DNA from: Lichenifustis flavocetrariae
GTDB taxonomy: Bacteria > Pseudomonadota > Alphaproteobacteria > Rhizobiales > Beijerinckiaceae
Assembly: GCF_026130545.1 (NCBI RefSeq)
Contig: NZ_JAMOIM010000005.1
Location: forward strand, 186,001-250,000
DNA length: 64,000 nucleotides
Direction: 5' to 3'
Position numbers and translations under genes: made by a program. How positions within the stretch are numbered: position 1 is the first letter of the stretch; each line of letters begins with the position of its first letter. Under the pieces are notes generated by a model, which searched no databases, was not told where the DNA came from, and was given only the letters and a program-made list of their open reading frames with translations. Of the stretch, positions 1-64,000 are shown piece after piece.

Positions 1-2
1 TC

Positions 3-524
3 TACGGCTTCGTGCGCCAATCGGGCGGCCAGGTGCGGATCTATTCGGAGGTCGGCGACGGCACCACGATGTGCCTCTACCTGCCGCGGCATTATGGCCC
101 GGCCGAAGGCACCGCCGCGATCCCGGATCTCTCGGAGGTGCCGCGTGCCGAGCAGGGTCAGACCGTGCTTATCGTCGACGACGAGCCGACCGTGCGTATG
201 CTGGTGACCGAGGTGCTGGAGGATCTCGGCTATACCGCCATTGAGGCCGCCGACGGGGTGGCTGGCCTGAAAGTGCTCCAGTCGGATGTCCGCATCGACC
301 TGCTGATCACCGATGTCGGGCTTCCCGGCGGCATGAACGGTCGCCAGATGGCCGATGCCGGCCGCGTCGTCCGCCCGGGTTTGAAGGTGATGTTTATCAC
401 AGGCTACGCCGAGAACGCCGTCATCGGGAATGGGCACCTCGAACCCGGCATGGCCGTCCTAACCAAGCCCTTCGTCATGGAGGCATTCGCGTCCCGGATC
501 AGGGACCTCATCGCAGGCCCATAG
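3..524 (+). CDS. Hybrid sensor histidine kinase, C-terminal part (5' end outside window)
   Basis: The reading frame is open from the left edge, so only the last 173 residues are visible. The first stretch (GGQVRIYSEVGDGTTMCLYLP) is the G2/F-box end of a HATPase domain. After a short linker comes a receiver domain (VLIVDDEP, acceptor Asp in LLITDVGLP, conserved Lys in LTKPF). That order is typical of alphaproteobacterial hybrid kinases, in which the attached receiver takes part in a phosphorelay or tunes the kinase. The sensory and dimerisation domains lie outside the window, so the signal cannot be named. The next gene is convergent and about 230 bases away; I see no terminator between them. 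Confidence 0.9.
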   Translation, partial: YGFVRQSGGQVRIYSEVGDGTTMCLYLPRHYGPAEGTAAIPDLSEVPRAEQGQTVLIVDDEPTVRMLVTEVLEDLGYTAIEAADGVAGLKVLQSDVRIDLLITDVGLPGGMNGRQMADAGRVVRPGLKVMFITGYAENAVIGNGHLEPGMAVLTKPFVMEAFASRIRDLIAGP

Positions 525-752
525 ACAATGGGGCCAAACCTCGGCCTTCGTCCCGACGAAGAGAAACGACCCGTTTTGGTCGACATCGGTCGGGGCTCGA
601 AACACAGGCCAGCGTCTGCTTTTGACAGAACGCCCATTCTCCCGGTCGCTGCCGCTGCTTGGTGGCTCATGCGGTGAAGAGGCCCACGATCATGTCCGCG
701 GGTCCTGCCGAGAAAGGCGGAGTTGATCGCTGATCTTCCATCCTGCCGCCCG

Positions 753-1076
753 TCAATGAAGCGGAGAACTTGCCGACGGGAGGAGGATCGTCGAGTCGAC
801 GCTGAGGATGTCGGCGATATCAAAGCCTCTGGCATCGTTCGCGGCCTCTGGGCTCTTTATGTAGCGCTGCGCGACCTCGCCGGGATCGTCGCCCTCGGCG
901 TAGGACACCAACACAAAGACCCGATGCCCCACATCATATTTCTGGGTCCATAGGCCGTGAGCCTCGACGCCGAACAGCCCGAAATTTTCGAGGTGGCGCG
1001 GATAGACTGTGGAGGCGTAGAAATCGAGCGCCTCTTTGGTGCGCAGCGAGTAGATTCGCATTTCATAGGTTCGCAT
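753..1076 (-). CDS. NIPSNAP family protein
   Basis: A 107-residue protein beginning MRTYEMRIYSL, the characteristic start of the NIPSNAP fold (a dimeric alpha-beta barrel of the ferredoxin-like kind). The family also gives VYPRHLENFG, found here near residue 25. Bacterial members have no settled function and often sit beside oxidoreductases or hydrolases. I chose the ATG at 1076 because AGGAGA lies six bases upstream; an ATG eight codons earlier lacks such a site. It is the last gene of a leftward set (DUF4267 gene, possible small ORF, this gene) opposite a TetR gene, so it is probably under that regulator. The family call is good; the function is unknown. Confidence 0.85.
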   Translation of the reverse strand: MRTYEMRIYSLRTKEALDFYASTVYPRHLENFGLFGVEAHGLWTQKYDVGHRVFVLVSYAEGDDPGEVAQRYIKSPEAANDARGFDIADILSVDSTILLPSASSPLH

Positions 1077-1220
1077 GGCGGTCTCCTGTCGAGAGATCAT
1101 CAGTCAGGCGCCCCGGTGGCGATGGCGATCTACGTTGCCATCGCGACCAGCAGGCGTGCGGGGTTTGGGTGCGCTCCAACGCGTGTGATTGCCGGGATCG
1201 AGGGCCTGCAGGGCGCGGGG

Positions 1221-1316
1221 TTATGACCGTTGGCGGGGCGGCGCATCGTGGCTTGACATGATCTCGGCAAGAAGGTGGACGAGCTTCACCAGATCAGCGT
1301 GCGTTGGGGTCGTCAT
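1221..1316 (-). CDS. Possible 31-residue small ORF
   Basis: The ORF starts with ATG at 1316 behind a good Shine-Dalgarno sequence (GGAAAGGA, six bases before the ATG) and ends at TAA after MTTPTHADLVKLVHLLAEIM plus 11 more residues. It lies between the DUF4267 gene and the NIPSNAP gene on the same strand, 37 bases after the former. The first 25 residues would form an amphipathic helix. The frame stays open for 38 more codons after the TAA, so this could be the front of a decayed longer gene. I recognise no family. Translation is supported only by the ribosome site and the operon position. Confidence 0.35.
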   Translation of the reverse strand: MTTPTHADLVKLVHLLAEIMSSHDAPPRQRS

Positions 1317-1353
1317 TGTTCGTCCTTTCCAGTGTTGAGTATGAGATCAGTTG

Positions 1354-1755
1354 TCACCTGGCGCCGATGATCAGGCATGCGCCGGTTGCGACAATGACCA
1401 GCCCCGTCATGCCATGCATGCCGAAGGCGAGGGCTCTGCTTCCGCCCGAGCGAAGCACGCTCACCATGTCGCCGAAGGCGATGAGGCTCGCGATGAGCAT
1501 GAATTCGCCGAGCAAGCGCGGCGATCCACTGGCGATGAGCAGGATGACGAAGAGGCAGGCTGCGAGATCTCGTGTGCCTTTCACAGACAGCCACGCGTTA
1601 AATCCAGTCGACGCCGGTGGCGACTCGGCGATGCCAAACCCGGCCGATGCGATGGAGGGTGCCAGCCAAAAGCGCGCGCCGAGGAAGAGGATTGCGGCCG
1701 CGATCAGGCCGGAAAGCACATATCCGATTTGGATCAGCAGATGGTCTTGGGTCAT
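1354..1755 (-). CDS. DUF4267 family membrane protein
   Basis: A 133-residue protein with four predicted membrane segments (about residues 8-28, 57-77, 80-100 and 108-130). The pattern FNAWLSVKGTRDLA matches DUF4267, a DoxX-like small membrane family of unknown role. The ATG at 1755 is preferred over one eight codons upstream because AGGAGC precedes it at the right distance. The gene is divergent from a TetR regulator, with a palindromic operator in the shared promoter region. DUF4267 genes are commonly found beside TetR genes, which supports direct repression. A role in handling a small organic compound is inference only. Confidence 0.8.
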   Translation of the reverse strand: MTQDHLLIQIGYVLSGLIAAAILFLGARFWLAPSIASAGFGIAESPPASTGFNAWLSVKGTRDLAACLFVILLIASGSPRLLGEFMLIASLIAFGDMVSVLRSGGSRALAFGMHGMTGLVIVATGACLIIGAR

Positions 1756-1783
1756 GGGGCTTGCTCCTGTCGTCTGCAATTAA

Positions 1784-1798
1784 TCTAGCGATGCTAGA
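1784..1798. promoter_or_regulatory. Palindromic TetR operator
   Basis: A perfect inverted repeat TCTAGC-GAT-GCTAGA lies 28 bases upstream of the DUF4267 start and about 60 bases upstream of the TetR gene. A further half-site, TCTAGC, lies at 1817-1822. Size, symmetry and position fit an operator for the divergently encoded TetR protein, which would then control both itself and the leftward operon. Binding is inferred, not shown. Confidence 0.65.
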
Positions 1799-1857
1799 AT
1801 AGGGCGTCAAGGGGAATCTAGCGTTGACAGGTGTTGGTGCGCCGTTAGGATTTCTGA

Positions 1858-2433
1858 ATGACGATCGTGGAACGCAAAGAGCGCCAGCGCGCGGAACGTT
1901 ACGAACTCATTCTGGCCACCGCGCGTGAACTCGCCGAAGCCGAGGGCTGGGATGCCGTCACCACGCGCCGTCTCGCGGCGCTCATCGACTATAGCCAGCC
2001 GGTTCTCTACAGCCATTTCAAAGGCAAGGCCGAGATCATGGCCGCGGTGGCCACCAGAGGATTCAAGGAACTTGCGGCACGCTTGGAGGCGGAAACCGCA
2101 AATGCGACTGGCGATACAGACACCTTGCGCAACGTCTGTGCGGCTTATCTTGATTTTGCCCGCTCGCGGCCGGTCGTCTACGAGGCCATGTTCGTCTTGC
2201 CGACGAAGATCAAATTCGCCAGCGAGGAAACGCCGCCCGCCCTTCGCGCGGCCTTCGCCGCCTTCGTCACTGCACTGGGGCCACATCGACAAGAATCGGT
2301 CTTTTTGGCCGAAGTGCTGTGGAGCGCGCTGCATGGAATGGTCGTCCTCATGCAATCCGAACGCATCCCCGCGATCGGCGACGAGGACCGATTGAACATT
2401 CTCGTCCGAAAATTCGGCAACGATGACGTCTGA
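1858..2433 (+). CDS. TetR/AcrR family transcriptional regulator
   Basis: A 191-residue protein. The N-terminal helix-turn-helix spans about residues 12-58 (ILATARELAEAEGWDAVTTR followed by RLAALIDYSQPVLYSHFKGK), with the family pattern of a YSHF turn after the recognition helix. The rest is an all-helical ligand-binding domain of TetR_C type (FAAFVTALGPH, WSALHGMVVL). It is transcribed away from the DUF4267/NIPSNAP operon, and the space between holds a TCTAGC palindrome, so it most likely represses that operon. The ligand is not predictable. Confidence 0.9.
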   Translation: MTIVERKERQRAERYELILATARELAEAEGWDAVTTRRLAALIDYSQPVLYSHFKGKAEIMAAVATRGFKELAARLEAETANATGDTDTLRNVCAAYLDFARSRPVVYEAMFVLPTKIKFASEETPPALRAAFAAFVTALGPHRQESVFLAEVLWSALHGMVVLMQSERIPAIGDEDRLNILVRKFGNDDV

Positions 2434-2654
2434 CCGGTCGCTGCCTTAAGTCCCCCGCGGCCTGCCCCCGTCGGCCGCCGCTCCGCAGAAGGCCGACGTG
2501 GACATCCTGCGAGAGAGCGTCGTGGCCCTCATCGTGACGGGTTCAGAGTGGACAGAAGAGGCGTCCCGCCGCCTGTCGTGGCGTCCGCAATAGCAAGACG
2601 CTCGGCGCAGGGCAGCAGGCCTAGGGCCGTCCGAATTCAACTGGAGTGTCGATC

Positions 2655-3680
2655 ATGACAGCCCCCCTTCGACCCACACTGGCCTCGCGCGTCTACAGCA
2701 CGCCTCGCCACACGACCCACTGTCTCGAATGCGGACCGGCCGACGGACCGTTGATGATGTTCCTGCACGGCTGGCCGGAGCTCAGCGTGATATGGCGCGC
2801 CCAGAGCGAGGCCTTCGCGGCCGACGGCTGGCACTGCGTCGTTCCCGACATGCGCGGCTACGGCGGCTCTTCCATCCCTGCTGCCAACGACGCCTACACC
2901 ATTGAGGAGATCGTCGCGGACATGACGGAACTCCATGACCACCTCGGCGGCAAGCCTGCGATCTGGGTCGGCCACGACTGGGGCAGCGTCGTGGCCGGAG
3001 CGCTGGTGGCGCATCACCCCGAGCGCAGCCGTGGCGTCGTGCTGGTCTCGGTGCCATATTTTCCCGACGCCAACGCTCTGCCGACGCTCGTCCCGCTGGT
3101 CGACCGGACAATCTATCCTGCCGACCTGTATCCGGACGGCCAATGGGATTATTACCGCTACTACAACACGCATTTCGAGGCGGCGGTCGCCGACCTGGAT
3201 GCGGACAAGGCCGCGTCGCTGGCGTCGATCTTCCGGCCAGGCGATCCCGCCAGCGTCGGCAGGCCCGCGCCGAACGCGACGGTGACGCGTAACGGAGGGC
3301 GCTTCGGCACCGCGCATCGCGCACCGCCGACCGAACCAGACCCGGCTCTCTGGCCGGCCGAGGACTTCAAAACGCTGGTGCAGGCGTTCGAGGCGCATGG
3401 CTTCCGCCCTCCCTGCAGGTGGTATCTCAACGACGACGCCAACATCGCCTATGCGCGCAAGGCCCCTGATGGCGGCCGACTGTCACTCCCGGTCCTGTTC
3501 ATCAACGGCGACTATGATCATATGAACAGCATCATCGGCAATCGCCTGGGCGACCCGATGCGCGCGGCCTGCGCGGACCTCACCGTGACGAGCCTGCCCG
3601 GCGCTCACTGGCTGCCGCTGGAACGCAAGGCCGAACTCATTCAGGCCCTCCGCACGTGGCTCCAGGTGAAGGGCCTTTGA
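2655..3680 (+). CDS. Alpha/beta hydrolase, epoxide hydrolase-like
   Basis: A 341-residue alpha/beta hydrolase. HGWPE (residues 38-42) is the oxyanion-hole motif and GHDWGS (106-111) carries an Asp nucleophile (D108) rather than Ser. Together these point to the epoxide hydrolase/haloalkane dehalogenase branch. INGDYDHMN near residue 285 and GAHWLPLE near 320 supply the acid and the catalytic His. The reaction would proceed through an alkyl-enzyme ester; HGWPE favours an epoxide hydrolase over a dehalogenase. I start at the ATG at 2655, behind CTGGAG, rather than a GTG nine bases earlier. It appears monocistronic, and the substrate cannot be named. Confidence 0.85.
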   Translation: MTAPLRPTLASRVYSTPRHTTHCLECGPADGPLMMFLHGWPELSVIWRAQSEAFAADGWHCVVPDMRGYGGSSIPAANDAYTIEEIVADMTELHDHLGGKPAIWVGHDWGSVVAGALVAHHPERSRGVVLVSVPYFPDANALPTLVPLVDRTIYPADLYPDGQWDYYRYYNTHFEAAVADLDADKAASLASIFRPGDPASVGRPAPNATVTRNGGRFGTAHRAPPTEPDPALWPAEDFKTLVQAFEAHGFRPPCRWYLNDDANIAYARKAPDGGRLSLPVLFINGDYDHMNSIIGNRLGDPMRAACADLTVTSLPGAHWLPLERKAELIQALRTWLQVKGL

Positions 3681-3701
3681 TGGCAGCGAATGCATGGTGA
3701 T

Positions 3702-3778
<77 letters not shown>

Positions 3779-3962
3779 CTGCTTGGGTTTCTCGTAGCGC
3801 ATCGGCTGGCCGGCCGCAATGCCGTCGATGTTCGATCGATGATTTATGACGACGCCGAAGCCGGCCGCGTTTCGCGCCGGGGCGGGAGGATCGGAGAGGC
3901 GGAGGCCGACATCACGTCGCCGCCGCCATGATGTCCGTTAAGCGCCAAGGCGGAGACATCCT

Positions 3963-3981
3963 GGAACCAAGCCATGGTTCC
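3963..3981. repeat. Inverted repeat in the tag leader
   Basis: GGAACCA and TGGTTCC, separated by five bases, form a perfect seven-base-pair inverted repeat about 30 bases before the chosen tag start. It could be an operator or an mRNA hairpin. If tag starts at the earlier ATG (3928) the repeat falls inside the coding sequence instead. Confidence 0.35.
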
Positions 3982-4011
3982 AACGGGCCCCGCAAGGCGG
4001 TAAGAAGGGAC

Positions 4012-4647
4012 ATGCCATCTGCCTCCCGTCCGAAGCCCGTCCGCCGCGTCGATCCTGTGTCTCATGACGACGGGAGGTGTCGGTGCCCGTGGGCCGGAGC
4101 GGATCCCGTTTACGTGGCTTATCACGACACCGAATGGGGCGTGCCCGAATGGGATGATCGCGCGCTGTTCGAAAAGCTCATCCTCGACGGTTTTCAGGCG
4201 GGCCTGTCCTGGATCACCATTCTGCGCAAGCGGGAGGCGTTCCGACTGGCCTTCGACGGTTTCGTCCCGGAGACGATCGTCCGCTACGACGAGGCCAAGA
4301 TCGCGCGACTGATGGCGGATGCCGGAATCGTGCGGAACAAGGCCAAGATCCTCAACACGATCGCGACCGCGCGATTCTTCCTGGCCGAGCAGGAGCGGGA
4401 CGGCTTCGGTACGCTGTTGTGGAGTTTCGTCGACGGTGCTCCACGCCAGAATGCGTTTCGCACGACCGCCGAGGGGCCGGTGGAAAGCGAGGCGTCGCGG
4501 GCGATGGCCAAGCACCTCAAGGCCCAAGGCTTGAGCTTCTGCGGCCCGACCATTCTTTATGCCTTCATGCAGGCCGTCGGCATGGTCAACGATCATCTCG
4601 TCGGCTGCTTCCGGCACGAGGCTTGCCGTGCGATGGCGTCGCGATGA
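4012..4647 (+). CDS. tag: DNA-3-methyladenine glycosylase I
   Basis: This enzyme removes 3-methyladenine from alkylated DNA as the first step of base excision repair. The 211-residue protein carries the Tag landmarks: a Cys-rich start (GRCRCPWAG), YHDTEWGVP near residue 40, FEKLILDGFQAGLSW, and a C-terminal GCFRHEAC. The N-terminal Cys and His together with the His and Cys at the end form the Tag zinc site. I prefer the ATG at 4012 (AAGAAGGG just upstream) because the 28 extra residues from the ATG at 3928 are not family-like. The stop overlaps the next start (ATGA), so the two genes are translationally coupled. Confidence 0.93.
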   Translation: MPSASRPKPVRRVDPVSHDDGRCRCPWAGADPVYVAYHDTEWGVPEWDDRALFEKLILDGFQAGLSWITILRKREAFRLAFDGFVPETIVRYDEAKIARLMADAGIVRNKAKILNTIATARFFLAEQERDGFGTLLWSFVDGAPRQNAFRTTAEGPVESEASRAMAKHLKAQGLSFCGPTILYAFMQAVGMVNDHLVGCFRHEACRAMASR

Positions 4648-5249
4648 GCGACCCGCGAAAGCCGCGCGCCTGGCAGCGCATGCTGTCCGGTCGACGTCTC
4701 GATCTGCTCGACCCGCATCCCGACGATGTCGCGATCGAGGATATCGCCCACGGGTTGGCCCGAGTGGCGCGATGGAACGGGCAGACCGCCGGACCGCACA
4801 TCTTTTCCGTGGCCCAGCATGCCTTGCTGGTGGAAGCGATCTTCACCGATCGTCAGGCGCCAGGTGACGCGAAGGCCGGTCTCGCGGCGCTGCTGCACGA
4901 TGCGGCCGAATATGTGGTCGGCGACCTGATTTCGCCCTTCAAGGTGGCGCTGGGCGAAAGCTACAAGGCGATCGAGCTGCGCGTGCTGACCGCCGTGCTG
5001 AGCCGCTTCGGCGTGGCCGAAGTGGCCGAAACGATGGCGGGGGAGATCAAACTCGCGGATCAGATGGCGGCCCGTCTCGAAGCCTCGGGGCTCGCGGGCT
5101 TTTCCGAGAGCGAGGCGACGCTCTACTTCGGTGCGCCCTTGCCAGAGGCCGCGCGCTGGCACAGCCATCTCGCGCCGCTTCCGGCGGAGCTTGTGCAGGA
5201 GCGTTTTCTGCGGCGCTTTGCGGCCCTGACAGCCGGATCGCTGCCGTGA
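4644..5249 (+). CDS. HD domain hydrolase (YfbR/phosphohydrolase type)
   Basis: A 201-residue HD-superfamily protein. The metal-binding signature is visible as FSVAQHALLV (first His), LLHDAAEYVVGD (the HD pair) and IKLADQMAARLE (distal Asp). This arrangement is that of YfbR-like 5'-nucleotidases and related small phosphohydrolases that act on nucleotides. The start overlaps the end of tag by four bases, so the two are co-expressed. A role in clearing nucleotides after repair is a reasonable inference from this coupling, but it is not proven. The exact substrate is unknown. Confidence 0.8.
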   Translation: MSDPRKPRAWQRMLSGRRLDLLDPHPDDVAIEDIAHGLARVARWNGQTAGPHIFSVAQHALLVEAIFTDRQAPGDAKAGLAALLHDAAEYVVGDLISPFKVALGESYKAIELRVLTAVLSRFGVAEVAETMAGEIKLADQMAARLEASGLAGFSESEATLYFGAPLPEAARWHSHLAPLPAELVQERFLRRFAALTAGSLP

Positions 5250-5580
5250 CGCCGCAGCCCCCGAAGTGTCCGAAGATTGTAGTTCCGGCGACAGTTTTGG
5301 GACAAGGTGTTTCATCAATCGGGCGGCTGCGATAGGTCGGCTCCGGTCTGTTACCAGCGGCACAGACTTCTTAGTCGAGGCTCCCGAAGGCGTGCGTTTC
5401 CCGACCCGTAGCCGTGTGACGACCGCGAGGTGGCCGGGCGCGCTCCAGAGCGCGGCGGCTCGCGGACATCGGCGGATACGATGGCATCGCATCACCCACC
5501 CGGCGCCGACAGGGCATAAGCACGACTGCAGGACCAGCCACAAGCCGAGCTGTTCTTCCGGCACTGAACCCAGCCGAGCG
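5250..5580. other. Intergenic stretch, no gene recognised
   Basis: About 330 bases separate the HD hydrolase gene from the convergent DUF4112 gene. A plus-strand frame is open here, but it is rich in Arg and Ser, has no ribosome site and simply runs on antisense to the DUF4112 gene. I see no tRNA and no convincing terminator. Confidence 0.6.
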
Positions 5581-5982
5581 TTAAGCGGCGCGTGCGGGCC
5601 GATGACCCCGGACAGGGATGCCGAGATGCTCTTCAATGATCGCCAGATTGCGAAGATTGGCCTTGTAGGTCATGTCGAAAAGATCGCCGAGAACCGGAAC
5701 CGCGCCGGCCAGGGTCTCGACACCCACGTTGCCCAGCATCTTCACAAGCTTATGGCGCGGCAAGCCCAACGCGCGTCCTTCCCATACGATATAGAGCGAG
5801 ACAGCGGCCAGCACCGCATCGCCGGCGGCCGGCGTCAAACCGATCAAGCTGTTCAGTCCGAAGCGAAATCGTGTGCCCGGCAGGCGAAATGCACCGTCGA
5901 TCATCCAGGCCAGGCGACGAAGGCGCGTCAGGCGGGCAATATCGGAGACGGCGGGCGAAACGGACGATGAAAATGCGGTCAT
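5581..5982 (-). CDS. DUF4112 domain membrane protein
   Basis: A 133-residue protein with the DUF4112 pattern: RFRFGLNSLIGLTPAAGD, a hydrophobic stretch (LAAVSLYIVWEGRALGLP), then ETLAGAVPVLGDLFD and a final FKANLRN-like segment (TYKANLRNLAII). The family is small, membrane-associated and of unknown function. An AAGGAT lies upstream of the ATG at an acceptable distance. It is divergent from the DUF3750 gene, with about 130 bases between the starts. The family call is firm. Confidence 0.88.
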   Translation of the reverse strand: MTAFSSSVSPAVSDIARLTRLRRLAWMIDGAFRLPGTRFRFGLNSLIGLTPAAGDAVLAAVSLYIVWEGRALGLPRHKLVKMLGNVGVETLAGAVPVLGDLFDMTYKANLRNLAIIEEHLGIPVRGHRPARAA

Positions 5983-6112
5983 GGCATTCTTATCCTTGGA
6001 CCACCTAGAGATGGGAACGAAGCGCTTGCGGTCAATGTGACCAGCTTGCCGTTGCGGCCAGCCATCGCCAGCTATGCGTCATGCCTTGGCTTTTTGCCGC
6101 AACTCTCCGATC

Positions 6113-6850
6113 ATGCCCCGTCCCGTGACCGCATTGCTCATATTGTTCTGCCTCGCCTTCTTCGGGCCGATCGCATGGCGAGCGTTCGGCTATTACCAGT
6201 CGCCGGCGCGCATGTGGTGGACAGCCGATCGATCGAGCGCAGGGCTGCTCGCGCCCGCGGCAAAGGTCCCGGGTGCTGTGGTGCGCATCTATGCGGCCCG
6301 GACAGTGAGCTGGCGCGGCATCTTCGCGGTGCATTCCTGGATCGTGCTGAAGCCGGCGGGTGCGCCCAGCTATCAACGCTGGGACCTCACGGCCTGGGGC
6401 GATCCGATCCGGGTGGATGGGTTCGAGCCCGATGGGCGCTGGTTTGGCCAGATTCCGGATCTCGTCTTCGCCGCCGACGGCGCGAGCGCTGAAGCGATGA
6501 TCCCCCGCATGCGCGCGGCGATCCAGAGCTACAAGTTCCGCAACCGAGGCGATTACCGGGCCTGGCCGGGACCGAACTCGAACACGTTCGTGGCCGCCAT
6601 CATGGAAGCCGTTCCGGAGATCTGCACCGCTTTGCCACCCACCGCCATCGGCAAGGATTATCCCATCGACGGGCGCTGGCTTGCGCCGACGCCGTCCCGA
6701 ACAGGCATTCGGATGACGCTCGGTGGCTATGTGGGACTGACGCTAGCCTGGGTGGAGGGCATCGAATTCAACCTGTTCGGCGGCGTGATCGGGTTCGACA
6801 TTCGCCATCCTGCCATGAAATTGCCTGGAGTGGGGCGGATCGGGGTCTGA
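6113..6850 (+). CDS. DUF3750 domain-containing protein
   Basis: A 245-residue protein with an N-terminal membrane anchor (VTALLILFCLAFFGPIAWRAF). The DUF3750 core follows: AVVRIYAARTVSWRGIFAVHSWIVLK, then GPNSNTFVAAIMEAVPE and AIGKDYP. The His, Asn and other conserved polar residues suggest an enzyme facing the periplasm, but no activity is established for the family. I start at the ATG at 6113, directly before the membrane anchor; an ATG 13 codons earlier is possible. The MFS transporter gene follows 41 bases later on the same strand. Confidence 0.82.
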   Translation: MPRPVTALLILFCLAFFGPIAWRAFGYYQSPARMWWTADRSSAGLLAPAAKVPGAVVRIYAARTVSWRGIFAVHSWIVLKPAGAPSYQRWDLTAWGDPIRVDGFEPDGRWFGQIPDLVFAADGASAEAMIPRMRAAIQSYKFRNRGDYRAWPGPNSNTFVAAIMEAVPEICTALPPTAIGKDYPIDGRWLAPTPSRTGIRMTLGGYVGLTLAWVEGIEFNLFGGVIGFDIRHPAMKLPGVGRIGV

Positions 6851-6891
6851 CATGCCCGAGGCTGCGTCGCGGCCGACCTGAAAGCGCAACC

Positions 6892-8403
6892 ATGAATGCC
6901 CCTCCTGGCGTGTCTCGACCCGAGACACGTCTGACCGACAGCCAGATCCGCTCGATCGTCATCGGCCTGATGGCCGCCATGCTGCTGGCCGCCCTCGATC
7001 AGACGATCGTGGCGACCGCCATGCCGACCATCGGGCGCGAACTTGGCGATGCCGACAACCTCCCCTGGGTCGTCACCGCCTACCTACTCGCATCGACGGT
7101 CGTCACGCCGCTCTATGGCAAGTTCAGTGACATCCATGGACGCAGAATATCCCTGCTGATCGCCATCACGACCTTCATGGTCGGGTCGCTCGCCTGCGCC
7201 CTCGCGCCCACCATGCTGGCGCTCGCCGCCGCGCGCGCGCTGCAGGGTTTTGGTGGCGGCGGGCTGATCTCGCTCGCGCAAACCATCATCGGCGACATCA
7301 TGTCGCCGAAAGAGCGCGCGCGCTACCAGGTGCTTATCGCAAGCGTATTCGTCTTGTCGTCTCTCGCCGGCCCGCTCCTGGGCGGCTTCATGGCCGAGCA
7401 CCTGCATTGGTCGTCGATCTTCTGGATCAACCTGCCGATCGGCATCGCGGCCCTTGCGATGACGAACAACAAGCTCAAGCTCCTGCCCCGGCACGAGCGG
7501 CGACATCGGCTTGACTACCTTGGGGCGGTCCTGCTGATCGGCGCGACGGTCACGCTTCTCTTGGCGCTCAGCTGGGCGGGCATTCGCTACGCCTGGACGT
7601 CGGAGGTCATTCTCTCGCTGCTGATCTGCTCCGCTGTCGGTTGGACCCTGTTCGTCCTGCGCCTGATGTACGCGCGTGAGCCCCTGATTCCGCTGACCGT
7701 GCTCAGCGACCGGGTGGTCTATTCGGCGACGCTGGCGGCCTGTTTCGCCATGGGAACCTTCATCGGCCTCACGATCTATGTGCCGATCTACCTCGAAGGC
7801 GTGATCGGCTATACGGCCAGTGAATCAGGTGTGGCTCTCATCCCGCTGATGGTCGGAACCGTCACGGGGGCGACCCTCTCGGGCCGCTCGATGACCTATT
7901 TCAAGCATTACAAGCGCGTGCCGCTCGCCGCCATGTTGATCTCGGTCGGCGCCTGCGCCTGTCTCGCGATTTTCGTGGGACGCTTGTCGCGCGGCGAACT
8001 CGAAGGGCTGCTGCTGCTGATCAGCCTCGGTCTTGGCACCATCCTGCCGCTCGCCACGATCACCATCCAGAACACAGTCCCGCTGCACCAACTCGGGACC
8101 GCAACGGCGAGCATGAATTTCTTCCGCTCGCTCGGCGGCGCCCTGATCGTCGCGGCCTTCGGCTCGATCCTGCTGGGCGGGGTATCGGCCGGTGGACATC
8201 ATGATGCGGCGAGCATCATCAAGGGCAACGATGCCGCCCATCTCGCGGCCATCTTCCGCAACGTTTTCATGGCGGCCGACGCGGGCTTGTTGCTGGCCCT
8301 TCTGTTTCTTGCCATTCTCGAAGAGCGCCCTCTCATGGATCGGCGTCGGCAGGTTCAGGAAGCCGGCCTTGAAGGACAGATGCCGCACCCAGTGATGGAG
8401 TAG
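6892..8403 (+). CDS. MFS transporter, DHA2 (EmrB/QacA) family multidrug exporter
   Basis: A 503-residue protein with about 14 membrane helices, the count expected for drug:H+ antiporter family 2. Helix 1 has [13 protein letters not shown] (motif D1) and motif A is [10 protein letters not shown]. The antiporter motif C is present as [10 protein letters not shown]. The likely role is proton-driven export of drugs or other amphipathic compounds across the inner membrane. No membrane-fusion partner (EmrA type) is next to it, which fits members working alone. The dctA gene follows after 20 bases. Confidence 0.93.
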
Positions 8404-8423
8404 GCGGCCGCGGGGAGAGAACA

Positions 8424-9800
8424 ATGGTTGGAGCGATAGGTGACGCGGCAGCGCCATCGCGAGTGATCTGGTATCGAAACCTCTACATCCAGGTGTTGAT
8501 CGCCATCGTGATCGGTGTTGCGCTCGGTGCGTTCGACCCGGCGCTTGGCACTGCCATGAAGCCTTTCGGCGATGCCTTCGTGGCGCTGATCCGCATGATG
8601 ATCGCCCCCGTCATTTTCTGCACGGTGGTTCATGGCATCGCGACCGTTGGCGATCTCAAGCGCGTCGGACGCGTCGGCATCAAGGCGATTGTCTACTTCG
8701 AGGTCGTGTCGACCGTCGCGCTCGTGCTCGGCCTGATCGTCGCCAAGGTCGTGCAGCCGGGCGCCGGTTTCAACATCGATCCCGCGAAGATCAATGCGAG
8801 CAGCGTCGCCAATTACGTGACGGCCGCGAAACAGGATTCCATCGTGGCCCACCTGCTGGGCGTGATCCCGAGCAGCTATTTCGACGCTTTCGCCAAAGGC
8901 GATCTCCTGCAGGTTCTGCTGATCTCGATTCTCAGTGGCATCGCGATCGCGCATCTGGGCCAGACGGGCGAGCGGATCGCGGTCGGGATCGACATGGCGG
9001 GCGCCATGTTCTTCCGCGTCATCGGCATCATCGTGCGCTTCGCGCCGATCGGTGCCTTCGGGGCGATGGCCTACACGATCGGAGCCTTCGGGATCAAATC
9101 GTTACTGAGCCTCGGGGCGCTCGTCGCGACCTTCTATGGGACCAGCGTCCTGTTCGTCCTCGTCGTGCTCGGCGCAATCGCCTGGTACTCCGGCTTCTCC
9201 ATTCTCCGCTTCATCGTCTACATCAAGGACGAATTGCTGATCGTTCTCGGCACGAGCTCGTCCGAAACCGTACTGCCGCGCATGATCCAGAAGATGCGCG
9301 GCCTCGGGGCCTCGCAGTCGGTGGTCGGCTTGGTGATCCCGACGGGCTACAGCTTCAACCTCGACGGCACCAACATCTATATGACGCTGTCGATCCTGTT
9401 TCTGGCGCAGGCCACCAACACGCCCCTGACACTCGCCCAGGAACTGCAAATCCTCCTGGTCGCAGCGCTGACCTCCAAAGGCGCGTCGGGCGTCACGGGC
9501 GCAGGCTTCATCACGCTGGCCGCGACATTGACGGTCGTGCCCGATATCCCGATCACGGCCCTGGCCGTGTTGGTCGGCATCGACAAATTCATGAGCGAGT
9601 GCCGGGCCTTGACCAATCTCGTGGGCAATGGTGTCGCGACGATCGTGATCAGCCGATGGGAGGGCGAGCTCGACAAAGTGCAGCTCGCGGCGGCGCTGAA
9701 CGGCGCGACGCCCGCGGCGCTCAGCCGGCCCGACTTGCCGCTGGGTGCCGACCCCCTTACACAGGCTGGCGTGCCGGTGCGGGATAATCGGCGTGTCTGA
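8424..9800 (+). CDS. dctA: C4-dicarboxylate:cation symporter DctA
   Basis: A 458-residue member of the dicarboxylate/amino acid:cation symporter family. It takes up succinate, fumarate and malate. Visible landmarks are the opening helix ([15 protein letters not shown]), [14 protein letters not shown]-like [14 protein letters not shown], the serine-rich hairpin [12 protein letters not shown], the TM7 motif [14 protein letters not shown], and [12 protein letters not shown] in HP2. A strong GGGAGAG precedes the ATG. Rhizobial dctA is usually driven by the DctB/DctD two-component system and sigma-54, but neither those genes nor a sigma-54 promoter is evident here. The next small gene overlaps its last eight bases. 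Confidence 0.95.
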
Positions 9801-9975
9801 TCGCAAACCTCCCGACCCGGAGGGCACCATCGTCTCGCCTTCCTCAAACGCCATGCGGCGCGAAGAGAGGCTGGCGCAAGCTCTTCGGGCCAATCTAAAG
9901 CGTCGGAAGGACCAGACGCGCGGTCGCGACGCGACACAGCCACAATCGCGTGATGCACCGGGCGACGAGAGCTAA
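9793..9975 (+). CDS. Small conserved protein upstream of murA
   Basis: A 60-residue, highly charged protein from a GTG start ([18 protein letters not shown], then [19 protein letters not shown]). A small gene with PEG-IVSPS-N and REERLxxALRANLxRRK is, from memory, a regular neighbour of murA in Hyphomicrobiales. The basic helical second half suggests binding to nucleic acid or to a partner protein, but no function is known. The GTG overlaps the end of dctA by eight bases, and murA starts 38 bases after its stop. Confidence 0.65.
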
Positions 9976-10013
9976 GGATTCGTCCGCGGGGGATGCGGGC
10001 CAAGCGAGGTTGA

Positions 10014-11309
10014 ATGGATCGTATTCGTGTTGTGGGCGGCCGGCCATTGAATGGCACGATCCGGATTTCGGGCGCCAAAAACGCCGCCCTGCCGTTGATG
10101 ATCGCGAGCGTCCTTACTGAAGAAGCGCTGACGCTCGAAAACCTGCCGCGGCTCGCCGATGTTAGTTCGCTCGTGCGCATCCTCGGCAACCACGGCGTCG
10201 ATTACTCGATCAACGGCAAGCGGGCGGGCGAGGAAGCCATCTCGGGCCAGACCGTTCACCTGCAGGCCGGACATATCGTCGACACCACGGCCCCCTATGA
10301 ACTCGTCTCCACCATGCGGGCGAGCTTCTGGGTGGTGGCGCCGCTTCTGGCCCGGATGGGTCAGGCGCGCGTGTCTCTCCCGGGCGGCTGCGCGATCGGA
10401 ACCCGGCCGGTCGACCTTCTTCTCATGGCGCTCGAACGGCTCGGGGCCACTGTCGAGATCGATGCCGGCTACGTGGTCGCGAAAGCGCCGCGTGGCCTGC
10501 GTGGCGCCGAGATCGATTTTCCCAAGGTGACGGTCGGCGGCACGCATACGGCCCTGATGGCAGCCGTGCTGGCCGAGGGCAAGACCGTGATCCACAACGC
10601 CGCGCGTGAGCCGGAAGTGGCCGACCTCGCGGCTTGCCTGGTCAAGATGGGGGCCCGCATCAAAGGCGCCGGGACGACCACGATCGAGGTCGAGGGCGTG
10701 GCCCGGCTGGGTGGTGCGCGACACGCCGTTCTGCCTGACCGGATCGAGGCCGGTACCTATGCCATGGCGGTCGCCATGACGGGCGGCGATGTCCTCCTCG
10801 AAGGGGCTCAGCCTGACCAGTTGCAGGGTGCGCTCGACGCGCTAGCGCAAGCTGGTGCGCGCGTCACCCCGACGAACGAAGGCATCCGGATCGCCCGCAA
10901 TGGGGCTGGCATCTCGCCGGTGGACATCACAACGCAGCCATTCCCAGGGTTTCCCACGGACCTCCAGGCGCAGTTCATGGCGTTGATGACGAAGGCCAAG
11001 GGCACTTCGCGCATCACGGAAACGATCTTCGAGAACCGCTTCATGCATGTGAGCGAGTTGGCACGTCTCGGAGCCCACATCCGTCTTGAAGGTGATGCCG
11101 CGATCGTTGAAGGCGTCAAGACCCTCACCGGGGCGCCGGTCATGGCGACCGACTTGCGGGCCTCGGTCTCGCTCGTCATCGCGGCGCTCGCGGCCGAAGG
11201 CGAGACAACGGTCAATCGCGTCTACCACCTCGATCGCGGCTTCGAAAACCTCGAGCGCAAGCTCAGCATGTGCGGTGCGGTGGTCGAGCGTCTCTCGGGC
11301 AGCCACTGA
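10014..11309 (+). CDS. murA: UDP-N-acetylglucosamine 1-carboxyvinyltransferase
   Basis: This is the first committed enzyme of peptidoglycan synthesis; it transfers enolpyruvate from PEP to UDP-GlcNAc in the cytoplasm. The 431-residue length is typical. K22-N23 in [10 protein letters not shown] bind substrate. C126 in [11 protein letters not shown] is the catalytic Cys that fosfomycin alkylates, so the enzyme should be fosfomycin-sensitive. The C-terminal motif [13 protein letters not shown] is also present. The ATG has a GCGAGG upstream. Transcription probably comes through the small gene before it. Confidence 0.97.
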
Positions 11310-11334
11310 AGGCTTCGGTATTGATAAAGCGAAA

Positions 11335-11353
11335 GGCCGGCGAGTCGCCGGCC
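11335..11353. terminator. GC-rich hairpin between murA and the His/Met-rich gene
   Basis: GGCCGGCG-AGT-CGCCGGCC is a perfect eight-base-pair stem lying between two convergent genes. On the plus strand it is followed by mixed sequence. On the minus strand it is followed by TTTCGCTTTATC, so it looks more like the terminator of the leftward small gene, possibly working in both directions. Confidence 0.55.
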
Positions 11354-11409
11354 CAGCTTGTTAGCGCAACATGAAGCAAGAGCCTTTATCAGGCCCGTCT
11401 AAATCTTCT

Positions 11410-11616
11410 TCACATCTTGTTCATCATTTTCCGGTGCATCGAGCGATGATGCATCATCCGCATTTTGTGGTGCATCATCATCTTATGGTGCATCATACGC
11501 TTGTGCATCATGTGATGCTTCATCGGCATGGCGCCGTCGGATTGCGCCATGGCGGGGGCAGCAGCGGAGATAAGGCCGGCCAGGGCAACGGCTCCGATCA
11601 ACGTAGAAATGCGCAT
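11410..11616 (-). CDS. Small secreted His/Met-rich peptide
   Basis: A 68-residue ORF behind a very strong ribosome site (AAGGAGG, eight bases before the ATG at 11616). Residues 1-25 are a classic signal peptide ending in AMAQ. The mature part is dominated by MMHHKM-type repeats: its last 37 residues contain 15 Met, 10 His and 10 Lys or Arg and almost nothing else. Met and His clusters of this kind bind Cu(I)/Cu(II) or Ag in the periplasm, so metal buffering is a fair inference, but I know of no named family for it. The DNA is low-complexity (ATG/CAT-rich), and the antisense frame is therefore also His-rich. No metal transporter lies next to it. Confidence 0.7.
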   Translation of the reverse strand: MRISTLIGAVALAGLISAAAPAMAQSDGAMPMKHHMMHKRMMHHKMMMHHKMRMMHHRSMHRKMMNKM

Positions 11617-11819
11617 AGAAACTTCCTCCTTGACGATGTTCTTGCGCGTTGAAAGCCGTTCGAGTCTCAGCCGGCGAGAACTGTATGGGTGACGCGCCAA
11701 GAAGGTGTTGAGTTCCCTCTCCACGACGAGGATCGGGTCCGAGGCTTGTCTCAGCCCGAACGCAAACTATCCTTCCTGTCGATCGCAGGAGCACCTGCCC
11801 GCACCAAGGCGACCGAGAC

Positions 11820-12296
11820 ATGAGCGCGAACCAGACATCGTCCATACAGGATCAGGCGCTCCGCTTCGTCGTCCTCGACGAGGAAGACCTCGCAGTGATG
11901 TCGGCCCATCTGCAGGACGCCCTGCTGGACCTGGCCGATATCGCATACCTTCCGGGCGCGCAGCGCTTCGCGCTGGTTGTCTCGCGCATCGAATGGCAAA
12001 GTCTGGCGGCCGGCCGCCAGGAGCGGCGGCGGGCGGGGTTTCACTTCGAGCAGGTGTCACGCGTCCAGCGCATCGGCTTTGGGCAGAACGACCCCGCGCT
12101 GCAACTTCAACTCCTCGCGGTGTCGTTCACGCCGACCGATAGTCCGGCCGGCGAGGTCAGGCTGACCTTCGCGGCCGGCAAGGCGATCAAGCTCGATGTG
12201 GCTTGCCTGGAAGCGGAGATGCGCGATCTCGGGGATCGCTGGCCCGTGTCGGATTGCCCCAAGCACCAACTCGACGACGCGAACGCCGCTCGCTAA
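11820..12296 (+). CDS. DUF2948 family protein
   Basis: A 158-residue protein with the DUF2948 pattern: LRFVVLDEEDLAVMSAHLQDA near the start, RFALVVSRIEWQ, RVQRIGFGQ, and a C-terminal IKLDVACLEAEMRDLG. This family is restricted mainly to alphaproteobacteria and habitually precedes hisD, as it does here (32-base gap). No enzymatic residues stand out and its function is unknown. The conserved linkage suggests some tie to histidine synthesis or simple operon inheritance. Confidence 0.88.
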   Translation: MSANQTSSIQDQALRFVVLDEEDLAVMSAHLQDALLDLADIAYLPGAQRFALVVSRIEWQSLAAGRQERRRAGFHFEQVSRVQRIGFGQNDPALQLQLLAVSFTPTDSPAGEVRLTFAAGKAIKLDVACLEAEMRDLGDRWPVSDCPKHQLDDANAAR

Positions 12297-12328
12297 GCAG
12301 AACCCTGCACGGGCGGGAGCAAAACGCG

Positions 12329-13621
12329 ATGAACAGGCTGAACCTGAGCGAGGCGGGGTTCGAACAGGCATTCGATGCACTGCTGGCAGCGGCGCGCGAC
12401 AGTGATGCGGACGTGGACGCCGCCGTCAAATCAATCGTCGACGACGTCAGGGCCAAGGGCGACGAAGCTTTGATCGAGCTGTCGCACCGTTTCGACCGGG
12501 TCGACCTCAAGGCGCAAAGCTTGCGCGTGTCCGAAGCGGAGATCGACGACGCGATCGATCGCGCGCCACGCGACGCACGGGACGCTCTCGCTTTCGCGCA
12601 TGGCCGGATCGAAGCCTATCATGCTCGCCAGAAACCTGCGGACCTCCGCTTCACGGATGCGCTCGGTGTCGAACTCGGCTGGCGGTGGCGCCCGATCGAG
12701 GCGGTCGGCCTCTATGTGCCGGGCGGCACGGCCAGCTACCCGTCCTCGGTGCTGATGAACGCGGTGCCGGCCAAGGTGGCGGGCTGCGCCAGGGTGGTGA
12801 TGACGGTGCCGACGCCCGACGGCGTGCTCAACCCGCTCGTCCTGGCCGCGGCCCGCCTCGCGGGCGTGGATGAGATCTACCGCGTCGGCGGCGCCCAGGC
12901 AGTGGCCGCTCTCGCCTACGGCACGGCGACGATCGCGCCGGTCGCCAAGATCGTGGGACCCGGCAACGCCTTCGTGGCGGCCGCGAAGCGCCGCGTGTTC
13001 GGCACGGTCGGCATCGACATGATCGCGGGGCCGTCGGAGGTTGTCATTTTGGCCGATCGCACAGCCGAACCCGCATGGATCGCGGCGGATCTCCTTGCGC
13101 AGGCCGAGCACGATACGGCCGCGCAATCCATTCTGATCACCGACGACACGGCGCTCGCGGCGGATGTGGAGCGTGAGGTGGAGCGGCAGCTCGCCACCCT
13201 GCCCCGCGCCGCCATCGCGGGCGCGAGCTGGCGCCATTTCGGCGCCGTGATCCTCGTGCCCAATCTCCGGGACGCGGTGCGGCTCGTTGATCGCCTCGCG
13301 CCCGAACATCTCGAGATCATCGCCGAGGATGCCGAAGGCCTCGCAGACGCTATCCACAATGCCGGCGCGATCTTCCTGGGTTCGTACACACCAGAGGCGA
13401 TCGGCGACTATGTGGGTGGATCGAACCACGTCCTGCCGACCGCGCGCTCGGCTCGGTTTTCATCCGGCCTGGGAGTTCTCGATTTCATGAAGCGGACGTC
13501 GATCCTTCGTTGCGATGCGACGAATCTTGCGGCCTTGGCACCGGCCGCCATCGCGCTGGGTCGGGCCGAGGGGCTCGACGCCCATGCTGCATCGGTCGAC
13601 ATCCGCACCCGTCGTGGCTGA
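12329..13621 (+). CDS. hisD: Histidinol dehydrogenase
   Basis: It catalyses the last two steps of histidine synthesis (L-histidinol to histidinal to histidine, two NAD+). The 430-residue length is canonical. Motifs include VGLYVPGGTASYPSS, RVGGAQAVAALAYG, GPGNAFV and GPSEV. The zinc ligands are the Gln and His of LLAQAEHD, the Asp in EAIGDYVGG and the His in DAHAASVDIR. The catalytic Glu-His pair is in APEHLEI. I start at the ATG behind GGGAGC; longer frames upstream overlap DUF2948. A distant HisD-family relative occurs at the right edge of the window. Confidence 0.97.
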   Translation: MNRLNLSEAGFEQAFDALLAAARDSDADVDAAVKSIVDDVRAKGDEALIELSHRFDRVDLKAQSLRVSEAEIDDAIDRAPRDARDALAFAHGRIEAYHARQKPADLRFTDALGVELGWRWRPIEAVGLYVPGGTASYPSSVLMNAVPAKVAGCARVVMTVPTPDGVLNPLVLAAARLAGVDEIYRVGGAQAVAALAYGTATIAPVAKIVGPGNAFVAAAKRRVFGTVGIDMIAGPSEVVILADRTAEPAWIAADLLAQAEHDTAAQSILITDDTALAADVEREVERQLATLPRAAIAGASWRHFGAVILVPNLRDAVRLVDRLAPEHLEIIAEDAEGLADAIHNAGAIFLGSYTPEAIGDYVGGSNHVLPTARSARFSSGLGVLDFMKRTSILRCDATNLAALAPAAIALGRAEGLDAHAASVDIRTRRG

Positions 13622-14096
13622 CGCGCCGCGCCAGGACTGTCTTGTTTCCGTGACGCTCGACGAAGCGTCGATCGGCCACGGAACACCGGATCAAGCCCAT
13701 GAGCGGCGCACCGCGATCGAAGACCTGATCGAGGTGAACCGCTTCATCGTGCCGGGCCATGCGGGCGGCCCCTACGCGCTGACCCTGGCGATCCACGATG
13801 CGAAGCTCGCCTTCGATATCCGAACCCCCGGCGGCGACAAGGTCGTCCTGCACCTGTTGTCGTTGCGCCCCTTCCGATCGATCCTCAAGGACTACATGAT
13901 GGTTTGCGAGAGCTATGTCGCGGCCATCCGCACCGCGCCGCCGTCCCAGATCGAAGCGATCGACATGGGTCGGCGGGGACTGCACGATGAAGGCGCGGAA
14001 CGGCTGGCGGAACGCTTGCGCGGCAAGATCGAGGCCGATTTCGCCACCATGCGACGTCTCTTCACGCTCCTGACGGCGCTGCACTGGAAAGGCTGA
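13584..14096 (+). CDS. UPF0262 family protein
   Basis: This family nearly always follows hisD in Hyphomicrobiales. Landmarks are LVSVTLDEASIG, IEDLIEVNRFIV, AFDIRTPGG, LRPFRSILKDYMMVCESY and MGRRGLHDEGAE with LRGKIEADFATMRRLFTLL. Its role is unknown. Two starts are possible: the ATG at 13584 (170 residues, 38-base overlap with hisD) and a GTG at 13614 (160 residues, nearer the usual family length, 8-base overlap). Either way translation is coupled to hisD. Conserved charged residues and the absence of membrane segments point to a soluble cytoplasmic protein. Confidence 0.87.
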   Translation: MLHRSTSAPVVADAPRQDCLVSVTLDEASIGHGTPDQAHERRTAIEDLIEVNRFIVPGHAGGPYALTLAIHDAKLAFDIRTPGGDKVVLHLLSLRPFRSILKDYMMVCESYVAAIRTAPPSQIEAIDMGRRGLHDEGAERLAERLRGKIEADFATMRRLFTLLTALHWKG

Positions 14097-14121
14097 CCGC
14101 GATGCGGGGCACGGCGGGGCC

Positions 14122-14577
14122 ATGACGTTCGGCAGCACGGCCAGCGTGCAATCGATCCTATTCGCCTGCTCCGAGAACGCGGTGCGCTCGCCCATGGCCG
14201 CCGCCCTGGCCGGGCTGCAATTCGGGCGTTCGATCTATGTGGCTTCGGCGGGGGTGCGGCCGGGTGATCGCGACCCGTTCGTCACGAGTGTCATGGAAGA
14301 AGTCGGGGTCGACTTGTCGCGTCACCAGCCACAGATGTTCGAAAGCCTCGAAGACACGAGTTTCGATCTGATCGTCACGCTGTCGCCGGAGGCCCATCAC
14401 AAGGCGCTCGAATTCACGCGGACGATGGCCGTGGATGTCGTGTACTGGCCCACCATGGACCCGACCGCAGTCGAGGGAAGCCGCAGCGTCGTGCTCGACG
14501 CCTATCGCAGCGTCCGCGATGGGTTGCGGGATCGGATCAGGGCCACCTTCGGGTGGCGGTCCGCAGGAACAGTTTGA
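14122..14577 (+). CDS. Low-molecular-weight phosphatase family protein
   Basis: A 151-residue LMW protein-tyrosine-phosphatase fold. The P-loop is FACSENAVRSPMA with the C-x5-R signature (C16, R22) and the general-acid loop is WPTMDP. The loop sequence SENAV differs from the usual TGNIC of tyrosine phosphatases, so the substrate may not be phosphotyrosine; arsenate reductase-like chemistry is an alternative. The order DUF2948-hisD-UPF0262-phosphatase is a conserved alphaproteobacterial string. Its start lies 26 bases after the UPF0262 gene, so they are probably one operon. Confidence 0.85.
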   Translation: MTFGSTASVQSILFACSENAVRSPMAAALAGLQFGRSIYVASAGVRPGDRDPFVTSVMEEVGVDLSRHQPQMFESLEDTSFDLIVTLSPEAHHKALEFTRTMAVDVVYWPTMDPTAVEGSRSVVLDAYRSVRDGLRDRIRATFGWRSAGTV

Positions 14578-14584
14578 CCGAGTC

Positions 14585-15430
14585 TCAACCCACGAGGTTC
14601 GGCAGCGCCCGCATGGTGCGCTCGACCTCGTGCGGCTGCACGACAGCGAGGCGGATCAGATCGTCGAACCGCCGCGAAAACATCCGGATATGGTCGGCAT
14701 CGTTCAGGACGAAATAGCTCGGCCCCAGGAACACGACCGCCCGTTTGGCGCCGAACACCGTGAACGGCACCGAATAGACGTCCCGCAGGTCGAAGAGGTA
14801 GAGCCGCAGACTCGGATAGGACGCGTGATAGATGCGGGCCATGTGTTCGATCTGCGCGAGCCGGTCCTCGGCAGGAAAGCCGGCCCAGCGCTCCTCCCCC
14901 CGCGCCAGCAATTGCAGCGATTGCAACGCGACACAAACCTCAACGTCGCTGTCCGGGCTGCACATGAAATCGAGCCGCGCCCGCACGGCCTTCAGCTGGA
15001 TCGGTGAGGCACTTTCGAAGCCGCGCCGATACTCGAAGCGCAGTAGCGCTTCCGTTTTGAGGAAATCCGGCAGCGCAACCGGGACTGTTCGAATGCGGAA
15101 ACCTTCCGCTTCCTTGAGCCAAGCCGTGAAATGATCGCCGGCCGGCATGTCGCCGTGCTCCTCGATCTGCAGCATGGCGCTGATGATTTCGGCCCCGGCC
15201 TCCTCGCGCTGGCTCAGTCCGAGCAGCCAGTCGACCGAGACACGGGCATGCCGCGCGATGGCGATCAGCGTCTCGGACCGCGGCAGGCGCGGATCGTCTC
15301 CGGACATCAGTTGGGCCAGCGTGGACCTGTCGATCCCGGCGGAGCGAGCAAAGGTGGAAGCATTCTCGCCGGAGCGCAGGAGGACGGCTTCCAGGCGTTT
15401 CCGAAACACGGAGGCAGTGTTGGATTTCAT
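14585..15430 (-). CDS. XRE family transcriptional regulator
   Basis: A 281-residue protein. Residues 1-65 are a Cro/C1-type helix-turn-helix (FRKRLEAVLLRSGENASTFA, then GIDRSTLAQLMSG). Residues from about 90 onward form a domain I cannot assign; it contains RRGFESASPIQLKAVRARLDF and DLRDVYSVPFTVFG and may sense a ligand. It is divergent from a fatty acid desaturase gene. A perfect palindrome CAAACG-N4-CGTTTG sits between them, so it likely controls both itself and the desaturase. The ATG at 15430 gives the usual short lead into the helix-turn-helix; an in-frame extension upstream is hydrophobic and unlikely. Confidence 0.85.
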   Translation of the reverse strand: MKSNTASVFRKRLEAVLLRSGENASTFARSAGIDRSTLAQLMSGDDPRLPRSETLIAIARHARVSVDWLLGLSQREEAGAEIISAMLQIEEHGDMPAGDHFTAWLKEAEGFRIRTVPVALPDFLKTEALLRFEYRRGFESASPIQLKAVRARLDFMCSPDSDVEVCVALQSLQLLARGEERWAGFPAEDRLAQIEHMARIYHASYPSLRLYLFDLRDVYSVPFTVFGAKRAVVFLGPSYFVLNDADHIRMFSRRFDDLIRLAVVQPHEVERTMRALPNLVG

Positions 15431-15480
15431 GGGACAGTCGCGCGAAGAGATCAAAACCGGCAAGAAGATATAACTGTAAA

Positions 15481-15496
15481 CAAACGCGGCCGTTTG
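15481..15496. promoter_or_regulatory. Palindromic operator candidate between XRE regulator and desaturase
   Basis: CAAACG-CGGC-CGTTTG is a perfect six-base-pair inverted repeat 51 bases upstream of the XRE start and about 86 bases upstream of the desaturase start. Its size suits a Cro/C1-type dimer, and the neighbouring XRE protein is the obvious candidate to bind it. Confidence 0.5.
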
Positions 15497-15581
15497 CGAC
15501 ATCAATATCGTTGAGTCTTGACGTGAAGCCTTCATCATGGGGTGCGGCGATTCGCAGCAGCACTGACCGGGAGTTGATGAG

Positions 15582-16508
15582 ATGTCGGGACCGGGATCGA
15601 AAAGGCTCGAATGGCCGTCGATCGCACTCTGTTTCGCAATTTACGGCAGTTTCCTTGGGCTGACATGGTGGAGCGACCGCCTGCCCGTCTGGGTGTTCCT
15701 GCCGCTCGGCGCGCTCCTGATCGCATGGCATTCCTCCATGCAGCACGAGTTCATCCACGGCCATCCGACCCCCTGGTCCAGAGTCAATCGGGCATTGGCG
15801 TCCGTTCCCCTGTCGCTGTGGTTGCCCTTCGAATCCTACCGAATGTCGCATCTCGTGCATCACTGCGACGAAAAGCTGACCGATCCGCTCGATGATCCTG
15901 AGAGCTATTACTGGTCGCCTGCGGATTGGCAGGCCTTAGGGCCCTTGGGTCGCCTCGTCGTACGGGCTCATACGACCTTGGCGGGACGCCTCGTCATCGG
16001 CCCCGCCTGGAACATCAGCCGCTATCTCGTGGTGGAGTTCCATGCTGTACGAACACGCCCCGGATGGCATCGGCGCATCTGGCGATCCCATGCGATCGGC
16101 TGCGTCCCTGTCCTCCTATGGACGCTCGGGGTCTGCCGGGTCGACCCACTTCTTTACGGGCTGACCATCTACGCCGGCACGTCGCTTCTGCTCTTGCGAT
16201 CCTTCGCGGAGCATCGCGCCCACGAAGGGGTGTTCGAGCGAACCGCGATCGTCGAGAACGCCTGGTTCTTCGGGCCGCTTTTCCTCTTCAACAACCTTCA
16301 TGCCGCGCATCATGAGCTGCCGCGTGTGCCGTGGTACGAGCTGCCGGCGTGGTATCGCGCCAATCGCCAGCGCCTTGTCATCGACAATGGTGGCCTCGTC
16401 TACAATGGGTATGCCGATGTCGCGCGGCGCTTCCTGTTCCGGCCGCACGACGCGACGATCCACCCGTTCACACCCGCCTCCGAAGCACGCGTCGCCGCAA
16501 CCGTGTGA
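15582..16508 (+). CDS. Fatty acid desaturase family protein
   Basis: A 308-residue membrane di-iron enzyme. The histidine clusters are HSSMQHEFIHGH (residues about 48-59), HLVHHCDE (about 91-98) and HAAHHELP (about 240-247), the H-x(3-4)-H / H-x2-HH / H-x2-HH set of the desaturase/hydroxylase superfamily. There are about four to six membrane segments. It inserts a double bond or hydroxyl into an acyl chain or related lipid; the regiochemistry cannot be read from sequence. GGGAG sits eight bases before the ATG. It is divergent from the XRE gene and followed, after 81 bases, by a flavoenzyme gene. Confidence 0.88.
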   Translation: MSGPGSKRLEWPSIALCFAIYGSFLGLTWWSDRLPVWVFLPLGALLIAWHSSMQHEFIHGHPTPWSRVNRALASVPLSLWLPFESYRMSHLVHHCDEKLTDPLDDPESYYWSPADWQALGPLGRLVVRAHTTLAGRLVIGPAWNISRYLVVEFHAVRTRPGWHRRIWRSHAIGCVPVLLWTLGVCRVDPLLYGLTIYAGTSLLLLRSFAEHRAHEGVFERTAIVENAWFFGPLFLFNNLHAAHHELPRVPWYELPAWYRANRQRLVIDNGGLVYNGYADVARRFLFRPHDATIHPFTPASEARVAATV

Positions 16509-16553
16509 GCGTGACGCGACGGGAACTCTTGCGGATCGGTCGGTTTTACGATG

Positions 16554-16582
16554 GTCTTTGCGCCTGGTTTCGGCGCAAAGAC
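16554..16582 (+). other. 11-bp perfect hairpin immediately before the flavoenzyme start codon
   Basis: GTCTTTGCGCC and GGCGCAAAGAC are perfect complements flanking a seven-base loop. The hairpin ends seven bases before the ATG at 16590, exactly where a Shine-Dalgarno sequence would be expected, and none is visible. It lacks a T-tract, so a simple terminator is less likely. It may gate translation of the downstream gene or stabilise the upstream mRNA. Confidence 0.6.
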
Positions 16583-16589
16583 TGGTTCC

Positions 16590-18626
16590 ATGAGCAACGA
16601 TCCGCTGCTGCAACCCTACCGCATCAAACATCTCGTCCTGCGCAATCGCATCATCACGACCGCGCATGAACCGGCCTATCCGGAAGACGGAATGCCCAAG
16701 GCGCGCTACCGGGCCTATCACGCCGAGCGCGCGAAAGCCGGCATTGCGCTGGCCATGACGGCCGGCTCGGCCTCGGTCGCCACCGACAGCCCTCCTGCCT
16801 TCAACAACGTCTTGGCCTACAAGGACGAAGTCGTTCCTTGGATGCGCGAGCTTGCCGATGCCTGTCATGAGCATGGCGCCGCCGTCATGATCCAGCTCAC
16901 GCATCTCGGGCGTCGCACGCGGTGGGACCGGGGCGACTGGCTCCCCGTCGTCTCCTCGTCACATCATCGCGAACCGGCGCATCGGGCCGTGCCGAAGCTG
17001 ATCGAGGATTGGGACATCACGCGGATCGTCGGCGACTATGCCGACGCGGCCGAACGCATGAAAGCCGCCGGCCTCGACGGGATCGAGATCGAAGCCTATG
17101 GGCATCTGATGGACCAGTTCTGGTCTCCCGCCACCAATACGCTCGAGGCCCCCTACGGCGGATCTCTCGACAACCGGCTTCGCTTCGCCTTCGAGGTCTT
17201 GACCGCCATCCGCAAGCGCGTGGGGTCCGATTTCATCGTTGGCATCCGCTATGTGGCCGACGAGGTTCTCGATGGGGGTTTGACGAAGGCCGAAGGTCTC
17301 GAAATCTCGCGCCGTCTCAAGGCGAGCGGCCTCATCGACTTCCTGAACGTGATTCGCGGCCATATCGATACGGACGCCGCCTTGACTGACGTCATTCCCA
17401 TTCAGGGTATGGCGAGTGCGCCGCATCTCGATTTCGCCGGCGAGATCCGGGCCGAGACAAATTTACCCACCTTCCACGCGGCCCGCATCCCCGACGTTCC
17501 GACGGCGCGGCATGCCGTGGCGAGCGGCAAGGTGGATATGATCGGCATGACGCGTGCCCACATGACCGATCCGCACATCGTCCGCAAGATCATGGCCGGG
17601 CGCGAAGACGACATTCGTCCCTGCGTCGGCGCGAACTATTGCCTGGATCGAATCTACCAGGGCGGAGAGGCGCTGTGCATCCACAACCCCGCGACCGGGC
17701 GGGAATTGTCGATGCCCCATGACATCAGCAAGGCCGCGGACCGGCGCAGGATCGTCATCGTCGGTGCGGGTCCGGGCGGTCTGGAGGCGGCCCGCGTCGC
17801 TGCGGCCCGTGGCCACGAGGTCGTGGTCTTCGAGGCCGCGGGCCAGCCTGGCGGGCAGGTTCGTCTTACGGCGCAGAGCCAGCGCCGCCGCGAGATGATG
17901 GGCATCATCGATTGGCGCATGGCGCAATGCGAATCGCGCGGGGTCGTGTTCCGGTTCAACAGATGGGCGGATGCCGACGTGGTGCAGGCCGAGCGGCCCG
18001 ATGTCGTGATCGTCGCCACAGGTGGACTCCCCCATGTCGAGATGCTGACGGCAGGCAACGACCTTGTGGTCTCGGCCTGGGATATCCTGTCCGGCGACGT
18101 CAAACCCGGATCGAACGTGCTGCTGTTCGACGATGCGGGCGATCATGCCGCCCTGCAGGCCGCCGAAGTGATTGCGGCAGCGGGAGCCAGGCTCGAAGTG
18201 ATGACACCCGATCGCACCTTCGCGCCGGAGGTCATGGGCATGAACCTCGTGCCCTATATGCGATCACTGCAGAAGCAGGATGTGACCTTCACGGTGACGT
18301 TCCGGCTTCTTTCGGCGGTTCGCGCGGGCAATCAGATCCTCGCGAAGATCGGCAGCGATTACGGCAGCGTCGCGAAGGAGCGCCTCGTCGATCAGGTCGT
18401 GGTGAATGGCGGCACAAGGCCTCTCGACGAGCTCTATTTCGAGCTGAAGCCCCTCGCTCGCAACGGGGGCGAGGTCGATCACGACGCCTTGATCGCCGGA
18501 CGCACACAGGCGCGCTTGCATAATCCCGAAGGCGCCTTCCAGCTCTTCCGGATCGGTGATGCGGTCGCGGCCCGCAACACCCATGCGGCGATCTACGACG
18601 CGTTGCGCCTCGTCAAAGACTTATGA
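16590..18626 (+). CDS. N-methylproline/dimethylglycine demethylase-type flavoenzyme (2,4-dienoyl-CoA reductase family)
   Basis: A 678-residue protein. An Old Yellow Enzyme FMN barrel spans about 1-340 (IQLTHLGRR, GLDGIEIEAYGHL). An iron-sulfur segment follows at 345-363, then an FAD/NAD module (VIVGAGPGGLEA near 385). The iron-sulfur segment reads RPCVGANYCLDR, with C345, C351 and C363; the second Cys of the usual CxxC is Ala348. This CVGANYC form is, to my knowledge, that of StcD/DgcA-type demethylases acting on N-methylproline or dimethylglycine, so I favour that over a dienoyl-CoA reductase. No electron-transfer flavoprotein or folate gene is adjacent. It may be co-transcribed with the desaturase; a strong hairpin precedes its start. 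Confidence 0.8.
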   Translation: MSNDPLLQPYRIKHLVLRNRIITTAHEPAYPEDGMPKARYRAYHAERAKAGIALAMTAGSASVATDSPPAFNNVLAYKDEVVPWMRELADACHEHGAAVMIQLTHLGRRTRWDRGDWLPVVSSSHHREPAHRAVPKLIEDWDITRIVGDYADAAERMKAAGLDGIEIEAYGHLMDQFWSPATNTLEAPYGGSLDNRLRFAFEVLTAIRKRVGSDFIVGIRYVADEVLDGGLTKAEGLEISRRLKASGLIDFLNVIRGHIDTDAALTDVIPIQGMASAPHLDFAGEIRAETNLPTFHAARIPDVPTARHAVASGKVDMIGMTRAHMTDPHIVRKIMAGREDDIRPCVGANYCLDRIYQGGEALCIHNPATGRELSMPHDISKAADRRRIVIVGAGPGGLEAARVAAARGHEVVVFEAAGQPGGQVRLTAQSQRRREMMGIIDWRMAQCESRGVVFRFNRWADADVVQAERPDVVIVATGGLPHVEMLTAGNDLVVSAWDILSGDVKPGSNVLLFDDAGDHAALQAAEVIAAAGARLEVMTPDRTFAPEVMGMNLVPYMRSLQKQDVTFTVTFRLLSAVRAGNQILAKIGSDYGSVAKERLVDQVVVNGGTRPLDELYFELKPLARNGGEVDHDALIAGRTQARLHNPEGAFQLFRIGDAVAARNTHAAIYDALRLVKDL

Positions 18627-18634
18627 CAGACGTC

Positions 18635-19279
18635 CTACTGCCTACCGGCTCTGGCCTGCTGTTGATGTTGATCTTTCGCCCGACCGCCTGGCTGGTCCAG
18701 TTCCAGTCCCGCGCTGATCGCGTCATGCGCTTCTGATCCAAACCCGAAGGCCTGGATGATGCGACTCTGCAGAACTTCAAGGGCTTCCTTGTCGCGATGC
18801 ATGCATTGTTCCGCCGTTTCCGCACGTCGGACCATGATGTCGAGGCTTTTCTGACATTCCTCAAGCCGCTTCTCGGCAAGGGCGGCCGCTTCCTGCCACC
18901 GCGCAGCTTGGGTTTCCGCGGCCTCAATCTGCGCGTTGGACCAGGCGTCGATCTGTTTCACGTGGTCCTCAAGCTGCTTGTAGCGGCCCAGGATGAAAGA
19001 CATGCCCTTCGAGGCGCGATCGAGAAGATCGAGGCTCGTTTCGCCGGTGGCGCCCCGCTCGGATTTACGCGGCATCGGCACGACCGCGGGCTCATGCTGT
19101 TCGGCCTCCGGGTGAACGCTCGGCGTTGGCGCGATACCAGCGCGATTCGATATCTGTTTGCCGTCCTCCGAAACAGACCGGCTTGCGAGATCGGCCAGCG
19201 AGACGCGCGGCAGCTTCTGTGGAGTATGGCGGCTCAGAGAGCCGAAATAGGAGCGGGGAAGGTCTTCGGCGAGGCTCAT
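18635..19279 (-). CDS. Coiled-coil protein of unknown function
   Basis: A 214-residue protein I do not recognise by name. Residues 1-75 are polar and Pro/Ser-rich, apparently disordered. Residues 80-175 (from about LDLLDRASKGMSFILGRYKQ through AEKRLEECQKSLDIMVRRAE to MHRDKEALEVLQSRII) form a long amphipathic helix of coiled-coil type. The tail is rich in Gln, Arg and Gly. There is no signal peptide or membrane segment. Such proteins near polysaccharide and envelope genes in Hyphomicrobiales can be scaffolds, but nothing in the neighbourhood confirms a role. It is convergent with the flavoenzyme gene, eight bases apart. Confidence 0.7.
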   Translation of the reverse strand: MSLAEDLPRSYFGSLSRHTPQKLPRVSLADLASRSVSEDGKQISNRAGIAPTPSVHPEAEQHEPAVVPMPRKSERGATGETSLDLLDRASKGMSFILGRYKQLEDHVKQIDAWSNAQIEAAETQAARWQEAAALAEKRLEECQKSLDIMVRRAETAEQCMHRDKEALEVLQSRIIQAFGFGSEAHDAISAGLELDQPGGRAKDQHQQQARAGRQ

Positions 19280-19397
19280 GGAGGGGTTCTCAGCGGCATC
19301 GGGAACGTAAACCAGATCTAAACGGACACGGTTAACGGAGCGTTAGCGACGGCGCAGCGGACTTCCCCGGTCGCCCCAGGCCGTGGTAACGGACGCT

Positions 19398-20057
19398 ATG
19401 ACATCAAGCCTTCTCTTCGATCTCGACGGTACGATCGCCGAAACGGATCACCTGCATTTCGAGGCATTCAACAGTGTCTTGACGCCTCACGGGGTGACGA
19501 TCGACTGGGACATCTACAAGGCGCGGGTGATAGGTCGGAACAATCCTGAGATCGCGGCCGAGTTTCTGCCCCACGTGGCGATGACTGAACATGCCGAGAT
19601 CATGGAGCGTAAGGAAGCGACCTATCGGGAGCGCATTCTCGAAATCGAAGCCGCCTCCGGGCTGACAGCCCTCCTCGATTGGGCGGACGCCAAGGAGATC
19701 CCGTGCGCCGTCGTCACCAATGCGCCGCGCCTCAATGCAGATGCTGTCCTAGATGCTTTGATGCTCCGGCATCGATTCAAGATCATCGTGATCGGGCCCG
19801 AATTGGCGCAGGCCAAGCCACATCCCCTGCCCTATCTCACGGCGTTGGACGCGCTCGGCGCCGCAGCCTCCACATCGGTGGCCTTCGAGGATTCGCGTGC
19901 GGGAATCGCATCTGCGGTCGCGGCCAAACTGGGAGTCGTAGGATTGGCAACATCCTTCGATCCGGCCACCTTGGTGAAGGCGGGAGCGGCCGTTGCCGGC
20001 GCGGACTTCCGTGACCCCGCGATTCTGGCCTATGTCCAGCAAAGGCTCGGTGTCTGA
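19398..20057 (+). CDS. HAD family phosphatase (beta-phosphoglucomutase/phosphoglycolate type)
   Basis: A 219-residue HAD hydrolase. Motif I is FDLDGTIAETD (nucleophile Asp and acid Asp), motif II AVVTNAPR (Thr), motif III Lys in AKPHPLPY, and motif IV VAFEDSRAGI. The helical cap between motifs I and II marks subclass IA, the group that includes phosphoglycolate phosphatase and beta-phosphoglucomutase. Substrates in this group are small phosphorylated metabolites and cannot be told from sequence. I start at the ATG at 19398, immediately before motif I; a GTG five codons earlier is possible. Confidence 0.88.
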   Translation: MTSSLLFDLDGTIAETDHLHFEAFNSVLTPHGVTIDWDIYKARVIGRNNPEIAAEFLPHVAMTEHAEIMERKEATYRERILEIEAASGLTALLDWADAKEIPCAVVTNAPRLNADAVLDALMLRHRFKIIVIGPELAQAKPHPLPYLTALDALGAAASTSVAFEDSRAGIASAVAAKLGVVGLATSFDPATLVKAGAAVAGADFRDPAILAYVQQRLGV

Positions 20058-20172
20058 CGGCAACCCGGCCTTTACCGATTGCGCGGAGCATCGGGTCAGG
20101 AAAGGTCGGCTTTCCTTCCAGGGCGAGGACCGTTACAACGCGCGGCCACGTTGAAGGGTCATTGTTCGGTCC

Positions 20173-20757
20173 ATGCGCATGTCCCAAGTGCTCACGATTC
20201 TCGCGAATGAGCCTGGTGAGCGCATCGCGGTCAAGACGATCTTCGGTGCCTTGAGCGACCGGTCGTTCGCGCTGCTCGTCGTTCTTCTGGGCTTGCCGAA
20301 TTGCCTGCCGATGCCGCCGCCGATCCCGGCCCTCTGTGCGGTGGTCCTCATCGTTGTCGCGGGTCAGATGGTATTTCTGCGGCCCTCACCCTGGTTGCCG
20401 CGATCACTGATGACCCGATCGGTCCCCCGGGCGGATTTCGTACGCGCCGTTGGGCGGGCGCTTCCCTTCGTCAACCGGTTGGAGCGCTGGTCGCAGCCGC
20501 GCTGGAACCTGTTCGACGCGCGCATGGGCGGCGTGTTGAGCGGGCTTCTCCTCATGTCGCTCGCCATTGGAATGCTGTTCGCGGCGCCGTTCATCGGACA
20601 GGTCCCGTTCGGGGTCGCAGTGTGCCTCGTGGGTCTCGGCCAGGTCGAGCGCGACGGCCTCCTGGTTGTCTCGGGCATTGTCGCGGGCGTCATCGGCACA
20701 GCTCTCAGCGCCGGATTTCTTTATGCGGTCTTCAAGACAGTCGAATCGATGATCTAG
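20173..20757 (+). CDS. ExoD family exopolysaccharide-associated membrane protein
   Basis: A 194-residue protein matching the ExoD family. It has a cytoplasmic start (VLTILANEPGERIAVKTIFGALSDRSFALL), then GLPNCLPMPPPIP, the typical signature, and three to four hydrophobic segments. ExoD was named from rhizobial mutants with altered exopolysaccharide and alkali sensitivity. Its biochemical activity is unknown. It is followed after 13 bases by a Ca2+/H+ exchanger and then a Na+/H+ antiporter, an ion-homeostasis neighbourhood that agrees with the alkali phenotype reported for the family. Confidence 0.87.
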   Translation: MRMSQVLTILANEPGERIAVKTIFGALSDRSFALLVVLLGLPNCLPMPPPIPALCAVVLIVVAGQMVFLRPSPWLPRSLMTRSVPRADFVRAVGRALPFVNRLERWSQPRWNLFDARMGGVLSGLLLMSLAIGMLFAAPFIGQVPFGVAVCLVGLGQVERDGLLVVSGIVAGVIGTALSAGFLYAVFKTVESMI

Positions 20758-20770
20758 GCGTTAGCGCCGC

Positions 20771-21832
20771 ATGGCTCTTCTCGCGCTTCTCGCTGTTCCC
20801 CTCTCGCTGCTGCTCCATTACGTCATCCATGCGCCCGCGCCTTGGGTCTTCGGGCTCAGTGCTGTCGCGCTTGGCATCCTGGCCGACTGGACCCGTCGCG
20901 CCACGGAGCAACTCGCCGAACGTGCGGGACCGGCGGTCGGCGGCCTGATCAGCATCAGCCTTGGCAGTGTCGCCGAGATCATCCTGGCCCTGTTCGTCCT
21001 GCTTGACGGGCAGGCCGAGGTCGTGCGGGCACAATTGACCGGCTCGATCATGGGCACCACCCTCTTAGGATTGGGGCTCGCGATCCTGGCGGGCGGGCTC
21101 GGCCGCGACAAGCAGGTGTTCGATCGGGAGCGGGTCGGCCTCCTGTCGACGCTGCTGATGCTTGCCACAGTGGCGTTGCTGCTGCCCGCGACCTTCGATC
21201 TCACCGCCCGCAGCGTCGTCCACAACAATCACGTCGGCCTGTCCGACGAGCAACTGAGTCTTGGCGTCTCGGCGATCCTGCTCGCGCTCTACGGCGGCAA
21301 TCTCATCTACACCCTCGTGACCCATCGCGACGTTTTCGCCAGCAGCGACGAGCGAGGCCAGCCCACATGGTCGCTCGGCAAGACCATCGCGGTTCTCGTG
21401 GCCGCCACCGCCATGGTGGCCTGGGAAGCCGAGATCGTGTCGGACGCGCTGACGGAGGCCGCGAGCGCCCTCAATTTCTCGCCGACCTTCCTGGGCGTGG
21501 TGGTTCTGGCGCTCGTCGGCACAGGCGGTGATCTGCTCGCCGCGGTCACCTTCGCGCGGCAGGACAAGATGAGCCTGGTCCTCAATATTGCCATCGGCTC
21601 GGCCATCCAGATCGCCCTCGTGGTGGCGCCGCTGCTCGTCCTCGTGTCATGGCTCATGGGCCATCCGATGACGCTCGTATTTTCGAACCCGCTTCAACTC
21701 TTCGCCATCGCCGGCACTGCCTTCATCGTCCGGGCGGTTGCCGCGGATGGCGAAACCACTTGGTTCGAAGGGCTGCTGCTCGTTGGCGTTTACGCTCTGC
21801 TGGCGCTGGGTTTCTTCTTTGTGGAAGGCTGA
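20771..21832 (+). CDS. Calcium/proton exchanger (CaCA family)
   Basis: A 353-residue inner-membrane antiporter with about 11 helices in two inverted repeats. The alpha-repeat motifs are present: LGSVAEIILALFVLLDGQ in the first half and GTGGDLLAAVTFARQDKM in the second. Both carry the acidic residue used in cation translocation, although the second has GGD where many CAX proteins have GNxxE. It should expel Ca2+ (or Na+/K+ in ChaA-like members) in exchange for protons. It sits between exoD and a CPA1 antiporter on the same strand with short gaps, suggesting one operon for cation/pH stress. Confidence 0.88.
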   Translation: MALLALLAVPLSLLLHYVIHAPAPWVFGLSAVALGILADWTRRATEQLAERAGPAVGGLISISLGSVAEIILALFVLLDGQAEVVRAQLTGSIMGTTLLGLGLAILAGGLGRDKQVFDRERVGLLSTLLMLATVALLLPATFDLTARSVVHNNHVGLSDEQLSLGVSAILLALYGGNLIYTLVTHRDVFASSDERGQPTWSLGKTIAVLVAATAMVAWEAEIVSDALTEAASALNFSPTFLGVVVLALVGTGGDLLAAVTFARQDKMSLVLNIAIGSAIQIALVVAPLLVLVSWLMGHPMTLVFSNPLQLFAIAGTAFIVRAVAADGETTWFEGLLLVGVYALLALGFFFVEG

Positions 21833-21894
21833 TCCGCGTCCCTGAGCGTGCCGTGACGCTTGAGCCGACACTGCCGTTTCTTTAGCGTCGCGAC

Positions 21895-23499
21895 ATGGCC
21901 CTGTTCGAACTCGTTATTGTCCTGCTGTTGGGCGCCGCAGTTCTCACGACTTTCAGTCAGCGGATCGGCCTGCCGTTCCCCGTGCTTCTGGCGGTGTGTG
22001 GTGCGGCGCTCGCCCTGTTGCCGGGCGAAACCATTTCGGCCCGGCTGGATCCCGACCTCGCCCTGGTTCTGTTCGTCGCGCCGGCTCTTCTCGACACAGC
22101 CTACGACACCTCCTTGCGGGACCTCAAGACGAACTGGCGGCCGATCGGCAGCCTCGTCATCGCCGCCGTCGGCGTGACGGTCGTGGCCGTCGCGTTGGTC
22201 AGCCATGCGCTCGTGCCGGATCTTCCCTGGGCCGCCGCCATTGCGCTCGGCGCCATCGTGGCGCCTCCCGACGCGGTGGCGGCCAGCGCCGTGCTGCGCC
22301 AATTGTCGCCGCCCTACAGGATTCTGGTCATTCTCGAAGGCGAGAGCCTCCTCAACGATGCCACCGCGCTCCTCATCTATCGGGTTGCTCTCTACGCCTT
22401 GACGGGACATTTTTCGGCATGGACGACGCTGCCGCTCTTCGTGCTCGGATCGCTCGGCGGCCTGGTGCTCGGCTACGCCTTGGCGCGCCTCTTCCCCCTG
22501 CTGACACGCCGCCTCGCGGAGGGCCCTGTCTCCATCGTGATGCAATTCGTGGGGACGTTTGCGGTCTGGGTTCTCGCAGACGCGCTCGGCCTTTCTCCCA
22601 TCCTGACCGTCGTGGCCTATGCCATCACGCTGGCCAGGAACGCCTCCGCGCATGGCGGCGCAGAAACCCGGGTCAGCTCCTTTGCGGTCTGGGATGTGGC
22701 CGTCTATGTCCTCAATGCCCTCGCGTTTATCCTCATGGGCCTCCAGCTCAAGGAGATTGGACGCACCGCCGACGGGCGGCTCGGCAGCTATCTCGGGTTT
22801 TCCCTGGCGATCCTCCTGACGGTCATCCTGGTTCGACTAGGCTGGACCATGATCTATGCGGCGGGCGTCCGGTACCGCCTTCGGCGCGCGGGTGGCGACC
22901 GCTCTCACATGCCGAGCTTCGGCGGGACCGTCGTGCTCGGCTGGTGCGGCATGCGGGGAATCGTGACGCTTGCGACCGCCCTCGCGCTCCCCGAAGGAAG
23001 CGCCTCGGGTCTGGCTCATCGCGACCTGATGATATCGGCGGCCTTCGCGGTCGTTCTGGGCACGCTGGTGATCCAAGGTCTGACGCTCGGTCCGCTGATC
23101 CGATGGCTGAGGCTCACCGACGACGGGATGGTGGCGCGCGAGGAGGTATTTGCCCGCCAGGAAAGCGCGCGTGCGGCGCTCGACACGCTTCGGCATGACA
23201 GCCGTCCGGAAGCCATGATCCTGCGCAAGGAATATAATTTCAGGCTGCGGGAAGACACGCCGCCCGAAGACACGCTGAAGCCGCATGTGTTTGGACGCCT
23301 CAGGCTCAAGGCCATTCGGGCGGAGCGCGAGGCCTTGCACAAACTGCGCCGGAGCCAGAAAATCGGCGATGTGGCCTTCCAGACCGTCCAGGAGGAACTC
23401 GACTGGGCGGAGGGGCACGCGGTGCACCGCCGTCGTGCCTTCACGGCGGAAGCGCCACCAGGAGACCCCGGGGACATCCCCGGCCGGCCGACGTCCTGA
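21895..23499 (+). CDS. Na+/H+ antiporter, CPA1 (NhaP) type
   Basis: A 534-residue protein. About 12 membrane helices fill residues 1-400, and the C-terminal 130 residues form a charged cytoplasmic tail. The core shows IALGAIVAPPDAVAASAVLRQL and EGESLLNDATALLIYRVAL, the helix-5/6 motifs of NhaP/NHE-type exchangers (Asp in NDA). WCGMRGIVTLATALALP is the family's late motif. It exchanges Na+ (or K+) for H+ for pH and salt homeostasis. It lies in line with the ExoD and Ca2+/H+ exchanger genes. Confidence 0.93.
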   Translation: MALFELVIVLLLGAAVLTTFSQRIGLPFPVLLAVCGAALALLPGETISARLDPDLALVLFVAPALLDTAYDTSLRDLKTNWRPIGSLVIAAVGVTVVAVALVSHALVPDLPWAAAIALGAIVAPPDAVAASAVLRQLSPPYRILVILEGESLLNDATALLIYRVALYALTGHFSAWTTLPLFVLGSLGGLVLGYALARLFPLLTRRLAEGPVSIVMQFVGTFAVWVLADALGLSPILTVVAYAITLARNASAHGGAETRVSSFAVWDVAVYVLNALAFILMGLQLKEIGRTADGRLGSYLGFSLAILLTVILVRLGWTMIYAAGVRYRLRRAGGDRSHMPSFGGTVVLGWCGMRGIVTLATALALPEGSASGLAHRDLMISAAFAVVLGTLVIQGLTLGPLIRWLRLTDDGMVAREEVFARQESARAALDTLRHDSRPEAMILRKEYNFRLREDTPPEDTLKPHVFGRLRLKAIRAEREALHKLRRSQKIGDVAFQTVQEELDWAEGHAVHRRRAFTAEAPPGDPGDIPGRPTS

Positions 23500-23527
23500 A
23501 ACGCAGACGAGAGACTGGAATGACCCT

Positions 23528-24046
23528 ATGCCCTGCATGATCCGGGACGCCCGGGACGCGGACCTCCCGGCGATCCTCGAGATCCACAACGATGCCGTCC
23601 TCAACACGACCGCGATCTGGTCGGTCCACCCGGTCGATCTCGCGAACCGTGCGGCGATCCTGGCCGAGCGGCGCGCCAAGGGCTACCCGTTCCTGGTGGC
23701 CGTCGAGGGCGATACGCTGATGGGATATGCCACCTTCGGCGACTTCCGCCCCCACGACGGCTATTTCCGCACCGTCGAACATTCGATCTACGTGCACGAA
23801 CAGCACCGCCGCAAAGGCGTCGCGCGACTTTTGCTACCTCGGCTGATCGAGGCGGCGGCATCGATCGGCAAGCATGTGATGATCGGCGGCATCGACGCCA
23901 CCAACCAGGGCTCGATCGCCCTGCATGAAGCGTTCGGCTTTTCCGTCGTCGGCACGCTGCCGGAGGTTGGCTTCAAATTTGGACGCTACCTCGATCTTCT
24001 CTTCATGCAGAAGATCCTCGACCCCGGCCCGTCCGGTCAGGGCTGA
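23528..24046 (+). CDS. GNAT N-acetyltransferase (phosphinothricin acetyltransferase-like)
   Basis: A 172-residue GNAT enzyme. The acetyl-CoA pyrophosphate loop is EQHRRKGVARLL (Q/RxxGxG/A type). VEHSIYVHEQHRRKGVA, GGIDATNQGSIALHEAFGF and VGFKFGRYLDLLFMQ match the Pat/Bar and MddA subgroup, which acetylates L-phosphinothricin, methionine sulfone or sulfoximine. The natural substrate is likely an amino-acid analogue. The ATG at 23528 lies 29 bases after the antiporter stop. It converges with hisN. Confidence 0.9.
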   Translation: MPCMIRDARDADLPAILEIHNDAVLNTTAIWSVHPVDLANRAAILAERRAKGYPFLVAVEGDTLMGYATFGDFRPHDGYFRTVEHSIYVHEQHRRKGVARLLLPRLIEAAASIGKHVMIGGIDATNQGSIALHEAFGFSVVGTLPEVGFKFGRYLDLLFMQKILDPGPSGQG

Positions 24047-24099
24047 ACGAGCAGCTCTTCCCGAATTCCAAGAGCCGGCATCGTCCAGGCCGCACCCCG

Positions 24100-24897
24100 T
24101 CAGCCGTTCAGCAGCGCCAGGGCCAGCTCGTGCACGCGCGCATCTCCCGCCGCGATGACCTGACCGCCCTGCGATGCGTCCCCACCATCCCAGGTGGTAA
24201 CCAGCCCCCCGGCGCCGGTCACGATCGGAATCAAGGCCGCGATATCGTAGGGCTTGAGCCCGCTTTCGATGACCAGATCGACGTGACCGGCCGCGAGCAT
24301 GCAATAACTGTAACAATCGCCACCATAGCGTGACAAACGGGCCGCATCCTCGACGCGTGCATAGCGGTCTCGCTCGGCTGGCTGCATCAGCCGGGGACTC
24401 GTGGTCATGGTTGTGGCTTCCGCCATGGTGGCGCAGGGTCGGGTTCGCAGATGGTGGCTGATCTCGGTTCCGTGCGGATTGAGACCTGACCAGCTGGCGC
24501 GTGCGCCATCGCCCATGAAGCGCTCGCGCGTGAAAGGCTGGTGCATCATGCCATAGGCCGGGCGTCCGTTGTGTTCGAGGCAGATCAAGGTGCCCCAGGT
24601 CGGGAAGCCGCAAATGAAACTCTTGGTGCCGTCGATCGGGTCGAGCACCCAGCGGTACTCGGCATCGGGTTGATGGTCGGGGAACTCTTCGCCCACGATG
24701 CCATGCGCCGGAAACGTTTCCATGATCATCTGCCGCATCGCGGTCTCGGCGGCCCGATCGGCTTCGGTCACAGGATCGAAGGCGACGCCCGCCGACTTGT
24801 CCCGCATCGACAGAGCGGTTCGAAAGAACGGCCGAACGGCCTCACCGGCGGCCCGCGCCAGTTCCCCCACGAATGCTTCGAAATCTACGGCAGTCAT
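24100..24897 (-). CDS. hisN: Histidinol-phosphatase, inositol monophosphatase family
   Basis: A 265-residue Mg2+-dependent phosphatase of the IMPase fold. The metal-binding motifs are GIVGEEFP (Glu), DPIDGTKSF (two Asp plus Thr) and GLKPYDIAAL (Asp). Comparison with alphaproteobacterial HisN (RSxYGGDCYSYCMLAAGHVDLVIE) supports histidinol-phosphate as the substrate, completing histidine synthesis together with hisD at 12.3 kb. Older annotations call such genes suhB or impA, so phosphatase specificity is inferred. GGGAGA precedes the ATG at 24897. A small RNA of the suhB/mmgR type is encoded divergently just upstream. Confidence 0.88.
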   Translation of the reverse strand: MTAVDFEAFVGELARAAGEAVRPFFRTALSMRDKSAGVAFDPVTEADRAAETAMRQMIMETFPAHGIVGEEFPDHQPDAEYRWVLDPIDGTKSFICGFPTWGTLICLEHNGRPAYGMMHQPFTRERFMGDGARASWSGLNPHGTEISHHLRTRPCATMAEATTMTTSPRLMQPAERDRYARVEDAARLSRYGGDCYSYCMLAAGHVDLVIESGLKPYDIAALIPIVTGAGGLVTTWDGGDASQGGQVIAAGDARVHELALALLNG

Positions 24898-24976
24898 CAC
24901 ATTCTCCCGAAATGCTGCAAGGCCGAGAACCCAGTCAGCGATGCGGCACGCCGCGTTATGAAATGAACTAGAGGCC

Positions 24977-25006
24977 CTTGTATATTGTGCAATGCGGTGG
25001 CATATG
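24977..25006 (+). promoter_or_regulatory. Promoter of the mmgR-type small RNA
   Basis: CTTGTA (24977-24982) and CATATG (25001-25006), 18 bases apart, form a plausible sigma-70-type promoter. It would start transcription near 25013, at the foot of the first hairpin of the small RNA. Confidence 0.5.
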
Positions 25007-25011
25007 AGTGC

Positions 25012-25102
25012 GGTGCAGCAACCTTGTTGCTGCACATGCCCTTCTTGGGCGTTTCCTCCCTAGACTTGGGCTGCTTGTGGCAACACGGGCAGCCCTTTTT
25101 TT
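25012..25102 (+). ncRNA. mmgR: mmgR/suhB-family small RNA
   Basis: No protein gene lies on the plus strand here, yet the sequence is built like an sRNA. A ten-base-pair hairpin (GTGCAGCAAC with GTTGCTGCAC, 25013-25035) comes first, then a short GCCC-TTCTT-GGGC hairpin. The single-stranded GTTTCCTCCC follows, an anti-Shine-Dalgarno segment at about 25051-25060. Last comes ACTTGGGCTGC, whose GGGCTGC pairs with GCAGCCC to form a terminator followed by seven Ts. CCTCCC plus ACTTGGGC-GC and the position directly upstream of a hisN/suhB-like gene match the alphaproteobacterial suhB RNA family (mmgR in Sinorhizobium, linked to nitrogen-dependent control of polyhydroxybutyrate). I identified it from memory of the family, not by a covariance search. 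Confidence 0.75.
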
Positions 25103-25111
25103 CGTGCAGGC

Positions 25112-26008
25112 CTATTCCGCGGCGACACGGGTGTCGGTCATCATGGCGGTCGTCAGCCGGGCGACCATCTCCGCAAGGTGGCCCGCCAACGTCGCGAAAC
25201 CGGCAGTCGGCCGCAGCGTCCGCTCCTCCATATAGAGGTTGCGATTGATCTCGACCTGCAGGGCGTGACGGTGGGTGGCCGGATGACCATAATGTTCGGT
25301 GATGAACCCCCCCGCATAGGGTCTGTTGCGCTCCACCAGATAACCGAACCCCTTGAGGGTGGCTTCGGCGACGTCGACGACGCGGCGATCGCAGCTCGTA
25401 CCATAACGGTCGCCGAGGACGACATCGGCGCGCACCTTGTCGTCATGGGTCCCACCCATGTTGGTCGAAACAATCGACGACGGCATGGAATGGCAATCGA
25501 TCAGAAGCGCGGTGCCGTGCTGATGCTGCGCCTCCTCGATGAGCTGCCGCAGCCGCGCATGATAAGGCTTGTAGAGCGTATCGATCCGCACAATGGCTTC
25601 GTCGACGCTGAGCCGACGCGCGTAGATCTCCTGCGCCTCACCGACGACACGCGCGATCGTACCGAGGCCGCCCGCCACCCGCGGCGATCGCGTATTGGCG
25701 AAGGGCGGCAGACGCCCATCGAACATGCGTGGATCGAGCTCATAAGGCTCGCGATTCACATCCAGGAAGGCGCGTGGAAACCGGGCACGCAGCAGAGGTG
25801 CCCCGCAATCGACGCCGCCGCGAAACAGCGAATCCACGAAAGCATCCTCAGACCGCCGCAGACTCTGCCGGTCCAATCGGGCGCTCGCAATGAAACGATC
25901 CGGATAGACGTCGCCGGAATGTGGCGAACTCAGAACGACGTTCGAGCGCTGTCCAACAGGCTCGACGACCTCGAACGGCGGGTCCAGTTCCGGTTCGCCG
26001 GGATTCAT
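25112..26008 (-). CDS. N-formylglutamate amidohydrolase
   Basis: A 298-residue protein with the N-formylglutamate amidohydrolase pattern: VLSSPHSGDVYP (metal His), FVDSLF, RARFPRAFLDVNREPYELDP, LYKPYHARLRQLIEEA, LIDCHSMPS, and RNRPYAGGFITEHYG with HALQVEINRNLYMEE. The fold is a zinc carboxypeptidase-like hydrolase. HutG uses it in histidine degradation, but no hut genes are nearby, so it may act on other N-formyl amino acids. The start at 26008 is chosen by fit to the family; the Shine-Dalgarno signal is weak. It ends ten bases after the sRNA terminator, on the opposite strand. Confidence 0.88.
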   Translation of the reverse strand: MNPGEPELDPPFEVVEPVGQRSNVVLSSPHSGDVYPDRFIASARLDRQSLRRSEDAFVDSLFRGGVDCGAPLLRARFPRAFLDVNREPYELDPRMFDGRLPPFANTRSPRVAGGLGTIARVVGEAQEIYARRLSVDEAIVRIDTLYKPYHARLRQLIEEAQHQHGTALLIDCHSMPSSIVSTNMGGTHDDKVRADVVLGDRYGTSCDRRVVDVAEATLKGFGYLVERNRPYAGGFITEHYGHPATHRHALQVEINRNLYMEERTLRPTAGFATLAGHLAEMVARLTTAMMTDTRVAAE

Positions 26009-26391
26009 CCTTCGATTCGAGCCTTTTGATGAGGCACGCGGGATCGCCCAACGTGCTGGTCTAAACGCACAACGAGATGAACCGATTTGCGTCCGGTCGC
26101 ATAGTGCCAAGCCCGGCGCGGCTTGTCCACGCGACGCAGCGGACCCGCGTGCAGGACTTTGTCAGGACATGGGCCCGGCATTGACATCTGCCGCTCGGCT
26201 CTGTAGCTCACCCCTACCTCCGCAAGCCTTTCGCTTGTCGGAGCTAAAGTCCATGCGCCGGTTTCGGCGGATGGCAACGCACCCGCGATCTTTTCTCTGC
26301 ATGAGAAGCGATCTGTCGGCTTCACCTTCGTCAGCGGCGAAGGTGCGGCACAGGAGGGCGCGTTCCTCACCCACTCACGCGAGGAACCGCG
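26009..26391 (+). promoter_or_regulatory. rpsD promoter and long leader
   Basis: This 383-base stretch between the divergent hydrolase gene and rpsD has no gene I can support. TTGACA at 26181-26186 is a good -35 element with only a weak -10 (TGTAGC/TAGCTC) near 26202-26209, so the rpsD message would carry a leader of roughly 180 bases. Its last 30 bases fold over the ribosome binding site (see the separate hairpin entry). Confidence 0.5.
26360..26390 (+). promoter_or_regulatory. Hairpin sequestering the rpsD ribosome binding site
   Basis: GCGTTCCTC (26360-26368) pairs with GAGGAACCGC (26381-26390) with one bulged base and a 12-base loop. The second arm contains the Shine-Dalgarno GAGGAA and ends one base before the ATG. 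Folding would block initiation, a layout suited to translational autoregulation by S4 or to temperature sensing. Binding by S4 is inference. Confidence 0.5.
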
Positions 26392-27009
26392 ATGACAAAG
26401 CGCATACAAGCCAAATATAAGATCGACCGCCGTCTCGGGCAGAACATCTGGGGTCGCCCGAAGAGTCCCGTCAACCGCCGTGAATACGGCCCCGGCCAGC
26501 ACGGCCAACGCCGGAAGGGCAAGCCGACCGATTTCGGCACCCAGCTCAAGGCCAAGCAGAAGATGAAGGGCTATTACGGCAACATCTCCGAGAAGCAGTT
26601 CCGGAAATATTATGCCGAAGCCATCCGGTTAAAGGGCGATTCGAGCCAGAACCTCGTCGGGCTGCTGGAGCGTCGCTTGGATGCGGTCGTCTACCGCTGC
26701 AAATTCGTCTCGACGGTCTTCGCGGCGCGCCAGTTCGTCAATCACGGGCACGTCAAGGTCAACGGCCGTCGCGTGAATATCGCCTCCTATCAGGTCAAGG
26801 TGGGTGACACGATCGAGGTGAAGGACACGTCGAAGCAGCTGGCGATCGTTCTTGAATCCGCCCAGCTCGCCGAGCGCGATGTGCCGGATTATTTCGAGAT
26901 CGATCAGTCCAAGTTCGTCGCCAAGATGACCCGCGTTCCAGGTCTCACCGAGGTGCCCTACCCGGTGCACATGGAACCGAACCTCGTGATCGAGTTCTAC
27001 TCCCGCTAA
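26392..27009 (+). CDS. rpsD: 30S ribosomal protein S4
   Basis: A primary 16S rRNA-binding protein that nucleates assembly of the 30S body and affects decoding accuracy. The 205-residue protein opens [20 protein letters not shown], the alphaproteobacterial form lacking the Cys zinc motif. The S4 RNA-binding domain runs from about residue 95 ([33 protein letters not shown]). In many bacteria S4 also represses its own operon at the translation level. Here rpsD stands alone, outside the alpha operon, as is usual in this class. A strong terminator follows. Confidence 0.98.
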
Positions 27010-27022
27010 ATGGACACAAAAA

Positions 27023-27058
27023 GGGCCGAGGCGATCTCATCGCCTCGGCCCTTTTTTT
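27023..27058 (+). terminator. Rho-independent terminator of rpsD
   Basis: A perfect 13-base-pair stem (GGGCCGAGGCGAT with its complement, three-base loop) is followed by seven Ts, beginning 14 bases after the rpsD stop. It is preceded by AAAAA, so it can also end transcription arriving from the opposite side. Confidence 0.95.
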
Positions 27059-27069
27059 GTGCTGACCGC

Positions 27070-27144
27070 TTAGAGAATTGCGGCGGTCGCCACCAACACC
27101 CATGCCATAAGAGCACCTGCGGCATAAAACGTCATGCGGTCCAT
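27070..27144 (-). CDS. 24-residue single-span membrane peptide
   Basis: The ORF reads MDRMTFYAAGALMAWVLVAT plus AAIL and stop, an almost uninterrupted hydrophobic helix with a short charged start. GGAG lies eight bases before the ATG. It sits between the rpsD terminator and the recA promoter, on the minus strand, and would be terminated by the bidirectional hairpin at 27023-27058. Very short hydrophobic proteins are often real but missed in annotation. I recognise no named family, and translation is unproven. Confidence 0.5.
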   Translation of the reverse strand: MDRMTFYAAGALMAWVLVATAAIL

Positions 27145-27268
27145 GAGGAGTTCTCCACTTTTCTGCACCGAAAACGCACCAGTTAGGGGAAAGTTCACAA
27201 CTCTCCTTGACTCCCGCTCGCTTCATTGAACGTCACCCGATTTTCGTTCGTCTCCCTCTTGCGGAATA

Positions 27269-27283
27269 GAACAAACCAAGTAC
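27269..27283. promoter_or_regulatory. LexA (SOS) box candidate upstream of recA
   Basis: GAAC-N7-GTAC matches the alphaproteobacterial LexA site GAAC-N7-GAAC at seven of eight positions and lies 53 bases before the recA start codon. The spacer begins AAA, as I recall for recA boxes in this class. Confidence 0.55.
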
Positions 27284-27336
27284 ATTGAGAGGCGTTGCGG
27301 CGTCCCGCCGCCCATGTCACAAGAAGGTGCTCATCG

Positions 27337-28410
27337 ATGGCTCAGGCTGATCTCCGCCTCGTGGAAGGAACCTCTGTGGATAAAACCAAGGCGCTGGACG
27401 CGGCGCTCTCGCAAATCGAGCGTGCGTTCGGCAAGGGCTCGATCATGCGCCTCGGCAAGAACCAGAAGGCCGTGGAGATCGAGACGATTCCGACGGGTTC
27501 ACTGGGCCTCGATATCGCACTTGGGGTCGGTGGTCTGCCGCGCGGCCGCGTGATCGAAATCTACGGGCCTGAATCCTCGGGCAAGACCACGTTGACACTC
27601 CATGTCATCGCGGAGGCCCAGAAGCGCGGCGGTGTTTGCGCTTTCGTCGACGCGGAACATGCGCTCGATCCCATCTATGCCCGCAAGCTCGGGGTCAATC
27701 TCGAAGACCTGCTGATCTCGCAGCCCGACACCGGCGAGCAGGCGCTTGAGATCACCGACACGCTGGTGCGCTCGGGCGCTGTCGACGTGCTTGTCATCGA
27801 TTCCGTGGCGGCCCTCACGCCGCGCGCCGAGATCGAAGGCGAGATGGGCGATGTGCAGCCGGGCCTCCAGGCGCGGCTGATGAGCCAGGCGTTGCGCAAG
27901 CTGACGGGCTCGATCTCCCGGTCGAACACGATGGTGATCTTCATCAATCAGATCCGCATGAAGATCGGTGTCATGTATGGCTCGCCTGAGACGACGACAG
28001 GCGGCAATGCGCTGAAATTCTATGCCTCCGTACGCCTCGATATCCGCCGCACAGGCGCCATCAAGGATCGCGACGAGGTGCTCGGCAACTCGACACGCGT
28101 CAAAGTGGTGAAGAACAAGGTCGCACCGCCGTTCAAGGAGGTCGAGTTCGACATCATGTATGGCGAGGGGATCTCGAAGATCGGCGAACTCATCGATCTC
28201 GGGGTCAAGGCAGGCGTCGTGGAGAAGTCAGGCGCCTGGTTCTCCTATGACAGCCAGCGGCTTGGTCAGGGTCGTGAGAATTCGAAGGGTTTCCTCAAAG
28301 CCAACCCGGAAATCGCAAAGCGCATCGAACAGGCCGTGCGGGAAAACGCGGGCCTGATCGCCGAGCGCATCCTGGGCACTCCTGAGCCCGAAGACGAAGG
28401 CGAAGCTTAA
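27337..28410 (+). CDS. recA: Recombinase RecA
   Basis: An ATP-dependent strand-exchange protein and co-protease for LexA. The 357-residue protein has Walker [10 protein letters not shown] (residues 77-85), Walker [10 protein letters not shown], the L1/L2 loop region ([21 protein letters not shown]) and an acidic C-terminal tail ending EPEDEGEA. The start [10 protein letters not shown] agrees with relatives; a longer frame from 27295 is not family-like. A near-consensus LexA box upstream fits SOS induction. alaS follows 180 bases later, a common order. Confidence 0.98.
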
Positions 28411-28589
28411 GTCGCCGTCCTCGGCGATGGCAGGTGTCGGGCGATGACGCGCATCGCTCGACAGGGCCTGAGGCGCTCGCTAGAAGACATTCGTTCTGGT
28501 TTTTCCAACCACTTCGGAGCGTTTGCCTCGCAGCCGTGACATCGAGGGCGGAAACCGGATTGTCCGTGAACCCGCAGTCGAGTTTTGGC

Positions 28590-31295
28590 ATGAGCAGCGT
28601 CAACGCGATCCGGTCGACTTTTCTCAATTTCTTCCGCGAGGCGGGCCACGAAATCGTTCCGTCGAGTTCGCTGGTGCCTCGCAACGACCCGACGTTGATG
28701 TTCACCAACGCCGGCATGGTCCAGTTCAAGAACGTCTTCACCGGGGTGGAGAAGCGCCCCTACAACCGGGCCACGACCTCGCAGAAATGCGTCCGCGCCG
28801 GTGGCAAGCACAACGATCTCGACAATGTCGGCTACACGGCCCGACACCACACATTCTTCGAGATGCTCGGCAATTTTTCATTCGGCGATTATTTCAAGGC
28901 CGATGCGATCGAACTGGCCTGGACCCTGATCACCAAGCATTTCGACCTGCCCAAGGATCGGCTGCTCGTCACCGTGTACCATACGGACGACGAAGCCTAT
29001 GATCTGTGGAAGAAGATTGCGGGATTTCCCGACAGCAAGATCATTCGAATCCCGACATCGGACAATTTCTGGGCCATGGGCGAAACCGGGCCCTGTGGTC
29101 CTTGCTCCGAGATATTCTTCGATCAAGGCGAAAAGCTCTGGGGCGGCCCCCCCGGCAGCCCTGAGGAGGACGGCGACCGTTTCCTTGAATTCTGGAACCT
29201 CGTCTTCATGCAGTTCGAGCAGGTCGCTCCCGGCGAGCGCGTGCCCCTGCCGCGCCCGTCGATCGACACCGGCATGGGCCTCGAACGGATCGCTGCGATT
29301 CTCCAGGGCGTAACGTCGAACTACGGCATCGATCTGATGCGCGCGCTGATCTTGGCCGTCGCCTCTGCGACCGGCGTCGATCCCGACGGACCACAGGCCG
29401 CGAGCCACCGCATCATCGCCGACCACCTGCGCGCGGCGTCGTTTCTGGTCGCGGACGGTGTCGATCCGTCGAATGAAGGACGTGGCTATGTGCTGCGCCG
29501 CATCATGCGACGAGCCATGCGGCATGCGCAGCTGCTCGGATCCCGCGAACCCCTGATGTGGCGCCTGGTCCCGACCCTTGTCCGCGAGATGGGACAAGCC
29601 TTTCCAGAGCTCGTTGCCGCCGAAGACCGGATCGCCGAGATCTTGCGCCTGGAGGAAACGCGGTTCCGCGTGACCCTCGCGCGGGGTCTCTCGATGCTTG
29701 AAGACGAGACGCGCGATTTTTCCGCTGGGGCGACGCTGTCCGGCGACGTCGCGTTCAGGCTGTACGACACGTTTGGTTTCCCTCTCGACCTCACCCAGGA
29801 GGCCTTGCGAAGCCGCGATATCGGGGTGGACAAGGACGCCTTCGGGGCCGCGATGGCGCGCCAAAAGGCGGAGGCGCGACGCGCCTGGTCGGGGTCGGGC
29901 GAGGCCGCCACCGAGGCGATCTGGTTCGGCCTCAAGGAGGCGGTCGGCGCGACCGAGTTCCTGGGCTACCGCGAAGAAAAGGCCGAAGCCGTCGTGATGG
30001 CGCTGGTCTCTGACGGTCACGAGGTCGACAGCCTGCCGGCGGGACAGTCCGGGCTGGTCATCCTGAACCAGACGCCGTTTTACGGCGAATCGGGCGGCCA
30101 GGTGGGCGACACGGGGACGATGGCGGCGCCCGGTCTTCGGGTCACGGTGACCGGGACCCAGAAGAAGCTTGGCGATCTCTTTGTCCATGCGGTCACGGTC
30201 GAAGACGGGACGATCGTGAAAGGAGCGGCGGTCGAACTCACGGTCGACCATGCCCGCCGCACCGCCATCAGGGCCAATCACTCCGCGACGCATCTTCTGC
30301 ACGAGGCTCTTCGGCAGGTCCTGGGACCGCATGTGGCCCAAAAGGGTTCGCTCGTCGGGCCGGATCGCCTCCGCTTCGACTTCTCCCACCAGAAGCCGAT
30401 GAGCGACGACGAACTTGCGGCCGTCGAGGAGCTCGCGAACAGCATGGTTCTTCGCAATGAGCCGGTCACCACCCGGCTCATGGGCCTCGATGAGGCGCGA
30501 GCGAGCGGCGCGCGCGCGCTCTTCGGTGAAAAATACGGTGACGAGGTCCGGGTCGTGTCCATGGGTACGATCGAGGGCGAGAACGGCGCCGTCGCGCCCT
30601 ATTCGGTCGAACTCTGCGGCGGGACCCACGCACGCCGCACCGGCGACATCGGGCTCATATCGCTGGTGGCCGAAAACGCCGTCTCGTCCGGGGTCCGCCG
30701 CCTGGAGGCTCTCACCGGTGCGACGGCCCGCCGGCAGCTTCGCTCCGAGGCGCAGCTTCTCGAAAAGGCCGCGGGGCTCCTGAAAGCGCCGACCGAAATC
30801 GTACCGGAGCGGCTCGCCACCCTCATTGAGGAACGCCGGCGCCTGGAACGCGAACTGACTGAGGCGCGTAAGCGCCTCGCCATGGGAGGCGGAGCCGGAG
30901 GTCAGGACGCAGCATCGGCGGTCCGGCAGGTGGCAGGCGTCAGCTTCTTCGCCCGTGCCATCTCCGGCGTCGAGATGAAGGACCTGAAGGGATTGGCGGA
31001 CGAGGCCAAGCAGGCGATCGGTTCGGGCGTGGTGGCGATCGTGGGCGTGGCTCCCGATGGGAAAGCCGGCCTCGTGGTCGCCGTCACAAAAGACCTGACC
31101 GCACGGTTTAATGCGGTCGACTTCGTTCGCATCGGTGCCGAGAGTCTGGGCGGGAAAGGCGGCGGAGGGCGGCCCGATATGGCCCAGGCCGGCGGCCCCA
31201 ATGGAAACGAGGCCGAGGCGGCGCTGGACGCCATCGCGACAGCTCTCTCGTCCGAAGCCGAGACTTCACGCTCTGAGGCAGCCTCACACGGCTAA
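28590..31295 (+). CDS. alaS: Alanine-tRNA ligase
   Basis: A class II synthetase of 901 residues, normal to slightly long. The aminoacylation core begins [30 protein letters not shown] and has motif 2 around [16 protein letters not shown]. The editing domain has the zinc-binding [12 protein letters not shown] and [13 protein letters not shown], which hydrolyse Ser- and Gly-tRNA(Ala). The C-terminal oligomerisation/C-Ala domain ends the protein. I start at the ATG at 28590; the frame is open for another 52 codons upstream but these are not conserved. It follows recA. Confidence 0.97.
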
Positions 31296-31383
31296 AGCAT
31301 TGATCGAGGGTATTTTCGACGCGAGATCGATGCCGCTCGGGTCCGCATGTTCTGACGGGACGTGGAAAGTCTCTTGAGAAGCT

Positions 31384-31408
31384 GGAACTCCCAACAAATC
31401 TGATCGTT
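31384..31408 (+). promoter_or_regulatory. EcfG-type general stress promoter
   Basis: GGAAC, 17 bases, then (c)GTT matches the alphaproteobacterial EcfG consensus GGAAC-N16/17-cGTT exactly. It lies about 100 bases before the DUF1328 gene, a family often induced in the PhyR/EcfG stress response. Confidence 0.7.
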
Positions 31409-31504
31409 GGAAGATCAACCAAGGCGTTTATGTGGCATCGTTGCCGAAACGCCTCGGGCACATTAGCTTCGCGGGGTCGAACCCAGCGTATAGGAGTGTA
31501 AGCG

Positions 31505-31687
31505 ATGAACTTCGGTAATCTTCTTCACTGGGCCATCATCTTCCTGATCATCGCGATCGTGGCCGGCTTCCTCGGATTCGGCGGCATCGCCGGCACCGCT
31601 ATGGGGGCTGCCCATATGGTGTTCTATGTCGCGATCGTCCTGTTGGTCGTGTCCTTGATCTTCGGATTGATGCGGCGGGGCGTATAG
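31505..31687 (+). CDS. DUF1328 (UPF0391) small membrane protein
   Basis: A 60-residue protein made of two hydrophobic helices ([20 protein letters not shown] and [20 protein letters not shown]) with [11 protein letters not shown] between, the standard DUF1328 sequence. It is an inner-membrane protein of unknown activity, associated with stress responses in several proteobacteria. TAGGAG precedes the ATG by eight bases. An EcfG-type promoter lies upstream and a rho-independent terminator follows, so it is a single-gene stress unit. Confidence 0.92.
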
Positions 31688-31737
31688 GTTCCCCAAATTC
31701 CAGGTTGTCGCCCTTGAGGTGACCGCTCTGTTTGAAG

Positions 31738-31769
31738 CCGCCCGAGCGAAAGCTCAGGCGGTTTTTTTT
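31738..31769 (+). terminator. Rho-independent terminator of the DUF1328 gene
   Basis: CCGCC and GAGC pair with GCTC and GGCGG around a GAAA tetraloop, with one C-A mismatch, followed by eight Ts. It lies 50 bases after the DUF1328 stop. Confidence 0.92.
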
Positions 31770-31839
31770 GTCGAACCCTGCCGCATCGGGTGACATGGGG
31801 CGCCCCCAGGAAGCACGAGGTCGGAGCCCTTATCAAAAT

Positions 31840-31990
31840 ATTGCATCTTAGTTTTGAAATCGATCGATGACGAATACGACCCCACCACCTTAAGATTTAA
31901 CTATGTATAAATTACTCAATATCCTAATATTTTATACTCGTTTACCGCAATGAATGCTGCCAATAACATCCTGTTGCACTGCATCTCAAA
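31840..31990. promoter_or_regulatory. AT-rich region upstream of the cellulose operon
   Basis: About 150 bases here are strikingly AT-rich (for example TTAAGATTTAACTATG and TATAAATTACTC) in an otherwise GC-rich genome. There is no convincing ORF. Such islands before surface-polysaccharide genes are typical targets of H-NS-like proteins such as MucR/Ros. It probably contains the bcs promoter, but no single -35/-10 pair stands out. Confidence 0.5.
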
Positions 31991-32044
31991 GAAAATCATA
32001 TTTAGGGCATTGCCATACGCATGTCGATGGGCGTGGAGTTTTCG

Positions 32045-34234
32045 ATGGTCTTTGCCGCAACTGCAGCGTGGGCGCTGCTGAGTGTTTTTGTCCTCATTGC
32101 CGCTGCCCTGCCAATTGGGGTGGAGGCGCAATTGGCCGTCGCGGTGGCCTGTCTCACCATCATGGCGGCAATCAAAATGACGGGCCTGCGTGGTCCGTTC
32201 AGGCCGGTTTTCCTGGGTCTCGGAACATTCGTGATCCTTCGCTACGTGTTCTGGCGTGCCACCAGCACCATCCCGTCGTTGGAATCGCCGCTCGACTTCG
32301 TGCCGGGGGTCCTCCTGGCCGTGGCGGAAGCCTACTGCGTCACGATGATGTTCCTCAGTCTCTTCACTGTGGCGCGTCCGACGGATCGTCCGCCTGCCCC
32401 ACGTCTTTCGGCCGACGCGGCGCCCACGGTCGATGTCTTCGTTCCGTCCTACAATGAAAGCGTCGAAATCCTCGCCACCACCCTCGTCTCCGCCAAGGCG
32501 ATGCACTACCCGGACGGCAAGCTGAAGATCTTCCTGTTGGACGATGGTGGCACCGACGAAAAGGTGGGTTCGGACGACCCCGATAAAGCCGCGGCCGCAA
32601 TGGCCCGCCGCAAGAACCTCCAGGCGCTCTGCGCCGATCTCGGGGTCCAATATCTGACACGTGAGCAAAACACGCATGCCAAGGCCGGCAACCTCAACAA
32701 CGGCCTCATCAACAGCGATGGCGAATTCGTCGTCATCTTCGATGCCGACCATGCGCCCGCGAAGGAATTCCTGAGAGAAACCGTCGGCTACTTCAGCACA
32801 GACGACCGGCTGTTCCTGGTCCAGACGCCGCATTTCTTCCTGAACCCGGATCCGATCGAGAAGAACCTGGGCGCACGCGGCATGCCAGCCGAGAACGAGA
32901 TGTTCTACGGTCTCGTCCAGAAGGGTCTCGACACGTGGAACGCAGCCTTCTTCTGCGGTTCGGCGGCCGTGCTTCGCCGCCAAGCGCTGGAACAGGTCGG
33001 TGGCTTCCATGGCTCCTCCATCACCGAGGACGCCGAGACCGCGCTCGAGCTCCACTCCCGCCGCTGGAAGAGCCTCTACATCGACAAGCCGATGATCGCC
33101 GGTCTGCAGCCCGAGACCTTCGAGACGTTCATCGGTCAACGCTCGCGGTGGTGCCGCGGCATGGTCCAGATCCTGTTGCTCAAGAACCCGCTGCTGAAGG
33201 AGGGCCTCACCATTCCGCAGCGGCTCTGCTACCTGTCGAGCAGCATGTTCTGGTTGTTTCCCCTCTCGCGCATGGCGTTTATTTTCGCGCCCATGTTCTA
33301 CATCTTCCTCAATCTGAAAATATATGTCGCCAATCAGCAGGAATTCTTCGCCTATACGATGACGTATATGATCTCGGCGATGATGATCCAGAGCTACATC
33401 TTCGGCCGTCTGCGCTGGCCCTGGGCTTCCGACGTCTACGAGTATATTCAGTCGGTTCACCTGTTCCGGGCTGTGCTGAGCGTCTTCGTCGATCCGCGCC
33501 GTCCGAAGTTCAACGTCACCGACAAGGGACTTTCGCTGAAGGAAAGCCGCCTTTCGGGCATGGCTCTCCCCTACGTGCTGATCTTCGGGCTCGTGACGCT
33601 CAGCATGGGCGTCATCGCCTTCCGCTACGCTCATGAACCCGCCTCCCGTGACATGCTGACCGTCGTCGGCGTCTGGACATTGCTCAACATGTTCCTGACC
33701 GGCATCGCACTCGGCGCCGTCTCGGAATTCCGCGAGCGGCGGACAACCCCGCGTGTCGAAACCAAGCACAAGGCGGTGCTGAGCTTCGGCCAGCAGTCCA
33801 TCCCGGTGCTGATCGAGGACATGTCCTATGGCGGTCTGCGGGTGCGGGTCCTGGATCAGACCCCCCTCCCGGTGAAAGCCCTGGGAACCGTGACCATGAC
33901 GCATCCGCTCGATCCGGAGGCCGTACTCACGGTGCCGGTCGCGACAGCCGGACGGCGCGCCTTCGAGAATGGACGCGGCACCGGACTCAAGTTCTACGGT
34001 GTGACGCCTGACCGCTTCCGCATGCTGGCCGAGGTTGTGTTCTCCGACATCGGTCGCGTGCACCAGACGCGCAGCAGCGCCTACAAGCTCTACGGCGTTG
34101 GATTGGGGACCGCCTTCTTCGTCTTCACCTGTCTCAAGCAGATCGGCCGCGGCTGCTACTACGTGGCGTTCCGACGTGAACGGCAGGTCACCGGCTCGAG
34201 CCCGGAACAATCGGCCGAGCGCAACCCCGCCTGA
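32045..34234 (+). CDS. bcsA: Cellulose synthase catalytic subunit (UDP-forming), with PilZ domain
   Basis: An inner-membrane GT2 processive glycosyltransferase that polymerises UDP-glucose into beta-1,4-glucan and pushes it through its own channel. In 729 residues the catalytic set is complete: LLDDG (164-168), FDAD (232-235), FFCG (302-305), TED (327-329) and QRSRW (365-369). Membrane helices flank the domain. A C-terminal PilZ domain has RTTPR (566-570) and DMSYGG (592-597), the c-di-GMP binding residues, so activity should need c-di-GMP. I prefer the ATG at 32045 (GGAG six bases upstream) to those at 32021 and 32027. It heads a tight operon with bcsB, bcsZ and a TPR gene. Confidence 0.96.
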   Translation: MVFAATAAWALLSVFVLIAAALPIGVEAQLAVAVACLTIMAAIKMTGLRGPFRPVFLGLGTFVILRYVFWRATSTIPSLESPLDFVPGVLLAVAEAYCVTMMFLSLFTVARPTDRPPAPRLSADAAPTVDVFVPSYNESVEILATTLVSAKAMHYPDGKLKIFLLDDGGTDEKVGSDDPDKAAAAMARRKNLQALCADLGVQYLTREQNTHAKAGNLNNGLINSDGEFVVIFDADHAPAKEFLRETVGYFSTDDRLFLVQTPHFFLNPDPIEKNLGARGMPAENEMFYGLVQKGLDTWNAAFFCGSAAVLRRQALEQVGGFHGSSITEDAETALELHSRRWKSLYIDKPMIAGLQPETFETFIGQRSRWCRGMVQILLLKNPLLKEGLTIPQRLCYLSSSMFWLFPLSRMAFIFAPMFYIFLNLKIYVANQQEFFAYTMTYMISAMMIQSYIFGRLRWPWASDVYEYIQSVHLFRAVLSVFVDPRRPKFNVTDKGLSLKESRLSGMALPYVLIFGLVTLSMGVIAFRYAHEPASRDMLTVVGVWTLLNMFLTGIALGAVSEFRERRTTPRVETKHKAVLSFGQQSIPVLIEDMSYGGLRVRVLDQTPLPVKALGTVTMTHPLDPEAVLTVPVATAGRRAFENGRGTGLKFYGVTPDRFRMLAEVVFSDIGRVHQTRSSAYKLYGVGLGTAFFVFTCLKQIGRGCYYVAFRRERQVTGSSPEQSAERNPA

Positions 34235-34262
34235 TTTCACTTCTGTCCGAACGGATCCTCCC

Positions 34263-36521
34263 ATGCTTCACCATCGCTTCCCAAGTTGGCTGCGGTTCGG
34301 CACGGTCGCGGCCTGTGTCTCGGCCCCGATCTGCCTGACGGCCACCCAGGCCCCGGCTGAAGGCCTCGCGCCGATCCTCCAGCGCCCGGCCGACGCATCA
34401 GTGCTCAAGCGCATGCCGGCCAGCCGCGACCTTATGACCTTCCGGGGTGAGAACAGTAGCGCAGCTTGGCCGGTCTTCCTGAACCGCAACGAAGCCGCCC
34501 AAATCACGACCCTGCAACTGGGCCTTCTCAACACGGTTTCGGCGCTGCCCGAAGGCTCGGTCCTCAAGGTCGCGATCAACGGTCGCCCCTTGAGCTCGCT
34601 CCCAATCAAGAGCCCCGACAGGATGACCCCCGTTGCGGTCAAGATCCCGACCGGCGTTCTGGTCCCCGGCTTCAACGCCGTCCAGGTCGACGTGACAATG
34701 ACCCATCGCGTCGACTGTTCCGTCAAGGCCACGTTCGAGCTCTGGACATCGCTTGACCCCGCCCAGACGGGCTTCGTTCTTCCCCGCCAGATGCAGGCCG
34801 CAGGCAAGAGCTTGGATGACCTCGCCGGAGAGCCGCTCGCGGCCGAAGGCACGACCCGTATCCACGTACGGCTTGCCGGTGACCCGGACCCTGTGCTCCT
34901 CAGCCGGGCCGGCGACCTCGTCGGGGCGCTCGCCGCACGGGCGCATCTGCTTCGCCCGGTTGTCGATGTGGGACCTGAGCCGGGCAACGGACCGGGCTTC
35001 GACATCGTCATGGATGGCAGCGACGCGGCCGCGGACCGGCGCGTCGGCCAGGAGGCCGGCCTGACCCTTGAGCGCGATCCCGCGTCGAACCGTCTGACCG
35101 TGGTGGCCAACGCGACGGACGAAACGGGGTTCAGCGCGACGATCGAAGCTCTGCGTCGCTCCAGCGATCGGCCAGCCGAGGGATCCGCGCAAGGTCTTCA
35201 GGCACTTGCGACGCAATCGGCCGGTGTCGCGGTCGATGACCGCAGCATCAGCTTTGCCGATCTTGGCATCCACAGCGTGACATTCACGGGGCGTCATTTG
35301 ACCCGCACCTTGGGTGTGACCCTGCCGCGGGATTTCTATCCCAGTAACTACGGAATGGCCCGTCTCTACATCGACGGCGCTCGGGCGGAGGGCCTGGCAC
35401 CTTCTTCGGCCCTCGTGTTTCGGGTGAACGGCGCGCTGGTGTCGAGCCTTCCGCTCGGTGCCGGCTCGCCGGACCACTTCGACCACGCCCTCCTCAACCT
35501 GCCGCTCAAATTCTTCAGACCGGGCTACAATGCCATCGAAATCGAAGGCACGACCCCGACGGCAAGCGATGAACAATGCACGGTGTCGTCCGCCTCGACC
35601 CAGCCGCGGCTGACGATCGCCGACACGTCGGAACTCGTCATGCCGCATCTGGCCCGGATGCAGACCGCGCCGCAGATCGCCGCAATGCTGGAGAACGATC
35701 GCGAACAGGACGGCGATCGCGACATCTACCTGACCAGCGGCGATCCGGCGGCGGCCGGTGTTGGCCTCACCCTGGTGGCCAATATGGCGACCCAGGATGG
35801 CGCCGGACGCATCCGCTTCAACCTTGACCAGCCGGTGGCCTCCGACAAGCCGGGAATCGTGATCGGGGCGTCTGCCAGCCTGCCGGAGATGTTGGCGAGG
35901 CCTCTGCGCAGCGAGTTCAAACGCGCTGACGTGACCGACGACAGCACCGTCGGGGAACCGGCCGGCTCCTTGGGACGTGGCAAGACGCAGGTCTCGACCC
36001 CTCTCGAGGCCCTCCACGCGACAGCCATGGGTGGCTCCGCCTGGTTGCGACGCAACGGCTTCTTCTTCTCGGGCCTCGAAGACAATCACGTGATCTTGCC
36101 GGTGCACGACGACAGCCTGCTGCTGGCGGACGTGACCACCCAGGACGACAGCCGCCGGATAGCCGGGATCGAGCTGCCGCGCTTTTCGGATCGCCAGGAT
36201 CGGTGGCTGGTTGTGACAGGCTCCTCGACCGACGCTATCGCTAGCGCCAATGCGGCCCTGATCGCCAACAATCACTGGCGCGACCTGGCCGGCGAAGCGG
36301 TGGCCTACGATCCCAAGGCGGACGGGCTCAAGCGGGTCGAGCCGACGCAGTTGAGCTACGTCATTCCGAGGACGGTCGCGCTGACGGACGTGCAGCCGAT
36401 CCTCGGCGGGATCGTTTCGAGCAACATCCTGCTCAGCGTCTCGGTGTTGATGGTGCTCCTCTGCCTGCTCGGCCTTTCGACCCACACGCTTCTCAACATC
36501 CTCGGGAAACGGTCGCGATGA
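34263..36521 (+). CDS. bcsB: Cellulose synthase periplasmic subunit BcsB
   Basis: BcsB is a periplasmic protein with a C-terminal membrane anchor that completes the BcsA channel and guides the glucan. The 752-residue protein has a signal peptide (to about residue 32), two repeated carbohydrate-binding/flavodoxin-like halves (LGVTLPRDFYPSNYGMARLY; DHALLNLPLKFFRPGYNAIEIE is typical) and a final hydrophobic helix (ILLSVSVLMVLLCLLG) followed by a short basic tail. It begins 28 bases after bcsA and its stop overlaps the bcsZ start (ATGA). Older databases call it cyclic di-GMP-binding, but that property belongs to BcsA. Confidence 0.94.
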   Translation: MLHHRFPSWLRFGTVAACVSAPICLTATQAPAEGLAPILQRPADASVLKRMPASRDLMTFRGENSSAAWPVFLNRNEAAQITTLQLGLLNTVSALPEGSVLKVAINGRPLSSLPIKSPDRMTPVAVKIPTGVLVPGFNAVQVDVTMTHRVDCSVKATFELWTSLDPAQTGFVLPRQMQAAGKSLDDLAGEPLAAEGTTRIHVRLAGDPDPVLLSRAGDLVGALAARAHLLRPVVDVGPEPGNGPGFDIVMDGSDAAADRRVGQEAGLTLERDPASNRLTVVANATDETGFSATIEALRRSSDRPAEGSAQGLQALATQSAGVAVDDRSISFADLGIHSVTFTGRHLTRTLGVTLPRDFYPSNYGMARLYIDGARAEGLAPSSALVFRVNGALVSSLPLGAGSPDHFDHALLNLPLKFFRPGYNAIEIEGTTPTASDEQCTVSSASTQPRLTIADTSELVMPHLARMQTAPQIAAMLENDREQDGDRDIYLTSGDPAAAGVGLTLVANMATQDGAGRIRFNLDQPVASDKPGIVIGASASLPEMLARPLRSEFKRADVTDDSTVGEPAGSLGRGKTQVSTPLEALHATAMGGSAWLRRNGFFFSGLEDNHVILPVHDDSLLLADVTTQDDSRRIAGIELPRFSDRQDRWLVVTGSSTDAIASANAALIANNHWRDLAGEAVAYDPKADGLKRVEPTQLSYVIPRTVALTDVQPILGGIVSSNILLSVSVLMVLLCLLGLSTHTLLNILGKRSR

Positions 36522-37633
36522 CCCGCTGCGGCCTGCTTGCGCTCCTGATGGGGTCGGCGATTATCCTCGGCGGCCAGGTGCAAGCTCGTGCGAGCGGCGC
36601 CCCCGCCGCCGATCAGACAGAATCGTCGGAAGCAACGGATCGCCTCGTGCAACAGGCTCAGCAATCCTGGTTCGAGGCCGAATGGAAGGAGTGGAAAGCC
36701 CGTTTCGTAAGCCCGGACGGGCGCGTCGTGGACAATGGCAACAACGACGCGTCACACAGCGAGGGTCAGGGCTACGGCCTGCTGCTTGCCGCATTCGCCA
36801 AGGACCGACAGGGCTTCGAGCAGATCTGGGGCTGGACCGATACACATCTGTTCGTCCGCCCCGATGGCCTCGCGGCATGGCGCTGGGATGAAAAGGCCAA
36901 GGCGGTCGCCGATCGCAACAATGCCACCGATGGGGATCTCCTGATGGCTTGGGGCCTTGCACGGGCGTCCGCCGCCTTCGGGGTACCGGCCTACCGGGAA
37001 CGCGCCAGGACGATTGCGCTCGCGGTCGGCAGGACAATGATCATCGATACGCCTGCCGGTCCGACACTGCTGCCGGGCGGTTTCGGGTTCCGGGCCGGAG
37101 ACCAGCCCGACGGGCCGATCGTCAACCCGTCCTATTTCGTGTTTCCGGCCTTCGACGCGCTCATCGCCGTTGCGCCGGAGATCGAATGGGCCCGCATCAA
37201 GGCGGCGGGTTTGAAGATCATCACCGAAAGCCGGTTCGGCCCCCAGCGCCTGCCGGCCGACTGGGTGTCGCTCGCCGGGAAAACGCCGCAGCCCGCACGG
37301 AATTTTCCGCCGACCTTCGGCTACGACGCAATCCGTATTCCGCTCTATCTCGCCTGGAGCGGACTGTCGGAAGCGCAAGCCAGTCGCTTTTCCACATTGG
37401 GGTCCGGACAGCACGGCGGCAGTCCTTTCGTCATCGATCTGAAAAGCGGAGCCTCGCTCCGGCCGATCGACGGCGCGGGCGTTCGCATGATCGTCGCCCT
37501 CTCACGCTGCCTCGCGAAAGACGAACCTCTTCCCCAAGCGCTCATCGCGCAGCGCGACACCTTCTATTATCCCGCAACGCTCCGACTGTTGACGATGGCT
37601 CTCATCGAGGAAAGGTATCCCGAATGTCTCTGA
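36518..37633 (+). CDS. bcsZ: Periplasmic endo-beta-1,4-glucanase (GH8) of the cellulose operon
   Basis: A 371-residue secreted GH8 enzyme with a signal peptide ending near ARASG. The acid Glu is E82 in HSEGQGYG, and the NNATDGD stretch (134-140) holds the conserved Asp of family 8. It trims nascent cellulose in the periplasm and is needed for proper export or crystallinity in many bacteria. The start overlaps bcsB by four bases and the end overlaps the next gene by ten, so expression is coupled in fixed ratio. Confidence 0.94.
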   Translation: MTRCGLLALLMGSAIILGGQVQARASGAPAADQTESSEATDRLVQQAQQSWFEAEWKEWKARFVSPDGRVVDNGNNDASHSEGQGYGLLLAAFAKDRQGFEQIWGWTDTHLFVRPDGLAAWRWDEKAKAVADRNNATDGDLLMAWGLARASAAFGVPAYRERARTIALAVGRTMIIDTPAGPTLLPGGFGFRAGDQPDGPIVNPSYFVFPAFDALIAVAPEIEWARIKAAGLKIITESRFGPQRLPADWVSLAGKTPQPARNFPPTFGYDAIRIPLYLAWSGLSEAQASRFSTLGSGQHGGSPFVIDLKSGASLRPIDGAGVRMIVALSRCLAKDEPLPQALIAQRDTFYYPATLRLLTMALIEERYPECL

Positions 37634-39447
37634 AGCACGTCCTCCTGGCTGGCGTCGTGATGACGGCATCGGCCTTTGCGGCCCGCGCAGACGATGCGCC
37701 ATCGTCAGCGAAGGCCGCCGATCTGTTCGCCGCCCCGAAAGCTGTCGCGGCTCCGGTGCAGAGGCCCCAACAGGCTTCCCAGAGCCCCTTTATCTTGGAG
37801 CTCGCCAAGCCCGCCTCAACCGAAACGGCCGGTGCGCCGAAACAGGCCAGCAAGGAGGTCGACACCAGCGCGCTGCGTTACTATGCCTCGCAGAACGATC
37901 TGACCCGTGTCGCCGCGGAAATCCGCCTGCTGCGGAGCCAGCACCCCAATTGGGAACCGCCGCAAGATCTGTTTACCGATTCCCGCAGCATGATCGACGA
38001 ACAGCCCCTGTGGGATCTTTTCGCCAAGCATGATCTGGCCGGTCTGCACGCCGCAATGGATGCCGAACGGCAGAAAAACCCCGACTGGCAGCCATCGGCA
38101 GATCTCGCCACCAAAATCCAACTTGCCGAGGCGCATGACCAATTGGTCGCCGCCTCAAATGCAAAGCAGTGGGGCGATGTCCTGGACGTCGCGTCGAACA
38201 ATCGTGGGCTCCTGGTTTGCGGCGATGTCGATGCGTTGTGGCGCACCGCGGAAGCCCTGAAGCAGACGGGTGACGAGGCCCGCGCTTCGGACGCCTATCG
38301 CTATGTTCTGACCAGCTGTGACAATCCGGCCGAGCGGCTTGCGACGATGCAGAAGGCGAGCGCCGTGCTGACGGCGCCTGGCGCGGTCGACGGGCTTATG
38401 GCGCTGGGGCGTCGCGGGCGCGATGGCCGCAATGAATTCGACGTCCTTCGCTTCGACGCGGTGCGGACGCGGATCGGCGACGCTGCGGCCGGCAAGGCTG
38501 GCGCCTCTTTGACACCCGCCGAGGTCGACCAGCTCGCCAGCTATGCCAATTCGTCCCGCTCGGCGCCCGACGCGCAGCTGCTCGGCTGGTACCAGTACAG
38601 CCGCAAGGCTTTCCCGGAGGCCGAGACATGGTTCCGATCGGCCCTGGCCATCAAGGCCGACCCGAAGTCGAGCGAAGGATTGGCGCTGACATTGCGGGAG
38701 GAAGGCAAGCTGGCCGAGGCGCTCGACCTTGCGATGAGCAGCCGTGATCTGGCGCCCGATAACCGGAAGGCCTTCATCCAGGTCATGTCGGGCCTGCTGA
38801 CCGCTACGACACCTCCGGTGACGCCGAAGCCCGACCAGATCGCGGCCTTCGTGACCGCTGTCGACACGGCGAAGGACGCGGTCGGGGCGCAGGCCTACGG
38901 CTGGTCGCTCATGAAGGCCAAGCAGGTCGCTGCGGCGGAAACCTGGTTCCAGAAGTCAATGTCCTGGCAACCCAGCCAGGATGCGGCGATCGGCGTGATG
39001 GTTTCGGCCAAGCAATTGAAGGACGAGCGCACCGTCGCGACCCTGATGACCACCTACAAGACCCAGTATCCGCGACTGGCCGAGCTCGAAGAGGCCATGC
39101 GACCCAGACCAACCGCAAAACGGGTCCGCGTGGCCAAGGGCGGACACGCGCCACGGTCCTCCGGTTCAGGCGGCGAGGGTTGGGACGCCAACGCGACCGC
39201 GATCGTGGATACCTACAAGTCGGGTAACTACGATCAGGCGCTTGCGATGATGGATGCGCGGCGCGGTACGAAATCGGCCGAACCGCACGGCCTCGCGATC
39301 ATCCGAGGCTGGGCCCAATATCACAAGGGCGATTGGGAAGGGGCGCAGCGCACGTTCGAGATGGCCCAACAGAAGTCGCCTGGCAATGACTCGGAGACGG
39401 GGCTCAGGATCATCCGCCAGGGCTACTTGCCGCCCCAATTCCGCTAG
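37624..39447 (+). CDS. TPR-repeat protein of the cellulose operon
   Basis: A 607-residue exported protein (signal peptide MSLKHVLLAGVVMTASAFAA). It consists of TPR-like helical repeats, for example LGWYQYSRKAFPEAETWFR and IIRGWAQYHKGDWEGAQRTF. It overlaps bcsZ by ten bases, so it is part of the operon. It resembles the TPR half of BcsC, but the outer-membrane beta-barrel of BcsC is missing: the protein ends after the repeats at PPQFR. It may be a periplasmic scaffold linking BcsB to an export route encoded elsewhere. A basic, Ser/Gly-rich linker near residue 500 separates two repeat blocks. Confidence 0.8.
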   Translation: MSLKHVLLAGVVMTASAFAARADDAPSSAKAADLFAAPKAVAAPVQRPQQASQSPFILELAKPASTETAGAPKQASKEVDTSALRYYASQNDLTRVAAEIRLLRSQHPNWEPPQDLFTDSRSMIDEQPLWDLFAKHDLAGLHAAMDAERQKNPDWQPSADLATKIQLAEAHDQLVAASNAKQWGDVLDVASNNRGLLVCGDVDALWRTAEALKQTGDEARASDAYRYVLTSCDNPAERLATMQKASAVLTAPGAVDGLMALGRRGRDGRNEFDVLRFDAVRTRIGDAAAGKAGASLTPAEVDQLASYANSSRSAPDAQLLGWYQYSRKAFPEAETWFRSALAIKADPKSSEGLALTLREEGKLAEALDLAMSSRDLAPDNRKAFIQVMSGLLTATTPPVTPKPDQIAAFVTAVDTAKDAVGAQAYGWSLMKAKQVAAAETWFQKSMSWQPSQDAAIGVMVSAKQLKDERTVATLMTTYKTQYPRLAELEEAMRPRPTAKRVRVAKGGHAPRSSGSGGEGWDANATAIVDTYKSGNYDQALAMMDARRGTKSAEPHGLAIIRGWAQYHKGDWEGAQRTFEMAQQKSPGNDSETGLRIIRQGYLPPQFR

Positions 39448-39496
39448 CCGAAATACCCATTTCGTCAGAAAGCGAAGGGAAGAGGCATTGAGACGC

Positions 39497-40378
39497 TCAG
39501 TGCTGGCAGGCGCCACAGAAGAAGGTCGAGCGCCCGCCTTGCACGATGCGGCCGATGAGGCCCCCGCATCCAGCCGTGCCGCAGGGGGCGCCTTCCCGGT
39601 CGTAAGCGCGAAACGTGTGTTGAAACGTCCCGAGCGTCTGGTCGGGACGACGATAATCCCGCAGCGTCGAGCCGCCGGCCGCCACGGCCTCTTCGAGCAC
39701 CTCGCGAATGGCGGTCGCCAGTCTCTCGGCCCGCTGGGTGGGCCGACCGTCGGCCCGAACGATCGAACCGGCCGCTCGACGCGGTGACAAGCCGGCGCGA
39801 TGCAGAGCCTCGCAGACATAGATGTTGCCGAGGCCGGCGATCAGCGTCTGGTCGAGCAGCGCGGCCTTGAGTGGGGTGGCTTTGCCTTTCATGAGGCGCG
39901 CCAAGGCCGCGCCGCCGAACTCCTCGCTCAAAGGTTCAAGCCCGATCGCGCGGAACAGCGGGTGATTGGGCAGCTCGCCGGATGCGATCAGCGTCATGAA
40001 CCCGAACCGGCGCGGGTCGTTGTAAGTCACGCGCGTGCCGTCCCCGAGATGCAGGATCACATGGTCATGCACGCCGGCCGCAGCGCGGGCATGGTAATAG
40101 CCGCCCGGCGTCGCGACAGCCGTATCACGCTCGATTCGGAATGACCCCGTCATGCCGAGATGCATGGCGAGCACGCTGTCATCGTCGAGCGAGGCGAGAA
40201 GGTATTTGGCACGCCGGTCGAGACGTTGCACGGTGCGGCCGGTGAGCCGCTCGGCAAATCGTTCCGGAAACGGGAACCGCAGGTTCGCGCGATTTTGATC
40301 GACGGCAGCGATTCGTGCACCCGTCAGGGTGGGCGCAAGGCCGCGCATCACGGTTTCGACTTCGGGAAGTTCGGGCAT
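39497..40378 (-). CDS. mutM: Formamidopyrimidine-DNA glycosylase
   Basis: A bifunctional glycosylase/AP lyase removing 8-oxoguanine and Fapy lesions. The 293-residue protein starts with the invariant PELPEVETV; Pro2 is the catalytic nucleophile after Met removal. The Lys of the beta-hairpin, the helix-two-turn-helix ([18 protein letters not shown]) and the C-terminal zinc finger (CGTAGCGG...FFCGACQ) are all present. It is divergent from ubiE with about 90 bases between, the standard arrangement in Hyphomicrobiales. Confidence 0.97.
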
Positions 40379-40468
40379 GGGGTCTTATAAGCCCGAAGAG
40401 CCTCGGGTGCACCGTTTGAATTGACCTTCCGATCCTCTATGGTCCGGCGCCGAAACCAGGACGGATCA

Positions 40469-41248
40469 ATGCCTTCCAAACAACCATCCGAGACCGATGC
40501 GGACGATATGACCCATTTCGGCTACGCCGATGTGGCTTTGGGCGAAAAGCAGCGTCTGGTCGATGACGTGTTCCACAAAGTCGCGGAACGTTACGACATC
40601 ATGAACGATCTGATGTCGGGCGGTCTGCACCGGATGTGGAAGAATGTCCTGGTCGCCATGGTGAAACCGTCGCGGGTGCGGGCCTTCCGGCATCTCGACG
40701 TGGCCGGAGGAACGGGCGATGTCGCGTTCCGGGTCGCGGCCGCCGGCGGACCGCGCACCGAGATCACGGTTCTCGACATCAATCCCGATATGCTGGCTGT
40801 GGGCGAGGCGCGCGCTGCCAAACGTCGGCATCCGGGCAACCTCGAATTCGTGACCGGCAACGCCGAGGACCTGCCACTGCCGGACGGCCAATTCGACTGC
40901 TACACGATCGCTTTCGGCATACGTAACGTGCCCCGCATCGATCTGGCGCTGGCCGAGGCCCATCGCGTCCTGAAACGTGGCGGCCATTTTCTCTGCCTGG
41001 AATTCTCCGATGTGGACGTGCCGGGCCTCGACCGCATCTATGACCTTTTCTCATTCAAGGTGATTCCTCAGATCGGCCGTGCGGTGACGGGCGACGGCGA
41101 GCCCTACCGCTACCTCGTCGAATCGATCCGCAAGTTTCCAACCGCTGATCATTTCGCCGACCTCATTGCCGACGCGGGATTCCACAATGTCTCGTTCACG
41201 CGGCTGAGTGGCGGAATCGTTGCGATCCACTCCGCCTGGAAGCTTTGA
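40469..41248 (+). CDS. ubiE: Ubiquinone/menaquinone biosynthesis C-methyltransferase
   Basis: A SAM-dependent methyltransferase that adds the C5-ring methyl group in ubiquinone synthesis. The 259-residue protein has [25 protein letters not shown], motif [35 protein letters not shown] and the UbiE signature [17 protein letters not shown] lies eight bases before the ATG. ubiB follows with a one-base overlap (TGATG), so they are coupled. Confidence 0.97.
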
Positions 41249-42816
41249 TGCTTCTCGGCTTGGTCAACCTCGGCCACCTCGGACGTTTGGCGCGCGCCGG
41301 CTTCGTTCTGGCCCGCGAAGGCGTATTTTCCGGCATCGATCCGCGCATGGTGCCGGTCGAGGCGCGCCTGCCGCTCGCGGTCGCACGCTTGATCGCACGG
41401 CGGAACGTCGCTGGAGGAATGACGCGGCTTCCGGCGGCCGTCACCCAGCTTGGCCCTTCCTACATCAAGCTCGGTCAGTTCCTGGCCACCCGGCCCGATA
41501 TCGTGGGTCCTGTCGCGGTCAAGGAACTCGAGTCCCTCCGCGACCGTGTCGCACCATTTCCCCAAGCCGTGGCGGTTGCCACGATCGAAGCGGCTTTCGA
41601 CAAACCGCTCGCACAGCTGTTTTCCGAATTTTCTCCGGCGGTCGCCGCGGCCTCGATCGCGCAGGTGCATCGGGCCCGAGTCGCCTCGGATGGTCGCGAG
41701 GTGGCCGTCAAAGTCGCGCGTCCGGGCGTCGCGCGCCTGTTCCGGCGCGACCTGTCGGACATGTACTTTGCCGCCCGGATCGCCGAGCGCTGGCTGCCCG
41801 ACGCCCGACGCTTGAAGCCCGTCGATGTGGTCGACACGTTGGCGCGATCGGTCACGATGGAGATGGATTTCCGCATCGAGGCGGCCGCGGCGTCAGAATT
41901 TGCCGAAAATGCCGAGAACGATTTCGATTTCCGGGTGCCGGCCATCGACTGGACCCTGACCGCTAAGGACGTTCTGACCCTTGATTGGGTCGCGGGCACT
42001 TCCCTGTCCGACGTGGCGGGACTTCAGGCGCGCGGCGTGGACCTGCCGGACGTCGGGCGCATCGTGGTGCAGAGCTTTCTGCGCCATGCGGTACGAGACG
42101 GCTTCTTTCATGCCGACATGCACCAGGGCAATCTCTTCGTCGACCCGGACGGCAGGCTTGTCGCCGTCGACTTCGGCATCATGGGCCGACTCGATAGGAA
42201 GGAACGTCGTTTTCTGGCCGAGATCCTGTACGGTTTCATCACGCGCAATTACGAGCGGGTGGCCGAAGTGCATATCGAGGCCGGCTATGTCCCGCGGACG
42301 CACCGGGTCGCCGATTTCGCGCAGGCCATCCGGGCGATCGGTGAGCCGATCCATTCGCGCACCGCCGACCAGATTTCGATGGCGAAGCTCCTGACCCTGC
42401 TCTTCGAGATCACAGCCCTCTTCGACATGCGAACCCGGACCGAACTGGTCATGTTGCAGAAGACCATGGTGGTGGTCGAAGGCGTCGCCCGTTCGCTGGA
42501 TCCCAAGCTCAATCTCTGGGCCACCTCCGAGCCGGTCGTGCGGACCTGGATCGAAGAAAACCTCGGTCCGGCAGCCAAGCTCCAGGATCTCGGCGGAAGC
42601 CTGCAGTCGCTCTATCATGCGGCCGTGGCGCTCCCAGAACTCATGACGCGAGGCGAGCGGATCGTCTCGCAACTCGAGGATGCCGCTGAGAATGGCCTCG
42701 GCCTGTCCGGAGAAACGGTCGAAGGCCTTGCGAGCGCTCAAATGCGCCGGATCCGCTGGCTGACGTTGGCGCTCTGGATTATTGCATTTGTCATGATTTT
42801 TCGGACTGTTCTGTAA
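41248..42816 (+). CDS. ubiB: Ubiquinone biosynthesis protein UbiB (ABC1/UbiB kinase-like)
   Basis: A 522-residue atypical kinase-fold ATPase that supports ubiquinone hydroxylation, probably by extracting intermediates from the membrane. It carries the KxGQ motif (YIKLGQFLATRPDIV), AAASIAQVHRA in the nucleotide-binding loop, the catalytic-loop HADMHQGNLFVD and VDFGIMGRLD (DFG equivalent). Two hydrophobic helices close the protein (MRRIRWLTLALWIIAFVMIF). It starts inside the ubiE stop codon region. Confidence 0.96.
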   Translation: MLLGLVNLGHLGRLARAGFVLAREGVFSGIDPRMVPVEARLPLAVARLIARRNVAGGMTRLPAAVTQLGPSYIKLGQFLATRPDIVGPVAVKELESLRDRVAPFPQAVAVATIEAAFDKPLAQLFSEFSPAVAAASIAQVHRARVASDGREVAVKVARPGVARLFRRDLSDMYFAARIAERWLPDARRLKPVDVVDTLARSVTMEMDFRIEAAAASEFAENAENDFDFRVPAIDWTLTAKDVLTLDWVAGTSLSDVAGLQARGVDLPDVGRIVVQSFLRHAVRDGFFHADMHQGNLFVDPDGRLVAVDFGIMGRLDRKERRFLAEILYGFITRNYERVAEVHIEAGYVPRTHRVADFAQAIRAIGEPIHSRTADQISMAKLLTLLFEITALFDMRTRTELVMLQKTMVVVEGVARSLDPKLNLWATSEPVVRTWIEENLGPAAKLQDLGGSLQSLYHAAVALPELMTRGERIVSQLEDAAENGLGLSGETVEGLASAQMRRIRWLTLALWIIAFVMIFRTVL

Positions 42817-42931
42817 CGATATGGATCTACTTTGCCGAAGAAGAGATGGAGTCCTGCTGGGCTTTCGTCTATCACTTAACGGTTGCGCAAGGCCGTGTTT
42901 CTAGTCTTTCCTTGGTTTGAAGGACACGAAT

Positions 42932-44482
42932 GTGACGGCTTCTATTTCAGCGTTCAGTTTTCCGTTGTCCCTCGCATGCGTGCTGGCCACTGCCGCGTCG
43001 GTTACAGCCTTTGCCCTGCATTGGATGCGCGAGCATCCACAAGGTCTCGACCGGGATGATGATCAACTCTACAGATCTCTCGTCGAATGCTGCCCTGACG
43101 TCATTATGCAGTTCGACAACGACTTGCTCTGTACCTATGCGTCACCGGCGGCGGCACGGATGTTTGGCCGGCCCCCTGGCGAGTTGTTCGGCAGCGTCAT
43201 GGGCGATCAGCTGACACCGGAAGACCGTGCGTCCCTCGCCGCCGCGGCTGCGCGGACACGCGAGGGCCGGGACGGAGCTGAGGCGATCTTCAGGACCACC
43301 CGGCAGACGGGCGAATTGCTGTGGGTCGAGGCGCGCTTCAGCCTTCTCACCGGCGACGCCGGGCTCATCGCGGTTCTCCGCGATGTCTCGAACCGCAAAA
43401 CCGCGGAATTGGCGTTGCGGGTCGCCAATGCGGAGCTGAACAAGTTGGCCGGGAGCGACGCTTTAACGGATCTCGCCAACCGGCGGCGCTTCGACCAGGC
43501 TCTGAACAATGAATGCCGCCGCGCTTCCAGACACAACACCTGCGTGTCCCTGATCCTCATCGACATCGATAGCTTCAAATCCTTCAACGATCGTCATGGG
43601 CATCAGGCTGGCGACGCGTGCTTGATAAGGGTCGCGACGGCGGCCCGCGCCGCGCTGACGCGACCGTCCGACATGGCGGCACGCTTTGCCGGCGACGAGT
43701 TCGCCGTGATGCTGCCGGGTTGCGACAGCGAAGCCGCCGCGCTCATGGCGGAGACGGTCCGCAAGGCTGTCCAGGATTTCGGCATCCCGCACAAGGGCAA
43801 TGCCGGAGGCGGCGTCGTCACCGTGAGTATCGGCTGCGCCACGGTGGTCCCGACGCGGGAGAACCTCGAGACGGTCGGTGCCCTCCTGATCGCCGAAACG
43901 GATCGCGCACTTTACGACGCGAAGCGGCTGGGGCGGAACGGCGTCATGACCACGAAGACCCGCGCGGCGTGGTCGCCTTTGATCGGCGATGAACGGCGCC
44001 TCGCTCTGGTCGCCGCTTACCGGCAGGCTGGACTTTTCCTGCCCTCGTCAGGCCTGAACCGTATCGCCCGTATGGCCACAGTCCTTCTCGGCATGCCGGT
44101 CGCCTTCGTGGCCTTGCTGGACCACAACGATGTGGAGGTGATCGGCCAACACGGCCCGGAAGAGGTGCCGGACGGCATCTCACACCTCTTCTGCTCCCAG
44201 GTGATCGGTGGGCGAAGTCCCCTGGTGGTCCCCGATGCCGCGCTCGATCCGCGCTTCCGGGACGAAGGACGGCAGCATGGATTTGGCTTCATCGCCGCCG
44301 CCCCGCTTCTGGCCGGCGAGGATCTGCAGCATGTCGGAGCGCTCTGGGTCGCGGACCGTCACGCTCGGCCGGCGCTCGACGAGCCCAAGCGTGTGCTCCT
44401 CGCCCATTTGGCTAGCCTCGCGGTGGAGGACCTCGAAGCGCGCCGCCGCCAGGCGGACGAGCGAAACAGCCGCGTCGCCTGA
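42932..44482 (+). CDS. PAS-GGDEF-GAF diguanylate cyclase
   Basis: A 516-residue protein with one N-terminal membrane helix (ACVLATAASVTAFALHWM), a PAS domain (about 45-155), a GGDEF domain (about 165-325) and a C-terminal GAF domain (about 350-500). The active site is AGDEF (253-257), an accepted variant. An I-site RPSD lies five residues earlier (244-247), predicting product inhibition by c-di-GMP. A GAF placed after the GGDEF is unusual. The GTG at 42932 has AAGGA seven bases upstream; a TTG five codons earlier has none. It could feed c-di-GMP to the PilZ domain of BcsA encoded 10 kb away, but that is inference. Confidence 0.9.
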   Translation: MTASISAFSFPLSLACVLATAASVTAFALHWMREHPQGLDRDDDQLYRSLVECCPDVIMQFDNDLLCTYASPAAARMFGRPPGELFGSVMGDQLTPEDRASLAAAAARTREGRDGAEAIFRTTRQTGELLWVEARFSLLTGDAGLIAVLRDVSNRKTAELALRVANAELNKLAGSDALTDLANRRRFDQALNNECRRASRHNTCVSLILIDIDSFKSFNDRHGHQAGDACLIRVATAARAALTRPSDMAARFAGDEFAVMLPGCDSEAAALMAETVRKAVQDFGIPHKGNAGGGVVTVSIGCATVVPTRENLETVGALLIAETDRALYDAKRLGRNGVMTTKTRAAWSPLIGDERRLALVAAYRQAGLFLPSSGLNRIARMATVLLGMPVAFVALLDHNDVEVIGQHGPEEVPDGISHLFCSQVIGGRSPLVVPDAALDPRFRDEGRQHGFGFIAAAPLLAGEDLQHVGALWVADRHARPALDEPKRVLLAHLASLAVEDLEARRRQADERNSRVA

Positions 44483-44669
44483 GCGGCTTCAAGCCGAGCG
44501 TCAGTTTCGATTTTCAGGATGGGAATGGTGCCAGACGCTAAATGCCGTTTGGCTGGAAGGCGACGTCGAAGCCCTCGCCGCTTCCGGACCTTGGTTTATG
44601 ACTTGGCCCGCTTGGACTGTCACAGACGGGCCCGGCAAGCAGCACCTCTGACGGTGAACAGCAAATCCG

Positions 44670-45269
44670 TTACTGCTCCTTCTTGAACAGGTCCTGGAAG
44701 ATCAGCTTGCCCCACGTGCGGCCGCGCGCGTGCACCAGAGCGCCACCCTCATTGAGCTTTCCGAGCTTGATGGGTGCGAACCCGAGTTGTTTGGCCAAGG
44801 CCGCCACGGGACCGATCGCATCCTCGTCGTCGCTCGATAGAAACACCACCCGGTGGCCGCCCTCGACGACCGGATCGGCCGCGAGGGTGGCCGCAGCCAG
44901 GTGATTGAACCCTTTGACGAGCTTGGCGCCGTTGAACGCTTTCGCGACGACGGCTGAGGACGGAATACCCTCCAGCTCCTCAGGGACTGGAAACAGGTTC
45001 ATCGCGTCGATGACGGTCTTGCCGTCCCAACTCGGCAAAGCCTTCGCGACATCCCGATGCGACTCGTAACGGACCGCCAAAAAGATGACGTCGGCCTTGA
45101 CGGCTTCCGCCAGTGTTTTTGCAGTGACCTTAGGCCCGATCGCGGCCGCATCGGCTGCAAAGCTTTCCGGGTCGCGCGTAGTTGCCACGAACACCTCTAT
45201 GCCCTTGCGGGCAAACGCCTTGGCAAGAGCCTGGCCGATCTTGCCGAAACCGATAATTGCGTAGCTCAT
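44670..45269 (-). CDS. NADP-binding oxidoreductase of the F420-reductase-like family
   Basis: A 199-residue Rossmann protein (YAIIGFGKIGQALAKAFARKG) of the NADPH-dependent F420 reductase/YjgB-like group (COG2085). VIFLAVRYESH, TVIDAMNLF and VVAKAFNGAKLVKGFNHL follow the family pattern. Proteobacterial members probably do not use F420 but NADP and an unknown partner. It lies 70 bases downstream of an SDR gene on the same strand, opposite a LysR gene, a commonly seen trio. Because that SDR gene is interrupted, polar effects on this gene are possible. Confidence 0.88.
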   Translation of the reverse strand: MSYAIIGFGKIGQALAKAFARKGIEVFVATTRDPESFAADAAAIGPKVTAKTLAEAVKADVIFLAVRYESHRDVAKALPSWDGKTVIDAMNLFPVPEELEGIPSSAVVAKAFNGAKLVKGFNHLAAATLAADPVVEGGHRVVFLSSDDEDAIGPVAALAKQLGFAPIKLGKLNEGGALVHARGRTWGKLIFQDLFKKEQ

Positions 45270-45339
45270 AACTTTGTCTTTCAGTTTGCCGCGCCCGATG
45301 GCGCTCCGATCAATCGAATGAGGTGCCTGGCGCCGCGCG

Positions 45340-46074
45340 TCAGAGCTGTGCCAGGCCGCCGTCGACCGCGACCTCGCTGGCGGTCATGAAGCTGCTGTCC
45401 GGCGACGCGAGAAAGGCAGCCACGGCCCCGATCTCCGCCGGGTCGGCCATGCGCTGGAGCGGCGTCATCGAGGCGAAGACCTTCTGGCCCTCCTCGCCGA
45501 GCGCTTCCTTCGCGAGTTCGGTCGCGGTCGCGCCGGGCGACAGCACGTTGACCCGGATGCCTGTGCCCTTGAGGTCTTCCGCCCAGGTCCGAGCGAGGTT
45601 GCGCACGGCCGCCTTGCTGGCGCTGTAGGCAGTGAATCCAGGGGCGCCCGTGGTGCCGGCGCTCGACCCGGTCAGGATGATCGAACCGCCTTTGCCCATC
45701 AGCGGCAACGCCTTCTAAACCGTGAAGATCGTCCCCTTCACATTGGTGTCGAAGGTTTCGTCAATGTGCCTGCCGGTGATTTGGCCCAACGGAAGCGGGC
45801 TTCCCGCCCCGGCATTGGCGAAGACGATGTCGAGGGTTCCGCGCTCCGCCTTCACGGCGGCGTAGAGTCGGTCGAGGTCGGCCTCATCCGAGACCGAGCC
45901 TTTCACCGCGCGGGCTTTGGGCCCGAGCTCGGCCACGGCGGCGTCGAGCGCTTCCTGTCGACGGCCGAAGATGAAGACGAAGGCACCCTCCTCGATAAAG
46001 CGCTTTGCTGCGGCGCGGCCGATGCCGGTGGCACCGCCCGTGACGACAGCAACCTTACCTTCAAGCTTTCCCAT
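45340..46074 (-). pseudogene. SDR family oxidoreductase interrupted by an in-frame amber codon
   Basis: The front half (46074-45718) encodes a normal SDR start: LEGKVAVVTGGATGIGRAAA (NAD(P)-binding TGxxxGxG) and FANAGAG. The back half (45714-45340) has GGSIILTGSSAG and the catalytic YSASK, and ends GGLAQL. Both lie in the same frame and are separated only by a TAG at 45717-45715, where relatives have CAG (FTVQKALPLM). No bases are lost, so this is one C-to-T change, an assembly error or a read-through case. Without suppression the product stops at 119 residues, before the active site. A strong AAGGAG precedes the ATG. The full protein would be 244 residues. Confidence 0.88.
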
Positions 46075-46283
46075 GACTTCTCCTTCCAGGCTTCCGCTTC
46101 GGGTCGTTCGGGGACGCCCCGGTCACCTCAAAGTAGGTCCGCCGGAGTCAGGCGCTGAGTGCGGATGCGCGCACATCGGTGGTGCGAAAACGATCCGGTG
46201 CGACGACTGACGGCACCCGCAACGATCGGTGCCCGCCGTTCGGAACTGGGCCGCACCCATCGTGCATAAGCTGGAACGGCCGT

Positions 46284-46299
46284 TCGTATCGCTCTACGA
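46284..46299. promoter_or_regulatory. Inverted repeat in the SDR/LysR divergent promoter
   Basis: TCGTA-N6-TACGA lies 52 bases before the LysR start and about 210 bases from the SDR start. Its dyad and position suit a LysR-type binding site, although the spacing is not the strict T-N11-A. Confidence 0.35.
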
Positions 46300-46350
46300 T
46301 GCGTTGAATACGAGGTTCGGCAGGCGCAAAGCGCGGCGCAAGATTGCACC

Positions 46351-47247
46351 ATGATCGACTGGGACGACGTTCGCTACTTTCTTGCCGTCGCACGCGAAGG
46401 CTCGGTGCGGGCTGCCGCCGGGCGCCTCGGGGTGAACCACGCGACCGTGCTGCGACGCATCGCTCAGCTCGAGGAACGCCTCGGGGCGCAGATGTTCGAA
46501 AAGCTGCCCGCGGGCTATCGCCTGACGGCCGCTGGCGAGGAGGTCCTCGATCTCGCGAAACAGATGGAAGCGTCGTCGCACCAGCTGGAAACGCGCGTCC
46601 TCGGTCGCGACCAGAGCGTGCGAGGGCTTCTGCGGGTGACGCTGACGCCGCCTCTCGCGACCCACCTGCTCATGCCGGACTTCGCCGATTTCGCGCGCCT
46701 GCATCCGGACATCGAGATGGAAATCTTGTCGTCCGGTGAGCTGGCAAATCTGACCAACCGGGAGGCCGATGTCGCGATCCGCGTCGTTTACGACCGCAAA
46801 ACCCTACCGCTGAACCTTCACGGCTTGAAGGGACCGGAGCTGTTCGGCGGCGTCTACATAGGTCGCGATCGACTAGAAGCGTGGCGTGCCGGCGCGCCCG
46901 ATCCCATCCGGTGGATTGTCATCAGCATGCATGGAATTCCGGATTGGGCCAGCGAGGGTGAGGTCCGCACGACGGGCGTTCCATTCAGGACCACGGACGC
47001 CGACGCGCAGATCGTTGCTGTGCGGCAAGGCCTCGGGATCACGACACTGCCGTGCTTCATTGGCGATGCCGACCCCCTTCTCGCGAGGGTGCCGGGTACC
47101 GACCTGCACATGTACGGAACGGTCTGGCTTCTCACACAGGGCGAGACACGCAAGACGAAGCGCGTGCGGCTCTTCACCGAATTCGTATCAAACAGGCTCG
47201 CCGTCTACGCGCAGCTTCTCGCGGGCCAGTCCGTACAACGAGACTGA
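46351..47247 (+). CDS. LysR family transcriptional regulator
   Basis: A 298-residue LysR protein. The N-terminal helix-turn-helix is WDDVRYFLAVAREGSVRAAA followed by LGVNHATVLRRIAQLEERLG, the variant found in the subgroup that often controls SDR and oxidoreductase genes. The effector domain starts near residue 90 (GLLRVTLTPPLATHLLMPDF). It is divergent from the interrupted SDR gene and the F420-reductase-like gene and likely controls them. The inducer is unknown. Confidence 0.92.
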   Translation: MIDWDDVRYFLAVAREGSVRAAAGRLGVNHATVLRRIAQLEERLGAQMFEKLPAGYRLTAAGEEVLDLAKQMEASSHQLETRVLGRDQSVRGLLRVTLTPPLATHLLMPDFADFARLHPDIEMEILSSGELANLTNREADVAIRVVYDRKTLPLNLHGLKGPELFGGVYIGRDRLEAWRAGAPDPIRWIVISMHGIPDWASEGEVRTTGVPFRTTDADAQIVAVRQGLGITTLPCFIGDADPLLARVPGTDLHMYGTVWLLTQGETRKTKRVRLFTEFVSNRLAVYAQLLAGQSVQRD

Positions 47248-47369
47248 CGGGTGGCAGGTCGCAGGCGACGCCTGAAGTGAGAAAGTGCTTGCAAGCGGAC
47301 ATCCCGAGCGTCGCATCCTCCATAAAACACACAAATTCAAACCGATCCGCTGCCACTATCAACGATGAT

Positions 47370-47397
47370 TTGACCTCCAGGCCAGGACCGCTATGAC
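47370..47397 (+). promoter_or_regulatory. Promoter of coaBC
   Basis: TTGACC (47370-47375), a 16-base spacer and TATGAC (47392-47397) form a good sigma-70-type promoter about 55 bases before the coaBC start. Confidence 0.5.
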
Positions 47398-47451
47398 GAA
47401 GCGGGAGCACGGGCGGTTCGGCCGCCCACTCTGCGTCCGCGACGGTGCAGC

Positions 47452-48726
47452 ATGGCCGAACAGAGCTTGGCGGGCAAAAGGATCCTGCTTGTGATTGGCG
47501 GCGGGATCGCGGCCTACAAGGCGCTCGATCTCATTCGCCGGCTGCGCGAACGCGGTGCCGTTGTTCGTGCTGTCATGACCACCGCTGCCAAAGCCTTCGT
47601 GACACCGTTGTCGGTGGCCAGCCTCACCGGCACCCCTGTTCATGACGAGCTGTTCTCACTGACCGCCGAGTCTGAGATGGGGCACATCGAGTTGTCGCGC
47701 GCCGCCGATCTCGTGATCGTCGCGCCCGCCACCGCGAACCTCATGGCCCGGATGGCGCACGGACTCGCCGACGATCTGGCCTCGACGTTGCTGCTCGCGA
47801 CCGACAAACGGACCCTGATCGCGCCCGCCATGAATCTGCGCATGTGGCTGCATCCGGCCACGGGCCGGAACCTCGACACGCTGCGCCGGGATGGGGTTCT
47901 GGTGGTGGGTCCGGACGATGGATCGATGGCATGCGGCGAATACGGCCCGGGCCGAATGGCGGAGCCGCTGGCCATCGTGGCGGCGGCCGAACAAGCGCTC
48001 CAAAGCGACACGCGTTTGCGCCTCCCGCAGGCCGTCGCGGCCTTGCAGCCGGGTGCCACCGGACCTCTCACAGGGCGGCACGTTCTGATCACATCCGGGC
48101 CGACGCATGAGCCCATCGATCCGGTGCGCTACATCGCCAATCGCTCGTCCGGCAAGCAGGGTCACGCCATCGCGGAGGCCGCGATCGAGGCTGGCGCGAC
48201 CGTGACGCTCGTCTCCGGACCCGTTTCCCTGCCGGACCCGGCTGGCGCCCGCATCATCCGGGTCGAGACCGCACGCGAGATGCTCGATGCCGTCGAGCAT
48301 GCCCTGCCGGCCGACCTCTTTGTCGCGACGGCCGCGGTGGCCGATTGGCGGCCGTCGCGACAAAACGACAGCAAGTTGAAGAAGCACTCTGACGGGGAGC
48401 CCCTCGCGCTCTCCCTCATCGAGAACCCGGACATTCTCGCCACGGTCGGCCGCAGCGCCTCGGCCCGGCCTCGACTGGTGATCGGCTTTGCGGCCGAGAC
48501 CGACCGACTTCTCGAACACGCAACCGCCAAGCTCGACCGCAAGGGCTGCGACATGATCGTGGCCAACGATGTCGGGCCGACCACCGGCGTGATGGGAGGC
48601 GACCGCAACACTGTCCATCTTGTCACGCGCGCCGGAATCGAAAGCTGGCCAACCCTCTCCAAGATCGATGTCGCGCGGCGCCTGATCGCGCGCTGCGCCG
48701 AAACCCTCACCGGAATCTTGCCGTGA
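47452..48726 (+). CDS. coaBC: Bifunctional phosphopantothenoylcysteine decarboxylase/phosphopantothenate-cysteine ligase
   Basis: This enzyme makes 4'-phosphopantetheine for coenzyme A in two steps. The N-terminal CoaC domain (residues 1-185) is a flavoprotein with [10 protein letters not shown], the catalytic His in [20 protein letters not shown] and a Cys in [13 protein letters not shown]. The C-terminal CoaB domain (from 200) has [25 protein letters not shown] (CTP/cysteine ligase) and AAVADWRPS. Length is 424 residues. It overlaps dut by four bases (GTGA), a conserved alphaproteobacterial pairing. Confidence 0.97.
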
Positions 48727-49196
48727 CCCCCACATCCGTCTTCATCCGCCGTCTCGACCATGCCGCCGACCTGCCGCTGCCGAGCTATCAAACCACAGGC
48801 GCCGCGGGTGTCGATCTCGTGGCGGCGCTGCCGGCGAACACCACCCTCGTCCTCGAACCGGGGGCGCGCGACATCGTGCCGACCGGGTTGAGCCTGTCTT
48901 TGCCGTCGGGTTGGGAAGCACAGGTGCGGCCGCGCTCCGGCCTCGCGCTCAACCATGGCGTGACGGTTCTCAATGCCCCTGGAACGATCGACAGCGACTA
49001 TCGCGGGGAGATCCAGGTGGTGCTGATCAACCACGGCAGCGAACCCTTCATGATCCACCGCGGCAGCCGGATCGCCCAGATGGTGCTCGCGCGCTACGAG
49101 CGTGTGACCTGGTCCGAACAGGCGAGCCTCGACATGACGCAACGTGGTGCCGGTGCCTTCGGTTCGACCGGGCTCGATATTGCAGGAACGCCTTGA
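48723..49196 (+). CDS. dut: dUTP diphosphatase
   Basis: It hydrolyses dUTP to dUMP, keeping uracil out of DNA and supplying thymidylate synthesis. The 157-residue trimeric enzyme shows the five dUTPase motifs: [39 protein letters not shown] and the glycine-rich end [10 protein letters not shown]. It uses a GTG start overlapping the coaBC stop. The Rrf2 gene starts four bases after its stop. Confidence 0.97.
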
Positions 49197-49200
49197 GCCG

Positions 49201-49644
49201 ATGGTTCCCCGGCGCATTCTGCTGGCGCTCGCCATCGTGGTCGATGTGGCGCTCCATGCGCGCGGACAGCCGGTCGCTGCCAAGGCGCTCGCGGAGCGTC
49301 ACCACCTCACCCCCCGCCATCTCGAACCGCTCCTGCAGCGGCTCGTGCGGACGGGTGTCCTGAAAGGCACGCGCGGACCTCGCGGCGGCTATGAACTGGC
49401 CCGTGAGCGACGGCGGATCAGCGCCGGCGAGATCATGCGCGTGCTTCTGAAGGACGCGGAAGAGAGCCAGCCTCCCCCCAGGACGTCGGGCTTGCTCGAA
49501 GACGTGATCGCACCGGCTCTTGCGGGTGCGACGGAATCCTTTTTGAACAGGTTGGACGAGTTGACGGTTGAGGACCTTTGCCGACGGGCCGGAGACAAGC
49601 GGATTCTTTCCGCAAGTGCGACCACCGACGAGTTTCACATCTGA
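49201..49644 (+). CDS. Rrf2 family transcriptional regulator
   Basis: A 147-residue winged-helix regulator (AAKALAERHHLTPRHLEPLL then GVLKGTRGPRGGYELAR, the Rrf2 wing). Only one Cys is present (EDLCRRAG), so the iron-sulfur cluster of IscR/NsrR is absent and it is more like CymR. It directly precedes cysK, which fits a role in cysteine or sulfur control. It starts four bases after dut and may be co-transcribed with coaBC-dut. Confidence 0.88.
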   Translation: MVPRRILLALAIVVDVALHARGQPVAAKALAERHHLTPRHLEPLLQRLVRTGVLKGTRGPRGGYELARERRRISAGEIMRVLLKDAEESQPPPRTSGLLEDVIAPALAGATESFLNRLDELTVEDLCRRAGDKRILSASATTDEFHI

Positions 49645-49649
49645 TCCAG

Positions 49650-49675
49650 CCGTCGTATATAAATTCGCTAGACGG
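49650..49675. promoter_or_regulatory. Dyad and promoter region upstream of cysK
   Basis: CCGTC and GACGG flank an AT-rich core (TATATAAATTCGC) about 40 bases before the cysK start. The core could serve as the -10 and the dyad as an Rrf2-type operator; both are tentative. Confidence 0.35.
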
Positions 49676-49713
49676 ACCTGACGGTCCCGACCGCAAATCC
49701 CAGGGAGAACCCC

Positions 49714-50721
49714 ATGTCATTGGCCCATATTCGATCCGACGAAAGCGCCGCGAATGACGACACCGCCCAGCGCAAGCCGGGACGCGGCAGGATCTATGAC
49801 TCGATCACGGCGACGATCGGCGACACGCCGCTGGTTCGCTTCTCGCGCATCGCGAAGGAGAAGAACGTCAAGGCCGAATTGCTGGGCAAGCTCGAATTCT
49901 TCAACCCGATCTCCAGCGTCAAGGACCGGATCGGCGTCAACATGATCGACGGGCTTGAGAAGGCCGGCCGCATCTCGCCCGGCCGCACCACGCTGATCGA
50001 GCCGACCTCGGGCAATACCGGCATCGCTCTCGCGTTCGTGGCCGCCGCCCGGGGCTACAAGCTGAAGCTCGTGATGCCCGAATCCATGTCGGTCGAGCGG
50101 CGCAAGATGCTGGCCCTCCTGGGTGCGGATCTGGTGCTGACCCCCGCGGCCCAAGGCATGAAGGGTGCCATCGCCAAAGCCAACGAACTGCTGGCCGAGG
50201 ATCCCGAGGCGGTGATCCCGCAGCAGTTTGAAAACCCGGATAATCCGGCCATCCACCGCCGCACGACCGCGGAGGAGATCTGGAACGACACCAACGGGCA
50301 AGTTGACGTGTTCGTCTCCGGCGTCGGGACCGGCGGCACCATCACGGGCGTCGGACAGGTTTTAAAGAGCCGAAATCCTGCCCTGCGGGTTGTGGCGGTG
50401 GAGCCTGAGGATTCGCCGGTTCTGTCGGGCGGCCAGCCGGGGCCGCACAAGATCCAGGGGATCGGAGCCGGCTTCGTGCCCGCGGTGCTCGACCGCGCCG
50501 TGATCGACGAAGTCGTGACCGTGAGCAATCAGACGTCGTTCGACACCGCCCGGCTTCTTGCACGGATCGAGGGAACACCGGTCGGAATCTCATCGGGCGC
50601 GGCCGTGGCGGCGGCCATCGAGGTCGGCAGCCGGCCTGAAATGGAAGGCAAGCGGATCGTGATCATCATCCCGTCCTTCGCCGAGCGCTACCTCTCGACC
50701 GCGCTGTTCGACGGGCTCTGA
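49714..50721 (+). CDS. cysK: Cysteine synthase (O-acetylserine sulfhydrylase)
   Basis: A PLP enzyme making cysteine from O-acetylserine and sulfide. In 335 residues the PLP Lys is in [20 protein letters not shown] and the phosphate loop [13 protein letters not shown] are present, and [11 protein letters not shown] and [11 protein letters not shown] complete the active site. About 25 extra residues at the N terminus are polar and family-variable. GGGAG precedes the ATG. The upstream Rrf2 gene suggests cysteine-responsive control. Confidence 0.96.
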
Positions 50722-50747
50722 GGAGCCACCGTTCATCGAGCATCGGA

Positions 50748-50772
50748 CTGGAGATCCGTTCGGCATCTCCAG
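50748..50772 (+). terminator. Hairpin downstream of cysK
   Basis: CTGGAGAT and ATCTCCAG form a perfect eight-base-pair stem with a nine-base loop, 26 bases after the cysK stop. There is no T-run, so it may protect the mRNA end or assist Rho rather than act as an intrinsic terminator. Confidence 0.4.
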
Positions 50773-50937
50773 CTCCATCGCTCGTCATATGACTAGGCGC
50801 AAGCGACACCGCATTGAGGGACGCGCAAGGTCCGGCATCCTTCGATGCGAATTCTTCACCGCCCCCACCTAGACCCCTACAAGAAGAAGGGCGCGCACGA
50901 GGCAAATCGCCGGCGACATGAAGCACAATGTTCCTCG

Positions 50938-51906
50938 TTATAGGCCTAGGCTTATTGGCTTGTTGGCGAGGCTCTTGCGGGCCCGAGACCCGACATCACC
51001 ACAGGTTTCCGAGAAGTAGGCCGTGGCGTGGTCGGTAAATTGCCGCAAGATCTGTCCGGGATGGGCGACGTCACGCGAAGCGAGCACAATGCGGAGCGGG
51101 CGAACGTCGTCGCTGATGGTGAGGGTTTTCACCTCACGACCATCGTAGGTCAGGGAGGACGGTGGTCGCATCACCAGCAGCGTGAAGCCGAAACCCGCCG
51201 CAACTGCGCTCCGCACAGCTTCGAGAGAGGACGACACATAAGACATGGCTGGTGCGAGGCCATGTTCGGCGAGCAGTTCCTCGAAGTAGGCGCGGCTCCC
51301 AGGCCCTTCGAGCATCACGTAGCGCTCATCTCGCAAGTCCGCCAAGGCGATCGATTGGCCCTTCGCAAGAGGATGATCGGCGGCCAGCACCACCATGGGC
51401 CGAAGCTCGGCGAGCGTCGCGACTGCCAAGCCGTCCAGTGCGGCCCCGCGATCGTAGGTCACGGCGACATCGATCGAACCGGTCCGGGCCGCCTCCGGGA
51501 GTTCGGCAAGCGACATCTCTCGTGGCTGGACCACGACACCGGGGGCCGCAACCGCAAAGCCGCGGATCAGGCCGGCGGAATAGAAGGGCGACAATGTTGC
51601 AAAGATTCCAAGGCGGATCTCGCCTGCGGTCTCGGCCGCCAGCGCCGCCGCTTCGCGCTGCACCTGCTCGGCCTGCTGTTCGAGCCGCGTGGCGTGCTGG
51701 AGGAAGATGCGGCCCTGCATGGTCAACGTCAGACCGCGCGCATGGTGCCGGTCGAACAGCACCAGTCCCGTCACGTCCTCGAGCTTCTCGATAGCCTGCG
51801 CCACAGAGGGCTGGGAGATGTTGAGCACACGGGCCGCCTGAGCGATTCCGCCGTGCGTCGCCACGGTCCGAAAATAGGTACACTGGCGAAGTGTGAAGCG
51901 AAGCAT
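50938..51906 (-). CDS. LysR family regulator, divergent from the Rieske oxygenase gene
   Basis: A 322-residue LysR protein: RFTLRQCTYFRTVATHGGIA with VLNISQPSVAQAIEKLED is the helix-turn-helix. The effector domain (from about 90) contains GSIDVAVTYDRG. It is closely similar in layout and wording to the other LysR of this region (58106-59056), so the two are probably paralogues reading related ligands. It is divergent from the Rieske oxygenase gene and likely controls it. The ATG at 51906 opens directly into the helix-turn-helix, as usual. Confidence 0.9.
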   Translation of the reverse strand: MLRFTLRQCTYFRTVATHGGIAQAARVLNISQPSVAQAIEKLEDVTGLVLFDRHHARGLTLTMQGRIFLQHATRLEQQAEQVQREAAALAAETAGEIRLGIFATLSPFYSAGLIRGFAVAAPGVVVQPREMSLAELPEAARTGSIDVAVTYDRGAALDGLAVATLAELRPMVVLAADHPLAKGQSIALADLRDERYVMLEGPGSRAYFEELLAEHGLAPAMSYVSSSLEAVRSAVAAGFGFTLLVMRPPSSLTYDGREVKTLTISDDVRPLRIVLASRDVAHPGQILRQFTDHATAYFSETCGDVGSRARKSLANKPISLGL

Positions 51907-51910
51907 ATCG

Positions 51911-51927
51911 TTGCTGGTCTCATGCAA
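51911..51927. promoter_or_regulatory. LysR-type inverted repeat
   Basis: TTGC-N9-GCAA (containing T-N11-A style symmetry) lies five bases upstream of the LysR start and about 95 bases before the Rieske gene. It is a candidate recognition or autoregulation site. Confidence 0.3.
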
Positions 51928-52022
51928 GGTTATTTGAGTTTTGCGCTTTCTTGAATTTGGCTCAGTCTTCGCCCAGCCGCTCGTTCCAAACATAGCGGCA
52001 CCGATGCCGAGAGAGGACCCTG

Positions 52023-53177
52023 ATGTCGCCTGCTCAACCAAGCGCCGAATTGCTCGAAGCGGCGCAACGGCCCTTTCCCGACGCCAAAGCCATGCCACCG
52101 AGCGTGTACACGAGCACCGCGTTTCTGGCGCGGGAGATCGAGACGATCTTCTCCAAGGAATGGATGTGCGTCGGCCGGTCGAGCAGCCTGGCTCAACCCG
52201 GTGACTATCTCACCTATGAGCTCGCGGGCCAGCCCGTGATGGTGTTGCGCGATCAAGCGGGCGCTCTTCGCGCCTTCTCGAACGTGTGCCTGCACCGCAT
52301 GTCGACGCTGATCGAGGGCACGGGCAACAAGCGCGCGATCGTCTGCCCCTACCATGCCTGGACCTATGGGCTCGACGGCCGGCTCCGCGGTGCGCCGTTC
52401 ATGACGGCGACCACCGGGTTCTGCAAGGACGACTACGTGCTGCCGTCGATCCGCTGCGAGGAGTGGCTCGGCTGGATCTATATCACGCTCGACCGGGAAC
52501 GCCCGAGCGTTTCCACGACCCTCGCACCCGTGGCCGACATGGTGTCGGACTACGGGATGGAGAACTACGTCGAGTGCTTCCGAGAGACCCACGTGTGGGA
52601 CACCAACTGGAAGGTGCTGGCCGAGAATTTCATGGAGAGTTACCACCTCCCGGTGTGCCATGCCGACACGGTGGGCGGGCATTCCAAGCTGTCCGAGATG
52701 GAGTGCCCCCCCGGCCTCGCGGCCTTCAACTATCATTGGATCACCAAGGAGGCGTCGCTGCCAATCGGCAACGCGCACCCCTCCAACACCCGGCTCGAGG
52801 GCCGCTGGCGCAAGACGACGGCCTTGCTCGCCCTTTATCCGAGCCACCTGATCACCCTCACGCCCGGTTATTTTTGGTACCTCTCGCTTCACCCAAAGGG
52901 CACCGGCCAGGTCGCCATGATCTTTGGCGGCGGCCTGTCGCCCGAGTTCATGGCCGATCCGCGCGCCGACGAATATGTGGCGACACTGAAGACACTTCTC
53001 GATGACGTGAACGTCGAGGATCGCGGCTGCACCGAGAAGGTGTTCCGCGGCCTCAACGCCGCCACGGCGCGGGCAGGTCACCTGTCCTACCTTGAGCGTC
53101 CGATCTACGATTTCATGCATTACCTGGCCGACCGCACCACCGGCTTCGACCGTTCCTTTGCGCTCGCCGCGGAATAG
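52023..53177 (+). CDS. Rieske non-heme iron oxygenase, betaine/N-demethylase type
   Basis: A 384-residue oxygenase alpha subunit. The Rieske [2Fe-2S] ligands are C89-x-H91 and C108-x2-H111. The mononuclear iron site is ENFMESYHLPVCH (N202, E205, H208, H213). ENFMESYH and the short length place it with the glycine betaine (GbcA), stachydrine and carnitine oxygenases, which break C-N bonds of quaternary amines, rather than with aromatic dioxygenases. No reductase gene is nearby, so electrons must come from elsewhere. GAGAGG precedes the ATG. It is convergent with the ABC transporter genes and divergent from a LysR gene. Confidence 0.86.
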   Translation: MSPAQPSAELLEAAQRPFPDAKAMPPSVYTSTAFLAREIETIFSKEWMCVGRSSSLAQPGDYLTYELAGQPVMVLRDQAGALRAFSNVCLHRMSTLIEGTGNKRAIVCPYHAWTYGLDGRLRGAPFMTATTGFCKDDYVLPSIRCEEWLGWIYITLDRERPSVSTTLAPVADMVSDYGMENYVECFRETHVWDTNWKVLAENFMESYHLPVCHADTVGGHSKLSEMECPPGLAAFNYHWITKEASLPIGNAHPSNTRLEGRWRKTTALLALYPSHLITLTPGYFWYLSLHPKGTGQVAMIFGGGLSPEFMADPRADEYVATLKTLLDDVNVEDRGCTEKVFRGLNAATARAGHLSYLERPIYDFMHYLADRTTGFDRSFALAAE

Positions 53178-53235
53178 TTGCGCCACGGTCGAGGCGTCCT
53201 TCTGCCCCGGCGGAGAACGGGCGCCTCGCAATCCG

Positions 53236-54054
53236 CTATCGGGCGGGAGCTCCGGAGCGGCCCTGCAGCCAGCCGATCAGGAGGAACAGGACCACGGCAA
53301 AGACCGTCAATAGCCCGGCCATGGCCAGGATGCCCGGGTTGATCTGGTCGCGGATGCCGGCCCACATCTGGCGCGGGATTGTGCGCTGCTCCGTGCCGCC
53401 GATGAACAGGATCACCACGACCTCGTCGAACGAGGTCGCAAAGGCGAAGATACTGCCCGTTGCGACGCCCGGCAGGATCTGGGGCAGCATCACCCGCCGG
53501 AACACCTCCCACGGTGTTGCCCCAAGGCTCGCGGCCGCACGCGACAGGGTCGTGTCGAAGGCCATGAGACGCGCCGTCACCGTGATGACCACGAAGGGCG
53601 TGCCGAGCGCCGCATGGGCCAGGATGACCCCGCTATGCGTGTTGGTCAGGCCGAGGGGCGCGAAAACGAGGTAGAGGCTCACCGCGACGACGACGATCGG
53701 GATGATCATCGGCGCGATCAGGATCGGCACGATCACGCCACGCAGCGGGAAGCTCGGGCGACTGATGCCGATCGCCGCCAGCGTGCCCAACGCAGTCGCG
53801 ATCGCCGTAGCGCTGAGCCCGATCACGAAGCTGTTGAGAATAGCCATCCGCCATTCGGGCGATCCGAGAACGAGCTCGTACCAGCCGAGCGTCAGACCGG
53901 TCAGCGGGTAGGAGAAGTAGCTGCTCTGGTTGAACGAGAGTGGAACGATGATGAGGATCGGCGCGACCAGAAAGACCAGCACGGCGGCAGAGAACACCCG
54001 AACGCCGCGATGCGCGATCCGCTCGGACAGGACGGCGGTGGTCTCAGTGCTCAT
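53236..54054 (-). CDS. ABC transporter permease (PotC type)
   Basis: A 272-residue inner-membrane permease with six helices. The EAA loop is AAASLGATPWEVFRRVMLPQILPG, which docks to the ATPase. It belongs to the polyamine/opine/2-aminoethylphosphonate importer group. It is the last gene of the importer set, starting 40 bases after the PotB-type gene. It forms the translocation pore with that protein. Confidence 0.93.
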   Translation of the reverse strand: MSTETTAVLSERIAHRGVRVFSAAVLVFLVAPILIIVPLSFNQSSYFSYPLTGLTLGWYELVLGSPEWRMAILNSFVIGLSATAIATALGTLAAIGISRPSFPLRGVIVPILIAPMIIPIVVVAVSLYLVFAPLGLTNTHSGVILAHAALGTPFVVITVTARLMAFDTTLSRAAASLGATPWEVFRRVMLPQILPGVATGSIFAFATSFDEVVVILFIGGTEQRTIPRQMWAGIRDQINPGILAMAGLLTVFAVVLFLLIGWLQGRSGAPAR

Positions 54055-54093
54055 GATCGCCGCCCGGACGTGATTGTTTGATGGTTTCCCATG

Positions 54094-55353
54094 TCATCCG
54101 AGCCGCAGCCGGTCGATGCCGACCAGGCGGTTGAACACCACGTAGACAGCGAGCGTGAAGACCACGAGGTAGACCGACAGCGCCCCCGCCAGCCCCCAAT
54201 TCAACTGACGATCCATCTGCAGCGCCACGAGCTGGCTGATCATCTCGTCGCCTGCGCCGCCGAGAAGCGCCGGCGTGATGTAGTAGCCGAGCGCCAGCAC
54301 GAAGACCAGGAATGCACCCGTCCCGATGCCGGGCAGTGTCAAGGGCACGTAGATGCGCAGGAACGCGAGGGCCGGATGAGCCCCGAGCGACACCGCCGCG
54401 CGTTGGTAGGCCGGCGAGATGCCCCGCATCACCGCGTAGTTGGCGAGGATCATGAAGGGAAGTAGCACGTGGGTCATGCCAATCAGCACGCCCGTGCGAT
54501 TGAACATCAACGCCATGGGTGCCGTCGTCAGACCGCTGCGTATCAGAAGGGCGTTGAAGACGCCATTCGGCTGCAGGAGCACGTACCACGCCGTGGTCCG
54601 CACCAGCAGCGAGGTCCAGAACGGCACTATGACGAAGATCATCAGGAAATTGCTTTGCCGTGCCGGCAGCGTGGCCAGCAAAAAGGCGACCGGGTAGCCG
54701 AGCACGAGGCAGATCAAGGCCACGGAGGCGCTGATCGCGAAGGTCCGCACGAACGCGCCGACGTAGATGGCCTGCGAGGGTTCGACGGGCTCGATCGCTC
54801 CGCTAACACCGACCCTGTGATCCATCGCGGTCAACAGGAAATCGGGCGTCCAGCGGTGGGCGGCCCGTCCAAGGAGCCGCCATGTTTCGGGTTCGCCCCA
54901 GCGCCGGTCGATCCGGAGCAGAGCCTCGTCGGCCTGCTCGCCCTCGGCGATCGGCATTTGCCGCACCGTCTTCAACAGCAGCGAGCGGAAGCCCGGCTCA
55001 TAGGTGTTGAGCCGTCGGGCCGCAGACGCAAGCGTTCCCCCGTCCTGCGCGGCCTGCAGGTCGGCCGCCAGGGCCTCGAACGTTTGCCGCGACGGCAAGG
55101 CCGGCGGTCCCGGCCATCTGGCCAGCAGAGCGGCAGTTTTCGGCACGGCGTTCGCCACCTCGTCGGTCTTGACGCTCATGATCAAGAGCTTGCCGATCGG
55201 CACAATGAAGGTCATCGCAAGAAAGATCAGCAGCGGAACGGCGAGCAGGAACGCCCGCATGGACTCGCGTCGTTGCGCGGCCCGGTAGCCGGCCCGCGGA
55301 TCAACCGTCCGGCTCCTTACGCCATCAAGTGCGGTTGCCTCCCTGGCGCTCAT
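54094..55353 (-). CDS. ABC transporter permease (PotB type)
   Basis: A 419-residue permease. The first helix (FLLAVPLLIFLAMTFIVPIG) is separated from the rest by a periplasmic insert of about 140 residues (roughly 60-200), longer than in PotB of E. coli (about 285 residues in total). The EAA loop is AAVSLGAHPALAFLRIYVPLTLPG. The large insert also occurs in some opine-type permeases and may contact the binding protein. It lies between the binding-protein gene and the PotC-type gene. Confidence 0.92.
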   Translation of the reverse strand: MSAREATALDGVRSRTVDPRAGYRAAQRRESMRAFLLAVPLLIFLAMTFIVPIGKLLIMSVKTDEVANAVPKTAALLARWPGPPALPSRQTFEALAADLQAAQDGGTLASAARRLNTYEPGFRSLLLKTVRQMPIAEGEQADEALLRIDRRWGEPETWRLLGRAAHRWTPDFLLTAMDHRVGVSGAIEPVEPSQAIYVGAFVRTFAISASVALICLVLGYPVAFLLATLPARQSNFLMIFVIVPFWTSLLVRTTAWYVLLQPNGVFNALLIRSGLTTAPMALMFNRTGVLIGMTHVLLPFMILANYAVMRGISPAYQRAAVSLGAHPALAFLRIYVPLTLPGIGTGAFLVFVLALGYYITPALLGGAGDEMISQLVALQMDRQLNWGLAGALSVYLVVFTLAVYVVFNRLVGIDRLRLG

Positions 55354-55468
55354 GCTGACAAACCGTGCATCCCCTGGTCAACCAATGGTGGGCGTCGCGA
55401 TGCCGCGACGTCCGGTCAGTGTCATGGCCCAACAGGCAGCGCTCGGCGAACCGGGCCGCCACCCGCCA

Positions 55469-56524
55469 CTATTGGCTCAGCCACGTCGTGAAACGATTGT
55501 TGATGCTGTCGAAATTGTCCGCCCAGAACTGCGCGTCGATCTGCAGCCCGTTCTTGAAGTTGTCTGGAGCGAGCGGCAGGTAGGGCAGCACGGCCTTGTC
55601 GACCTGAGGCACGGCCGACTTTCGCGGTGGCGCATAGGCGATGTAATTTGACAGCTTCCAGATCGTGTCGGGCCCCGACGCGTAGCTGACGAACTGCTTG
55701 GCCGCGTCAGTGTCCTTCGCGCCCTTCGGAATGGCCCACCACTCGTAATCGTAGACCTGCCCATCCCACACGATCGCAAAGGGACGCTTGTCCTGCTGCT
55801 GTGCGACCCGGATGCGGCCGTTGTAGGCCATTGTCATTGAGACGGCTCCGTCGGCAAGGAGCTGGGCCGCCTGGGCGCCTGCGTCCCAGAAGACCACCTG
55901 GCTCTTGATGGTCGACAGCTTTTTGAAGGCGCGGTCGAGCCCTTCCGGCGTGCCTAGAACCTTGTAGACGTCCTTGACCGGCACACCGTCCGCGATCAGC
56001 GCCCACTCGAGCGCGACCTTTGGACTCTTGCGCATGCCGCGCTTGCCCGGGAACTTGGTGACGTCGAAGAAGTCGCCGATCGTGGTGGGCGCGGTCGTCA
56101 AACGGGTCGTATCGTAGGCGTAAATGGTCGACCAGACCATTGACGCAACCGCACATGGCAAGACCGCGCCAGGGATGAAATCGGACGTGTCGCCGAGCAG
56201 CTTCGGATCGAGCTTTTGCAGGAGACCCTCGTCGCAGCCCGCGATGGCGTCGTTCGTCTCCATGTCGATCAGGTCCCATGTCGTGTTGCCGGCCTCGACC
56301 ATGCCGCGCAGCTTGGCGAGACCGCCATCGTAGTCTTCCTTGACGATGTTGGTCCCTGTCTTGGCCGTAAAGGGTACAAAGAAAGCCTTGTCGACGGCAC
56401 TTTCGAAACTGCCGCCGAAGGTCACGACCGTCAACGTGTCGGCCGCAACGGCCGGTGCCGCGAGCGCCATAACGCCCGTCGCCATCAGAAGCATGCGGCG
56501 GCTCGATTTAAGGACATTGAACAT
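55469..56524 (-). CDS. ABC transporter substrate-binding protein (PotD/PotF type)
   Basis: A 351-residue periplasmic protein; its signal peptide runs to about AVAAD. TLTVVTFGGSFESAVDKAFF and WDLIDMETNDAIAGCDEGLL are typical of the polyamine/opine binding group. EWALIADGV and WWAIPKGAKD are the usual C-lobe segments. Substrates of this group include polyamines, opines, betaines and aminophosphonates. A very strong AGGAGG precedes the ATG, consistent with the excess of binding protein needed. It lies between the ATPase gene and the permease genes. Confidence 0.93.
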   Translation of the reverse strand: MFNVLKSSRRMLLMATGVMALAAPAVAADTLTVVTFGGSFESAVDKAFFVPFTAKTGTNIVKEDYDGGLAKLRGMVEAGNTTWDLIDMETNDAIAGCDEGLLQKLDPKLLGDTSDFIPGAVLPCAVASMVWSTIYAYDTTRLTTAPTTIGDFFDVTKFPGKRGMRKSPKVALEWALIADGVPVKDVYKVLGTPEGLDRAFKKLSTIKSQVVFWDAGAQAAQLLADGAVSMTMAYNGRIRVAQQQDKRPFAIVWDGQVYDYEWWAIPKGAKDTDAAKQFVSYASGPDTIWKLSNYIAYAPPRKSAVPQVDKAVLPYLPLAPDNFKNGLQIDAQFWADNFDSINNRFTTWLSQ

Positions 56525-56558
56525 TTGCGACCTCCTCGAAACTGGTGAACACAGGTTG

Positions 56559-57689
56559 TCAGGCACCGTCCGCTGCAACAATCTTGCAGTCGTCGGGGCT
56601 CCAGGACATTGTCGCGACCATCCCGGGCTGAGGCGGCGCCATAGCGGTCTTATTCGGGACCTTGATGACGAAGCCGGCACGGTCCGCCGCCGTCAAGTGC
56701 AATCGCCAATGGTCCCCGCAGTAGATCACCTCGTCGATGCTTCCACGGAGATGGTTGTTTTCACCCCCTGTCTCGTCGTCGAGCGATACATTCTCAGGAC
56801 GCAGCGCGAGAGTCGCCGCCGTGCCGATCGCCACCCCTTCGCCCGCGCGGCCTCGGATCGACAGCTCGGGCGTCAGCGCGAGGGTGGCGAAGCGCGCGTC
56901 GCGGGCCGTCACCGTGCCGGGCAGACCGTTGTTCTCGCCAATGAAGTTGGCCACGAAGGCGTTAGCCGGATCCTCGTAGAGAATTTTCGGCGTTGCGATC
57001 TGCTGGATTCGGCCGTGGTGGAACACCGCGACACGGTCCGACATCGTCAGGGCTTCGGACTGATCATGGGTCACATACACCACCGTGACACCCAAGCGCT
57101 CATGGATGCGCTTGATCTCGTACTGCATGGTTTCGCGCAGGTTCTTGTCGAGCGCTCCGAGCGGCTCGTCCATCAAAACAAGCTTGGGTTCGAAGACCAG
57201 CGCCCGGGCTAGGGCCACACGCTGCTGCTGTCCACCAGATAGCTGGGCCGGACGGCGCCCGGCCACATGCACAAGCTCGATCATGCCGAGCGCCCGCTCG
57301 ACGCGGCTGCGCTGCTCGGATTTCGGCACCCGCCGGACAGACAAGGGAAAGGCAATGTTTTCGGCCACCGTCATGTTCGGGAACAGCGCGTAGTTTTGAA
57401 ACACCATGCCGATGTTGCGTCGGTGCGGCGGCGTCTCGTTCAACCGACTCTGGCCGAGGTAGACCGTGCCGCCGCTCGGCGCTTCGAAGCCTGCGAGCAT
57501 CATGAGAGTCGTGGTCTTGCCCGACCCCGACGGCCCGAGAAGTGAGAGAAATTCCCCTTCCTGGATCGTGAAATTGAGGTTCCGGGTGACGAAGGTCTCC
57601 CCATCATAGGTCTTGTCGATGTTCGAGAACGTCACGAGCGGCTTGGAAGCCGGGAGCCGTTGGTCCACTGACGCTTGCCCGCCAGCCAT
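56559..57689 (-). CDS. ABC transporter ATP-binding protein (PotA type)
   Basis: A 376-residue ATPase with Walker A GPSGSGKTT, Q-loop FQNYALFP, signature LSGGQQQRVALARAL, Walker B LVLMDEP and the H-loop THDQ. The C-terminal 120 residues are a TOBE regulatory domain (LALRPENVSL). It powers the importer whose other parts follow at once. The ATG at 57689 follows from family length; the open frame further upstream is not conserved. It is the first gene of the importer set, downstream of a LysR gene on the same strand. Confidence 0.94.
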   Translation of the reverse strand: MAGGQASVDQRLPASKPLVTFSNIDKTYDGETFVTRNLNFTIQEGEFLSLLGPSGSGKTTTLMMLAGFEAPSGGTVYLGQSRLNETPPHRRNIGMVFQNYALFPNMTVAENIAFPLSVRRVPKSEQRSRVERALGMIELVHVAGRRPAQLSGGQQQRVALARALVFEPKLVLMDEPLGALDKNLRETMQYEIKRIHERLGVTVVYVTHDQSEALTMSDRVAVFHHGRIQQIATPKILYEDPANAFVANFIGENNGLPGTVTARDARFATLALTPELSIRGRAGEGVAIGTAATLALRPENVSLDDETGGENNHLRGSIDEVIYCGDHWRLHLTAADRAGFVIKVPNKTAMAPPQPGMVATMSWSPDDCKIVAADGA

Positions 57690-58105
57690 CAATGACGCCT
57701 GAAGCCGCGCTGCCCGGCGAAGGGCGGAACGAACCCGGCCCGGCCACACGTGCGACGGATCACGGGGCGAGAGGGCCAGGGCGATGCGGGCGGTTCGGTT
57801 GCACTCATCGAAACGCCCCTGGCTGCGGAAGTTCGGCTGGCACCGCCCATGGCGGACCCAGGCCACTAAACAAACCTCGACGGATCACGGTCAAGTCCAG
57901 CTTTTATGGTGCTCGACCTCGGATATTCCGAAGCTGGCGTCCGAGCGCCGGGATGCTCCGAAAGGGTGCAGGATCAGCAGGCGATTGTTGAGATGCTGGG
58001 CGACAAGCCTATGTTTTAAACGCAAGACGCCGTTGGCCCTTTCGAAGATCTCAGCCTGGCTGTCACGTGCTCCCGAAGGCTTTTGCGTCCGGCGGCCAGG
58101 GTCGC
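57690..58105. promoter_or_regulatory. Intergenic stretch upstream of the importer genes
   Basis: About 415 bases lie between the LysR gene and the importer ATPase gene, both leftward. I see no gene. It probably carries the importer promoter and LysR sites, because it is far longer than other gaps in this region. A short AT-rich patch (ATGTTTTAAACG at about 58011-58022) is the only standout. Confidence 0.4.
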
Positions 58106-59056
58106 TCAGCCACTCGCCGGACGCGCCTCGTATTGGGGGGCCACCATACCCGAGATGTAGCTGTCCGAAACGAAGGATTCGCAGTGGGTCGCAAAGGCGC
58201 GTACGAGTTGGGTCTGCTCCAACGCTTTCAGGGTGGCGGAGCCAACGATCATCGGGCGATGTGTCCCGGCCAAGCGCACCCGAACCACCTTGCGGCCATC
58301 GAGGGCGACATCCGACCGCGGCCGGACATTGAACAGCGTGTAGCCATAACCGTTCGCCACCATGGTCCGTATCACCTCCTGGTGCGCCGAACGTGTCACG
58401 ATATTGGGGCTGAGCCCCTCCTTGATGAACAGGCTCAGAAAATACTCGCGGCTGAGCGGCAGGTCGAGAAGGATCAGCGGTTCGGCCTCGAGCTCCTTGA
58501 GGGTCAGGGCCGAGTGGCGCGCAAGCGGGTGGCCGTCGCTCAGCAGAACATGGGGCGGCAGCCGGGCGAGCGGACGAAAGTCGATGTCGGTCGGCAACTG
58601 CAGATCGTAGGTCAGGGCAATGTCGATCTGGGACCGCCGAAGCCCTGATAGAAGCTCTTCTTGATTGCCTTCAACATGCCGGACCCGTGTCGCCGGAAAC
58701 GACTGGGTAAAGGCATGCGCCAGTTCTGGCGCCAGCATCGGGGCAAGCGTCACCATGCAGCCGAACGACAACGTGCCGCGGATCTGCCCGTGCGCCTCGG
58801 AGGCGCAAGTATAGAGCCCCTCCACCTGGGCGATGACCTTCTTGGCCTCGAACAACATGCTTCGTCCGGTCGGCGTGAGGGACAGCCCTTGCGCGTGATG
58901 GCGGATGAAGAGCTGGACGCCGAACTCCTGTTCGAGATGCGAGATCGCGGCCGAAATCGACGGCTGCGAGATGTGGACACGCTCGGACCCCAACGTGATG
59001 CTGCCCGTTTCGCCAGCTGCGATGAAATACTCGAGCTGACGTAGAGTGAAACGCAC
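58106..59056 (-). CDS. LysR family regulator of the importer/catabolic cluster
   Basis: A 316-residue LysR protein: MRFTLRQLEYFIAAGETGSI and VHISQPSISAAISHLEQEFG form the helix-turn-helix. The effector domain (QIDIALTYDLQLP, VANGYGYTLFNVRPRSDVALDGRKV) resembles that of the LysR at 50938-51906 closely enough to suggest duplication. It sits between the deacylase gene and the importer, in line with both, so it may be read from the same transcript and control it in response to the imported compound. Confidence 0.92.
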   Translation of the reverse strand: MRFTLRQLEYFIAAGETGSITLGSERVHISQPSISAAISHLEQEFGVQLFIRHHAQGLSLTPTGRSMLFEAKKVIAQVEGLYTCASEAHGQIRGTLSFGCMVTLAPMLAPELAHAFTQSFPATRVRHVEGNQEELLSGLRRSQIDIALTYDLQLPTDIDFRPLARLPPHVLLSDGHPLARHSALTLKELEAEPLILLDLPLSREYFLSLFIKEGLSPNIVTRSAHQEVIRTMVANGYGYTLFNVRPRSDVALDGRKVVRVRLAGTHRPMIVGSATLKALEQTQLVRAFATHCESFVSDSYISGMVAPQYEARPASG

Positions 59057-59196
59057 GAGGCCCTGATCTCCATCGGCCGGTACGCCCCGCCAACGCTCGG
59101 GCCGAGGGGCCCCTCAAGGCTGGCTTTACACGGTCTCACCCGTTCTGTCGCGACGGGCGTCTCTGGGCAGGGTCGACCACAGTGCCCGAGCGAGGC

Positions 59197-60342
59197 TCAA
59201 AGGCAGCGTTTGAGCAGTCGCTCCATCATTCGATCGCAGGCCTCGAGCTGATCGAGCGCGATGAACTCGTCGGCCTTATGACCCTGGTCCATCGAACCCG
59301 GACCGCAGACCACGACCGGTACGCCGAGCTGTTCCGTGAACAGCCCCCCTTCGGTGCCGAACGCAACCTTGCTGGTCTCGGGCTCGTCCACGAGACCTTC
59401 GACGAAGCGCACCACCTCGGCGTCCGGTGGAGTGGCGAGACCTGGATATCGATTGAACACCTCAATGCGGATGTCGGCCTGGGGGAATGCCCGCCGGTTC
59501 CGGTCGGAGATCGCCGCGGCCGCATCCATCAGCCCGCCCAGAATGGCCTCGCTGTCGTCCTCCGCGATATTGCGGATCTCGAAATCGATCGTGCACCGGT
59601 CCGGGACGATGTTGAGCGCCGTGCCGCCGGCGATGCGACCCACGTGGAGGGTCGAATAGGGGACATCGTAGTCCGGGTCGCGCGCACCTTCCCGCGCGAG
59701 ATCGTCTTGCCGCGTGCGCACGGCCGCCACGAAATCGCAGGCGAGGTGGATGGCGTTGAGCGCGCGCGGCGCAAGCGCCGAATGGGCTGCGACGCCGCAG
59801 CAGGTTGCCCGTGCGCCGATCTTGCCTTTGTGACCCGTCGCGATCCGCATGGACGTGGGCTCCCCCACGATGGCCAACCGGGGCTGCAAACCGCGCGCCG
59901 CAAGACTTGCGAGCATCGGCCTGACCCCGACGCAACCTGTCTCCTCGTCATGGCTGAAGGCGAGGTGGATGGGCGTGCGCAACGTCGCCTGGGCGGCGTG
60001 ATCGACAAGTCGCAGGGCAGCTGCCAGGAAGCCCTTCATATCAGTCGTCCCACGCCCGAAGGCCCGCCCGTCATCTAGCGTCAGGCGGAACGGATCGGTG
60101 GTCCAGGGCTGGCCGTCGACCGGCACCACATCCGTGTGGCCGGACAGCAGGATGCCGGGTATGTCGGCGGGGCCAACGGTTGCGAACAGGTTGGCCTTGC
60201 GTCCGGCCTCCGCCTCGAACAGCTCCGCTTGCACGCCGCGTGCGGCGAGATAGTGCCTGACGAACTCGATCAGCGCGCGATTGGGGTCGCGGCTGACGGT
60301 GGGAAACGCCACGAGGCGATCGAGGAGCTCGAGCGTGGTCAT
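59197..60342 (-). CDS. argE: M20 family deacylase, acetylornithine deacetylase (ArgE) type
   Basis: A 381-residue zinc amidohydrolase. The metal ligands are the His of LLSGHTDVVPVDG, the Asp of GRGTTDMKGF, the Glu pair of SHDEETGCVG (the first Glu is the base), the Glu of IVGEPT and the His near GSMDQGHKADE. ArgE-type activity removes an acyl group from an amino-acid nitrogen. Many paralogues next to catabolic genes act on other N-acyl amino acids, and this cluster argues for such a role rather than arginine synthesis. It starts 27 bases after the monooxygenase gene stop. Confidence 0.88.
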   Translation of the reverse strand: MTTLELLDRLVAFPTVSRDPNRALIEFVRHYLAARGVQAELFEAEAGRKANLFATVGPADIPGILLSGHTDVVPVDGQPWTTDPFRLTLDDGRAFGRGTTDMKGFLAAALRLVDHAAQATLRTPIHLAFSHDEETGCVGVRPMLASLAARGLQPRLAIVGEPTSMRIATGHKGKIGARATCCGVAAHSALAPRALNAIHLACDFVAAVRTRQDDLAREGARDPDYDVPYSTLHVGRIAGGTALNIVPDRCTIDFEIRNIAEDDSEAILGGLMDAAAAISDRNRRAFPQADIRIEVFNRYPGLATPPDAEVVRFVEGLVDEPETSKVAFGTEGGLFTEQLGVPVVVCGPGSMDQGHKADEFIALDQLEACDRMMERLLKRCL

Positions 60343-60368
60343 GCGTTCTCGTCTACGGGAGGAGGTGT

Positions 60369-61649
60369 TCAAGCGACCTTGTCGACGGGTTGGGACAACG
60401 GAGGTGGCTCATAGGCTAGGTACTTGGCCTGGGTTGCGATGCGATCGGCCAGGTACTTGGCATCGTGCCAGACACCCCAGATGAAACTCGAGCCGCGGCG
60501 CGTCTGCCAGGGTAGGCCCAGGAAGAAGATGCCGGGCTCCGATCCGACGCCGCGCGTCTGCTTCGGCAAGCCGTTTTGGTCAAGCACTTCGGGAGGGAGC
60601 CAATTGTAGTCGACCGAGTAGCCGGTGGCCCAAAGGATCGACGTGATGCCGGTCTGCCGAGGATCGAGCGTTCGGATCAGGTGGGTGAGGCAGTCCGGGT
60701 CGGGCCCGATCACCCGAGCCTCGGGGTCGGGGGGCAGATCAAGGCCGTTGCGGGCCACATAGGCGTCGGCCTCGTCGAGCAGTCCCAGGTAGTTGGCGTC
60801 GCCCCCAGCGATGTTCTCGCGGAGATCGCCCGCAAAGGTCAGCAAGCCGCCATGGTACGTTTCCGTGCGCCCGAGCAACACAATGCCGGCGGCCGCGAGC
60901 CGCCGAAAGTCGATCGTTTCGCCGCCGTGGGCACCACTCACCGCGATCGTGACATGCTGCATGTTCGGACCCGGCGACTCGAGATCCCACTTGCCGAGCA
61001 CGCCGAGCCACCAGCAGAAATCCCGGCCCCGGTAGGCGCGGGGTGGACGCCCGTGCGGTCCAACCGACAAGTAGACGCGTCGGCCTGCGCGCAGCAGCTC
61101 ATCGGCGATTTGCACGCCCGACGAGCCCGCCCCGACGACCAGGACGGCGCCGGCCGGGAGCTGCTTCGGATTGCGGTAGTCGGCCGAATGCAGCTGCGTG
61201 AGGCCGGCCGCATCCGGCACGACCGCAGGCCGGACGGGGTTCTGGAAAGGACCCGTCGCGGCCACCACGTTGAGCGCCTCGACAATGCCTTGAGATGTCT
61301 CGACCATGAAGCCCGGACAGCCGGGCCGACGATGCACCTTGCGCACTTCGACACCGCAGCGGACCGGTGCCTCAATCATCTTTGCATAATCGACGAAATA
61401 GTCGGCGACCTGCTCCTTTGTCACGAAACTGTCGGGATGGGCGTCGGCGAAGACCATGCCGGGAAAGCGGTCGTGCCAGGCCGGGCCGTTGGCTACAAGC
61501 GAGTCCCAACGGCCCGAGCGCCAGCGCTCGGCGATGCGGGCGCGTTCGAGCACGAGGTGCGGCAGGCCATGCGCCCGAAGATGCTCGCTCATGGCCAGTC
61601 CCGCCTGGCCGGCGCCGACCACGAGCGTGTTGATCTTGTCGACTGACAT
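60369..61649 (-). CDS. Flavin-containing monooxygenase
   Basis: A 426-residue FAD/NADPH enzyme of the YUCCA/Trimethylamine-monooxygenase-like group. GAGQAG (residues 12-17) binds FAD and GAGSSG (about 172-177) binds NADPH. ATGYSVDYNWLP near residue 345 is the late FMO motif. FMOs oxygenate amines, sulfides or ketones. In a cluster with a Rieske C-N cleaving enzyme and RidA, an N-oxygenation role is attractive but unproven. AGGAAGG precedes the ATG. Confidence 0.88.
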   Translation of the reverse strand: MSVDKINTLVVGAGQAGLAMSEHLRAHGLPHLVLERARIAERWRSGRWDSLVANGPAWHDRFPGMVFADAHPDSFVTKEQVADYFVDYAKMIEAPVRCGVEVRKVHRRPGCPGFMVETSQGIVEALNVVAATGPFQNPVRPAVVPDAAGLTQLHSADYRNPKQLPAGAVLVVGAGSSGVQIADELLRAGRRVYLSVGPHGRPPRAYRGRDFCWWLGVLGKWDLESPGPNMQHVTIAVSGAHGGETIDFRRLAAAGIVLLGRTETYHGGLLTFAGDLRENIAGGDANYLGLLDEADAYVARNGLDLPPDPEARVIGPDPDCLTHLIRTLDPRQTGITSILWATGYSVDYNWLPPEVLDQNGLPKQTRGVGSEPGIFFLGLPWQTRRGSSFIWGVWHDAKYLADRIATQAKYLAYEPPPLSQPVDKVA

Positions 61650-61826
61650 TGGTGAGACTTCCTTCCTGAGCGATCCGGGACGCCCGCGGGTCCGGAAGAC
61701 AGACCGTGCCGGATGAGGGCCAGGGCGCCTGATCTGCCACCAGCGTAGCGGATGCGGCCAGCCCGGAAAGCAGGGTTAACCGAAACCGCGCGTCGGTATT
61801 TCCGAGGCGGCAGGCCTGGCGCCGAA

Positions 61827-62501
61827 TTACAGATCTCCCGGCACCCCGTAGCTCGGCGCACCCGTCGGATGAAGAGCGCGGATCACATAGGCGTCGAGTT
61901 GAGGCTGGTACAGAGCCCAGAGCGCCTCGACACCAGCAATCGGGCAATCCTGCGTCCAGTCCACCCGCAGATCCGCCACGGGCCAGGACACGGCATCGAC
62001 GAGTTTCAGACCCGCCGAATGGATCGGCCCGGCTTCGCCGCCGCGGGCGAGGCCCGCCCGCATGGCGAGAAGCAGGCGATCGCCCAGGTGGCCCTGCGAG
62101 GCCTCGAAGCTCTCCACCATGGCGGCCGGCACCTGCGGGTCCGCCAGGAGGTTGCCGCCGCAAGCGACGTTTTCGCCTTCGGCGCTCGCCCACACCCCAA
62201 GCGCCCGCGGTCCGGAATGGGTCGCGGTCCGCCCACGGTTGTCGACCGCCAGCACCTGCCGATAGTCCATGTGCTCCGTCGAGCCGCGCAAGGCCGCAAT
62301 CGCCTGCTCGGCACTCGCCCCGAGTGCCATCAGGTCGAGCACACGGGGGCCAAGCGCCGGGTCGGTGATGTTCTGGCTCGCCACCGCCCCGACGCCCGCC
62401 CGCGCATGGGCGCAACGGGCTGCCACCGCAGGCGACGATGACGCGACCGCCATTCCAAACCAACCTGTCTCGGCACAGCGCGCAACGATCGAGAATGTCA
62501 T
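61827..62501 (-). CDS. DUF1028 domain protein (Ntn-hydrolase-like)
   Basis: A 224-residue protein with the DUF1028 pattern MTFSIVARCAETGWFGMAVASSSPAV, VGAVASQNITDPALGPRVLDLM, RQVLAVDNRGRTATHSG and VACGGNLLADPQV. The fold resembles Ntn hydrolases such as the proteasome, suggesting amidase or peptidase chemistry, but no activity is established. Its ATG overlaps the stop of the RidA gene (ATGA), so the two are made together. Pairings of DUF1028 with RidA in amino-acid or amide breakdown clusters support a joint role. Confidence 0.9.
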   Translation of the reverse strand: MTFSIVARCAETGWFGMAVASSSPAVAARCAHARAGVGAVASQNITDPALGPRVLDLMALGASAEQAIAALRGSTEHMDYRQVLAVDNRGRTATHSGPRALGVWASAEGENVACGGNLLADPQVPAAMVESFEASQGHLGDRLLLAMRAGLARGGEAGPIHSAGLKLVDAVSWPVADLRVDWTQDCPIAGVEALWALYQPQLDAYVIRALHPTGAPSYGVPGDL

Positions 62502-62923
62502 GGACGGGCCTCGGGTATGACCGCGATCGCGTCGACCTCGACCAGCCATTCCGGCCGGGCGAGGGCCGAGACCACGATGCCGGTCGAGACCGGGAACACG
62601 CCCTTCAACCACTTGCCAACGACGCGATAGACCGCCTCCCGGTAGCGCGGGTCGACGATATAGATCGTGATTTTGCAGATGTGCTCAAGCTCGGAGCCGG
62701 CTTCCCTCAGCAGTGTGGCGATGTTGGACATCGCCCGCTCGGTCTGCCCCGCGGCATCGCCGATCGCCACGCTTGCGGCCGTGTCGAGGTCCTGCCCGAT
62801 CTGGCCGCGCACGAACACCATGGTGCCCCGCGCCACCACGGTCTGGCACAAGTCGTTGTCGAGCTTCTGCTCGGGATAGGTGTCCTTTGTGTTGAAAGGT
62901 CGAACGCGTGTATGGACCGTCAT
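62498..62923 (-). CDS. RidA family protein
   Basis: A 141-residue RidA/YER057c member. Trimers hydrolyse reactive enamine/imine intermediates formed by PLP or oxidative enzymes. GTMVFVRGQIGQDLD, AMSNIATLLREAGSELEHICKITIYIVDPRYREAVYRVVG and the final VEVDAIAVI are typical. The conserved Arg of archetypal RidA (in the RNCL motif) is not obvious here, so it may belong to an Rid subfamily with different chemistry. GGAG lies nine bases before the ATG. Confidence 0.88.
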   Translation of the reverse strand: MTVHTRVRPFNTKDTYPEQKLDNDLCQTVVARGTMVFVRGQIGQDLDTAASVAIGDAAGQTERAMSNIATLLREAGSELEHICKITIYIVDPRYREAVYRVVGKWLKGVFPVSTGIVVSALARPEWLVEVDAIAVIPEARP

Positions 62924-63139
62924 GGGGCACGTCTCCAAAGGCGAGCACGGGTGGAGGTCGACCCTGAAGCTCAGCATCCCATAGATGTGCGGCAGGTCGC
63001 CACCATGCCGCAAGACGGCAATTGCGTTGCATTGCTTTGCAAAATCCTCGGAACTCGTCGGGAGCTGGGGCGCGGGATACAGGCCCCGGATCCGATGCCT
63101 CATCCGCGATGATCGCCGCCGCGGCTTGAGCCATCCGGG

Positions 63140-64000
63140 TCAGTCAGCGAGCAACTGCCCTTTGCTGAGCCGGAAGGCGGCGGCGCGGCGATGCCCTTCC
63201 ATGCCCTCCGTCGCGCTCTGCCTGATCGCTGGGGGCGCAACCGCGGCCACGCCGCGCTCGTCGAGCCACAGATGGGTGCAGATCTTCACGTAGGATCCGA
63301 CCCAGAGGCCCCCCGTGTAGCGGCCGGCCGCCATGGTGGGGAGCGTGTGGTTCGTGCCGCAGCACTTGTCGGAGTAGACCACACTGGAGAGCGGGCCGAT
63401 GAACAGCGAACCGTAGTTGCGCAGGACCTTGGCCGTGGCGTGCGGATCGCGGGTGTGAACCTGCAGATGCTCGGCCGCGATGAAATCCGAGTAGCCGATC
63501 ATGGCCTGCTCGTCGGCGCAGACCACGATCTCTCCGTAATCGCGCCAGGCTTCGCCTGCGACGTTGGCGGTCGACAGGGTCTTGAGCTGACGTTCGACCT
63601 CCACGAGCGTAGCCTCCGCCAGGGCGCGGTCGGTCGTGATGAGCCCGACCCGGGTCCGCACGTCGTGTTCGGCCTGGGCCAAGAGGTCGGTCGCGATCAT
63701 CTCCGGGTCGCCGGTCTCGTCGGCGACCACGAAAATCTCGCTCGGACCGGCCAACTGGTCGATGCCGACGGGGCCGAAGACCTGCCGCTTCGCTTCGTTC
63801 ACATAGGCGTTGCCCGGGCCGGCGATCTTGTCGACAGCCGGGACGCTCTCTGTGCCGAAGGCCATCGCGGCGATCGCCTGCGCGCCGCCGATCCGGAAGA
63901 TGCGGTCGGCGCCGGCCAAGTGGCAGCCGGCGATCATGGCCGAGTGGGCGCCCGGGGGTAGACAGGCGATCACCGTGTCGCATCCTGCGACCTTGGCCGG
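63140..64000 (-). CDS. Histidinol dehydrogenase-family enzyme, catabolic paralogue (5' end outside window)
   Basis: The last 286 residues of a HisD-fold enzyme; the start lies beyond the right edge. IGGAQAIAAMAFGTE, AGPGNAYVNEAKRQVFG and GPSEIFVVAD are present. The zinc ligands (Gln and His of LLAQAEHD, Asp in VVYSDKCCG, His in MEGHRRAA) and the catalytic EH pair (AAEHLQVH) are kept, so it should be active. Wording differs clearly from the biosynthetic hisD at 12.3 kb and resembles catabolic relatives such as sulfopropanediol dehydrogenase (HpsN). It probably oxidises an alcohol to a carboxylate in the pathway of this cluster. About 215 bases separate it from ridA. Confidence 0.88.
   Translation of the reverse strand, partial: PAKVAGCDTVIACLPPGAHSAMIAGCHLAGADRIFRIGGAQAIAAMAFGTESVPAVDKIAGPGNAYVNEAKRQVFGPVGIDQLAGPSEIFVVADETGDPEMIATDLLAQAEHDVRTRVGLITTDRALAEATLVEVERQLKTLSTANVAGEAWRDYGEIVVCADEQAMIGYSDFIAAEHLQVHTRDPHATAKVLRNYGSLFIGPLSSVVYSDKCCGTNHTLPTMAAGRYTGGLWVGSYVKICTHLWLDERGVAAVAPPAIRQSATEGMEGHRRAAAFRLSKGQLLAD

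Follow-up and report, generated by a model that had tools for sequence, protein, structure and literature searches.

The genes at the right end of the analysed stretch of Lichenifustis flavocetrariae DNA (the window, 64,000 nucleotides) form a gene set that is real and widely shared among bacteria. We tentatively read the locus as a catabolic island of patchy distribution, probably gained by lateral transfer, for the uptake and aerobic degradation of an N-methylated zwitterionic N-heterocycle, i.e. a ring betaine, with homarine (N-methylpicolinate) as the first candidate. On the basis of sequence, this assignment falls slightly short of even probability. The sequence-only reading had placed an importer, a Rieske oxygenase, a flavin monooxygenase (FMO), RidA, DUF1028 and ArgE proteins and two LysR regulators in this region. 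All named genes are intact ORFs in the expected places, their families match by Pfam and NCBIfam, and the layout holds (Table 1). To the left, the island ends with the first LysR gene, beyond which cysteine synthase, dut and coaBC genes follow (named by eye). The RidA and DUF1028 genes overlap by 4 bases, and 216 bases separate the RidA gene (likely start 62923, by homology) from the end of the HisD-family gene (63140). The gap between the second LysR gene and the ATPase gene is about 380 bases, with the ATPase start being provisional. The HisD-family gene overruns the window edge by about 430 bases; its full length is present in the genome (match at C136:249143-250450).

Table 1. Features of the island, numbered from the first base of the window
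Feature	Position	Strand	Basis and remarks
LysR regulator 1	50938..51906	-	PF00126, PF03466; divergent from Rieske gene
LysR-Rieske intergenic region, presumed regulatory	51907..52022	.	Coordinates
Rieske non-haem iron oxygenase, GbcA/CntA-like	52023..53177	+	PF00355 and PF00848; bridging Glu205
ABC permease, PotC-like	53236..54054	-	BPD_transp_1 (Pfam, NCBIfam)
ABC permease, PotB-like	54094..55353	-	BPD_transp_1 (Pfam, NCBIfam); long N-terminal extension
Periplasmic binding protein, GABA/opine-type PotD branch	55469..56524	-	SBP_bac_8; PDB relatives
ABC ATPase, PotA subfamily	56559..57722	-	TIGR01187, 365.6 bits (cut-off 355.6); start provisional
LysR regulator 2	58106..59056	-	Pfam; downstream end of enzyme gene train
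ArgE-type M20 amidohydrolase	59197..60342	-	TIGR01892, 376.3 (cut-off 297.7)
Class-B-like flavin monooxygenase (FMO)	60369..61649	-	Pfam, NCBIfam
DUF1028 protein, predicted Ntn-type amidohydrolase (Thr2)	61827..62501	-	PF06267; mechanism inferred
RidA-family enamine/imine deaminase	62498..62923	-	PF01042; start by homology
HisD-family alcohol dehydrogenase (HpsN-like)	63140..64000	-	PF00815; truncated at window edge

The sequence-only reading had made its proposal dependent on the presence of the same genes in other genomes, and the set does recur. Among the 53 Rieske loci with full flanks (at least 21 kb long), 28 carry the FMO, RidA, DUF1028 and ArgE genes, and 21 carry these four core enzymes together with the four-gene importer, in agreement with the idea of a single linked set of catabolic genes that brings its own importer. 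The first LysR regulator is found at an identity of at least 58% in 9 of the 53. Ten of them contain none of the four core genes, so that the Rieske gene can also be found without them. The genes for the Rieske enzyme, FMO, RidA, DUF1028, ArgE and a regulator of the LysR 2 type are found together in 38 of 102 loci (for example L017). Four of these 38 have a second Rieske gene, so that the composition is not always that of five enzymes with a LysR. Loci close in content are present in Methylobacterium (L048, L050 from M. aquaticum DSM 16371, and L051) and in Paraburkholderia/Caballeronia (L015, L016); no ArgE gene was seen in L048 and L050, and no importer on the short L051.

At the genome level, 3 of the 385 genomes from the class have the Rieske gene at E<=1e-170, and 10 of the 199 from the order have it above 600 bits. 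Across the latter 199 genomes, a strong DUF1028 match (at least 300 bits) is present in 22 of the 27 Rieske-positive genomes (E<=1e-80) versus 17 of the 172 others (Fisher p 2.5e-14, relatedness ignored). In 10 of the 27, the Rieske and DUF1028 genes share a contig and are no more than about 9 kb apart; one of these ten (G133) has a split DUF1028 match that is below the 300-bit cut. Among the six listed genomes of the same family, none reaches the cut for the Rieske gene, DUF1028 or a close HisD.

The HisD-family dehydrogenase had been counted as part of the set. It is near none of the 102 loci, and its membership in the conserved module is therefore rejected on linkage. Most of its close orthologues (74-82% identity) are encoded beside PotD-type binding proteins (L115-L120, L021), and one (L154) beside an XRE-type regulator and a kinase-like gene (families by eye). 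The HisD-family gene is thus probably a neighbour with its own partners elsewhere. However, there is an argument against omitting it, namely that strong DUF1028 matches are present in 6 of the 9 genomes that have a close HisD versus 33 of 190 others (p 0.002). Outside this genome, the HisD and DUF1028 genes are separated by 42 kb or located on different contigs. Among proteins of solved structure, the HisD-family protein best matches the (R)-DHPS dehydrogenase HpsN (316.6 bits), from which it differs in having its own set of close orthologues. A role as the biosynthetic histidinol dehydrogenase is not supported, since this is not the sole HisD of the genome; a higher-scoring one is encoded within the window (C136:198425-199606).

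The absence of HisD from all 102 loci could also mean that the locus is no more than a juxtaposition of two or three units without relation to each other (HisD; RidA to LysR 2; the ABC importer with the Rieske gene). The gap of about 380 bases between LysR 2 and the ATPase gene (with its provisional start) and the opposite orientation of the Rieske gene would fit such an arrangement, but the same neighbours recur in alpha- and betaproteobacteria in differing gene orders. For the locus as a whole, such a juxtaposition is very unlikely. It is likely for HisD and unlikely for the remaining genes.

The importer is complete and of the PotABCD type, with genes for the ATPase, two permeases and the binding protein side by side. 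The binding protein scores 47.9 with the NCBIfam PotD equivalog model, against a cut-off of 582. Its top solved relative is 8JV1, for which a literature search found no paper on the structure, and the next ones are a GABA sensor, the Agrobacterium protein 4EQ7, and agropine and mannopine binders. Import of polyamines is disfavoured, because the scores with the PotD and PotF equivalogs are far below the cut-offs, and because binders of GABA and of opines are among its closest relatives of solved structure. In an alignment of 15 sequences, Arg237 is invariant and Glu261 nearly so. The two residues align with an Arg and an Asp of 4EQ7, presumably the Arg203 and Asp226 that serve as its GABA ligands. 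A binding protein of this kind is present in 29 of the 53 full-flank Rieske loci, which argues for one ligand class in the Rieske-bearing loci.

The Rieske protein scores above the cut-offs for both of its Pfam domains. Cys89, His91, Cys108 and His111, which we take to be the Cys-X-His and Cys-X2-His motifs of the Rieske centre, and His208, His213 and Asp333, presumably the catalytic His-His-Asp triad, are invariant in 7 of 7 sequences. The same is true for Glu205, which aligns with a Glu of the carnitine monooxygenase CntA. As NWKVLAENFMESYH of the Rieske protein aligns with NWKVIVDNYMECYH of CntA, both proteins have Glu at the bridging place. Glu instead of Asp at this position marks the quaternary-ammonium subgroup of Rieske oxygenases (CntA/GbcA), and the description of the enzyme as betaine-type is thus upheld. 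CntA is also the best PDB match and GbcA the best NCBIfam match. However, the score of 141.6 bits is far below the GbcA equivalog cut-off of 670, and, unlike for CntA and GbcA, no reductase was recognised among the island ORFs of at least 150 amino acids. A search that could overlook a short ferredoxin found no linked ferredoxin or reductase gene in the window or in locus L006, whereas loci of relatives do carry such genes. The nearest reductase gene lies away from the island, on C74 (43% identity), and the genome yielded no second Rieske gene of type B.

The best curated NCBIfam model for the FMO is MSMEG_0569, of which it is not a member (339 bits, cut-off 498.35). Among 71 DUF1028 loci, 54 contain an FMO, 13 an HpaB-type monooxygenase, none both, and 4 neither. 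On the strength of these counts, the two enzymes look interchangeable; if they were independent, the chance of zero overlap would be 4e-11, with kinship and near-duplicates ignored. The mutual exclusion fits one shared peroxyflavin oxygenation. The alternation provides a handle on the chemistry, in that the reaction of the FMO should be one that the HpaB enzyme carries out as well.

The sequence-only reading had inferred that one N-acylated and/or N-methylated amino compound is imported and degraded. The linked set, the importer, and the RidA and amidohydrolase genes are in favour of this, but a plain N-acyl amino acid has become less plausible, since 67 of the 71 DUF1028 loci also carry a monooxygenase of the peroxyflavin type. 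On the same reading, the module would degrade an aliphatic N-methyl/N-acyl amino compound by N-demethylation (Rieske), N-oxidation (FMO), deacylation (ArgE) and imine clearance (RidA), as the GbcA/CntA-type Rieske enzyme, the ArgE score above the cut-off and the GABA-type binding protein would allow. We regard such a substrate as unlikely, since the almost constant FMO or HpaB enzyme and DUF1028 exceed the needs of plain deacylation or demethylation, and since the substrates of HpaB-type enzymes are hydroxy-aromatics.

In the DUF1028 protein, the sequence Met-Thr-Phe-Ser, with translation presumed to start at this Met, is invariant in 18 of 18 sequences, and Met-Thr also in 14 of 14 in a second alignment. 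The Thr, the candidate nucleophile of an Ntn hydrolase, is retained in 2IMH, and the protein of L020 is annotated with a longer N-terminus. The ArgE-type protein exceeds the NCBIfam cut-off for acetylornithine deacetylase. There is an appreciable chance, clearly below even, that RidA, DUF1028 and the ArgE-type hydrolase are a general back-end cassette for mineralising ring-opened N-heterocycles, in which the importers can be exchanged, as can the oxygenases (an FMO of class B or an HpaB enzyme, combined or not with Rieske enzymes), and with DUF1028 as the lactam- or amide-opening N-terminal-threonine hydrolase. Sixteen of the 71 DUF1028 loci, among them those of Mycolicibacterium (L019), Acetobacter (L020), Klebsiella (L024) and Bradyrhizobium (L010), lack a Rieske gene of this type within the sequence covered, and the core is therefore not specific to one betaine. 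These loci bear on the view that the core and FMO/HpaB function as a general back end in the degradation of many N-heterocycles (pyridines and pyrimidine- or vitamin-B6-like rings), which the Rieske enzyme adapts here to a single substrate, N-methylated or not. In line with this, the core occurs with a cytosine-type permease, a GMC oxidase and an ALDH (L020, L024), and beside MFS (L019), branched-chain ABC (L012, L027) and TRAP (L010, L011) transporters. The recurrence of one importer type in the Rieske-bearing loci speaks against it, and we consider it rather improbable for the locus at hand.

For a ring betaine, the route that we infer, like the substrate itself, would be as follows. The PotABCD-type importer would take up the zwitterion, and the Rieske enzyme, supplied by an unlinked reductase, would oxidise the N-methylated ring. 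The FMO, or the HpaB-type enzyme in some relatives, would put a second oxygen on the now electron-rich ring, and DUF1028 would open the lactam so formed by means of its N-terminal threonine. RidA would then hydrolyse the released enamine or imine, and the ArgE-type enzyme would strip the N-formyl or N-acyl remnant. The products would be an open-chain acid together with either an amino acid or methylamine. Both LysR regulators may sense the substrate or an intermediate. The CntA-like bridging Glu, the residue pair resembling that of the GABA receptor, and the five enzymes plus LysR in 38 of 102 loci would support a ring betaine. Further leads are a BCCT transporter (L030) and a flavoprotein resembling OYE/TMADH, which is present in 8 loci. 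The neighbours of the core in L008 and L104 include a luciferase-type monooxygenase, a flavin reductase, an ALDH and a hydrolase, the kind of set that is found in trigonelline breakdown. The trigonelline pathway (TgnA/TgnB) also opens the ring of an N-methylpyridine carboxylate, but its oxygenases differ from those of the island, and PMC8269262 argues against a likely action of TgnA/B on homarine. Against a ring betaine stand the Rieske-free DUF1028 loci (16/71) and core-free Rieske loci (10/53), the lack of a ferredoxin or reductase gene in the window, and the second Rieske gene in 4 of the 38 six-gene loci. The genome has an MgsABC-like cluster on C104, but the N-methylglutamate dehydrogenase (Mgd) that would act downstream in homarine breakdown was not identified in it.

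The pyrimidine Rut pathway likewise combines flavin oxygenation, an amidohydrolase and a RidA-type step on a nitrogen ring. However, RutA and RutB are not among the listed family matches of the island genes, and the island RidA scores 33.7 bits against a RutC cut-off of 169.1. A homarine catabolic operon, homABCDER, with five enzymes and LysR, has reportedly been presented by Ferrer-Gonzalez et al. in Nat Microbiol in 2026. The island may resemble it, as its relatives include marine Roseobacters and 38 of 102 loci have five enzymes plus LysR, which matches it in gene number; a difference is that an ABC importer and HisD adjoin the set here. The earlier description of the combination as undescribed is thus doubtful, and the pathway of this gene set may well be one reported very recently, and not a wholly unknown one. 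The 2026 work is cited in PMC13390433 for a conserved pathway of homarine in which N-methylglutamate dehydrogenase takes part. Our literature search, with most subscription papers outside its coverage, found no paper that describes the gene set and none on DUF1028. Passages from a paper on the MocR/GABA regulon (PMC5320631) mention ArgE and RidA separately, and not with the set of the island.

If RidA, DUF1028 and ArgE do act as a general back end, this would supply a role for DUF1028, a family of unknown function. If the substrate is a ring betaine, DUF1028 would likewise gain a role that can be tested, and a route known from marine work would extend to root-nodule Paraburkholderia (L015), Caballeronia and Methylobacterium.

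Rightwards from position 50938, the island contains a LysR gene (LysR1, reverse strand), the Rieske oxygenase gene (forward strand) and a leftward train on the reverse strand. From left to right, the train comprises two permeases, a binding protein, an ATPase, a gap, LysR2, an ArgE-type hydrolase, a class-B-like flavin monooxygenase (FMO), DUF1028, RidA and HisD, which extends beyond the window edge. Pfam and NCBIfam confirmed the families. The RidA and DUF1028 genes share four bases, the FMO stop lies 26 bases from the ArgE start, HisD 216 bases from the likely RidA start, and the ATPase about 380 bases from LysR2, its own start not being settled. The G+C content of the island is uniform (0.63-0.68) in a genome of 7.5 Mb and 180 contigs, of which the window covers C136:186001-250000. 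In the six same-family genomes listed, no match to the Rieske gene, to DUF1028 or to close HisD reaches the cut, and the island was therefore probably acquired.

Scanning named genomes with an alignment of seven Rieske proteins yielded at least 574 relatives. The best 80 of these (L033-L112), together with 21 plasmid loci, were searched by tblastn with twelve island genes (HisD from L006, which reaches past the window edge), with identity thresholds for gene presence chosen by eye from the tblastn table. Locus counts were restricted to the 53 of the 80 that span at least 21 kb, the other 27 having too short flanks. Near the Rieske gene, FMO is found in 32, RidA in 36, DUF1028 in 39, ArgE in 33 and the binding protein in 29 of the 53. 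All four enzymes are present in 28, at least one in 43 and none in 10; the four enzymes and all four importer genes occur together in 21. The six genes for Rieske, FMO, RidA, DUF1028, ArgE and a LysR2-type regulator are shared by 38 of 102 related loci of any length, five near-duplicate pairs (at least 95% DNA identity over 3 kb) being kept in the count. Annotated examples come from Paraburkholderia sprentiae (ArgE not seen), Caballeronia, Paracoccus alcaliphilus, Tropicibacter, Pseudosulfitobacter and Thioclava. Three Methylobacterium loci (L048, L050, L051) are close to the island in content; HisD is absent from all three stretches, ArgE from those of L048 and L050, and the importer from the short L051.

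Among 199 genomes of the order, 27 carry the Rieske gene (E<=1e-80), 39 a strong DUF1028 (at least 300 bits) and 22 both (Fisher p 2.5e-14, relatedness ignored). The two genes lie on one contig within about 9 kb in 10 of the 27, including one genome (G133) with a split DUF1028 match below the cut, which is thus outside the 22. In the remaining 13 of the 22, they are on separate contigs or far apart. The module is real and conserved. The sequence-only reading, in which the island imports and degrades one N-acylated and/or N-methylated amino compound with HisD as a participant, is partly borne out; HisD lies outside the conserved linkage.

HisD as a physically linked member is ruled out in the loci examined, since it is near the Rieske gene in 0 of the 53. 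Close orthologues (74-82%) occur in eight other genomes among the 199. A PotD-type binding protein (42-49%) adjoins HisD in six of these eight short loci and in Microvirga L021; FMO, RidA, DUF1028, ArgE and Rieske are found in none of the eight (about 4.3 kb each) or L021. The best solved relatives of the edge HisD are DHPS dehydrogenases. A second hisD in the window scores better (534 versus 436 bits) and is presumably the biosynthetic gene, so that the edge HisD is presumably dispensable for histidine. The exclusion concerns physical linkage in the loci examined, and a functional tie to the core is possible, because strong DUF1028 occurs in 6 of 9 genomes with close HisD (source genome included) versus 33 of 190 others (p 0.002, kinship ignored). 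Outside the source genome, the two are not neighbours. No such link was seen between HisD and Rieske (2 of 9, p 0.35; 199 genomes).

DUF1028 is found in 71 of the 102 loci (identity at least 40%), which were gathered via Rieske, DUF1028 and FMO searches, so that proportions are no census. FMO accompanies it in 54, an HpaB-type monooxygenase in 13 (one of them Pfam-scanned, PF11794/PF03241), neither in 4 (enterobacterial L023 and L025, short L065 and L071) and both in none. The missing overlap (probability 4e-11 under independence, kinship ignored) is informative despite the sampling, and the two monooxygenases look interchangeable. RidA is nearby in 66 of the 71 and ArgE in 56; 16 have no island-type Rieske gene in the stretch seen. 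In such Rieske-free stretches, the core is accompanied by a cytosine-type permease, GMC oxidase and ALDH (Acetobacter L020, Klebsiella L024), an MFS transporter (Mycolicibacterium L019), or a branched-chain ABC importer and HpaB (Paracoccus L012, L027). Eight loci have an OYE/TMADH-like flavoprotein, and nine an NCS1-type permease. On Klebsiella and Pantoea plasmids (L023, L025), RidA-DUF1028-ArgE is found with a quinone oxidoreductase, GST, type II dehydroquinase and a hydroxypyruvate-reductase-like gene but with no FMO or HpaB in the stretch seen, and in L023 an IS66 element is immediately upstream. Dehydroquinase-like genes are near RidA-DUF1028-ArgE also in L011 and L029. The five-gene set of two Roseobacter relatives (L008, L104) looks like a pyridine-ring-opening set.

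Coordinates of further features in the window and in compared loci
Sequence	Positions	Strand	Feature
Window (C136:198425-199606)	12425-13606	+	second hisD
Window	25031-25110	+	suhB/mmgR sRNA (Rfam, 66.7 bits)
L006, right of window	8018-9512	-	shikimate-dehydrogenase-like gene (by eye) adjoining type II dehydroquinase-like gene
L008	3081-7891		AA_synth (PF06684), hydrolase, flavin reductase, luciferase-type monooxygenase, ALDH; immediately upstream of FMO
L104	3673-8468		same set and position as L008
L036, Beijerinckiaceae relative	5395-7602	-	large outer-membrane-protein-like gene separating Rieske gene from importer (by eye)
L113, source genome (G000)	C104:42000-57379		MgsA/MgsB/MgsC-like genes, then glutamine-synthetase-like and monomeric sarcosine-oxidase-like genes (partly by eye)

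The nearest solved relative of the Rieske protein is CntA (131.7 bits; profile 161.7 bits), and both proteins have Glu at the bridging position. In several relatives, a second Rieske gene (Rieske B), a 2Fe-2S ferredoxin (PF00111) and a ferredoxin reductase adjoin or are near the Rieske gene; none of the three was found within the window. A reductase homologue (43%) is encoded elsewhere in the source genome, where the closest match to Rieske B, among hits covering most of the query, is the window's own Rieske (34%). In L098 (Sulfitobacter relative) and L157, a further Rieske-type oxygenase, with a glutamine-synthetase-like gene beside it, lies close to the Rieske pair (by eye).

RidA enzymes hydrolyse imines and enamines, and M20 enzymes amides. 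The sole significant solved relative of DUF1028 is 2IMH, which we take to be classed among N-terminal-nucleophile hydrolases; all 18 aligned sequences have Thr directly behind the presumed start Met, as would be expected for this class. The nearest solved relatives of the binding protein are 8JV1, a GABA sensor, Agrobacterium protein 4EQ7, and agropine and mannopine binders. An Arg/Glu pair, presumably ligand-contacting by the residue roles in 4EQ7, aligns with that structure and therefore suggests a zwitterionic ligand with carboxylate and cation.

Demethylation of an aliphatic betaine by the island fits less well than opening of an N-methylated nitrogen ring, the substrate class that we infer from the gene combination. 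The importer is of a zwitterion type and the Rieske enzyme of a quaternary-ammonium type; to these are added a peroxyflavin hydroxylase, for which HpaB can stand in, RidA and two putative amidohydrolases. A conserved homarine pathway that involves N-methylglutamate dehydrogenase is cited in PMC13390433. The published homarine operon homABCDER reportedly comprises five enzymes and a regulator, the same tally as the five enzymes and LysR in 38 of 102 loci, and the match in gene number is a lead. An extra Rieske gene is present in 4 of the 38, and also in L157 (by eye). Homarine is described as abundant in marine particles in PMC8269262; its concentrations had been overstated, according to a correction (PMC10134881). 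PMC8269262 argues that action of the trigonelline enzymes TgnA/TgnB on homarine is unlikely, and states that Ruegeria pomeroyi DSS-3 grows less effectively on homarine than on trigonelline. For the ring-opening island, homarine is a plausible first candidate substrate.
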